A stretch of DNA of 37,480 bases from Acidobacteriaceae bacterium (GTDB taxonomy: Bacteria > Acidobacteriota > Terriglobia > Terriglobales > Acidobacteriaceae), in contig PLBE01000189.1 of assembly GCA_003134435.1 (NCBI GenBank), positions 1 through 37,480 of the forward strand. Reading direction: 5' to 3'. Position 1 is the first letter of the stretch. Every line of letters begins with the position of its first letter. The position numbers and the translations under genes were made by a program. The notes beneath the pieces are model-generated. The model was not told where the DNA came from. It did no database searches and saw nothing but the letters and a program-made list of their open reading frames with translations. Of the stretch, positions 1-37,480 are shown in pieces.

Positions 1-2
1 GC

Positions 3-476
3 AACACAAAGATCATCGGGCTGAGCGTGGACCCGGTATCGAGTCATGACAAATGGGCGGCCGATATTGAAGAAACGCAGGGCCATAGAGTGACTTATCC
101 AATGATTGGCGACCCGGAACTGAAGGTGGCGAAGCTCTATGACATGCTGCCCGCGGAAGCCGGGACGAGCAGCGAAGGACGCACGGCGGCCGATAATGCC
201 ACGGTGCGCACGGTGTTCGTAATTGGCCCGGATAAGAAGATCAAGCTGATGCTGATTTACCCAATGAGCAGCGGGCGCAACTTCGATGAAGTATTGCGCG
301 TGCTTGATTCGATCCAACTCTCCGCCAAGTACAGTGTCGCGACGCCGGTGAACTGGAAGCCAGGAGATGACGTGATCATTCCCACCTCGGTCTCCGATGA
401 ACAGGCCAAGCAGAAATATCCCGGCGGCTTTAAGACGCTGAAGCCCTATCTGCGAGTGGTGGCGCAGCCGAAGTAG
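3..476 (+). CDS. 1-Cys peroxiredoxin (Prx6/AhpC-TSA type), C-terminal part; 5' end outside window
   Basis: The open frame enters from the left edge and ends at a TAG at 474-476, so the N-terminal thioredoxin-fold half and the peroxidatic Cys motif are not visible. The visible part contains GLSVDPVSSHDKWAADIEE, then YPMIGDPELKVAKLYDMLP and RTVFVIGPDKKIKLMLIYP, followed by SSGRNFDEVLRVLDSIQLS and a C-terminal extension with PVNWKPGDDVIIP. This order, especially the NWKPGD motif, is typical of the long 1-Cys (Prx6-like) branch. Such enzymes reduce hydrogen peroxide and alkyl peroxides in the cytoplasm. The selenocysteine tRNA follows 55 bases downstream on the same strand. Identification by family motif is strong; the substrate is not determined. 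Confidence 0.9.
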   Translation, partial: NTKIIGLSVDPVSSHDKWAADIEETQGHRVTYPMIGDPELKVAKLYDMLPAEAGTSSEGRTAADNATVRTVFVIGPDKKIKLMLIYPMSSGRNFDEVLRVLDSIQLSAKYSVATPVNWKPGDDVIIPTSVSDEQAKQKYPGGFKTLKPYLRVVAQPK

Positions 477-531
477 AACCTGCGCGACGCTTGGTCCGGA
501 GACTTAGTCTCGAGGTTCTCTCTCTTAACAC

Positions 532-628
532 GGAAGCGCATGCGGTCCGGTGATCGTCCCGGTCTTCAAAACCGGCGGGCGGCATCTTCGATGTTGCCGG
601 TGTGTTCGACTCACACACGCTTCCGCCA
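532..628 (+). tRNA. selC: Selenocysteine tRNA, anticodon TCA, CCA encoded
   Basis: A complete tRNA-Sec fold can be drawn by eye. The acceptor stem pairs GGAAGCG (532-538) with CGCTTCC (618-624); the eighth position is a C539/A617 mismatch. The D-stem has 6 bp (542-547 with 552-557, the outer pair G-U) and a 4-base CGGT loop, as in Escherichia coli selC. The anticodon stem is 559-563/571-575, with loop CTTCAAA and anticodon TCA at 566-568. The variable arm is a 9-bp stem (578-586/590-598) with a 3-base loop. The T-arm is GTGTG-TTCGACT-CACAC (600-616). G625 is the discriminator and CCA is at 626-628. The 6-bp D-stem, long variable arm and UCA anticodon distinguish it from tRNA-Ser and from a suppressor tRNA. 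No selA, selB or selD and no obvious selenoprotein were seen in the window. Confidence 0.96.
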
Positions 629-861
629 AAACAAAGGCTCACCGGGCCACACATACGGTTCACATGCCGTTGACTGCCCAACTGCTTATTTTGATGCAGC
701 TACGCCGATTTCACATCCTTATAGACGCTAATCGTCGTTCTAATAGATGCGGTCTCTGCCCTTAAGAGGAATGATAGAGACTATTCGCGACTGCGTCACC
801 GACGGCACGCGGCCGGGCGCTACGAGGCTACCGTAGGGGGCAAGCTCGCCATTGCCGCATG

Positions 862-877
862 TGTGATCGTAATCACA
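862..877 (+). promoter_or_regulatory. CRP/FNR-family operator, perfect TGTGA-N6-TCACA palindrome
   Basis: TGTGA at 862-866 and TCACA at 873-877 are separated by TCGTAA, an exact match to the CRP consensus half-sites. A second, weaker inverted repeat (AAGTG 883-887, CACTT 896-900) lies two helical turns downstream. If TATATT at 922-927 is the -10 box, transcription starts near 934. The perfect site is then centred near -64 and the weak one near -42, the usual class I and class II activator positions. The Crp/Fnr gene at 11748-12461 encodes a recognition helix with the CRP-type R-E-T-x-x-R residues and is the obvious candidate ligand. The palindrome is seen directly; the regulator pairing is inferred. 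Confidence 0.65.
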
Positions 878-921
878 TCAGAAAGTGATGTCAGACACTT
901 CGATCCGGACAACCCTGACAC

Positions 922-927
922 TATATT
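922..927 (+). promoter_or_regulatory. Candidate -10 box (TATATT) of the electron-transfer cluster
   Basis: TATATT matches the sigma-70 -10 consensus at 5 of 6 positions. The hexamer 17 bases upstream (899-904, TTCGAT) is a poor -35, as expected for an activator-dependent promoter. The spacing to the two inverted repeats at 862-877 and 883-900 supports this choice. There is no experimental start site. Confidence 0.4.
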
Positions 928-996
928 CCCCACATCGCGCGTTACCAATGTGATCAGTGAATGACCTTAACCTTCGACCGCCAAGGAGGCGATCCT

Positions 997-2553
997 ATGG
1001 ATGTAGGGCGTCGGATATCCGTGATTTTTTCTTTCGTTGTCATCGTCATACTGCTGACCGGCAGCAGCTATGCTATCCCCGCGTTCTCGCGACAATATGG
1101 CACCTCGTGTACCACTTGTCATATCGACTTTCCGAAGCTCAATGATTTTGGTAAGGCCTTCAAGGACGCTGGATTCAAATTCCCGAAAGGCGATGAAGAC
1201 TTCATCAAGGTTCCACCGATCATGCTGGGAGCGCCGGCGCAAAAAGATATGTGGCCTCATGTCATCTATCCCGGCACCATCCCCGGGTTGCCGCAAATCG
1301 GCCTGCGATACAACCAATTCTTCCAATACACGAGCGGCAATGCCAACAATTATTACGGGAGCCAAGTCCTTCCGGGGTCAACGCCGGGGTCGGCGCTGCC
1401 GCCGACGATTCCGCGCACTGATTTCCAGGCGGGGTACTTCAGCATTTTTATGGCGGGAAATTTTGGCAGCGACATTGCCTTCTGGGTAGACGACGATTTG
1501 AGTGTGTCGGGTGCCAATGCAAATGGCGCTCTGGGCGACGGGTATCTGCGCTTCGTCAACATCGGGCGTTTCCTCAAGTTGCCCACTGACGCATTCACGG
1601 TGAAGGTGGGCCAGTTCGAGCTTGACTTGCCTTTTACCCAGGCTCGCTCGATCAATATCAGTCCCTACGATATCTACACCCAGGCAAACATCGGCGCGGC
1701 CAATCCAGCGAATGGTCTGCCCAGTGTGAATAACCAGTTTTCGATGCAGGACGGGGCCCAGGGAATCGAATTCAGCGGCGGTCATCAGTATGGCGGCTAT
1801 CACTACTCGCTGGCGGTGGTGAACCAGAACACCAGTGGCGGCGCGGCGGCGGCACCGCCTAATGTCGACACGCCCTCGGCCTTTTTCTCTGACTCCAACT
1901 ATAAAGACGTCTACGGGCGATTTTCTTATCGTTTTAATTTAGAGAAGGATCCGGCGAGCCGGCACGATGTTCAGGCGGCAGGCGCCACGGGACCGCGCGA
2001 CCACACGTATCTGAGCCTCGGCACGTTCTTTTTCAAAGGCCGCTCCGTGCAGCGCTTCAGTGGTTTGACGGGTGGAGGGGCGGCCGAGGTTCTGACCGCG
2101 CGCGAGCCTTTTTACCGGGTCGGCGGGGACTTCAGCTTTAACTATCGTACCTTCAATCTGTTTGGTCTCTACATGTATGCCCACGATCAGAATGTCCTAT
2201 TGAACTCCGGCTTCACCGGATTTGGCAATGGCGATCCAGTCAAATTCAACGGTGGCTTTCTCGAGGCCGACTATCTCGCGTTGCCCTGGGTGATGGCGAT
2301 CATGCGCTACGACCATGTCCAGTCAACTTCGGATTTTCTGAATGGGGCCAGTTCCGGAAACTATTACTCTCCGGTGGGGAGTTCGCGTGATCGGGTCACG
2401 CCCGGCGTGCAGTTTCTGATTCATGCCAACATCAAAACGTCGTTCGAGTACCAGTTTCGTCCAAGACAGGCTCTCGCCTACGACCAGAATGGAAAGCCGT
2501 TGAACTCATTTCGTACGAACACTGCCACCGGCGCTTTGGAATTCGTGTATTAG
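997..2553 (+). CDS. Fused monohaem cytochrome-porin, Cyc2-like outer-membrane protein
   Basis: The start is set at ATG 997 because AAGGAGG (983-989) lies 7 bases upstream; an in-frame ATG at 961 has no ribosome site. The 518-residue product has a signal peptide with likely cleavage after SSYA (about residue 26). The mature N-terminus is IPAFSRQYGTSCTTCH, with one CxxCH haem site at residues 38-42, followed by FPKLNDFGKAFKDAGF. A haem domain with the pattern A-x-P-x-F-[AS]-R-Q...CxxCH...F-P-x-L-x-x-F-G-x-x-F-K is what I know from Cyc2-type fused cytochrome-porins, which oxidise extracellular Fe(II). The remaining ~450 residues are rich in aromatic, Gly and Asn strands and end in EFVY, an aromatic C-terminus typical of outer-membrane beta-barrels. 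The porin fold and the Fe(II) role are inferred; other unassigned families share this motif. It heads a same-strand cluster of redox genes. Confidence 0.72.
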   Translation: MDVGRRISVIFSFVVIVILLTGSSYAIPAFSRQYGTSCTTCHIDFPKLNDFGKAFKDAGFKFPKGDEDFIKVPPIMLGAPAQKDMWPHVIYPGTIPGLPQIGLRYNQFFQYTSGNANNYYGSQVLPGSTPGSALPPTIPRTDFQAGYFSIFMAGNFGSDIAFWVDDDLSVSGANANGALGDGYLRFVNIGRFLKLPTDAFTVKVGQFELDLPFTQARSINISPYDIYTQANIGAANPANGLPSVNNQFSMQDGAQGIEFSGGHQYGGYHYSLAVVNQNTSGGAAAAPPNVDTPSAFFSDSNYKDVYGRFSYRFNLEKDPASRHDVQAAGATGPRDHTYLSLGTFFFKGRSVQRFSGLTGGGAAEVLTAREPFYRVGGDFSFNYRTFNLFGLYMYAHDQNVLLNSGFTGFGNGDPVKFNGGFLEADYLALPWVMAIMRYDHVQSTSDFLNGASSGNYYSPVGSSRDRVTPGVQFLIHANIKTSFEYQFRPRQALAYDQNGKPLNSFRTNTATGALEFVY

Positions 2554-2604
2554 GGGCCGGAATTGCTTGCATCGATTATTACAAGAGAAATTCAAGGAGA
2601 GAGC

Positions 2605-3195
2605 ATGAAACGCACTTTGATCTCGATGATGATGGTAGGGACAGTCGTAATGATGCTGAGCCTGGCGGCCAGCGCGGGCACGATCAGCGGAAAGGTGTCC
2701 GGTGTAAGTGGCGAATCCGTGGTCTACGTGGAAGCCGTAGCCGGCAAGACTTTCCCCGCCCCCACCGCGAAGCCGGTCATCGACCAGAAGGGCCTGATGT
2801 TCCAACCACACATTGTCGTGGTGGAGCAGGGCACGACGGTAGAGTTCCTGAACAGTGACAAAGTTGCCCACAATGTGTTCTGGCCCTCGGTTGGCGGCAA
2901 TAAAAAACTCACCCACAACCTGGGCACATGGCCGCAGGGCGAAAAACGTCCGTTCAAGTTTGACAATGCGGGCGCAGTGCCTCTGTTGTGCAATGTGCAC
3001 CCGGAGATGGCCGGTTACATCGTGGTATCGCCCACTCCGTACTTCGCTCTGACGGATAAATCAGGCGAGTACAAGATCGAGAATGTACCGGACGGCAGCT
3101 ACACAGTTGTGGCGTGGCACGAGGGCGCGAAGAATCAATCCAAGCCGGTGAGTGTGGCGGGCGACAGCAAAGCGGACTTTACCCTGAGCAAGTAG
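2605..3195 (+). CDS. Exported blue-copper (plastocyanin/cupredoxin-like) protein with a C-terminal CarboxypepD_reg-like domain
   Basis: ATG 2605 is preceded by AAGGAG (2594-2599), so this is preferred over the upstream ATG at 2563. The 196-residue product has a signal peptide of about 24 residues ending in LAASA. A type 1 copper site is visible: H89 in DKVAHNVFW, C129 and H132 in LLCNVHPEM, and M135. This His-Cys-His-Met set is the classic mononuclear blue-copper ligand set. The C-terminal segment, SGEYKIENVPDGSYTVVAW, looks like a carboxypeptidase-regulatory/transthyretin-like beta domain. The protein probably shuttles single electrons in the periplasm. Its place between the cytochrome-porin gene and the Rieske/cytochrome b genes suggests it carries electrons between them, but this is inferred from position only. 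Confidence 0.88.
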   Translation: MKRTLISMMMVGTVVMMLSLAASAGTISGKVSGVSGESVVYVEAVAGKTFPAPTAKPVIDQKGLMFQPHIVVVEQGTTVEFLNSDKVAHNVFWPSVGGNKKLTHNLGTWPQGEKRPFKFDNAGAVPLLCNVHPEMAGYIVVSPTPYFALTDKSGEYKIENVPDGSYTVVAWHEGAKNQSKPVSVAGDSKADFTLSK

Positions 3196-3205
3196 TCCAA
3201 CAAAG

Positions 3206-3260
3206 GCCGCGACGTGGGTCGCGGCGGTCCCGTTCTATGACGCCGGGCGGGGACGCCCGG
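3206..3260 (+). other. Two consecutive perfect hairpins between the cupredoxin and flavoprotein genes
   Basis: GCCGCGAC (3206-3213) pairs with GTCGCGGC (3218-3225) around a GTGG loop. CCGGGCG (3243-3249) pairs with CGCCCGG (3254-3260) around GGGA. Neither is followed directly by a T-run; a short TTTT occurs only near 3277-3280. They may tune processing, stability or partial termination between the first two genes and the respiratory complex genes, or the second may be a dispersed intergenic element. Structure seen, function inferred. Confidence 0.6.
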
Positions 3261-3302
3261 TGCTCCACTTGTCTGCTTTTCATATCTTGGGGAACAGCCA
3301 TC

Positions 3303-5414
3303 GTGCTGAAGCGATTCAAAGACAAAAGAGTAGACAGGGATTGGTTGAACACCAACTTTCCTTGCATGATGGCATGTCCGGCGCACACGAATGCGGGCCG
3401 GTACGTCGAACTCATTGCTGAGGGACGATTTGAGGATGCTTACAAGTTTGCGCGCGATCCGAATCCGCTGGCCAGCATCTGCGGGCGGGTTTGCGCGCAT
3501 CCTTGTGAAACGGCCTGTCGCCGGGGCGAAATCGATCGCCCCATCGCCATCCGGGCTCTCAAGCGTTTTCTGACAGAGCGGCACGGACCGGAATCGAAGC
3601 ATCCTCTCGATGTCTATGCCGGCCGAGCTCAGAAGAAACTGCCATTCAAAGTCGCGGTAGTCGGCGGCGGTCCGGTGGGACTCTCGGCGGCGCACGATTT
3701 GGCGTTGATGGGTTACGCGGTTACGATTTTTGAATCGGCCCCGGTGGCCGGCGGAATGCTCTACCTGGGTATTCCCGAATACCGCTTGCCTCGTGATGTA
3801 GTGGAAGCGCAAGTGCGCGAGATCCTTGCCACGGGCGACATCACGCTCCGACTGAATCAGACTGCCGGTCGCGACTTTATGGTTTCGGACCTGCGCCATC
3901 AGGGCTTCGATGCGGTGCTGATTGCCGTGGGCGCGCATCGCAGCCGCGATCTCACCATCCCCGGAGTCGATCTGGATGGGGTTTACAAGGGCATCGACTT
4001 CCTGCTGAACGTGAATCTGGGCTACAAGTTCACCATCGGCAGGAAAGTGATTGTGATTGGCGGCGGTAACGTGGCCATGGACGTGGCGCGTTCGGCGGCT
4101 CGCGAAGTGGTTCGTCAGCATGCCGGTGGAGTCGAAGACCTCGAGCCTTCCCAAGAGAGCGTCAGTGCCGTGGCCACGAAAGAGATGGTGGACGTGTCCC
4201 TCTCTGCGCTGCGCATGGGGGCGCAGGAAGTGCATCTGGTCTGCCTGGAAAAACGCGAAGAGATGCCGGCGGCGCTGGAAGAGATCGAAGAGGCGGAGAC
4301 GGAAGGCATTGTCATGCATCCCGGGCTCGGTCCCAAGCGCATGATTGGCAAGAGTGGCCGAGTCGTGGCGCTCGAGACACTCGATACAAAATGGGTCTTC
4401 GATCAGAACAAGCGCTTCAATCCCGCATTTTATGAGGGCAGTGAAAGACAACTGGAGTGCGACACGGTGATTATGGCCGTGGGGCAGGCGCCACGGCTGG
4501 ACTTCCTCAAACCCGACGATGGCGTGGAAGTGTCTCCGCGTGGGCTGATCGCGGTGAATCCGCAAACCCTGATGACTTCGGCGAACGGAATTTTTGCCGG
4601 CGGCGACTGCGTTTTTGGGCCGCGTCTGATCATCGACAGCGTAGCGGACGGCAAGCGCGCGGCAGTCGGCATTGATGAATTCGTGCGCACTCACCAATTT
4701 CGTGAAGCGGTCGCTGGAGTGGATGGTCGCGAGGATGGCGAGGGACCGCCCCTATCCATTGGCAGCGTGGCGCAGGGCAGGCGGGCCGCAGATGGCATCA
4801 GCGGGCTCATGGCGGGCGAAAGGCACCCGGAACCACTGATCGAAATCGAAGTACTGAAGCGCCACAGTATGCCGCTGGAGCTGTTAGACCTGGTTCGCCC
4901 ACCCATCCCGACGCTGCCGCTGGAGCGCCGCACGGGAGTGACCGAGGTCGAGGTTGGCTATGACGTTCAGTCGGCGATGGAAGAAGCCCAGCGCTGCCTG
5001 CATTGCTGGGTGAATACAGTTTTCGAGGGTTCGCCCGAAGACGGGAGCATGTGCATCCTCTGCGGCGGTTGCGTCGATGTGTGCCCGGAAAACTGCCTGC
5101 AACTGGTCTCCCTCGACCGCATCCATTTCGAGCCTGAAACGGTAGAGCAGATTCGGGAGCACCAGGAACTGTTTGGCGTGGAACTGGACGAAGTGGCGGC
5201 CGACAATCTTGGCATCATAACCGGCTCCGCCATGTTGAAAGACGAGACGCGGTGTATTCGTTGCGGACTGTGCGCGGCGCGCTGTCCCGTCGGCACTATA
5301 ACGATGGAGTCTTACAACCTGGTTTCCGCCGAGCCGACCGGACTGATTTCCGTGGAAGCCATCGATGGACCACTCCGACCTAAGTCGCCCGTAGTGGCTG
5401 GAGGCCCGAAGTAA
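3303..5414 (+). CDS. NAD(P)H-dependent FAD/iron-sulfur oxidoreductase (GltD-like) with C-terminal ferredoxin domain
   Basis: The start is placed at GTG 3303 (GGGGA upstream at about 3289-3293); the frame is open upstream but runs into the preceding gene. The 703-residue product begins with a GltD-type Fe-S domain, with cysteines 21, 25, 60, 64, 68 and 72. FAD-binding GGGPVG follows at 121-126 and the NAD(P)-binding VIGGGNVAMD at about 251-260. The FAD-closing segment IFAGGDCVFGPR comes near residues 426-437. The C-terminal part has CLHC (565-568) and two classical 4Fe-4S motifs, CILCGGCVDVCP (584-595) and CIRCGLCAARCP (651-662). The family transfers electrons between NAD(P)H and Fe-S partners. 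Glutamate synthase partnership is unlikely because no large subunit is adjacent and Rieske starts 2 bases after the stop. It is probably a cytoplasmic module of the Rieske/cytochrome b complex. Confidence 0.88.
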   Translation: MLKRFKDKRVDRDWLNTNFPCMMACPAHTNAGRYVELIAEGRFEDAYKFARDPNPLASICGRVCAHPCETACRRGEIDRPIAIRALKRFLTERHGPESKHPLDVYAGRAQKKLPFKVAVVGGGPVGLSAAHDLALMGYAVTIFESAPVAGGMLYLGIPEYRLPRDVVEAQVREILATGDITLRLNQTAGRDFMVSDLRHQGFDAVLIAVGAHRSRDLTIPGVDLDGVYKGIDFLLNVNLGYKFTIGRKVIVIGGGNVAMDVARSAAREVVRQHAGGVEDLEPSQESVSAVATKEMVDVSLSALRMGAQEVHLVCLEKREEMPAALEEIEEAETEGIVMHPGLGPKRMIGKSGRVVALETLDTKWVFDQNKRFNPAFYEGSERQLECDTVIMAVGQAPRLDFLKPDDGVEVSPRGLIAVNPQTLMTSANGIFAGGDCVFGPRLIIDSVADGKRAAVGIDEFVRTHQFREAVAGVDGREDGEGPPLSIGSVAQGRRAADGISGLMAGERHPEPLIEIEVLKRHSMPLELLDLVRPPIPTLPLERRTGVTEVEVGYDVQSAMEEAQRCLHCWVNTVFEGSPEDGSMCILCGGCVDVCPENCLQLVSLDRIHFEPETVEQIREHQELFGVELDEVAADNLGIITGSAMLKDETRCIRCGLCAARCPVGTITMESYNLVSAEPTGLISVEAIDGPLRPKSPVVAGGPK

Positions 5415-5416
5415 TC

Positions 5417-5947
5417 ATGTCCGACGAAAAACAAAGCAAATCGAACGAGCCTGGCGCCGCAACCGACCACGAGTTTAACCGTCGCGCTTTTTTCGTGAAG
5501 CTGGGATTGGGATCGCTTAGTATCGCGGCGGCCGGCACGGCGGCATTTTCGTATCAGTTTCTCTCGCCCAATGTCTTGTACGAGCCTTCTCCCATCGTCA
5601 ATGCGGGCCGGCCGGAGAATTATCCGGTCGATTCGGTGACGCTGGACGTGAACTCAGGAATTTATCTGATTCATGCGCAGGAGGGTTTTTTTGCGTTGAG
5701 CGCCATCTGTACCCACCTCGGGTGTCTGACGGCATGGAAGCCGGAGTTGGGAGAGCATGGCATCATTGCCTGTCCATGTCATGGCAGCAAGTTTTACGTT
5801 CGCGACGCTGGGAAAACTCCGGGCGAGAAGATTGAAGGTCCAGCCCCCAAGCCGCTGCCCTGGCTGCAGACTTCGCTCAGCGATGAAGGCGACCTGATGG
5901 TCGATCGCTCCAAACAAATTGATCCCATGAAGTTCCTGAGGGTGTGA
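5417..5947 (+). CDS. Rieske iron-sulfur protein of a cytochrome bc/b6f-type complex
   Basis: The 176-residue product has a twin-arginine-like N-terminus ([14 protein letters not shown], residues 21-34) and one membrane segment with [10 protein letters not shown]. It carries the two 2Fe-2S boxes CTHLGC (98-103) and CPCHGS (119-124), so all ligands are present (C98, H100, C119, H122) as well as the disulfide cysteines C103 and C121. It takes one electron from quinol at the outer quinone site and passes it to a c-type cytochrome or copper protein. The ATG lies 2 bases after the flavoprotein stop and the stop overlaps the cytochrome b start region, so translation is probably coupled. At 176 residues it is in the size range of b6f-type Rieske proteins. 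Function assignment is secure. Confidence 0.96.
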
Positions 5948-5949
5948 GC

Positions 5950-6738
5950 GTGGCGAAAACAATCACCAACTATTTCGACGAGTTGCGCGGTACACGGGTA
6001 TGGCGCTCGGTGTTCCGCAGCGGCTCCGGGTCAAGCACTCTGCATCGAGCGCTGGCGATCCAACAGAACGTGTTCCTGCACCTTTTCTCCACTAAAGTGC
6101 GGACTCGCATGCTCAGCTTCAGCGCGACGTGGTATCTGGGCACCCTGACCCTGGGCACATTTCTCATACTAGTGAGCACCGGCATTCCTCTGATGTTCTA
6201 TTACCATCCCTCGGTGCCGCAGGCTTATGCGGACACGAAGGACCTGCAGTTTGTGGTTTCCTCCGGTTTGTTTCTGCGCAACCTGCATCGCTGGTCAGCC
6301 CATGCCATGGTGTTTCTGGTGTTCGCGCACATGTTCAAAGTGTTTTACCGCGGCGCTTACCGCCCGCCGCGCGAGTTCAATTGGGTTATCGGCGTGGTTC
6401 TGCTGCTGATCACACTGCTGCTCAGCTATACGGGCTATCTGTTGCCCTGGGATCAGTTGGCGTTCTGGGCGATCACGGTGGGATCTAATATCGCATCTGC
6501 GGTTCCAGTGATGGGTAACAAGGTTCACTTCCTGATGCTTGGTGGAAACGTGGTGAATGCCAATGCTCTGCTGCGCTTTTATGTGCTGCACTGCATGATT
6601 CTGCCGCTGGTCGCAATATTGTTTGTCGCCATACACTTCTGGCGCATTCGCAAGGATGGCGGCCTCTATGCTCATCAAAGCGAGCCCAGAACAGTTGCGG
6701 CTCGTTCGGTTCCCGCGAAGGGGGTCCCAGTGCCATGA
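5950..6738 (+). CDS. Cytochrome b, N-terminal (b6-like) subunit
   Basis: GTG 5950 is preferred because GAGGG (5938-5942) lies 7 bases upstream; GTG 5944 is an in-frame alternative overlapping the Rieske stop. The 262-residue protein has four predicted membrane helices. The haem b ligands are visible: H113 and H127 in helix B (13 residues between, within [17 protein letters not shown]) and H214 and H229 in helix D (14 between). The 14-residue spacing in helix D is the b6f/Gram-positive pattern, while bc1 has 13. The cysteine that holds haem ci in b6 is not seen in the equivalent [11 protein letters not shown] segment. The stop overlaps the next start as ATGA. It forms the quinone-reacting core with the subunit encoded downstream. 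The short C-terminus after FWRIRKDGG shows the gene is split. Confidence 0.94.
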
Positions 6739-7445
6739 GTGGTCCAACTCCGAAAGATTTCATCGCCGGTATGGATTCGAACGCGCGCAAGTCGCCGACG
6801 CGAGTTGTATTCGTTACGCGGCGGACCTCGGCGCAGGTGAAAGTTACGGCCGAAGATCAGGTGCAGACTTATCCAGAACTGCTCTTTCGAGCTGTGGTTG
6901 CCATCGAAGTGCTGGCGATCGCGCTGGTGAGCATGGCACTTCTGTTCAATGCACCGCTGGAGGGGATTGCGGATCCCTCGCATACGCCGAACCCGGCCAA
7001 GGCGCCTTGGTATTTTCTCGGTTTGCAGGAAATGCTCCACTACTTTCCGCCGGTGGTTGCGGGCGTGCTGGTTCCGGGCCTGGTTGTGATGGCGCTGATT
7101 GTGATTCCGTACTTCAACATTAATGTTGAAGCGGAAGGTCTGTTTTTGAAGGATCGCGAACGTCGCGTCCTTATTTTCTACGTGGTCACGGCTGCGCTCT
7201 GTTTATTCCTGCTTTTGTTTGATGTCTATGTGGCCCTGGTACCGGCGTTGATTGTTGCCGGATTCATGGCGCTGGCGGCGCAAAGTTCTCCACAGTCAGC
7301 CTCGGCCTTCCGGCGTGGTCTGGCTGCGAAGCCGCTTTCTTTCTGGATCATGACCTGGTTTCTGTTCGAACTCACGGTGCTCACGGCGGTCGGTACGTTC
7401 TTCCGCGGCCCAGGATGGTCCTGGGTTCTGCCCTGGAGGAGTTGA
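6735..7445 (+). CDS. Cytochrome b C-terminal (subunit IV-like) subunit
   Basis: The start codon overlaps the preceding stop as ATGA, with AAGGGGG (6718-6724) upstream. The 236-residue product has a soluble N-terminus of about 50 residues, then membrane helices around 51-71, 102-125, 143-162 and further helices near the C-terminus. The Qo-site motif is [15 protein letters not shown]; the usual PEWY is therefore APWY (residues 90-93), with the catalytic Glu replaced. This variant occurs in Rieske/cytochrome b complexes of several non-proteobacterial groups. [16 protein letters not shown] matches the following conserved helix. The protein completes the quinol oxidation site of the b6-like subunit. 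The end of the gene overlaps the Shine-Dalgarno of the octahaem cytochrome gene. Confidence 0.9.
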
Positions 7446-7446
7446 A

Positions 7447-9531
7447 TTGCCATTATCATCGGAATCATCGTTTGAACCAAAGAAGAATTCGTTGTCTGCC
7501 TTGTGGCAGACGCTGTTCGGCCATCCAGTCCGCGCCTTTGGCGTGGTCAGCCTGCTGTTGCTGATTCTTCTTGCCATCGCTCCCGCGAAGAATCATTTCA
7601 GCGAATGGCGCCACTATCAGAAACAGTATCTGGCGCTGATTCGGGGCCGGGGAGACGCGGTCACTTTAGAGCGGCGCTTCCACGATCACGACGGCATCCA
7701 GCAGATCTGGCTACCGCAACTGGGAGTCGTAGATCGCTGCACCAGTTGCCACTCCGGATTGAAGGAAGCCAGCCTGTCCGACGTCAGCACGCAGCCGTTC
7801 CGGCGTCATCCTGCAATTCCTCACACGCTGGACCAATTCGGTTGCGTGATGTGTCACCGCGGTCAGGGTCCTGCCACAACGGTCGAGGAAGCGCACAGCA
7901 GCACGCTGGCGTGGGAGCAGCCGATTTTGCCAGCGCGGTACGTGCAATCATCCTGCGGCCAATGCCATCGCGCTCCGCTCACCGGCACGCCGCAGTTGAA
8001 TTCAGGACGCAACCTGCTGGGACGATATGGCTGCGTCCATTGTCATACCATTAAACTGCCCGACGGCAGCGCGATCAAGCCGACGGACGATCCCCCTTCG
8101 CTGGAGCACGTTGCCGACAAGACCACGCGGGAATGGGTTTATGCGTGGCTAAAGGATCCTCAGGCATATGCGGTCACCGCGACCATGCCAAATTTCAAAT
8201 TGAGCGATCCGGATGCGCGCGATATCTCCGCGTTTCTAATAGCCGACAGCACGCCACTTGCCGGGGATACGGCGCCCACTCCCAAGAATGAAAAGGCGCC
8301 CGACCCGACGGCGGGAGCAAGTTTGTATGGTGAGTCATTCTGCGCTTCCTGCCATGCCGTGCAGAACGCCGCCGGGAACGTGGTGGGCGGAGATGTCGGC
8401 CCGGAACTCACTCGGGTCGGCAACAAAGTGAAGCCGGAGTGGTTGCGCGCTTGGTTGCACAACCCGCGAGTCTACGATTCCGGAACGGCCATGCCGCACT
8501 ATCGACTGAGCGATCCGCAACTTTCGCTGTTGACTGCCTTCCTCGGAAACAAAACCGATACCGATTTGCTGGCGAACGTCCATCTCGATGCCGCTACGCC
8601 GGAGCAGATCGCCCACGGCAAGCTTCTAGTGACCGAGTACGGCTGTGCTTCCTGTCACGAGATCAATGGCATCAAAAAGCCGGATAATTTCGCTCCGGAA
8701 TTGACTCGCATCGGAAGCAAGGCGCTTACCCAAATTATTTTCCTTCCGGGGATGACGCACGCGCTCCCGGATTATATTGCGGCGAAAATCCGGCAACCGC
8801 GCTCGTTTGGATCGGCGCTGAAGATGCCGCAGTTCAGTCTCGCACCTGGGCAGATCGACGCCTTGACCACAGCGCTGCTCTCTCTCACGGACCGGGCACA
8901 AGACTTGCCGAGGGCTTTGACCGTAGCAGCGAAGCCGGCTTCGAATTATCAACCTGCTGGCCGAGCCGGGCAGCTGATGTCAGATCTGGCCTGTTTCAGT
9001 TGCCACGCGATCAATGGCCGCGGGGGCGACATGGCTCCCGACCTCACGTGGGAAGGCAGTTCGGTGCAGCGGCCGTGGCTGCAGGCGTTCTTGAAAAACC
9101 CTGGAACTCTGCGACCGGCGCTGATCCGGCGCATGCCGAGGTTCAATCTTTCCGACGAAGACGCGAAAGAACTGACCGATTACATCATGACGGTGTATCA
9201 GACTCCGGAATTCGATCGCGATTCGATGCCAGCCGGCGGTTACCCCGCGGCCCAGGTGGAGCGGGGGAAACAGCTTTTTTATTCCAAGTACGCATGCCAG
9301 GGTTGTCACATTGTCGATACTAAGGTCGACAAGGGATACATCGGACCAACGCTGACGCAGGTCGGTTCACGCCTGAATGCGGCGTGGATTTATCACTGGC
9401 TGAAAGAGCCGCAGAATTTGCGGCCGGGGACGATTGAACCGAACCGCAACATGCCCGACGAAGATGCCCGCGCGCTGACCGCATTCCTGATGGCGCAGAG
9501 GGGCTCTGGGAAGCAGGAGGCGAAGAAATAA
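7447..9531 (+). CDS. Membrane-anchored octahaem cytochrome c of the Rieske/cytochrome b cluster
   Basis: The likely start is TTG 7447, preceded by GGAGGAG. The 694-residue protein has one N-terminal membrane helix (about 30-46, AFGVVSLLLLILLAIAP) and eight CxxCH sites, at residues 98, 133, 170, 196, 299, 400, 516 and 617. The first three sit close together without obvious distal Met. Each of the last five is followed by a Met-Pro motif (MPNF, MPHY, MPQF, MPRF, NMPDE), so the C-terminal part reads as five tandem class I cytochrome c domains with His-Met haems. It has no transporter or enzyme domain. It probably takes electrons from the Rieske protein and conducts them through the periplasm. 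The gene directly follows subunit IV and is followed 1 base later by another cytochrome gene. Confidence 0.9.
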   Translation: MPLSSESSFEPKKNSLSALWQTLFGHPVRAFGVVSLLLLILLAIAPAKNHFSEWRHYQKQYLALIRGRGDAVTLERRFHDHDGIQQIWLPQLGVVDRCTSCHSGLKEASLSDVSTQPFRRHPAIPHTLDQFGCVMCHRGQGPATTVEEAHSSTLAWEQPILPARYVQSSCGQCHRAPLTGTPQLNSGRNLLGRYGCVHCHTIKLPDGSAIKPTDDPPSLEHVADKTTREWVYAWLKDPQAYAVTATMPNFKLSDPDARDISAFLIADSTPLAGDTAPTPKNEKAPDPTAGASLYGESFCASCHAVQNAAGNVVGGDVGPELTRVGNKVKPEWLRAWLHNPRVYDSGTAMPHYRLSDPQLSLLTAFLGNKTDTDLLANVHLDAATPEQIAHGKLLVTEYGCASCHEINGIKKPDNFAPELTRIGSKALTQIIFLPGMTHALPDYIAAKIRQPRSFGSALKMPQFSLAPGQIDALTTALLSLTDRAQDLPRALTVAAKPASNYQPAGRAGQLMSDLACFSCHAINGRGGDMAPDLTWEGSSVQRPWLQAFLKNPGTLRPALIRRMPRFNLSDEDAKELTDYIMTVYQTPEFDRDSMPAGGYPAAQVERGKQLFYSKYACQGCHIVDTKVDKGYIGPTLTQVGSRLNAAWIYHWLKEPQNLRPGTIEPNRNMPDEDARALTAFLMAQRGSGKQEAKK

Positions 9532-9532
9532 A

Positions 9533-10267
9533 ATGACGAGACAGTGGTGGACGCTCTTTGCAGCCCCGCTCATTCTCCTAAGCACAGCATGCCCGCACAA
9601 ATCCGTACCGGCGGCCTCTCTAAAGCCCACCGGGTTTGGCGTCACGCTGGTCGAGTCGAGCGGAGGTAAGCAGATCGGCCCGACCGGGATGGTCCTGGCT
9701 CAGCCTGTGGTCGTGCAGGTCAATGATGAACAAGGGACAGCGGTCACCGGCGCGCTGGTCGAGTTCAGCGGGCCCGCCGACGCCAGCTTCGATCCTCCCA
9801 CCGGCCTGACCGATTCCAGCGGACAACTCAGCACGAACGTTGCTCTGGGCAGCATGGCAGGCCGGTATCAGCTCACGGCTCGCACTTCTACGAAAGCCCA
9901 GAAATCAGTCGAGCTGAAGATTGAGGAAATTGCCCTGGGGTACCAGGAAGAAGTGGGCTTTCAGCTAGACAGCAAGTATTGTGCCCGTTGCCATGACCCG
10001 GAATCGACGCCGGAACGTGTTTCCAACCACGACAATCTTGAGGTCAAGCCGCACGCCTTTACCGAGGGAGACACCCTCAATAGAATGACGGATGCCGAAC
10101 TAAGCTCAATCATCAGCCACGGTGGCCCCGCCTTGAACAAGTCCGCACTGATGCCCCCGTACGGCTATACTCTCAGCAAGACTGAGATCGAGGCGCTGAT
10201 GGCTTACATTCGCCTGATCTCCGATCCTCCTTATCATGCTTCTGGAATGGTCTATGCCCAAGAGTAG
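9533..10267 (+). CDS. Lipoprotein with an Ig-like (Big1-type) domain and a monohaem cytochrome c domain
   Basis: AGGAGG (9515-9520) precedes ATG 9533. The 244-residue product starts with a lipoprotein signal; the lipobox LSTAC puts the lipidated Cys at residue 20. Residues about 32-135 form an Ig-like repeat with VVQVNDEQGTAVTGALVEF and TDSSGQLSTNVALG, as in bacterial Ig-like group 1 domains. The C-terminal ~105 residues carry one haem site, CARCH (150-154), and a probable distal Met in LMPPYGYTLSKTEIEALM, a class I cytochrome c pattern. The fusion suggests a haem domain held at a membrane or surface by an Ig stalk. It may be the terminal or docking carrier of the cluster. The order in the operon supports that; the partner is not known. 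Confidence 0.85.
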   Translation: MTRQWWTLFAAPLILLSTACPHKSVPAASLKPTGFGVTLVESSGGKQIGPTGMVLAQPVVVQVNDEQGTAVTGALVEFSGPADASFDPPTGLTDSSGQLSTNVALGSMAGRYQLTARTSTKAQKSVELKIEEIALGYQEEVGFQLDSKYCARCHDPESTPERVSNHDNLEVKPHAFTEGDTLNRMTDAELSSIISHGGPALNKSALMPPYGYTLSKTEIEALMAYIRLISDPPYHASGMVYAQE

Positions 10268-11567
10268 GGCCGGTTGGCTCGGCCCACTTCTTTTCCTTGC
10301 AATCTTCTTTGTCATCTTCTTATCCAGCGCATTGCTGGCTCAGGTTGTATCGCCGGTAGAAATTAAAGATGCAGGGTTGCGAGGCCTGCAGCAGCAGTAC
10401 ATGGACGACCTGACCCGGGCCGGGCAGGACATTCTGTCGATTCAGTTCGACTATCCGTTCTACCTGAGCCGGAAACTCGACCTTGACCAGGCGCGGCAGC
10501 AAGTCGCGGACCAGTCGTCGATTCGCTTCGACACCTACAACGGCAAGACAGTAGTCGCGATCACAGGCAATTACTATGCCGCTTACTCTGCGCAAAAGAT
10601 TACTCCCGCACAGCGCGCGCGGAGCACTTTTCTTAATGTGGTCATGCCCATCCTGAGAGCCGCCGTGCCGCACGTTCAAAACAACCAACAGGTACAGGGT
10701 TTCGCGATCGAGGTTTCGCATCACATTGTGGGCAAGGTGATGGGGGTGGCGATGGAGCATCCGGAGAACCTGATGGTTTTCCTGCCTCGAACTGGCGCTC
10801 TCAAACTGCTCGTCGCCAAGGACGAAACTGCACAGCAATCGGCGTTGCTGCAGGGCGCGATATTTCTTAACGCGCAACCCGTTTCCATTTGGCTTAATGA
10901 CACAGTGCCACCGAATGGGAATGCAGGATCCAATTCCAAGGACCCAAATTCGGATGACCCAGCAGATGACGTCTCCGCCAAGCCGAAATTAGAAACCGCG
11001 GCAGCGGGAACCGAGGCCACTTCGATTCCTGCGGTTCCGGTAAAGCCCAAGGAACCACCACCGCCGCCCCGCGATATTTCGACGGAGGCATTGGCCACTG
11101 TCCAACTGTCCAATCAGCCGATCGTCGACGAGATCGTGAAGGGCTTGGATTCGCAGGCTCATTTTGTGGCTTATGCGCCGCCGAGATTCATCGCGTTCCG
11201 GCAGGGAATCTATTTGGAACTCTCAGTGAATTCGGATCTGCCGGCATCGGCCGCGGGATCGCGTTATAAACTTGCGGCCCTGGCGTTCGATGAGCACGTG
11301 GCCCGCCTCATCCGTCCACTGCTGTCGTATTTCAAGGATGAAAAAGAATTTGACGGGTTTGGCTTCAGTACAAATATCCATCTTCCCGGCAAGGCAAATC
11401 CCGGAGGTTCTGAAGCGGTGGAGTTCTTCTTTCCGTTGACCGCCATGCGCTGCTACGAGAAGTACGACTGCACTGGCCAGCAACTACTGGATGCGGGCAC
11501 CGTGCTAATCAATGGCGAACGAGTGGCACTCGATCTGCAGATCGCCGAGGGAGGCTCAAACCGCTGA
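10254..11567 (+). CDS. Exported protein of unknown function with two similar halves and a proline-rich linker
   Basis: I do not recognise the family. ATG 10254 is preferred because it gives a clean signal peptide (MPKSRAGWLGPLLFLAIFF, cleaved near SSALLAQ); ATG 10236 is possible. The gene overlaps the 3' end of the cytochrome lipoprotein gene by 14 bases, so it is translationally tied to the cluster. The 437-residue product has two halves separated by an acidic/Pro-rich linker (about residues 219-272, including KPKEPPPPPRDIS). The halves look related: QQSALLQGAIFLNAQPVSI near the end of the first resembles GQQLLDAGTVLINGERVAL near the end of the second, and both contain an adjacent FLP/FFP segment. 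No haem motif is present. A periplasmic assembly or accessory role is only a guess from context. Confidence 0.8.
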   Translation: MPKSRAGWLGPLLFLAIFFVIFLSSALLAQVVSPVEIKDAGLRGLQQQYMDDLTRAGQDILSIQFDYPFYLSRKLDLDQARQQVADQSSIRFDTYNGKTVVAITGNYYAAYSAQKITPAQRARSTFLNVVMPILRAAVPHVQNNQQVQGFAIEVSHHIVGKVMGVAMEHPENLMVFLPRTGALKLLVAKDETAQQSALLQGAIFLNAQPVSIWLNDTVPPNGNAGSNSKDPNSDDPADDVSAKPKLETAAAGTEATSIPAVPVKPKEPPPPPRDISTEALATVQLSNQPIVDEIVKGLDSQAHFVAYAPPRFIAFRQGIYLELSVNSDLPASAAGSRYKLAALAFDEHVARLIRPLLSYFKDEKEFDGFGFSTNIHLPGKANPGGSEAVEFFFPLTAMRCYEKYDCTGQQLLDAGTVLINGERVALDLQIAEGGSNR

Positions 11568-11640
11568 GTCACCTTCGCCGGAAACCATAACCTGGAGCCG
11601 CCTCGCGTTTTAGGGCTGCGGTGTGCGCTTAGCTGACGCA

Positions 11641-11666
11641 GCAGTTTTCCGACGGTGGAAAGCTGC
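11641..11666 (+). other. Hairpin downstream of the electron-transfer cluster
   Basis: GCAGTTTTCC (11641-11650) pairs with GGAAAGCTGC (11657-11666) with one G-U pair and a 6-base loop. It lies between the last cluster gene and the convergent regulator gene. It lacks a T-run, so it is at most a weak or Rho-assisted transcript end. Confidence 0.45.
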
Positions 11667-11747
11667 TATGACACCGCTATTTAAAGAAGGTTGCTGGCTT
11701 CTCCGTAAAGTTTGGATGCAGGCGGATTTTCGTGCCGGTACCGAGAT

Positions 11748-12461
11748 CTAAGCGCCAACTAAGTTCTTCAGCGCGGGGTGATTATGGATGATCAACATCG
11801 AGCCCTTCAGTTCCGCCATGTCGCTCCTCCGGAACTCAGACAGCAGGCGGGTGATGGTTTCGCGGCTGGTGCCAACCAGTTGTGATATTTCTTCATGGGT
11901 CATGGCTAACCGGACGCGCACCGTTCCATTGCTGACTTCACCATCGGCGGCCGTTTCGAGCAGGAATCGGGCAAACCTTTCCGACACCGAATGCGAAAGC
12001 CCGATGGTGCGCACAACGCCGTAGGCGTCCGCACAGTCGCGCGCCAAATGCTGGGTGGCATGGAGCGCGGCGTCGGCGTGATCGTTGAGGAAGCGAAGCA
12101 TATCATCCCGCCCCACAAAGTTAAGTTGGCAAGGCTGCATGGTTTCGACCGTCAGTTCGTAGGGACTGCCGGTAACCACTGCGTGCAAGCCGAGTACTTC
12201 ACCGGCTTCGGCGATGCGCACGATCAGAGTTTTACCATCGCGCGAAGTAGTCGAAAGCTTGGCGCGTCCCTGGCACAGAATGAAAATTCCCCAGGCGCTC
12301 TGTCCCTCGACCAGAACCACGGAATGCTCAGGAAAGGAGGCGGCATGTTTGATGCGGTTGAAATCTTCAATTGACTCCGGAGCGAGGTCGCAGAAAAAGC
12401 TGCGGGAACGCAGATGGCAGTTCAGACAGCTCTCAACGCAGTTCAAGCCGGACATGCTCAT
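11748..12461 (-). CDS. Crp/Fnr-family transcription regulator with FNR-like cysteines
   Basis: The start is the ATG whose complement ends at 12461, because GAAGGAGA lies just upstream; an ATG 30 bases earlier has no such site. The 237-residue product has N-terminal cysteines 8, 12, 15 and 24 (LNCVESCLNCHLRSRSFFC), then a cyclic-nucleotide-like beta-roll (about 30-130) with C111 in MQPCQLNF. C111 is placed like FNR C122, so an oxygen-labile 4Fe-4S cluster is plausible. The C-terminal helix-turn-helix (about 187-207) contains TSRETITRLL. R200, E201 and R205 match the CRP residues that read TGTGA, whereas FNR has Val at the first place. It faces the electron-transfer cluster convergently and is the candidate reader of the 862-877 palindrome. 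The family is certain; the cluster and target are inferred. Confidence 0.92.
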   Translation of the reverse strand: MSMSGLNCVESCLNCHLRSRSFFCDLAPESIEDFNRIKHAASFPEHSVVLVEGQSAWGIFILCQGRAKLSTTSRDGKTLIVRIAEAGEVLGLHAVVTGSPYELTVETMQPCQLNFVGRDDMLRFLNDHADAALHATQHLARDCADAYGVVRTIGLSHSVSERFARFLLETAADGEVSNGTVRVRLAMTHEEISQLVGTSRETITRLLSEFRRSDMAELKGSMLIIHNHPALKNLVGA

Positions 12462-12804
12462 GATCTCTCCTTCATCTCCGGCAGACAACACCTGCGCGGT
12501 TTAGCGGGCAACGATTGCGAGCAGCAAGCATTCGGATCGCATGGCCGCCGTAGCGCCCCTTGCTGACAAGTGATAACAGAGTTTGTGCACGCTGACCGCC
12601 ACCGCGACCAGTTCCATTTCGGACCTAAACCTCAATGCTTGCAGCGGGAGTTCCGCCTGTGGCGGCCAAGTTTAGACGGAAAACTGGCAACCCCGCCGTC
12701 AGTTGGGCACGCGAAGCAGGATCGTAGAGAACGCACACGGTCTGATGGGGAGGGGCTAGGTTGCCCGAGGGGTAGATTCGGGAGATTGTATAATCGGGAT
12801 TCCG
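12462..12804. other. Divergent intergenic region between the Crp/Fnr gene and dnaX
   Basis: No supported gene lies in these 343 bases. A nested inverted repeat is visible: CTAAAC (12625-12630) with GTTTAG (12670-12675), enclosing CCGCC-TGT-GGCGG (12653-12665). The right end holds the dnaX -10 box. I looked for a small SRP RNA, which sits beside dnaX in some bacteria, and did not find the conserved GGAAG-type core. Confidence 0.55.
12789..12794 (+). promoter_or_regulatory. Consensus -10 box (TATAAT) of dnaX, implying a very short leader
   Basis: TATAAT is a perfect -10 hexamer and ends 10 bases before the dnaX ATG at 12805. A start 6-7 bases downstream would give a leader of only 3-5 bases, and no Shine-Dalgarno is present. 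No good -35 is found at 16-18 bases. The hexamer is seen; leaderless translation is an inference. Confidence 0.5.
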
Positions 12805-14682
12805 ATGAGCTATCAGGTCCTGGCGCGCAAATACCGGCCACAGAAATTCTCCGATGTCATCGGCCAGGAACACGTCACCCGCACCCTGCAAAATGCGATC
12901 GCGCAGGAACGCATTGCGCACGGTTATATCTTCAGCGGCCATCGCGGTATCGGCAAGACGACCGTCGCTCGCATCCTGGCCATGGCGCTGAACTGCCGAT
13001 CGAGTTCCAATGACAGGCCGGTCCTCGAACCCTGCGGGGTATGCGAGTCCTGCACCGAAATTCGCGCGGGCAATTCTGTAGACGTGATCGAAATCGACGC
13101 TGCCACCAATCGGGGTATCGACGAGATCCGCGAATTGCGCGAAGCCGCTCGCTATCGCCCGGCTCGCGATCGCTTCAAAATCTACATTCTTGATGAAGCA
13201 CACCAGATCACCGACGCCGCCTTCAATGCCCTGCTCAAGACGCTGGAGGAGCCTCCCAGCCATGTCGTCTTCATGATGGCTACCACGCAACCGGAGGATA
13301 TTCCGCAGACCATCCGCTCGCGCTGCCAGCATTTTAGCTATCGCGCGATGAAGTTCGACGACATCATGGGACAACTCCGTGACATCGTGGCGAAAGAGAA
13401 GATTCCCGCCGACGAAAGCGCCCTCGCTCTGCTCGCCGAAGCGGGGGACGGCTCGATGCGCGATGCGCTTTCGATTCTCGACCAGGCCATCGCCTCCACC
13501 TCTGACCATCTGACCGCTGACTCGGTTCGCAGCCTGATCGGTTCCGCTCCGGCAGCGGCGCTCGAAACAGTGCTGCAATCCGTCAGTGAGGGTTCGAGCG
13601 AGAAGATCATCGTGTTGGTCGACGAACTGATGGGCGAGGGCCACAGCCCCACCCATTTCGCACGGCAGTTGGTGCGCTTTCTGCGCAATGTCACGGTGGC
13701 GAAGATCGCGGGCAAAGACTCGGCGCTGCTGCAGATTTCCTCCGATGAGCGCACCCGCGTGGGCCGCATTGCCGACCTATTCAGCGAGGAAGAATTGACT
13801 CGCCATTTGCAGATCATGCTGCGCACCCATGGAGAACTCGGATACCGTCAGGAACAGCGTTTCCACCTTGAACTAGGACTGCTGAAGATGGCCCATGCGC
13901 AGCGTTTACTGCCGCTCGAGCAATTGCTGAGCGATGTGGCGGCGGGACCGTCCCGAACTGCGCCTAGGCCGGTTCTTGCGCCTCCACCTTCTTCGGTGGT
14001 CGTTCCTCGTTCTTCCGTCTCGCCACTGGAGGCGCGGCGCGCCGAACCAGTCCCATCGGAGCGGTCGAATTCAGCGTCGCCATTCGCGGCCGACTCCGCG
14101 CGCAAGGGCACACCCAAGTCAGAGGCGTACGACGAGGCGTCGGCATTCGCAAGCGTGGGTGACCGCACCACACAACCCGCCAACGCTATCATCATGGGAT
14201 CGGTGGCGCCGGCAGTTGAAGAGCTACCGATGGTGCCCGATCCGGCGCTAGCCAGCCTTACCGAGTTCAAGAATGAGCGAAAGGCCGCAGTCCGGGTCGA
14301 GGTCAGCGCCGACTCTCTCCGCGACGCTGTTCTTAAAGCTCTGGACCACCAGCAGATGCTCGTCTCCTTGCTCGAAAGCGCGCAGTGGAGACTGGAAGGA
14401 AGCACGCTGATCGCGAAAGTCGCGGCTTCCAGCACCATGATCGAAATGTCATTCAGCGCTGACGCAAGACGTGTCGCCAGCGCCGCTGCCAGCGGCCTGG
14501 CTGCGAGAGCGCTCAAGATGCAGGTCGAGCCCGGGGGCGTTGTTCAGACGCTGACCGCGATGCGGACGGCCTCGAATGGAAACGCCCGCAGTCGGGCCGA
14601 ACAAGATCCGATTGTGCAGCGCATGAAAGAGAAGTTTGGAGCCGAAATTCGTACGGTGATCGATTACAGGGAGAAAGGATGA
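12805..14682 (+). CDS. dnaX: DNA polymerase III subunit gamma/tau
   Basis: The clamp-loader ATPase loads the sliding clamp and links the replicative polymerases. The 625-residue product starts with SYQVLARKYRPQKFSDVIGQ. It has Walker A GHRGIGKT (45-52), the zinc cysteines 64, 77, 80 and 83 (CGVCESC), Walker B ILDEAHQ and the SRC arginine-finger motif in IRSRCQHF. The clamp-loader lid and collar follow to about residue 370, then a low-complexity Pro/Ser/Ala-rich linker (about 380-490) and a C-terminal tau-like domain. I did not see an obvious A-rich frameshift signal for making a short gamma form. The start has no Shine-Dalgarno. The YbaB/EbfC gene follows after 99 bases, a common pairing in bacteria. 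Confidence 0.97.
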   Translation: MSYQVLARKYRPQKFSDVIGQEHVTRTLQNAIAQERIAHGYIFSGHRGIGKTTVARILAMALNCRSSSNDRPVLEPCGVCESCTEIRAGNSVDVIEIDAATNRGIDEIRELREAARYRPARDRFKIYILDEAHQITDAAFNALLKTLEEPPSHVVFMMATTQPEDIPQTIRSRCQHFSYRAMKFDDIMGQLRDIVAKEKIPADESALALLAEAGDGSMRDALSILDQAIASTSDHLTADSVRSLIGSAPAAALETVLQSVSEGSSEKIIVLVDELMGEGHSPTHFARQLVRFLRNVTVAKIAGKDSALLQISSDERTRVGRIADLFSEEELTRHLQIMLRTHGELGYRQEQRFHLELGLLKMAHAQRLLPLEQLLSDVAAGPSRTAPRPVLAPPPSSVVVPRSSVSPLEARRAEPVPSERSNSASPFAADSARKGTPKSEAYDEASAFASVGDRTTQPANAIIMGSVAPAVEELPMVPDPALASLTEFKNERKAAVRVEVSADSLRDAVLKALDHQQMLVSLLESAQWRLEGSTLIAKVAASSTMIEMSFSADARRVASAAASGLAARALKMQVEPGGVVQTLTAMRTASNGNARSRAEQDPIVQRMKEKFGAEIRTVIDYREKG

Positions 14683-14696
14683 GACGCAATTGGATA

Positions 14697-14766
14697 TTTG
14701 TAATTTTGTAATTGAAAAGCCTGCTGCGTGTTGGTGTGAAATTACAAATTACAAATTACAAATTAT
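14697..14766. repeat. AT-only inverted and tandem repeat between dnaX and the YbaB gene
   Basis: Four tandem copies of the heptamer AAATTAC (the last AAATTAT) occupy 14739-14766. The left arm, TTTGTAATTTTGTAATT (14697-14713), is the reverse complement of about two and a half copies with one extra base. The arms could form an AT-only hairpin with a 25-base loop. The composition is strikingly unlike the GC-rich surroundings. Function is unknown; transcript end, promoter element or mobile remnant are all possible. Confidence 0.75.
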
Positions 14767-14781
14767 CAATCATATATTCTT

Positions 14782-15084
14782 ATGTCCGGATTCAATGTGC
14801 AGGAACTCATGGCGCAGGCGAAGCAGCAGTACGAGACGCTGCAGAAGAAGATGGAGCAGACAGTTGTCGAAGCTTCGGCCGGCGGCGGCACGGTCACCGT
14901 CAAAATGGATGGCCGCAAGCAGGTGCTGGGCATCGTGATTGATCCTGAAGCGGTCAAGGCTGGCGATGTCGAGATGCTCCAGGATCTGGTTAGGGCCGCA
15001 CTGAACGAGGCTGGGCGCAAGGTTGATCAGGCGATGCAGTCGAGCGTGGGAGGAATGCTTGGCGGGCTGGGAGGACTTTTGTAG
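14782..15084 (+). CDS. YbaB/EbfC family nucleoid-associated protein
   Basis: The 100-residue product begins SGFNVQELMAQAKQQYETLQ, a long N-terminal helix, followed by VVEASAGGGTVTVKMDGRKQ and IDPEAVKAGDVEMLQDLV. It ends in the Gly/Met-rich tail GGMLGGLGGLL. These are the hallmarks of the YbaB/EbfC family: dimeric DNA-binding proteins of about 100 residues, usually encoded just after dnaX and before recR. Here recR is not next; a convergent secreted-protein gene follows instead. There is no clear Shine-Dalgarno before ATG 14782, and TATATT at 14773-14778 sits only 3 bases upstream of it. Confidence 0.95.
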   Translation: MSGFNVQELMAQAKQQYETLQKKMEQTVVEASAGGGTVTVKMDGRKQVLGIVIDPEAVKAGDVEMLQDLVRAALNEAGRKVDQAMQSSVGGMLGGLGGLL

Positions 15085-15128
15085 TTTGGCAGGCTTGTAC
15101 TGGATGGGTTCCTGCAGGATTGTTTTCC

Positions 15129-15152
15129 AGCCAGCCACGCGCTGGCTTTCTT
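15129..15152 (+). terminator. Rho-independent terminator after the YbaB gene
   Basis: AGCCAGC (15129-15135) and GCTGGCT (15141-15147) form a 7-bp stem with a CACGC loop, followed by TTCTT. It lies 45 bases after the stop and faces the convergent gene. Confidence 0.65.
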
Positions 15153-15179
15153 ATGTGAGCGACTTTCTGGGCTTGAAGA

Positions 15180-18116
15180 CTACTGGCCGGCTTCGACAAA
15201 GCTGGCGGGATTCGCGGTTCCAGTCGCGGCCATGATAACGAGGGCACCCGGCAACTGAGGGAGTGTATACATCTGGGTTGCGGTTCCCGTGTTGTCGGTG
15301 ACGACGGGATTGGAGTAGAAAAAAGTGCCTCCGGCACCGCCGTCGTTAAAAGTAACGGGAGCGCTGCTGATGACATTGCCGTACTGGTCGGCGACGCTTA
15401 CGACCAGGGCTTGGGGCAACAGGGTTCCAACCGGAGCAACTTGATTGTTGCCGCTAGTCACCGTGATGTTAGCCGGGGGGCCTGCAACGGAGGTCTCGGC
15501 GAAAACTCCGGGAGTGGGTACTCCGCTGGCGGTGGCGTCAATGGTGATGGCAGAGGCCAGCGTGGGGAGCGTATAGAACTCGGTTGCCGTTCCACTGACG
15601 CCAGTCACGACCGTCGCTCCGTTGGAGAAAGTGCCTCCGGCGCCGTTGTCGGAAAAAGTCACATTGACTCCAGGACCAACGTCATTGAACTGATCTTTCA
15701 CTAGCACAGTTAGGGCCTCGGTCAATTGCGTACCCGCCGCCGCCAACTGATTATTGCCGCCGCTGATCGAGATATTGGGGTTGGGGGCAACCGAGTACTC
15801 GATGTAGGTGACTTGTAGAGTCGAACCGTTTGGGCCGGGAGTGCTGGCGGTGACAGTCACCGTGGCCGCAGTGGGCGGCAACTGCAGGTACGTTCGAGCC
15901 ATGCCTGTGGCGTCCGTGGTCACGGAAGATGGATTAGGAACGGCGCCTTTGTTGGCAGTGAAGGTGACGGTAGCACCAGGGACGTTGTTTTTGTTCGCGT
16001 CCTGGACCTGGGCAACGATGGGGTTGGCAAGGATGAAACCGTTGCCGCCGGTCTGCTTTGACCCCCCGTATGCGATGATTTTTGCAGCTCCACCGGGCGT
16101 TGCAGTTCCAGTTGTGGTGGCTGCACCGGACGCGACGTTATTGACCATCAAAGTGGCCGTCAGGGCATAGGTTCCGGTTTTCTTAGGAAGCGTGTAATAT
16201 GCGCTCGCGTTGCCGTTGTTATCGGTGATAGCACTGGCGGGGCTGAACGAACCACCCTTGCCGCCATCGCTGAAAGTAACGGTGTCGCCGGAGTCGGGTT
16301 GTCCGTTGTATGGGTTGGCAATGTTCACCTGCATAGCAACGGGAAGGGTACTACCCGCAGTGCCCGTCTGGGCGTTGCCTCCGGTAATCGTGACGGCGTG
16401 AAACAGCCCAAAGGCTTCAAGGGCATAGGCTGGCGGGTTCGTCTGGGTTTCAGCGGCGACATAAACCTTGCCATTGTCGATCGTCGGAGTGACAAAGTGG
16501 CCAGGCGTACCCATCGCGTCGCGCTTGCTGGGGGCCTGATTCGAGGTGTAGAGCAATTGCAGAGAAACGGCGTCAAAGGCGACGAGTTCAGTGCCGCTGA
16601 TGACCCACAGCACTCCGTTGGTGTTGCCATTGGCGGAAATCGCTGGCGAGTGACTGCCAGAATAGGTGGTGGAACCGGGACTCAGAACCGGCGTGCCGAG
16701 CAATCCGCCGGACAATGGAAAAGCCATGAGCGGAGAGTCATCGGGGGCGATGTATACGGTGTTGTTCCAATAAGTAGGGGAACCGAACCAAATCTCGTTC
16801 TTGGATGTGCCGGGCCCGATGTTGAGCTTCGGAACAGGGAGAGGCAGTTCTTGAAGCACTTGACTGTCGTTAGCGGAGTACCATCCCAAGGCATCGCGAT
16901 CGAGAACATAGACCATGCCCTCCTTGCCGCCCGCGATTAGCTCATGGCCATTCTGCGAGGGGCCGCTGGTTTGATCGGGGAGGATGAGGACCCCTGTGGA
17001 GCTCAAGTCAAGATCGTTGGAATTGAGGAAGCTCACGTACCACGGGGTGAAATAGTCTTCTACTTCGTATTGGTTGTTTTGCTGGCTAATGAGACTTGGC
17101 GAAAGCTCTACAACGCTGTTGCAGTAGGTCTGGCCACCGTTGGGAACATCGAATCCGTGGGACCCGGCTTCGGCAGTCTCAAAGAAGATGTTGCCGGCTT
17201 CATCGGCGGCGAGGCCGTTGCCCGATTCCCAGATGGAAGTGAGTCCGTAGTCTGGGGAAGTGTTAAAGACAGCCAGTTGGGTCAGAGTGGCTTCGCTGTA
17301 GCCAAGCACCCAGCCACTGTTGGCGTCGTTACAGGAGTTCGAGCCAAAGCCCAGATAAAGAACGCCATTCAGCAGCAACAGCCCAGGGCGGTTTTTCTGG
17401 TGAAGACTGTTAAACACGGTTTTGTGTCCCGCATTGCTTATGCTGGTGGCCTGGATCAGGACGGGACTGCCCGGTTGTTCATTGCCCGTGGTGATGTCCA
17501 AAGCGTGGAGGTGATGGCGAACCGTTCCATTGAGGACGGTCTTGGCCACCAGATAGATGGTGTTGGTATTGGGGTCGATGACCGGCGTTCCGACGACACC
17601 TTCCTGGCTGAAACCGGTGCCGTTGGCGCAAGGGAGATATTTGCCACTCGCGGTAGTCGCCCCAGCGCCGACGTTGTTGAGCATGCTGGCATACCAGAGC
17701 TGAGCGCCGGTGTCGGCATCGATGGCGTAGACCGAATCGGCCTGGGTGGCAACGTACATCACATTGTGGGTGCCCTGGCCGGGAATGTTGATGCCGGACA
17801 TGTAGAGGGGCTGTGCCATCACAACATAGTCGACGGTTGAACTGAAGAGCTTGCCAAAACTATTCTTATTGATGTTCGAAGGGGCGAGCAGAGTCTCGTT
17901 GGTGTTAGCGCCGCTTCGGGTGTTGTCGACACGGCTGGTTGGAACATTGATCTGCGCGAAGGAAAGCGACACAAGAGCAAAGACGACTAGCAGGGTCATG
18001 CGAAAATTGCGGAAAGGCCTCGCACTCGACATCGAAGAAATGATCGAACGGTCGAGAGATCGCTTAGGCGCGGCAAAAAAGGTGTTTCCAATATCGGGTG
18101 ACAAGAAGTGGCGCAT
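15180..18116 (-). CDS. Secreted PQQ-like beta-propeller protein with four C-terminal Ig-like (Big1-type) domains
   Basis: The start is placed at the ATG ending at 18116, which has GGAGGT (18126-18131, minus strand) upstream; the frame is open for 21 more codons. A hydrophobic signal segment (MTLLVVFALVSLSFAQ) follows an unusually long ~40-residue N-region, so MSSARPF or MTLLV starts remain possible. The ~978-residue product first has a PQQ/quinoprotein-like propeller, with blades such as MYVATQADSVYAIDADTGAQ and GTPVIDPNTNTIYLV. Four repeats of about 100 residues follow, each with a VTFSDGG-like strand and a TDNxGxA-type turn, ending FVEAGQ. Pyrroloquinoline-quinone catalytic residues are not apparent, so an adhesive or binding role is more likely than a dehydrogenase. 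Convergent with the YbaB gene and divergent from ugd. No function is assigned. Confidence 0.85.
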   Translation of the reverse strand: MRHFLSPDIGNTFFAAPKRSLDRSIISSMSSARPFRNFRMTLLVVFALVSLSFAQINVPTSRVDNTRSGANTNETLLAPSNINKNSFGKLFSSTVDYVVMAQPLYMSGINIPGQGTHNVMYVATQADSVYAIDADTGAQLWYASMLNNVGAGATTASGKYLPCANGTGFSQEGVVGTPVIDPNTNTIYLVAKTVLNGTVRHHLHALDITTGNEQPGSPVLIQATSISNAGHKTVFNSLHQKNRPGLLLLNGVLYLGFGSNSCNDANSGWVLGYSEATLTQLAVFNTSPDYGLTSIWESGNGLAADEAGNIFFETAEAGSHGFDVPNGGQTYCNSVVELSPSLISQQNNQYEVEDYFTPWYVSFLNSNDLDLSSTGVLILPDQTSGPSQNGHELIAGGKEGMVYVLDRDALGWYSANDSQVLQELPLPVPKLNIGPGTSKNEIWFGSPTYWNNTVYIAPDDSPLMAFPLSGGLLGTPVLSPGSTTYSGSHSPAISANGNTNGVLWVISGTELVAFDAVSLQLLYTSNQAPSKRDAMGTPGHFVTPTIDNGKVYVAAETQTNPPAYALEAFGLFHAVTITGGNAQTGTAGSTLPVAMQVNIANPYNGQPDSGDTVTFSDGGKGGSFSPASAITDNNGNASAYYTLPKKTGTYALTATLMVNNVASGAATTTGTATPGGAAKIIAYGGSKQTGGNGFILANPIVAQVQDANKNNVPGATVTFTANKGAVPNPSSVTTDATGMARTYLQLPPTAATVTVTASTPGPNGSTLQVTYIEYSVAPNPNISISGGNNQLAAAGTQLTEALTVLVKDQFNDVGPGVNVTFSDNGAGGTFSNGATVVTGVSGTATEFYTLPTLASAITIDATASGVPTPGVFAETSVAGPPANITVTSGNNQVAPVGTLLPQALVVSVADQYGNVISSAPVTFNDGGAGGTFFYSNPVVTDNTGTATQMYTLPQLPGALVIMAATGTANPASFVEAGQ

Positions 18117-18567
18117 CGCCTTGTTACCTCCAAGATCTACAGCTGGGGGTTTCATGCTGATAAACAGCACTTGAAGCACCGGGGAAGTGGCCGCGCCGAA
18201 AATCTAGAACTTTCACGGAACTGTAACAATTATGATGGTTTATACACTGGAAAGCAGTGAAATCACAATCGGATTCTTTGGCTAAGCGCAAAATGTTGCA
18301 CATTCAGCACTTTTTTCTTCCCTGCGTTGGCCAGCCTAGCGCTTCCGAGGCGGGATCGGCCGGTGAATCCAATTTTCGCGCAAGCTTCGCCGGAGCCAGG
18401 CGTGATGGAGTCACTTTTTCCTGTGAGATTCGAATTCCCGTTCCCGGGCGGGATTGAAGCGGGCTGGCGATAGAGCCGCAGCCACCGCTGAAAACACTGC
18501 TACAGTAGAAAAGCGCTGACCGACGAGCCGGAGGCGCACGTGACACTCCGAGAGAGAAGGCTCGCCT
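18117..18567. other. Divergent intergenic region between the Ig-like repeat protein gene and ugd
   Basis: About 450 bases with no supported gene, apart from a possible N-terminal extension of the minus-strand gene to 18179. It must hold two divergent promoters. I see the ugd Shine-Dalgarno (AGAAGG, 18555-18560) but no convincing -35/-10 pair on either strand, and no tRNA or riboswitch. Confidence 0.45.
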
Positions 18568-19983
18568 ATGCGTATTGCGGTGGTCGGTTCAGGATATGTG
18601 GGTTTGGTGACGGGAGCTTGTTTTGGCGATCTGGGGCACGAGGTCGTCCTGGTCGACAACGATGCCAAGAGAATCGCGGCGCTGAGTAGCGGCGAGGTGC
18701 CGATCCATGAGCAATTTCTGCCCGAATTACTGGCGCGGCACCGGGGCGAGCGCATCCGGTTTTCCGGCGACTTGCAGGCGGCCACGCGGGCGAGCGAAGT
18801 TGTACTCATCGCGGTGGGGACGCCGGCAACGGAAAGCGGGGACGCCGATCTGTCTTATGTGGAATCGGTGGCGCGGGAGATCTCCGGTGGTATCGAAGAG
18901 TACAAAGTAGTAGTGGAGAAAAGCACGGTTCCGGTATACACGAGCCAGTGGATCCGAACCATTATCATGAGGGACGGGGCAGATCCGGCGCACTTCGAGG
19001 TGGCCTCAAACCCGGAATTCTTGCGGGAAGGGACGGCAGTCACAGATTTCGTCTATCCGGACCGCATCGTGGTGGGAGTGGAGAGCGAGCGGGCCGCGGC
19101 GGTGATGCGGGAGCTTTACGGGCCGTTGACCAGCGGATGGTATTACGGGCGAGCAGATGCGATTCCGCGTCCGGAAGCGGCCTCCGGCAAAGGCCCGCCG
19201 CGGCTGATCATCACCAGCACGAAGAGCGCGGAACTGATTAAGCACGCGTCCAACGCATATCTGGCTATGAAAATTTCTTTCATCAATGCGGTCGCATCGA
19301 TCTGCGAAGCGGTGGGAGCGAATGTGGAGCAGGTCCGCGACGGGATTGGCACGGACTCGCGGATTGGACCGCGCTTCATGAATCCGGGAATCGGCTATGG
19401 AGGATCTTGCTTTCCGAAAGATCTGATGGCGTTTCGCGCGGTGGCGAAGGAAAGCGGCTACGATTTCCGGCTGCTGGAAGAGGTGATCCGAATCAATGAA
19501 GAACAACGCCACCGTTTCCTGCGGAAGGTGCGTAGCGTGCTTTGGACGTTGCGCGGCAAGCGCCTGGGCGTGCTGGGACTGGCGTTCAAGGGCGGGACTG
19601 ACGACATTCGCGAGTCTCCGGCGCTGCTGCTGGTGCAAGAATTGCTGCGCGAAGGTTGTCAGGTTTGCGCTTACGATCCGGCGGCGATGGAGCGAGCGAA
19701 AGGGGTGCTACCGGCGGGCGTGGAGTTCGCGGCGGATGCCTACGCGGCGGCGAAGGACGCGGATGCGTTGCTCATTCTCACCGATTGGGAAGAGTTCGCG
19801 ACGCTTGATCTGGAGCATTTGCTCGCAGTCGTGAAATACCCCATCGTACTGGATGGGCGGAATCTGTATGATCCGACTGTGATGTTGGAGAACGGATTTT
19901 CTTACTATAGTGTGGGGCGGCCAGCGGCATTGACGGAAGAGGTACGCGCCAGAGCGCTGCCCAGAAAAAGGGAGCGGGCTTGA
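18568..19983 (+). CDS. ugd: UDP-glucose 6-dehydrogenase
   Basis: The enzyme oxidises UDP-glucose to UDP-glucuronate with two NAD+. AGAAGG (18555-18560) precedes ATG 18568 by 7 bases. The 471-residue product has an N-terminal Rossmann domain ([20 protein letters not shown]) and DNDAKRI after it. The substrate region contains [12 protein letters not shown], and the catalytic cysteine lies in [13 protein letters not shown]. The C-terminal domain has [18 protein letters not shown]. All family signatures are intact and the length is usual. The stop overlaps the start of the next gene, a UDP-glucuronate decarboxylase, so the pair makes UDP-xylose for polysaccharide or glycan synthesis. Confidence 0.95.
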
Positions 19984-20987
19984 ATCGGATGGACATACAA
20001 CCCCCGAACCAAAGAGTTATCAATGCGAAGCGTGCGCTGGTGACTGGTGGAGCGGGATTTCTGGGTTCGCATTTGTGCGATGGGCTATTGGGCGAGGGCT
20101 ATCGGGTCATTGCGGCCGACAATCTGTTGACCGGACGTCTGTCCAACATCGTCCATCTGCGAAACGACTCGCGCTTTGAGTTTATCGAGAAAGACGTCTG
20201 CCAGCCCGGAGAATGGGGCGGATTGGACTATGTGTTTCACTTCGCCAGTCCGGCCAGCCCGATCGACTATGCCGAACACGGGATCGAAACCCTGCGAGTG
20301 GGATCGTATGGAACGTTTGAAGCGCTGGAGACTGCACGACGGAGCGGTGCCAGGTTCATGATGGCGTCGACCTCGGAGTGTTACGGAGATCCGATGGTGC
20401 ATCCGCAGACCGAGACCTATTGGGGAAATGTGAACCCGATCGGGCCGCGGTCTGTATACGACGAGGCCAAGCGCTTTTCGGAGGCGGTGACCATGGCCTA
20501 TCACCGCTATCACAACGTGGACACACGGATTCTACGCATTTTCAATACCTACGGGCCGCGCATGCAGATCAAAGATGGGCGGGTGATTCCGAATTTCATG
20601 TGGCAGGCACTGCGGGGAGAGAGTCTCACAGTGTACGGCGACGGGGGGCAGACTCGGAGTTTTTGCTATGTCAGCGACGAAGTGGATGGGATTCTGCGTC
20701 TGGCGCGATCCGCGGAGCATGAGCCGGTGAATATCGGAAATCCGTCCGAGTTCACGATTCTGGAATGTGCACGAAAGGTCATTGCCACCACCGCTTCCAA
20801 GAGCGCGATCAAGTTCGAAGCTCTGCCTCAAGATGATCCAAAGCAACGTTGTCCGGACATTTCCAAGGCGAAGCGGCTGTTGGGCTGGGAGCCAAAAGTG
20901 GACTTGGAGTGCGGACTCCGGCTTTCATTGGAATATTTTCGCCGGGCCGTGGGGGCGGCAGACACAGCTCCCGTAGCGGCGGAATAG
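19980..20987 (+). CDS. UDP-glucuronate decarboxylase (UDP-xylose synthase), SDR family
   Basis: The start is TTG 19980 (TTGA overlap with ugd, GGGAG 5 bases upstream) or ATG 19989. The 335-residue protein is an extended short-chain dehydrogenase/reductase. It has the NAD motif [16 protein letters not shown], the [14 protein letters not shown] segment, [13 protein letters not shown], the catalytic STSECYGDP and [10 protein letters not shown] (YxxxK). [10 protein letters not shown] and [15 protein letters not shown] complete the pattern of bacterial UXS enzymes. It would convert UDP-glucuronate to UDP-xylose with recycling of NAD+. A 4-epimerase activity cannot be excluded by eye, but the ASPASPIDY motif and the adjacent ugd favour UXS. 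Confidence 0.9.
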
Positions 20988-21042
20988 CGGAATAGCAGTC
21001 GACGCAGGCGCACTCGGCAAAACAGGATGGCGCCGAACTGGA

Positions 21043-22176
21043 TTACTGGAGTTGTTGGTCCAGCGACGCGCCGCCGGACAGAACCGCGATCAACCGCAGG
21101 ATTTCTTCGCGTTCTTGGAAGTCGCGGAATGTGAAGCGGACACCCATGCCGAAACCGGGATGGGTGGCCAATACCTGCCCCATGATTCTGAATTTAGTGT
21201 CGGCGGTGCGGATCAGGATCTCCACGCCCGACTTTCCGCTAATCGGAGACGGCATTTCCACGTAGCAACCGCCTTCGCTGATGTCAGAGAGTTGGCAGTG
21301 GTTAGGAACGTTGTTGCTCACATCGTGAACTTCGGCTCCGACCTTGCAGGCATACCGTGGTTGCTTGCGCCGGTTGCCAGCGTTACTGACCAGGCTGGCG
21401 GGCCCTGGATCCGCACCGGTTGCGGAATGAGTAGCGCGGGGCGGGGCGGGCTCGGCGCAGGAATTGCTGGCCAGCAACGGTGCCGACGGCGCTGCGCTCG
21501 TGCGGCGGCTATTCCGCTGCAGCCACGTATCCATGACGCGGCGCGAGGCCTGGGGCACGTTGAGGAAACGAATTCCTGTGCGGCCGCTGGAGTCCTGCCA
21601 GGCCACTTCTCCCGACAAGCGCACCAAGTTCCGCTCTCCGGGAAGAGCAAACTCGAAATAAACCTTGCAGGACGAAGGCAGAAACTTGGCCGTTTGCAGC
21701 GCCGTTCCGCCTGCACTGAGGGAAGTCAGAACCGCACCCAGTTCGGGCGCTCCGGGAAGCCCAACGTTGGCCGTCAAACTGACCGAGGTGCGCGGCGTGC
21801 GGCGGCGTTCCCGGCGCATGAGGCCGCGCGCGGCCCGCAAACTGATGCGGGTACGCTCGGAAGAAAGCGGGCGGTAGAGAACAAAGTTGGCGCCGAGCCC
21901 GAACACGGGGCGAGCATTGAACTCGCCATCCACGACGGCAATCAGAAGACACGCACGGTATTGAGCGGAGCGGCGCAAGTGCGCCAGGAACTCTTCTGAA
22001 CTAGGATCAGCGCGATAATCGAGAATGACGGCGTCGTAGCGCTGGCTATCGAGCAACTCCAACCCGCGGGTGATCGAAGGCGTATGCTCGGCCTCCATTC
22101 CCAACTCGGACAGGATGTGAGTGAGCAGACTGGCCGAATCCTTTTCCGGACACACTACGAGGGCGCGTAAGTCCAT
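21043..22176 (-). CDS. Receiver-like domain protein with two PilZ domains (probable c-di-GMP effector)
   Basis: The start is taken at the ATG ending at 22176 (MDLRALVVC); the frame opens 18 codons earlier and neither start has a clear ribosome site. Residues 1-120 look like a CheY-type receiver, with VILDY carrying the aspartate, but the N-terminal acidic pair is CPEKD, so phosphorylation is uncertain. The first PilZ domain (about 120-230) has RRTPR and LTSLSAGG, a degenerate form. The second (about 270-370) has RKQPR and DISEGGCYV, the canonical RxxxR and DxSxxG c-di-GMP residues. A Ser/Ala/Pro-rich linker joins them. It is divergent from the pilin operon, which fits a role in pilus or surface control. 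The partner is not visible. Confidence 0.87.
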   Translation of the reverse strand: MDLRALVVCPEKDSASLLTHILSELGMEAEHTPSITRGLELLDSQRYDAVILDYRADPSSEEFLAHLRRSAQYRACLLIAVVDGEFNARPVFGLGANFVLYRPLSSERTRISLRAARGLMRRERRRTPRTSVSLTANVGLPGAPELGAVLTSLSAGGTALQTAKFLPSSCKVYFEFALPGERNLVRLSGEVAWQDSSGRTGIRFLNVPQASRRVMDTWLQRNSRRTSAAPSAPLLASNSCAEPAPPRATHSATGADPGPASLVSNAGNRRKQPRYACKVGAEVHDVSNNVPNHCQLSDISEGGCYVEMPSPISGKSGVEILIRTADTKFRIMGQVLATHPGFGMGVRFTFRDFQEREEILRLIAVLSGGASLDQQLQ

Positions 22177-22731
22177 AATGAGGGCAATCGTAGAAGAGGG
22201 CTTGGACGACCGACAAGTTACCGGTGTCACGATCGAGCGCCACTGAGATGATATTTCGGATCTTCAAGCGTTTTCCGCGCTGGCTTTCTCTCCACCACGG
22301 TTTAACTGGTAATTCCCAGCTCCCACTTTAGTGATCTTTCGCATGGATTTGTCGATCGATAAGATGTCGGGGCGTTCGCTGGGTCTGGAACGAACGCACA
22401 CTGGTGGTTCCAACTCGACTGTGAGGATGCGGCCGGGGGGGACGATGAGTCACGAGCTAAGGTTGCAAATCAGTGCCTGTGTGACGGCGGTAACTCCCCT
22501 GGAATTACCTTACGAAAAGCCAGTGTACGAAAGGCCCGTGTACCCCGGTACTTTGACGTACCAGGGGACAGTTCCTAACATCGAGTTAATCAGACCAATT
22601 TCGCGACGGCGATCCGTACTTCGGATCGCGGGAGATGTTGGGCTGACTTATTTTTGAGTACTACAAAAAGTGTTGACGATCATGTTTCGCGGAACGGGGA
22701 GCCGCACACGCGGCAGATGCTTATGAGAAGC
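22177..22731 (+). other. Long hairpin-rich leader region upstream of the pilin operon
   Basis: About 550 bases with no well-supported gene. Hairpins in the plus-strand transcript are: GCGTTCG 22372-22378 with CGAACGC 22391-22397; CCCCGGTAC 22543-22551 with GTACC-A-GGGG 22558-22567; and GCGATCCG 22609-22616 with CGGATCGC 22622-22629. CCCCTGG at 22496-22502 can also pair perfectly with CCAGGGG at 22561-22567, so the second hairpin has a competing partner. This resembles a regulatory leader with alternative folds. It does not match the GEMM c-di-GMP riboswitch motifs I know. A 108-codon frame at 22331-22657 overlaps it but has no ribosome site. Confidence 0.5.
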
Positions 22732-23385
22732 ATGAAAACGAATCAGTCGCGTTGCAGAGATCGCGCCAGCGGTTTCAGCTTGCTGGAAATGATGACGGTG
22801 GTTGCCATCTCCCTCATCTTAACCGTGGTCTCGGTGGTGAGCCTGGTGCCGGTCATGAAGCAATACCGGGTGACCAACGCCTACAACACCACGCTCTCGG
22901 CGTTGCGGCAGGCACGCGACAACGCGGTCTCGCAGCGAACTTCCTATCAGGTCACTTTTTCCTCTACGGCCTCACCGAACACGATCACGGTGACGCCGAC
23001 GCTGACGACATTTTCGGGGGCACAGAGCACCGCGACGTATCAATTGCCCAGCGACATCTCTTTTATCACGCAAACCCAGTTTGCCTCGGCGACGCCTCCG
23101 GATAGTTTCGGAGCGGGTACGGTGGCGATCGATTTCGGCTATACGGCCAACGGGGGTACGGGGGGATCGAACACGTTTTACTTCTGCCCGGACGGTTCGG
23201 CGCAGAGCACGACGTGCGGTTCGGGAGGGTACGCGAACAATTGGGACGGCGGCGTAGTCTACCTGTCGCGCTCGGGAGATTTGATGAGTTCGCGCGCCAT
23301 CACCCTGTGGGGCGCGACCGGCCGCATTCACGGGTGGCGGTTCTATAACGCTACGGGAGGGGGCTATCAATGGGTACGCCAATAA
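22732..23385 (+). CDS. FimT/GspH-like minor pilin
   Basis: The frame is open from 22654; ATG 22732 is chosen because it gives a normal short leader, and ATG 22723 or 22717 are alternatives. The 217-residue product has the prepilin peptidase site RASG/FSLLEM, with Gly at -1, Phe at +1 and Glu at +5. The hydrophobic N-terminal helix MTVVAISLILTVVSVVSLV and an amphipathic stretch (ALRQARDNAVSQRTSYQVTF) follow. That stretch is typical of the GspH/FimT family of type IV pilus or type II secretion pseudopilins. Such minor pilins form the initiating tip complex. The stop overlaps the next gene start by 16 bases, so the operon is tightly coupled. Two cysteines (CPDG and TTCGSGG) near the C-terminus may form a disulfide. 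Confidence 0.88.
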   Translation: MKTNQSRCRDRASGFSLLEMMTVVAISLILTVVSVVSLVPVMKQYRVTNAYNTTLSALRQARDNAVSQRTSYQVTFSSTASPNTITVTPTLTTFSGAQSTATYQLPSDISFITQTQFASATPPDSFGAGTVAIDFGYTANGGTGGSNTFYFCPDGSAQSTTCGSGGYANNWDGGVVYLSRSGDLMSSRAITLWGATGRIHGWRFYNATGGGYQWVRQ

Positions 23386-23984
23386 TCGGGCGCAGTACCA
23401 GTGAGCGAAAACGAAAGCCTACGGAAGCCGGGTTTTCGCTGATTGAAGTAACCATTTCCATGGCGGTGATGACGGTGGGAATGGTAAGTCTGCTGGGTGT
23501 GTTTGGTCTGGCCATGGCGTCGACCCAGACCTCGCAGCAGGACATGATCGCCAAGCAACTGGCGAACGAAGCCTACGAGAGCATCGTCACCGCGCGCAAC
23601 ACCTCGCAGACGAGCTGGGACGCCATCCAGAACGTCGGCTCCTCCTGCAGCACCGGCACGGGCACCTGCGGTTGGTTCTTAACTGGGGCGCAACCGATCT
23701 ACAACGCGGGCGCGGACGGAATCTTCGGAACCACCGATGATTCGGCTGCGGGCGAAGAGACTCTCAGGGAGCCTGGGCCTGACGGCATCTTTGGAACCTC
23801 GGACGATGTGTACATCCCTTTGACCGGCTACCAGCGCACGATTCTGATCTCGCCCGTGTATGACGCGGGCGGAAACCTGGTCACTACTTTACGCCAGGTA
23901 AACATCACGATGCAGTACACGACTTCGCAGGCGAAGCTTCCGAAGACGTATGTACTGAGCGGGTTCATTTCGGAGTACCAGTGA
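23370..23984 (+). CDS. PilV/GspI-like minor pilin
   Basis: GGGAGGGGG (23355-23363) precedes ATG 23370. The 204-residue product has a 21-residue leader ending in TEAG/FSLIEVTIS, with Glu at +5, and a hydrophobic helix containing MAVMTVGMVSLLGVFGLAM. The PilV-type segment SQQDMIAKQLANEAYESIVTARN follows it. The middle part has two copies of DGIFGT-x-DD (23715-23741 and 23781-23807), an acidic loop motif that could bind a metal. It ends in YVLSGFISEYQ. It would join the minor pilin tip complex with its operon neighbours. The start overlaps the upstream gene, and its stop overlaps the next start as GTGA. Confidence 0.88.
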   Translation: MGTPIIGRSTSERKRKPTEAGFSLIEVTISMAVMTVGMVSLLGVFGLAMASTQTSQQDMIAKQLANEAYESIVTARNTSQTSWDAIQNVGSSCSTGTGTCGWFLTGAQPIYNAGADGIFGTTDDSAAGEETLREPGPDGIFGTSDDVYIPLTGYQRTILISPVYDAGGNLVTTLRQVNITMQYTTSQAKLPKTYVLSGFISEYQ

Positions 23985-25141
23985 AGAGGACACTGCAGGG
24001 CGCCATGAGCAACCGTTCAACCAAGCGCGCTGGGGGATTCAGCCTGGTCGAGATGATGATTGCCATGGCTGTGAGTCTGATCGTGCTGGCCGCGGCCGTA
24101 CAAATCTACATTCAGGGTGTGTCCGCGACCTGGACGGTTACACAGCGGGCGGAATTGCAGCAGGATTTTCGAGCCGCCTCCAACATCCTGACCAAAGATC
24201 TGAGTCTTGCCGGAGCGGGCCTCGGGCAGGGGATCGCGATCCAACTGCCGACCTCGACGAGTCTTCCGCGCTACGGCTGCGCCCAGACAACTGGAATGCC
24301 GTGCTACCTCGGAGCCAGCAACAGCGCCTCGGTGAATTTTCCAGTGCAAGGTACGACTCCGTATCTCTATGGACTGCTCCCGGGATACGACGCTGGACCA
24401 ACGCTCTACGGCCCGCAGGGAGCCACGGATGCGGTGACGGTCGTGTATACGGACGCCGCGTTTTATCTGGACTGTTACCAGGCAACGGTCGCCAGCGATA
24501 CGACCGCGACCTTCGCGTTGACCGTGGCTTCACAGGCGAGCGCGAACTGTACCGCGAATGGAGCGACGATACAGGCCGTGAACGATACGAACCAGGGGTT
24601 GACGGCGGGTGATCTGGTGCTGTTCACCTTCGGGACCAGTTCAATTGTCGCTGAAGTTACTTCCGCCGCGACTGCGACAACCGCCACCTTCGCGACTGGC
24701 GATGCCATGAACATGAACCAGTCCGCAGCCGTCCCGAACAGCTTCGCCAGCCTTGCGACCGGCACCACAGGAACGGCGACTCGAATTCTGGCGATCACGT
24801 ATTACATCGACAACACTCCCAACCCGCCTCGACTGATGCGGCAGGTCAGCGGACACATTCCGGTACCGGTAACAGAAAACGTGGTTTACCTCAAGTTCAG
24901 CTATGACCTCTACAACGACTCCACGTCGACCCCGGCAGTGAACCAACCCAACCCGGGGTCAGGTGATACCAACGACACAGCTTCGAACGGCCTTCTGCCC
25001 AACCAGATCACCAAGATAAACATTTTGAACATGGCGATGAACAGCACCATGCAGGGCGCTAAGGGCGGGTACCAGTCGTTCGACTTACAGACTTCGGTCA
25101 GCGCGCGCAATCTGACTTATAGCAATAACTACCCGAATTAA
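23981..25141 (+). CDS. PilW-like minor pilin
   Basis: GTG 23981 overlaps the pilV stop and has GGAG (23972-23975) 5 bases upstream; ATG 24005 is an alternative. The 386-residue product has the leader end KRAGG/FSLVEMMIAMAVSL with Glu at +5. The PilW-type continuation includes TQRAELQQDFRAASNILTKDL and AGAGLGQG. The C-terminal part has ITYYIDNTPNPPRLMRQVSG and ENVVYLKFSYDLYNDS, the usual PilW end region. A Thr/Ala-rich central domain of about 150 residues probably forms the exposed beta-fold. Part of this gene (24860-24922) has a decayed copy at 28657-28719. It is one of the tip-complex pilins. Confidence 0.88.
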   Translation: MKRTLQGAMSNRSTKRAGGFSLVEMMIAMAVSLIVLAAAVQIYIQGVSATWTVTQRAELQQDFRAASNILTKDLSLAGAGLGQGIAIQLPTSTSLPRYGCAQTTGMPCYLGASNSASVNFPVQGTTPYLYGLLPGYDAGPTLYGPQGATDAVTVVYTDAAFYLDCYQATVASDTTATFALTVASQASANCTANGATIQAVNDTNQGLTAGDLVLFTFGTSSIVAEVTSAATATTATFATGDAMNMNQSAAVPNSFASLATGTTGTATRILAITYYIDNTPNPPRLMRQVSGHIPVPVTENVVYLKFSYDLYNDSTSTPAVNQPNPGSGDTNDTASNGLLPNQITKINILNMAMNSTMQGAKGGYQSFDLQTSVSARNLTYSNNYPN

Positions 25142-25147
25142 CGGCGA

Positions 25148-28100
25148 ATGCAAAGAAATAAGAACGAGAGTGGCGAAACGATACAGAGCGACATACTGGG
25201 GAGTAGGAACATGTTGAGCAACCGACAGCACGTCAAGGGATTCACGTTAATCGCGACCTTGCTGATGCTGTTGCTGCTTTCTGGGATTGCAATTGGGCTC
25301 CTGATGATGGTCACCACCGAAGGCAAGGTGGGCGGGACCGACCTGCAGAATAACATGGCCTATCACGCCGCCGAAGGTGGCATTGAAAATATGGCCGCGA
25401 ACCTGGCTGGTGCTTTGCAGAACGCCCAGGCCACAACCCCGGCCGAAATCTGCAACGTGGGTATGCCCAACACGAACGGGCCGACGCTGCCTGGAGTTAC
25501 CTGGCTGCAGTATTCCGCAATTCCGCAGGGCCTGAGTTGTCCGCCAGCGAATAATGCAACCCTGACTTACACCTGGGGACAGATCACTTCCGGGCCGAAC
25601 CAGGGCTTGTGGGCGCAAACCATTCCGATCAATATGCTGGCGACAGCGGCCATGCCGGGCGGGCAGGAAGTGAGCATGTCGCGGAGCGCGCAGATTGCTT
25701 TGATTCCGGTGTTTCAGTACGGTGCATTCTCGGAAGGCGATCTGGCCTTCTTCAGCACACCCAGTCTCGATTTTAACGGGCGCGTACACACCAATGGCGA
25801 CCTGTACCTGGGCGTGGCTGCCGGGAATACACTTACCTTTCACCACAAACTGGAAGCCTACGGGAACGTGGTCGAGAACTATCTTCCGAACGGGGTAACG
25901 GTCGCGAACGGGAACGACCTGGGCACTGTGTACATACCGACCACGGAGGGAGGATGCACGACCACGACGACAAGTTGCGTAGCCAAGAATATCAACGGCG
26001 ACAGCACCTACGGCCAAGGGAGCGTGCAGGGCAAGGGAGGAAATCCGCCGCAATCGACCTATGTTCCGGCGAGTGGAACCGACACCTGGACTCCTTTCTC
26101 CGAGAGCACCACCAATTCCGAGATCATCAACGGAAACTATGGAAATACGGCGGCGCACCAGTCAGGAACGGGCGCGCGCAAACTTTCGCTGCCCTTCGTG
26201 GGAGGAAACACTTTACCCTACGAAATTATTCGCCGGCCACCGGCGGGCGAAAACACCACGACAGCGCTATCCGCGTCGCGTGAATACAACATGGCGCAAA
26301 TTCGAGTGCTGCTCGATGACGATCCGGCAAACTTGCCGGGCGGAGCTTCGGATACGAATAACGTCCGGCTGGCGAATGTGACGCAAACCACCGGCAACAC
26401 GGTGGCCACGACGTGGGGAGTGCCGATCCCGGCGCCTAACTACTCAACCGCGACGTTCCCAACTCCATCGGGAGGAAATACTTACAATCTGTACTTCGCG
26501 TCCGCATCGAACGCGGTTCCGATTCCGTCCAGTTGTCCGACGGCTGCGGGCAACCCGCCAGTTTGCAGCACGCCCGACTGGCCCTATGCGCCGCTTTCGA
26601 CCTTTGCCGCCTGGACTGCCTCACAGGGGCTGCAGCCGGCGGGCGCGCCGATTCTATGGAGCTACGGTATAACTCCTCCCACTCCGTCGAATCCCCCAAC
26701 ACTTAGCATTTGTCCCCCGGCCAGTCCTGCGCCATTGAGCGTGCCTGTCGGGTGCCAGAACGGCGTATACCCGTACTACCCTCTTCCCATCGCCGACACT
26801 CCCGTGGCCTCGGGCGCGCTTACCAACTACCCACACCTGGCCGCTTCCAATGCCTGGAGCCTGATTGATGGCTATTTGCGGGTGGAATACCACAACTCAT
26901 CGGGCCAGTGGGTTCCGGTAACCAATGAATGGCTGCAGTTGGGATTTGCGCGTGGGGTCACGCCGCCGACGGCCAATCGAGCCGGACTCCCTGCAACCGG
27001 CACTAAGAATCCCATCAATCCAAACGCCATTCTGCTGTTGCAAGAGCCTGCGGACCGGTCCACCGGGCCCACGCTTATGGCGGAACCAACCGTTTCAGGA
27101 GGCGTCTGGGCCGTCTCACAAGCCGGCGCTCCGACCTGCAGTACGACTTCGGGGAGCGGGGCAGGTCAAAGATGCACGTCGTGGACCGCCGGCACTCCAG
27201 CGGTGCCATTGCTGGCGGCGGACTCCGGAGTATCGGGAGGACAGTGGGTCTTCGGCGTCACTCCGGCCAGCCCCACGGCGACCACTCCGCAGAGTCTCAC
27301 CCAGTTCAACTGGTACCCCATCAATTTTTACGATGCGCGCGAAGGCGAGGTTCGCGACGTGGACCAGGGCAACAACAGTTGCACCTCGAACGGAGTAATG
27401 AACGCCGTTGAAATCGATGTGGGCAATTTGCAGCAATGGCTGAAGGCAAACATCGGCAGCAGCGGCACCAGCGTGGAATACACGACGCAGAATGGCTACG
27501 TGCTGTATTTTTCGGACCGGCGCGGCATGCTGCTGAATCCCCATGCCACTTCCACGCACCTTGCGAATACAAAGAGTGGCGACTCGGGCCTGGAAGATGT
27601 GGTAAACGCCTCCAGTCAAGCGGGCACTCCCGACGGAGTGCTGGAACCGGCCGCGGCTGGCGCTCCCTTATCGCCCGCAGGCGTCGCGCTATCTCCCGAA
27701 GATGTCAATGAGAATGGAGTACTGGACAACTGGGGCACGGCGGACTTGGGACTGGGCCAGTGGAACGGCACGACGAATCAAAATACGCAGATCGTTCTTT
27801 CGAACCCGGACAACCCCTATTTGCCACGCATTGCGAGCTGCAGCACGACTGGGCGCAAGAACTGGGTCAGCGGGGCGCGCCACGTTTTGAAGCTGGTCGA
27901 CGGTTCGCTGGGCAACCTGCCGATCACTCCGGTGGGAACTTCGGAAACCATCGCTGGCGTCACCAAGACGTACTATGGCGGATTCACGGTGGCGGCGGAG
28001 AATCCGGTTTATATCCAGGGCGACTATAACAGCGTGACCGCCGGCGGTGTCACTACCGATACGTTCTTTACCAACCAGCAGAATACGGCGCCAGCAAAGG

Positions 28101-28630
28101 ACTTGGCTGGATATGTTCCAGCCGCGGTGATTGCCGACGCGGTGACGGTTCTCTCCAATAGCTGGGATGACCGGGTAAGCATGGTCGGCACCGCGACGAC
28201 TACAGATATTACCTATGCTGCAAATCCTTACGCGGGCGATCGCATCGCCAGCACCACCAGCTACCGGGTCGCTATCGCCGGGGGCAAGAACATGTCCTTC
28301 CCGATGCCTTCATGGGACACGAACTCGGCCGACTACCCCTTTGCCACCGATGGCGGCGTGGGCAACTTCCTGCGGTTCCTGGAACAGTGGTCGGGACAAA
28401 CCCTGAACTACGGTGGCTCGCTGGTAAGCATGTACTACTCCACCTATAACACCGGACTGTTCAAGTGCTGCACTTACATCGTGTACTCTCCGCCGGTCCG
28501 CAACTATGTTTTCGACGTGGACTTCACTCTTCCGGGAGGAGTAGGACTGCCGCCCGGAACGCCACTTTTCCGCGACGTGGAAACCCTGGGCTACCGCCAG
28601 TTGTTTTCGACACGCACGACCGGGCAGTGA
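25148..28630 (+). CDS. Giant PilX-like pilus assembly protein, first paralogue
   Basis: The frame starts at ATG 25148, but GGGGAG (25198-25203) lies 7 bases before ATG 25211, which may be the true start. The leader ends in HVKG/FTLIATLLML. Position +5 is Ala, not Glu, as in many PilX N-terminal domains. Hydrophobic SGIAIGLLMMV and the PilX signature TDLQNNMAYHAAEGGIE follow. At 1160 residues it is several times longer than the usual ~200-residue PilX. The rest is an Asn/Thr/Gly/Pro-rich secreted-type region with the repeated landmarks NAWSLIDGYLRVEY, GYVLYFSDRRGMLLNPH, DVNENGVLD (EF-hand-like, 27701-27727), ENPVYIQGDYNSV and ETLGYRQLFSTRT. It probably sits at the pilus tip as an adhesin or co-factor of PilY1. 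It is closely related to the next gene. Confidence 0.87.
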   Translation: MQRNKNESGETIQSDILGSRNMLSNRQHVKGFTLIATLLMLLLLSGIAIGLLMMVTTEGKVGGTDLQNNMAYHAAEGGIENMAANLAGALQNAQATTPAEICNVGMPNTNGPTLPGVTWLQYSAIPQGLSCPPANNATLTYTWGQITSGPNQGLWAQTIPINMLATAAMPGGQEVSMSRSAQIALIPVFQYGAFSEGDLAFFSTPSLDFNGRVHTNGDLYLGVAAGNTLTFHHKLEAYGNVVENYLPNGVTVANGNDLGTVYIPTTEGGCTTTTTSCVAKNINGDSTYGQGSVQGKGGNPPQSTYVPASGTDTWTPFSESTTNSEIINGNYGNTAAHQSGTGARKLSLPFVGGNTLPYEIIRRPPAGENTTTALSASREYNMAQIRVLLDDDPANLPGGASDTNNVRLANVTQTTGNTVATTWGVPIPAPNYSTATFPTPSGGNTYNLYFASASNAVPIPSSCPTAAGNPPVCSTPDWPYAPLSTFAAWTASQGLQPAGAPILWSYGITPPTPSNPPTLSICPPASPAPLSVPVGCQNGVYPYYPLPIADTPVASGALTNYPHLAASNAWSLIDGYLRVEYHNSSGQWVPVTNEWLQLGFARGVTPPTANRAGLPATGTKNPINPNAILLLQEPADRSTGPTLMAEPTVSGGVWAVSQAGAPTCSTTSGSGAGQRCTSWTAGTPAVPLLAADSGVSGGQWVFGVTPASPTATTPQSLTQFNWYPINFYDAREGEVRDVDQGNNSCTSNGVMNAVEIDVGNLQQWLKANIGSSGTSVEYTTQNGYVLYFSDRRGMLLNPHATSTHLANTKSGDSGLEDVVNASSQAGTPDGVLEPAAAGAPLSPAGVALSPEDVNENGVLDNWGTADLGLGQWNGTTNQNTQIVLSNPDNPYLPRIASCSTTGRKNWVSGARHVLKLVDGSLGNLPITPVGTSETIAGVTKTYYGGFTVAAENPVYIQGDYNSVTAGGVTTDTFFTNQQNTAPAKDLAGYVPAAVIADAVTVLSNSWDDRVSMVGTATTTDITYAANPYAGDRIASTTSYRVAIAGGKNMSFPMPSWDTNSADYPFATDGGVGNFLRFLEQWSGQTLNYGGSLVSMYYSTYNTGLFKCCTYIVYSPPVRNYVFDVDFTLPGGVGLPPGTPLFRDVETLGYRQLFSTRTTGQ

Positions 28631-28656
28631 GATAAGGCGCAGTCGATGGAGACACT

Positions 28657-28719
28657 CCGGTAACGTTGACGGAAACCCTGGTTTGCCTCAAGTTCGGAGA
28701 TGGCCTTTAGAACGACTCC
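28657..28719 (+). pseudogene. Relic of a pilW 3' region with in-frame stop
   Basis: These 63 bases align without gaps to 24860-24922 inside the pilW gene, with 50 identical positions counted by eye. Translated in the pilW frame they read LTETLVCLKFGDGL, a TAG stop, then NDS, against VTENVVYLKFSYDLYNDS. The fragment has no start and lies between the two PilX-like genes. It is best explained as the remains of a pilW copy from a tandem duplication of the pilW-pilX block. Confidence 0.8.
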
Positions 28720-28754
28720 GGGAGTTGGCAGGGGGTACATAAGGGAGCAAAACG

Positions 28755-31700
28755 ATGTGGGGTAAGAACTCAGAGAGTAACGATATGAAGAGCGGCGGAC
28801 TGCACATCAAGGGCTTCACGCTGATTGCGACCTTGCTTATGCTGCTACTGCTGTCGGGAATTGCGATCGGGTTGCTGATGATGGTCACCACTGAAGGCAA
28901 GGTGGGTGGGACCGATCTGCAGAACAACCAGGCCTATCACGCGGCCGAGGGTGGCATTGAGAAAATGGCCTCGGATTTGAATGCGACGATCCAGAATATC
29001 TCGGCCCCCACTCCTTCACAGATCTGCGCCCTGAGCAATCTGCAGCCAACTTTATCGGGAGTCACCTGGAAAGACTATTCGGTGATGCCGGGGACGGCGC
29101 AGGGCTCAAGTTGCCCCTCGACTCTGAGTTCCACGTGGGGAGTCATCACGGGCTCCGGGCAGAACGCGGGCCTGAAGGCGCAGATTATCCCGGTGAACAT
29201 GCTGGCAACGGCGAGCATGCCGGGGGGCCAGGAAGTAAGCATGACGCGCCAGGCGCAGGTGGCGCTGATTCCGGCATTCCAGTTCGGCGTCTTCTCGGAA
29301 GGCGACCTCTTATTCGAAAACGGCGGCAATCTTGATTTCGCCGGCCCCGTGCACACTAACTCGGACTTGTATCCTTTCTCCGCCGGGACCCTGACTTTTC
29401 ACTATCCTGTTTCGGCCTACGGCAACGTGATTCGTTACCAGTTGCCGAACGGAATCGTGGCTGCTGGGACTTACGCTAACCCGGTATACATTCCGAGCGC
29501 GGCGGGCGATTGTTCGGCACCTGGAGCGGCGGTAACGGGTTCCTGCACCGCCATGTCTGTGCCCACCAACCCTGCGGGCCCCAACTATGGGGACGGCAGT
29601 GTGACGGGCGCGGGCACATCCACGGCACAGCCGGCGGCAAACAATAACCCGGTTTGGAGTACTTTCTCGAAAAGTACAACAAATCTCATGCTCACCAACG
29701 GGAACTACGGAAGTCAAACAAACCCGGGAACGGGCGCCAAGAAACTTTCGCTGTCGTTCGTGAGCGGAGGCGCACAACCTTACGAAATCATTCGACGGCC
29801 GCCGGTGGGCGAGGACACTAACTCGGCGATAAGCCAGGCGCGCGAATATAACATGGCTCAGATTCGCGTGTTGCTGAGCGACGATCCGACAGAATTTCAA
29901 AACGGCACGGGATGGTCGGATTCCCAAAACGTCCGGTTGGCGAACCTGACGACGACACAAGCTTCGCTTCAAGGCGGGAACGCGACGGCTACTAATCCAT
30001 GGGGAATCACCATGACTGCCGGCAACTACGGATCGGCCTTCGGGTCGCCCACCTCCGGCAACAACTTCACGCTGTACTTCGCCGCCGCATCGAACGCCGT
30101 TCCGATTCCGGCCAACTGTTCGGGCGCGACGTGCCCCACTCCAGAGTGGCCCTATGCTCCTCATGTGTGGGCAAGCGGGTCAGCGCCTCTGAATCCATTT
30201 CCATCAACGCAGGGACTTCAGCCCACCACACTCGCGCCGACGTTTTTGAATAACGGAGCCACTCCGTCGATTAACCTGTGTACGCCGACGGGCGTCGCTG
30301 CCGGTAACGTGCCGATCGGTTGCCCCTCGACCCAGACTTATCCGTACTATGCGCTACCGAACCCGAATCTTCCGGTTGCCTCCGGCGCCTTGACCGCCTA
30401 CAACTCGGGCAACTCCAATGCTTGGAGCCTGATCGATGGCTACCTGCGTGTGGAGTACAAGGATGCAACAGGCGTTTGGCACCCCGTGACGACAGAATGG
30501 CTGGGACTGGGATTCGCACGCGGCACGGCCGCGCCTACGGCCAATGGGGCAGGCCTTCCCGTGGGTGGAATTTCCAACCCGATCAACCCGAATGCGATTC
30601 TGCTGCTGCAAGCACCCGCCGACCGCCTGACTACAGCCCCCGCGAGTCTAACCGGAACCACCGTCCCCGCAGAACCCGCAGCCAGCGGGGCGAGTGCGCC
30701 TTCAGTCGCGACGGCCCCAGTGTGCACGCATACGGTGTCGGGCGTCTGCACCACCTGGACCCTTGGCGTGCCACCTCTATTAGCTTCGGATTCGGGATCG
30801 GGAGGGCAGTGGGCATTCGGCGTCACGCCGACCGCCCCTTCGGCGACGACACCGCAAAGCCTCACCCAATACAACTGGTATCCGATCAACTTCTATGATG
30901 CCCGGGAGGGCGAGGTTCGGGAGCAGGACTGGACAAGCGGGACAGTCGCGAGCGCATCAGACACGACGTGCACGACCAATGGTGTAATGAACGCGGTCGA
31001 AATCGACGTGGGCAACCTGAAGCGGTGGCTGGCGGGACAGATCGGCACCAGCGGCGCGCATGTTGATTACGCGGCGCAGAATGGATACGTGCTGTATTTC
31101 TCGGACCGGCGGGGCATGCTGCTGAATCCGCACCCGCCTCTGGGTGGAGCGGCGACTAAAACTGGAGACTCGGGCCTGGAGGACATAATCAATTCCTCCA
31201 GTCAGACCGGCACACCAGACGGGGTTCTGGATCCGGTTCCAAGCGGCAGAACGTACTCTCCCGAAGATGTGAATGAAAATGGCTACCTCGACAATTTTGG
31301 GGCGGCGAACCTGGGACTCGGCTTCTACGGCATCACGGGCAATACTGCCCAGAACCTAAATACGCTCGTTAACAGCAACACGTCCAGGCCTGATCCCTTT
31401 GGCACGGGCGGGAGCGGCAGTGCCGGCTACACGACGAACCGGATCGCGGTTTGCGGCACGACCGGGCGCAAGAACTGGGTGAGTGGCGCGCGTCACGTTT
31501 TGAAACTGGTCGATGGCTCGCTGGGTAACTTACCGCTGCGACCCTCTCCGATCGCAATTACAAGTGGCGGCACAACGACAAACTACTGGGGCGGATTCAC
31601 CGTGGCGTCGGAAAACCCGGTGTACATCCAGGGCGATTACAACAGTGTCGCCGGCGACACAACCTGGAACGCCACCCCATCGGACGAAACCGGAATGGCG

Positions 31701-32180
31701 GCGGCGGCTGTGATTGCCGATGCTGTTACTCTAGTCTCGAATAACTGGGATGACCGGAGAAGTACGCTGGGCGTCTCGGGGAGCACTTCTCCGACCTACC
31801 GGCAGAACCGGCCCGCGAGCACGCAAACTTACTACAGGGTGGCGATCGCTTCCGGGAAGAACATGAATTTCACGAGCCCGTCCTGGGTCACAAGCGCGAA
31901 TGACGTCGGCATCGATGGAGCAGTAGGAAACTTCATGCGCTTGTTGGAAGACTGGGGGAGCAGTACCCTGAATTACAAGGGCTCGATCGTCAGCTTATAT
32001 TACTCGACGTATGAGACCGGGATCTTCAAGTGCTGCCAGGAAGTGTACGTAAACGGAAACCGGAATTACATTTTCGACTTGGACTTTAACAGTCCTTATG
32101 GTTTGCCGCCCGGAACACCGATGTTCCACGACGTGGAGACTTTGGGCTACCGGCAGATGTTCTCGGCGCGCACAAACTAA
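28755..32180 (+). CDS. Giant PilX-like pilus assembly protein, second paralogue
   Basis: AGGGAG precedes ATG 28755 by about 7 bases. The 1141-residue product matches the first paralogue nearly residue for residue in the N-terminal helix and PilX signature (leader end HIKG/FTLIATLLML, then TDLQNNQAYHAAEGGIE). It shares the same landmarks along its length: EYNMAQIRVLL, NAWSLIDGYLRVEY, NGYVLYFSDRRGMLLNPH, DVNENGYLD (31266-31292), WVSGARHVLKLVDGSLGNLP and ETLGYRQMFSART. The differences are concentrated in Ser/Thr/Pro-rich stretches between these blocks. Position +5 is again Ala. The two probably assemble with the upstream minor pilins, either together or as alternatives. A strong terminator follows 20 bases after the stop. 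Confidence 0.87.
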   Translation: MWGKNSESNDMKSGGLHIKGFTLIATLLMLLLLSGIAIGLLMMVTTEGKVGGTDLQNNQAYHAAEGGIEKMASDLNATIQNISAPTPSQICALSNLQPTLSGVTWKDYSVMPGTAQGSSCPSTLSSTWGVITGSGQNAGLKAQIIPVNMLATASMPGGQEVSMTRQAQVALIPAFQFGVFSEGDLLFENGGNLDFAGPVHTNSDLYPFSAGTLTFHYPVSAYGNVIRYQLPNGIVAAGTYANPVYIPSAAGDCSAPGAAVTGSCTAMSVPTNPAGPNYGDGSVTGAGTSTAQPAANNNPVWSTFSKSTTNLMLTNGNYGSQTNPGTGAKKLSLSFVSGGAQPYEIIRRPPVGEDTNSAISQAREYNMAQIRVLLSDDPTEFQNGTGWSDSQNVRLANLTTTQASLQGGNATATNPWGITMTAGNYGSAFGSPTSGNNFTLYFAAASNAVPIPANCSGATCPTPEWPYAPHVWASGSAPLNPFPSTQGLQPTTLAPTFLNNGATPSINLCTPTGVAAGNVPIGCPSTQTYPYYALPNPNLPVASGALTAYNSGNSNAWSLIDGYLRVEYKDATGVWHPVTTEWLGLGFARGTAAPTANGAGLPVGGISNPINPNAILLLQAPADRLTTAPASLTGTTVPAEPAASGASAPSVATAPVCTHTVSGVCTTWTLGVPPLLASDSGSGGQWAFGVTPTAPSATTPQSLTQYNWYPINFYDAREGEVREQDWTSGTVASASDTTCTTNGVMNAVEIDVGNLKRWLAGQIGTSGAHVDYAAQNGYVLYFSDRRGMLLNPHPPLGGAATKTGDSGLEDIINSSSQTGTPDGVLDPVPSGRTYSPEDVNENGYLDNFGAANLGLGFYGITGNTAQNLNTLVNSNTSRPDPFGTGGSGSAGYTTNRIAVCGTTGRKNWVSGARHVLKLVDGSLGNLPLRPSPIAITSGGTTTNYWGGFTVASENPVYIQGDYNSVAGDTTWNATPSDETGMAAAAVIADAVTLVSNNWDDRRSTLGVSGSTSPTYRQNRPASTQTYYRVAIASGKNMNFTSPSWVTSANDVGIDGAVGNFMRLLEDWGSSTLNYKGSIVSLYYSTYETGIFKCCQEVYVNGNRNYIFDLDFNSPYGLPPGTPMFHDVETLGYRQMFSARTN

Positions 32181-32200
32181 ATATCTGCAATCAAACTTCG

Positions 32201-32228
32201 GACCCGATCCGCAAGGATCGGGTCTTTT
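32201..32228 (+). terminator. Strong Rho-independent terminator of the pilin operon
   Basis: GACCCGATCC (32201-32210) and GGATCGGGTC (32215-32224) form a perfect 10-bp stem closed by a GCAA tetraloop and followed by TTTT. It lies 20 bases after the last PilX-like gene. Confidence 0.92.
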
Positions 32229-32269
32229 GTCGAGCAGGAGTTCTGGAGATTTGCCAGCGCCAATGTGTC

Positions 32270-33223
32270 TTAGCGAGGCTTGCGCAGGGGCGGGACCGGC
32301 TCATTACCCTTTCGAGCAAGACCTTCGGGCGCGAGCGGAGCATTGACCGCCAAGTCGATGGCCCAGCAATCGGCCAAGATCTTCCAGGTACCAGCGGGTT
32401 GCCGGACCAGGACGATTAGATATTTTCCCCGTTCTTCGCGCCGCTTCCCCATGGCGACCGGCACCAGCATCTTGCAACGGCCGAGATCGAGGGCGATGTC
32501 ACCCATCACCTCGAGGCGCAACGATTCCATCTCGACGTCGCCCAATCCAGCTTCGAGCAAGGAGACAAGAAACTCGCGGATCGCGGGCAGGCTGCGAACC
32601 GGCGGAACGCTAGAGCGGATGAGAGTCGCGTCGGCTGAGTAGAGTTCAAGCAGGTCGTCGATATGTTTAGTGTTGCAGGCCTGAGCCCAATCCTGCACCA
32701 CCTGACGGGCGCTGGCTTCAGCGCGGCCTCCAGTCGAAGTACCCGAGGGGCCCCCAACCGACGCACCGGGGGCACGGCCGCGAGGGGCAGTCGGCTCGGC
32801 CTCGATGGCGGGCGCTCCGAATACGGATCCCGCGCCGGGGACAAGATGATGATAATGGTGGTGAAGGTGATGTTGCCCGCTGAATCGAGCGGTAGAATCG
32901 CCTGCGCCGGCCTGGTTCGGAATTCCGCACCAGACACAAAAGCGAGCGCCCGCAGGCAACGCGCCTCGGCAGGCGGGGCAGGTCGCGCCCACCGATTCCG
33001 GTTCGCCGTCGGCCGCCAGGTCTTGTGCGGCGGCCGCATTCCCCGACATGCGCTGGATTGCTTCCACAGCTGCAGCCACAGCTTCTGCGTTCGGTTTCGG
33101 CCAGCGGAAGTTGGCGGGGAGCCGCTGAAAAAACTCTTCCATCTCCTTGCCCTCAATGGGAGGATCATTTTCGGGATTGGGAGGATTGGGCTTATCTTTG
33201 GTCACGGAAACCTCGTCGCTCAT
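32270..33223 (-). CDS. Zinc-ribbon protein with His-rich linker and C-terminal NTF2/SnoaL-like domain
   Basis: The frame is open back to 33934, but the likely start is the ATG ending at 33223 (MSDEVSVTKDKPNPPNPEND), as the upstream part overlaps the neighbouring gene. No Shine-Dalgarno is seen. The 317-residue product has a zinc-ribbon motif CPACRGALPAGARFCVWCG (C-x2-C, C-x2-C), then the His-rich HHLHHHYHH and a Pro/Gly/Ala-rich linker. A C-terminal ~130-residue domain (VVQDWAQACNTKHIDDLLEL through ILADCWAIDLAV) has the pattern of the SnoaL/DUF4440 branch of the NTF2-like fold. No catalytic role can be assigned. A TonB-C-like gene lies 20 bases upstream on the same strand, so the two may be cotranscribed. 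Confidence 0.82.
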   Translation of the reverse strand: MSDEVSVTKDKPNPPNPENDPPIEGKEMEEFFQRLPANFRWPKPNAEAVAAAVEAIQRMSGNAAAAQDLAADGEPESVGATCPACRGALPAGARFCVWCGIPNQAGAGDSTARFSGQHHLHHHYHHLVPGAGSVFGAPAIEAEPTAPRGRAPGASVGGPSGTSTGGRAEASARQVVQDWAQACNTKHIDDLLELYSADATLIRSSVPPVRSLPAIREFLVSLLEAGLGDVEMESLRLEVMGDIALDLGRCKMLVPVAMGKRREERGKYLIVLVRQPAGTWKILADCWAIDLAVNAPLAPEGLARKGNEPVPPLRKPR

Positions 33224-33243
33224 ATTGTAGGAGAATTCTCGCG

Positions 33244-33726
33244 CTAGGGAATACTGAATCGTATCTGGGCTTCTGCATCGGTGGGGACACCGTTGCAGAG
33301 CGCGGGCCGATAGCGCCAGACGCGAACCGCATGCAGCACGATCTGGTCTTCCTCGGTACCGCCACCGTCCAGAATGAACGCGCTGTGCACTAGACCGTCC
33401 GATCCAACGATGAAGCTGACGCGCACCTGGAGATCGTCTTGGACTTGCAGCAGGGGGTCGGGCGTAAACAGCGCTTCGGGCGGTTGCACGCTGGCGCATT
33501 TTGGCAGAGCCAATGGTGCCGAAACAGTGGAAAACTCGGAGGTGTGCGCGGGCACGCGGCCCAGGGCTTTTTCCAATTGGGATAACGGAGTGTGTTGCGG
33601 CAGGACGCGCGATGGAGAAGGTGAAGTTACCAAGCACCAGGCGATGACGCCTGTGAGACCGAGCATCAACACGAGTGCGAGCGCCTTCCCGATGGTCACC
33701 CGCTCGCTCGGCCAGAGACACTGCAT
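33244..33726 (-). CDS. Small membrane-anchored protein with a TonB C-terminal-like domain
   Basis: The 160-residue product has one N-terminal membrane helix (about 13-35, GKALALVLMLGLTGVIAWCLV) and a Pro/Ser-rich periplasmic linker. A C-terminal domain of about 90 residues contains LQVRVSFIVGSDGLVHSAFI, then LHAVRVWRYRPALCNG and a final AQIRFSIP strand. That is the TonB_C/energy-transducer pattern (V-x-F-x-V-xx-DG, then W-x-[FY]-x-P). Cys 76 and Cys 144 could form a disulfide. No ExbB/ExbD genes are adjacent, so a stand-alone role is likely. No Shine-Dalgarno is visible before the ATG. Confidence 0.75.
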   Translation of the reverse strand: MQCLWPSERVTIGKALALVLMLGLTGVIAWCLVTSPSPSRVLPQHTPLSQLEKALGRVPAHTSEFSTVSAPLALPKCASVQPPEALFTPDPLLQVQDDLQVRVSFIVGSDGLVHSAFILDGGGTEEDQIVLHAVRVWRYRPALCNGVPTDAEAQIRFSIP

Positions 33727-33884
33727 CGGGGGTCAGGAGGCAATTAGCATTCCAGCCCCAACAAAAATTAAAAGTCTTTGTTGTTAGTCTCTTAGGGGGG
33801 GTCTCCACTATAACTGCTGAACGCGGGTGTAATCCGTTGCAGCGGTATCGCAACCTGGCAGCGGGGTAGTGGCCAGTTTGCGGC

Positions 33885-33930
33885 GCGGACACTCCTGTCC
33901 GCCAAAGCGTCTGTCCGAGGAACTCCTCGG
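33885..33930. repeat. Pair of small palindromic elements in an intergenic region
   Basis: GCGGACA (33885-33891) pairs with TGTCCGC (33896-33902) around CTCC, and CCGAGG (33915-33920) pairs with CCTCGG (33925-33930) around AACT. They lie between two minus-strand genes, without T-runs. They look like a dispersed intergenic palindrome (REP-like) or a transcript end. A copy number cannot be judged from this window. Confidence 0.5.
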
Positions 33931-33977
33931 GCAATCCGCTCGCCGCGGCAGCGGCCTCTACATGATCGAATGGCGGG

Positions 33978-35597
33978 CTATTGCAGGCCGTTCTGAGTGA
34001 ATTTATAAGCGGTATCTATCTTCTCAGCGGTGAAGTAGATACTGGAAGCTTGCCCGGCCGTGCTGTAGTTGTCGATGACAATTCCACTGGGACCGCCGTC
34101 CACTGTTGCTTTGGTGTATGTGTTGGCGCCGGTATGCGCCACAACACAACCTCCAGCTGCACCCGTCGCCGTGCAGTCCTGAGTTAGCCCGAAGAAAAAG
34201 AAATCGGTCCCGCCACTGACATTGGGATTGTAAAACTCGGTCCACCCTGTGCAGCGGGCGGCAGTAGAAGTGAGAAGTTGCAGGGAGCCAGCGGGCGTGG
34301 TCTTCATTGTGCGACCGGTGAAGCCGAAGGAATACTGCCAGGGAGTGGTATCGGCCGCGCCCGTTCCGCAAAGAAGGACATTTCCGTTGGCCGGATTGGT
34401 GAAGTAATTATTGGTGAAGGCGGGTTCGTAGAGGTTGAGCGCGGTTCCGCCTGCCGAACCTCGGCCGAGGCGGGCCTTCGCCAGCATAGTCACGGACGAG
34501 GTATCGGCCTCGACCAGGACGGCGGAAGTACCGTCATTGGCGCTCACCACAAAGGTAGTGCCATTCGTAACGTCGACAATCGGCGCGGCCACGATACCGG
34601 GGCTGGTGCCGCCGCTTCCCACGACCAGAGTTGCAAGCGCACCGGTCGTGACATTGACCTGATAGAGAGTGCCGTTCGCACTTCCCACCATCAAGACACC
34701 GCGATTCAAATCGAGCACCGGAGCGGTGAGTCGGAGGTTCTTGCTGACCATGACTGGCCAAGGCGTTCCGGCCAGCGTCGGCGTTCCCTTGAAGACCCCT
34801 GTTATCTTGTAGAGCTGGCCGCCATCCGCGCCCAGGTAGACCGTATCCGAACCGTAATCAATCCATGGTGAGGAAGTTGTGCTGTTGTAGGTCGGCGAAA
34901 AAGTCAGCGAGGTCATCTCGGTGGGCGCGGCAGCGGCCTTGATCGTGCCCTGGCCAGCGGTCCAGGTCAAGACATGGAAAATGGCGGAGCTGCCGATGCT
35001 CTCCACGAAAGCAATCTTAGTTCCGTCGTAGGAAAGAATCGGGGAAGTTACGATCTTTCCCCCCGTGGCGGTGGTGATGTTATAGGCAAACAGCACGGTC
35101 GGAGCCGCGCCGCACAACCCTCCGGTGCCGGCATAGAGATTATTGTAGGCAACAAGATTGGCGGCGCCGCCGGTAACACCCGCGACTGCCAGTCCGAACA
35201 CGACATAGTCATTGGCGCAACTGGGTGGGCCTCCCGCATCAAACGAGAACTTGGCGGGAAACATATTCGCGTCCAATCGGCCTGATAAATTAACGCTCCA
35301 ATCGCGGTGATGGCTCAAGTCGTCGGCGGTCGCGGGATGGGGATCTACGCCATGGAAAACATCCGAATTCGGAGCCTGCCAGCGCTGCATGGCCTGATGC
35401 AATACACGCCGCTCCCGGTAAAGCAGGTCTGGGTGCTGGAGCAGGCCATCGCGGCTGAATACGATATGGTGCAGGGACCAGTCTTGCGGAACTCCGGTAT
35501 GACCGGCAACCGTCGCGTCCTGAGCCTGAGCGGATACATAGGGTATGAGAGCGATGCACAACACTGCAGCGACACCACAGAAATACTTTGGCTTCAC
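33978..35597 (-). CDS. Secreted beta-propeller-like protein of unknown function
   Basis: GTG at 35597 is preferred because GGAGG lies 5 bases upstream on the minus strand; an ATG at 35630 is the longer alternative. The ~539-residue product has a signal peptide (CGVAAVLCIALIPYVSAQA). A first region of about 100 residues contains VLHQAMQRWQAPNSDVFHGV. The remainder is a series of beta repeats with IVTSPILSYDGTKIAFVES, DTVYLGADGGQLYKITGVF, VLMVGSANGTLYQVNVTTG and TFVVSANDGTSAVLVEA, the pattern of WD40/PQQ-like propellers. It ends ...YKFTQNGLQ. There are no haem or quinone ligands that I recognise. It is likely an extracytoplasmic binding or structural protein. Confidence 0.82.
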   Translation of the reverse strand: MKPKYFCGVAAVLCIALIPYVSAQAQDATVAGHTGVPQDWSLHHIVFSRDGLLQHPDLLYRERRVLHQAMQRWQAPNSDVFHGVDPHPATADDLSHHRDWSVNLSGRLDANMFPAKFSFDAGGPPSCANDYVVFGLAVAGVTGGAANLVAYNNLYAGTGGLCGAAPTVLFAYNITTATGGKIVTSPILSYDGTKIAFVESIGSSAIFHVLTWTAGQGTIKAAAAPTEMTSLTFSPTYNSTTSSPWIDYGSDTVYLGADGGQLYKITGVFKGTPTLAGTPWPVMVSKNLRLTAPVLDLNRGVLMVGSANGTLYQVNVTTGALATLVVGSGGTSPGIVAAPIVDVTNGTTFVVSANDGTSAVLVEADTSSVTMLAKARLGRGSAGGTALNLYEPAFTNNYFTNPANGNVLLCGTGAADTTPWQYSFGFTGRTMKTTPAGSLQLLTSTAARCTGWTEFYNPNVSGGTDFFFFGLTQDCTATGAAGGCVVAHTGANTYTKATVDGGPSGIVIDNYSTAGQASSIYFTAEKIDTAYKFTQNGLQ

Positions 35598-35884
35598 AGC
35601 TACCTCCAATGGCGATTGATTTGCCGTCATTGTAGTCGCTTTTCCGTCCCCGTGGGGATATCTGATTTTAGAACGGATCGCCCTTCGCGTGGTGGACTTT
35701 CCGACTCGTTACGCAACGTCGGTACTTTGCGAAAAAAACTAAAGTATCACGGTTGAGACCTGATGGCTGAAGTTTCTGCCGGTTCAGGTAATGCCAGCAG
35801 CGTGTTTCTTGTGCAAGGATTTCCGATTCTTGACGCCATGTGGAACAATGAGTGGGCTCCGAAACGCGGACCCGTATTCCATCC

Positions 35885-36631
35885 ATGACCGCCGCCCCGA
35901 ACAGCCTGCAACTCGCCCTCATGTCGGCGGCGATCCTCGGCTTCCGTCACGGTTTCGATTACGACCACATTGCAGCCATCTCCGATATCGCCAGCGTGCA
36001 GACCGACCGGTGGAGAGGAATGCGGCTGGGTTTGCTTTACGCCGTCGGACATGCCGCCATGGTCACGGTGCTGGGCAGCGCCGTTATCGTCTTTCAGCTC
36101 TCGTTGCCGCGCGGTATTGATCGCATCGCGGAGCGCCTGGTGGGGCTCACCTTGCTCATCCTCGGAGTATACGTTCTCGGATCACTCATTAACGGGAACT
36201 CTGCTCCTCGCAGCCGTTTCCACCTTATGGCAGGGGCGGCGCGCTGGATCCATTGGCAGATGAAGCGCTATTGGCACGATCATGATGTCCCGCGACCGAC
36301 CGACAAAGCCTGGAATTACAGTTCAAAATCCGTGCTGGTGATTGGCCTGGTGCATGGACTGGGCGCGGAGACGCCCAGCCAATTGATGATCTTCTTACTC
36401 GCGGCAAATCTCGGCGGAATCGGCAAAGGCTTTCTCGGTCTGGCCATGTTTATCGCCGGACTCTTGGTGATGAATACCGTAATGACAGCGTCGGCCGTTG
36501 GACTGTTCGGCTTCAGTTCGCAGCTGCCGCGCTTTCAGCTTGTAGTCACGGCGCTGACCGCCATCTATAGCCTGGCGGTTGGCGCCTTGTTCCTGTTCGA
36601 CTCCTCGGGACTTCTGCCCCCCATCGGATAA
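35885..36631 (+). CDS. NiCoT/NicO-like nickel or cobalt transporter
   Basis: ATG 35885 is preferred by protein shape; GTG 35852 is in frame, and neither has a clear ribosome site. The 248-residue membrane protein begins with GFRHGFDYDHIAAISD, containing the H-x3-D-H motif that binds Ni/Co in NiCoT and NicO families. A second conserved segment is LVIGLVHGLGAETPSQLMIF. About six hydrophobic helices can be drawn, with a loop rich in His, Arg and Trp (RYWHDHDVPRP) in the middle. It probably moves Ni2+ or Co2+ across the inner membrane. No nickel enzyme, cobalamin gene or metal riboswitch is seen nearby, so the ion is not determined. Confidence 0.8.
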   Translation: MTAAPNSLQLALMSAAILGFRHGFDYDHIAAISDIASVQTDRWRGMRLGLLYAVGHAAMVTVLGSAVIVFQLSLPRGIDRIAERLVGLTLLILGVYVLGSLINGNSAPRSRFHLMAGAARWIHWQMKRYWHDHDVPRPTDKAWNYSSKSVLVIGLVHGLGAETPSQLMIFLLAANLGGIGKGFLGLAMFIAGLLVMNTVMTASAVGLFGFSSQLPRFQLVVTALTAIYSLAVGALFLFDSSGLLPPIG

Positions 36632-36779
36632 GCTTGGAGTTCGGGAACAGTTATCCCCGGGTCATCATCCTCGGTCTGGCCAAATCCGTGTAAATCGCTG
36701 AACGACCTGTAATAAATTCTGACGAAAGCGAAGAGTTAGTAATACAATGGCCGACGGTAGTTACCCGAGGGGGTATTTG

Positions 36780-37025
36780 ATGACAAATATAGCTAAGGCG
36801 ATTGACCGGCTCCGTGAGGAACGCCGGGATGCTCAGAACCAAGTCCAAAGACTTGGGGAGGCTATTTCGGTTCTGGAAAAGCTCACCCGAGGTACAGGCA
36901 CAACAGCCCACGCAGGGACTCAACATCGCGCCAAACGTGTTCTTTCCGCAGCCGGGCGCCGGAGAATTTCTCTGGCCCAGAAAGCGCGTTGGGCGAAGAT
37001 CCGCCAGATAAAGAAAGCAGCTTAA
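36780..37025 (+). CDS. Small basic coiled-coil protein
   Basis: ATG 36780 is preferred over 36747 because GAGGGGG lies just upstream. The 81-residue product starts with a heptad-like helix (AKAIDRLREERRDAQNQVQR through GEAISVLEKL) and ends in a strongly basic segment RRRISLAQKARWAKIRQIKK. The C-terminal R-x-x-I-S-x-A-Q-K-A-R-W-A-K pattern recurs in short proteins of acidobacteria and planctomycetes and resembles a nucleic-acid-binding tail. No function is known to me. It is a monocistronic gene between the metal transporter and the convergent pntB. Confidence 0.65.
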   Translation: MTNIAKAIDRLREERRDAQNQVQRLGEAISVLEKLTRGTGTTAHAGTQHRAKRVLSAAGRRRISLAQKARWAKIRQIKKAA

Positions 37026-37142
37026 GCGCCGGGCGGGCGGCAGGCTGGGCGAAGCTCTCGCGCCAGGCTGATGCCCGCCGGTTTCCGATGTCCTTCGGTC
37101 CCGCCGCTTTAGTCTTCCGATGACCCGCAACGAGTTATCCGC

Positions 37143-37480
37143 CTAGACATGTCCACCACTGAGTTCGCGGACGATACTACCGACAAACGCCTTCGCGTCG
37201 CCAAACAGCATAAGGTTGTTATCGAGATAATAGAGCGGGTTATCGATGCCCGCAAAGCCGGGATTCATGCTGCGTTTGATGACCATCACGGTATGGGCTT
37301 TGTCGACGTCGAGAATCGGCATTCCATAGATCGGGCTGGTGGTATCTGTACGGGCGGCCGGGTTGGTAACGTCGTTGGCGCCAATGACAAGCGCGACATC
37401 GGTCTGTGGGAAATCACCATTAATCTCGTCCATCTCAATCAAGCGGTCGTAAGGAATATCGGCCTCGGCGAGCAGCACGT
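37143..37480 (-). CDS. pntB: NAD(P) transhydrogenase subunit beta, C-terminal part; 5' end outside window
   Basis: The frame continues past the right edge; the stop is TAG at 37143-37145 (minus). The visible 112 residues are the NADP(H)-binding domain III, with [39 protein letters not shown] and [21 protein letters not shown], then [14 protein letters not shown]. These match PntB closely. The enzyme uses the proton-motive force to reduce NADP+ with NADH. Its membrane helices and the alpha subunit genes would lie further right. It may connect with the NAD(P)H-linked complex at 3303-9531, but the two are far apart. Confidence 0.96.

Follow-up and report, generated by a model that had tools for sequence, protein, structure and literature searches.

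A gene cluster of Acidobacteriota encoding Rieske and cytochrome b proteins together with a putative NAD(H) flavoprotein and a Cyc2-like outer-membrane protein

The window analysed here (37,480 nucleotides, forward strand) is contig PLBE01000189.1 of GCA_003134435.1, the draft genome of an Acidobacteriaceae bacterium. According to the ORF list and translations, nt 997–11567 carry nine genes, all on the plus strand. These specify a Cyc2-like outer-membrane monohaem cytochrome-porin (nt 997–2553), a cupredoxin (2605–3195), an Nfn/GltD-like FAD/NAD(H) oxidoreductase (3303–5414), a Rieske protein (5417–5947), a b6-type cytochrome b (5944–6738), a subunit-IV-like membrane protein (6735–7445), an octahaem cytochrome c (7447–9531), a monohaem c lipoprotein (9533–10267) and an exported protein without haem (10236, or 10254, to 11567). 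The gene cluster originally noted is confirmed, but its count of eight genes becomes nine, as the split cytochrome b occupies two. Within the core (nt 3303–10267) successive genes show a gap of 2 bases, two overlaps of 4 and two gaps of 1, so that no gap exceeds the 0–2 bases first reported. The lipoprotein and exported-protein genes overlap by 32 bases, while the cupredoxin gene is separated from the outer-membrane protein gene by 51 bases and from the flavoprotein gene by 107. A consensus scan placed one promoter-like site within the lipoprotein gene (nt 10058–10086, plus strand) and terminator-like sites on the plus strand within the cluster (e.g. nt 10267–10285), the numbers of both kinds being near those of shuffled sequence (7 vs 4.9 and 15 vs 12.1). 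A Crp/Fnr gene (nt 11748–12491, minus strand) was rejected as a member of the unit because none of the relatives L003–L045 had a labelled CRP homologue (E ≤ 1e-5), and the DnaX and truncated peroxiredoxin genes at the ends of the window, likewise unlabelled there at this threshold, were also set aside. Pfam matches in the cluster were to Copper-bind, Fer4_20, Pyr_redox_2, Fer4, Rieske, Cytochrome_B, Cytochrom_B_C and Cytochrom_C; at E 0.001 no family was found for the outer-membrane protein or the exported protein.

The Cyc2 motif comprises A.P.FAR[QK][TY] on the N-terminal side and P.L on the C-terminal side of a single CXXCH (PMC8406198). The first protein of the cluster (518 aa, with an N-terminal hydrophobic segment) has one CTTCH in the arrangement AIPAFSRQY...CTTCH...PKL, in which S replaces one A and PKL fits P.L; the strict motif is matched in orthologues such as L027, L033, L104 and L123. 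Further criteria for Cyc2 are a length above 365 residues, a signal peptide and a 16-stranded porin like OprP/OprO. The structure model is a low-confidence barrel (pLDDT 52.5; about 16 strands, counted by the author), and its best PDB folds are porins, with OprP at rank 3 and OprO at ranks 11 and 18. From the motif, its orthologues and these fold matches, what had been described as a cytochrome-porin appears to be Cyc2-like, with a predicted location in the outer membrane. The adjoining cupredoxin has the type-1 copper motif CNVHPEM and a carboxypeptidase-regulatory-like C-terminal domain.

A relaxed form of the motif was tallied in the 61 loci with room for it among the best 80 of 420 contig matches; it occurred upstream in 42, and in another 11 it lay at some other point of the strand. 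Four of the eight loci lacking it (L115, L116, L117 and L119) keep a strong homologue of the outer-membrane protein, and all 19 loci without an upstream motif have a cupredoxin gene. These counts bear on a sub-case that overlaps the explanation preferred below, in which menaquinol bifurcation would deliver electrons to NAD+, the high-potential electrons would pass to the cupredoxin and a second oxidase, and the Cyc2-like protein would have another role, e.g. as a haem-bearing porin outside electron uptake. The constancy of the cupredoxin favours it, as does its fit to the anammox proposal, but the frequency of the motif and the homologues retained in half of the motif-less loci speak against it, and we regard it as quite unlikely.

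The octahaem cytochrome c has exactly 8 CXXCH motifs and an N-terminal hydrophobic segment, and eight such motifs recur in 66 of the 70 loci with a detected multihaem c homologue (among the best 80 of 420). Its first NCBIfam match is SoxX and its second ExtS, the latter below the cut-off (85.3 against 100). The lipoprotein has one CARCH, a lipobox read by eye and a weak Big_1 match (32.4, under the curated cut-off of 34.9). The exported protein gave an AlphaFold2 model with a mean pLDDT of 85.6, but naming it by fold was abandoned, as the model had no PDB match at E ≤ 0.001.

The flavoprotein carries Fer4_20 and Pyr_redox_2 domains and two C-terminal 4Fe-4S motifs. By sequence it resembles NfnA/NfnL, GltD and dihydropyrimidine dehydrogenase in fold and Fe-S motifs, but unlike these it is encoded with a membrane partner; hydropathy gave no hydrophobic segment in the protein itself. 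The YRR of five aligned PDB chains is replaced by C-L-E, which predicts NAD rather than NADP as the more likely pyridine nucleotide. Thus, of the NAD(P)H module initially proposed, the pyridine-nucleotide flavoprotein is retained, while NADP is probably the lesser candidate.

The Rieske protein has, as judged by eye, an N-terminal Arg-Arg signal, and its two best PDB matches are both from Kuenenia (Kuste4569, 72 bits, and Kustd1480, 54.8 bits; entries 9rk4 and 9rk3). The protein retains the Ser/Phe pair of Kustd1480, for which a potential of +335 mV was measured (PMC12954380). The subunit-IV-like protein has the motif PAKAPWY and four hydropathy peaks, one possibly holding two helices (the anammox counterpart has five transmembrane helices). 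Cytochrome b, with four haem b histidines, finds its best PDB matches among cytochromes b6, and its Tyr64 aligns with b6 Cys35, the haem-cN position. Identical sequences were dropped for a residue table (179 reduced to 167), and L063 and L066, in which a contig end cuts the flavoprotein, were excluded. The haem-cN cysteine is absent from all 144 flavoprotein-linked rows. Counting rows with a residue at that position, His46 is present in 144 of 144 linked but 4 of 20 unlinked cytochromes b, the His46 of L224 lying in a gapped stretch and being doubtful; since the flavoprotein-less L219, L221 and L222 also have it, it does not mark carriers of the flavoprotein alone. Of the basic residues R234, R236 and K237, the latter two are found in 131 and 139, respectively, of the 139 linked rows readable there. 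The b6 alignments begin only at residue 63, and His46 lies outside them. Anammox complexes have an AlphaFold3-predicted interface haem b with a His ligand and Arg/Lys nearby (PMC12954380); His46 is placed like that extra ligand and may be a haem ligand here. A tree built from 93 cytochromes b places all of the 72 linked rows on the same side of one branch, a few unlinked ones being nested among them, the "minus" score of L066 being an artefact of its contig end.

Gene order was compared in a contig scan from which the best 80 of 420 matches (the named loci) were kept, all of them in Acidobacteriota, in keeping with an acidobacterial origin. Among these, the flavoprotein-Rieske-cytochrome b core lies on one strand in every one of the 73 that have over 1.5 kb of downstream sequence. 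The complete nine-gene order occurs in 29 of the 80, the other 51 being cut by contig ends or having at least one outer gene without a detected homologue. The core also recurs in 51 of 55 strong-flavoprotein loci hand-picked from a phylum-wide search. A strong match to the flavoprotein C-domain (E ≤ 1e-32) is accompanied by cytochrome b in 101 of 101 genomes, compared with 259 of 396 among all genomes and 8 of 18 where the match is weak. That such an association of an NAD(H)-type flavoprotein with Rieske/cytochrome b is widespread in Acidobacteriota is a new observation. A plasmid search for relatives beyond the phylum returned 99 records, all below 60% identity (the first listed, 36.9%). The adjacency of the genes and their recurrence as one conserved unit bear out the claim of a flavoprotein dedicated to Rieske/cytochrome b; its regular separation in relatives, which would have told against that claim, was not seen.

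The flavoprotein is, however, a regular rather than a strictly obligate partner. Locus L219, from the same genus, keeps the rest of the core but has no flavoprotein gene; the N-terminal segment of its cytochrome b is changed, and Arg236-Lys237 is replaced by His-Gln. Kindred cytochrome b clusters L221 and L222 also lack the flavoprotein, so the core must be able to work without it. These natural variants, and a weaker flavoprotein subfamily without a nearby cytochrome b (L181–L185), would suit an ordinary quinol:cytochrome c/cupredoxin oxidoreductase whose clustered, soluble NAD(H) flavoprotein serves elsewhere, e.g. with ferredoxin. We consider this improbable, given that the core neighbourhood is near-constant across families, whether cytochrome b is split or fused, that cytochrome b residues track flavoprotein presence, and that anammox clusters of the same composition have been described.

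Rieske/cytochrome b complexes of Kuenenia include an NAD(P) oxidoreductase, and NAD(P)H production has been proposed for them (PMC12954380); the anammox parallel drawn at the outset is upheld by these complexes as well as by the Rieske matches. Like Kuenenia stuttgartiensis Kustd1480-1485 and Kuste4569-4574, the acidobacterial cluster encodes a Rieske protein (with the second-sphere Ser/Phe of Kustd1480), a four-helix b6-like cytochrome b, a separate subunit IV, an NAD(P) oxidoreductase with Fe-S clusters and, in place of cytochrome f/c1, a membrane-anchored multihaem c (hexa/octahaem in Kuenenia, octahaem here); a histidine close to the N-terminus of cytochrome b and basic residues after the last helix occupy positions resembling those described there (PMC12954380). 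In gene order, Acidithiobacillus pet I/rus (PMC10654088) similarly ties a Cyc2-like porin and cupredoxin to an oxidase cluster and a bc-type complex (here contig C87 and the window, respectively), but in the present case the bc-type complex comes with an NAD(H) subunit and an octahaem c, and no rusticyanin was identified. The published extHIJKLMNOPQS list of Geobacter has no NAD(H) flavoprotein (PMC5877670). In NCBIfam, cytochrome b matches ExtP best (254.4, cut-off 290) and subunit IV matches ExtQ best (57.4, cut-off 150), but, as with ExtS, the equivalog cut-offs are not reached. Cytochrome b6f differs in having the haem ci cysteine and cytochrome f. Unlike Kuenenia, which belongs to a different phylum, the acidobacterial cluster lacks the haem cN cysteine and a HAO-like cytochrome, and encodes a Cyc2-like porin, a cupredoxin and a monohaem lipoprotein. 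As the haem cN cysteine is missing, we class the complex as a variant of the anammox set rather than as one of its members.

Anammox bacteria are slow and hard to grow. The proposal that a Rieske/cytochrome b complex produces NAD(P)H rests on them, but could now be tested in other organisms as well: Acidobacteriota offer another widespread group, one that lacks the haem-cN cysteine and includes a natural flavoprotein-less variant, and the residues predicted to matter are His46, the basic cluster and the cytochrome b N-terminus. Also new, as read from sequence, are the absence of that cysteine, the His46 pattern in linked and unlinked cytochromes b, the same-genus cluster with its changed N-terminus, and the Cyc2-like protein together with a second Cyc2-like/cupredoxin/oxidase cluster in the same genome.

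The best explanation, to which we give slightly better than even credence, is an NAD(H)-exchanging Rieske/cytochrome b complex wired to the outer membrane, whose usual job would be NADH production. The Rieske protein would, on the positive side, meet the octahaem cytochrome c, the cupredoxin and the Cyc2-like porin; on the negative side, the b haems would feed electrons, probably by way of an additional haem that His46 binds where the two halves of the dimer meet, into the flavoprotein, and there from the Fe-S clusters via FAD to NAD+. Either menaquinol would be oxidised with bifurcation, one electron going to the high-potential c/Cu side and one to NAD+, or electrons from the outer membrane would be driven uphill to NADH by the proton-motive force. 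If true, this would also point towards electron uptake from iron or from outside the cell by bacteria commonly taken as heterotrophs. Among the points in favour, ordinary respiration in this genome is provided for by genes that read as ACIII and a caa3-type oxidase and by two NuoH genes, while the locus holds its only PF00033 cytochrome b. A 'cytochrome bc complex' of a Terriglobia MAG, perhaps not the same complex as this one, is reported to rise with oxygen (PMC10564751), which also fits plain respiration.

The same anatomy would serve for reversed flow, from NADH through the flavoprotein and cytochrome b to quinone and/or the c haems, leaving by the cupredoxin and Cyc2-like porin to an outside acceptor or oxidase, i.e. 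an NADH-linked respiratory or extracellular-electron-transfer complex. A RuBisCO large subunit was looked for in the genome and not found, which leaves unsupported the need for reverse electron flow that an autotroph would have, and Cyc2-motif porins lie beside 5 of 20 flavoprotein-less cytochromes b (L211, L213, L214, L219, L220), as expected of a quinol-to-surface path. However, the two NuoH genes already offer an alternative, the high-potential type of Rieske protein would be unneeded, and NADH oxidation via haem b would be wasteful, as argued for Kuenenia (PMC12954380). Reversed flow is judged unlikely.

The second Cyc2-like/cupredoxin/oxidase cluster (contig C87) is in rus-operon order. 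A more elaborate version of the NADH-producing explanation, offered as a doubtful possibility, is that Acidobacteriota have a complete two-branch system of electron uptake made up of paralogous Cyc2-like/cupredoxin pairs, one branch running downhill to the oxidase and the other uphill to NAD+ through a Rieske/cytochrome b complex that lacks haem cN, directly via a dimer-interface haem and bound flavoprotein, bypassing complex I. In genomes sorted by eye, co-occurrence of the two Cyc2-like clusters stands at 18 of 23 with the flavoprotein and at 11 of 38 lacking it (Fisher p 0.0002). It was rejected as proof of joint function, as the difference is gone within the family (17/21 vs 11/16, p 0.46) and is explained by ancestry.

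The same-strand gene run claimed in the original prediction was borne out: nine genes on the + strand of the window (nt 997 – 11567) encode a Cyc2-like porin, cupredoxin, flavoprotein, Rieske protein, cytochrome b, subunit IV, octahaem c protein, lipoprotein and exported protein. Pfam matches cover the cupredoxin, the flavoprotein (FAD, NAD(H) and Fe-S), the Rieske protein, the two parts of cytochrome b and the multihaem c protein, in which direct motif counting gave eight CXXCH. The draft genome is 5.75 Mb in 261 contigs, the window being contig C158, and its only match to PF00033 is the window cytochrome b. The best reading of the cluster is a putative Rieske/cytochrome b complex that exchanges electrons with NAD(H) and is joined to a conduit in the outer membrane.

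The flavoprotein C-terminal domain was used to scan named genomes, and the best 80 of 420 relatives were taken. All 80 are from Acidobacteriota, nearly all metagenome-assembled, with titles including Sulfotelmatobacter, Granulicella, Acidobacterium, Bryobacterales, Acidipila and Terracidiphilus; on the strength of these relatives the window genome is assigned to the same phylum. Rieske and cytochrome b genes are on the same strand as the flavoprotein gene in all 73 of these loci that have more than 1.5 kb after it, and the complete nine-gene order is present in 29 of the 80. An even sample of the phylum carried the C-domain in 119 of 396 genomes. Sixty loci were hand-picked from this listing, mostly high-scoring and including five weak ones; Rieske and cytochrome b lie on one strand in 51 of the 55 with a strong flavoprotein. 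Elsewhere among these 55, cytochrome b is at the edge of the fetched stretch (L136, L140), only the Rieske gene was seen in the stretch (L141), or neither was found in it (L139). Both were also absent from the five fetched loci of a weaker flavoprotein subfamily (L181–L185). A strong C-domain match (E ≤ 1e-32) is accompanied by a PF00033 cytochrome b in all 101 genomes that have one, compared with 259 of the 396 in the whole sample; of the 18 genomes whose match is weak, 8 have the cytochrome b. Across the surveyed loci cytochrome b is split or fused to subunit IV, and the c protein has mostly 5 to 8 haems.

The closest solved structures to the flavoprotein are NfnA and its relatives. Where five aligned PDB chains (9n5u, 9bov, 8oh5, 4ylf, 5jca) have YRR, the window protein has C-L-E, the Glu of which is invariant in 18/18 aligned flavoproteins. 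In this fold, loss of the Arg pair and gain of a Glu favours NAD over NADP, and by this rule C-L-E instead of YRR favours a predicted preference for NAD. An insertion at about residues 463–503 (gene at nt 3303 – 5414) is found, among the 18, only in the window and two relatives (L014, L015); within it, SVADGKRAAVGIDEF / SVAQGRRAADGISGL resembles a copied stretch, as would result from duplication of a segment.

The window Rieske protein has as its top two PDB matches the soluble Rieske domains of the anammox (Kuenenia) proteins Kuste4569 (9rk4, 72 bits) and Kustd1480 (9rk3, 54.8 bits). According to the available part of PMC12954380, the parent complexes contain a b6-like cytochrome b, subunit IV, a hexa/octahaem c protein and an NAD(P) oxidoreductase, have Rieske potentials of +303 and +335 mV, respectively, and are proposed to carry out an NAD(P)H-making bifurcation. 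A Ser/Phe pair adjoining the Rieske cluster, as in Kustd1480, is present in 78 of 79 Rieske proteins of the named loci (best 80 of 420 relatives) and in 40 of 52 from the phylum sample, another 11 of which have Ser/Tyr.

Alignment with plant and cyanobacterial b6 shows that the haem histidines are kept in the window cytochrome b, and that its Tyr64 aligns with b6 Cys35, the attachment site of haem ci/cN. Among 167 distinct cytochromes b surveyed, Cys was not found at the Tyr64 position in any of the 144 readable rows encoded with a flavoprotein (linked). His46 is present in 144/144 linked proteins, K237 in 139/139 and R236 in 131/139. Of 20 unlinked rows, His46 is found in four (L219, L221, L222 and, doubtfully, L224); the first three are kin of the linked proteins. 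A tree of 93 cytochromes b, built by a quick method and midpoint-rooted, with its long branches flagged, has a branch to one side of which lie all 72 linked rows; nested there are the unlinked L221/L222, L219 (end branch 1.46) and L066, a cut contig. The accessible sections of PMC12954380 give an AlphaFold3-predicted interface haem b on His43/His62, close to the N-terminus of cytochrome b, with Arg/Lys near the subunit end; the acidobacterial His and Arg/Lys have positions of a similar kind, matched by description rather than alignment. Unlike the Kuenenia complexes, whose scheme (in those sections) has haem cN, the acidobacterial cytochrome b is without the haem cN cysteine; negative-side quinone reduction near haem cN is, per the anammox authors in the same sections, a large problem for their scheme.

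In a same-genus genome, G007 (75% complete), the flavoprotein gene is absent between cupredoxin and Rieske, the order being Cyc2-like, cupredoxin, Rieske, cytochrome b, subunit IV, octahaem and lipoprotein, and the best flavoprotein match listed is a distant relative (42% identity). This absence may be an assembly error. The G007 cytochrome b is missing a conserved N-terminal segment, and His-Gln replaces Arg236-Lys237. If the deletion is genuine, its pairing with an altered cytochrome b argues that the flavoprotein would touch cytochrome b around the missing segment and Arg236-Lys237 and, equally, that the Rieske/cytochrome b core is able to work without it.

The outer-membrane protein reads AIPAFSRQY-GTS-CTTCH-IDF-PKL, one residue off the Cyc2 signature A.P.FAR[QK][TY]...CXXCH...P.L (available text of PMC8406198), and several orthologues carry the strict signature. 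Two kinds of barrel protein, one near 500 and the other near 425 residues long, share a relaxed form of the motif. The window has a single copy of it, and base-shuffled loci totalling 2.4 Mb, a weak control, have none. Of the 61 named loci with room for it (best 80 of 420), 42 have the relaxed motif upstream and 11 have it at another place on the strand; it is absent from 8, four of which still encode a protein strongly homologous to the window one. Given a structure model of low confidence (pLDDT 52.5), the predicted fold matches to porins, OprP and OprO among them, call for caution; both are templates named for Cyc2 in the part of PMC8406198 available. A Cyc2-motif porin also occurs in 5/20 loci with unlinked cytochrome b, and the porin/cytochrome b pairing is thus wider than the NAD(H) module.

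A second Cyc2-like cluster (contig C87, L195, nt 3927 – 11438, - strand) encodes Cyc2-like, dihaem c, cupredoxin, COX2, COX1, COX3 and COX3, which matches how the Acidithiobacillus rus operon begins, as described in the accessible part of PMC10654088. This order was found in 9/9 fetched relatives, themselves chosen for having that Cyc2-like gene. The window and C87 proteins are homologous (cupredoxins, 26.7% identity, E 7e-27; Cyc2-like, 25.8%, E 5e-14). The C87 Cyc2-like protein has matches in 49 of 61 related genomes, with two or more stretches in 33, so such proteins are common among them. Contig C118 has genes for a pentahaem c, a large Fe-S protein, NrfD, a monohaem c, SCO1 and COX subunits, a set interpreted as alternative complex III plus a caa3-type oxidase. 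The draft genome has two NuoH, and the RuBisCO large subunit was not found in it. Another acidobacterial Rieske/cytochrome b family (L205–L210) adjoins a nine-haem c protein and is without a flavoprotein.

Putative NADH formation by the complex is favoured over NADH use. Among the matches listed in a literature search mostly outside subscription papers, no title or abstract start described an NAD(H)-linked Rieske/b complex in Acidobacteriota. Acidobacterial 'cytochrome bc' complexes are mentioned in PMC10564751 and PMC8407424, and other Rieske/b complexes, of Caldithrix and Methanoperedens, in PMC5317091 and PMC4683180; the available portions of all four give no NAD(H) subunit.

Several other genes of the window were noted. 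A Crp/Fnr-family regulator (Pfam; nt 11748 – 12491, - strand) has several cysteines near its N-terminus and is possibly oxygen-sensing; no homologue was labelled adjoining the cluster in the fetched relatives. A 999-aa protein (nt 15180 – 18179, - strand) contains four Big_1 stretches, and its matches to PQQ propellers are below threshold. A gene run at nt 22654 – 32180 (+ strand) resembles a minor-pilin cluster of type IV pili: three of its genes have N-terminal methylation motifs, one has a sub-threshold PilX_N match, and the run includes two very large proteins, of 1160 and 1141 aa.
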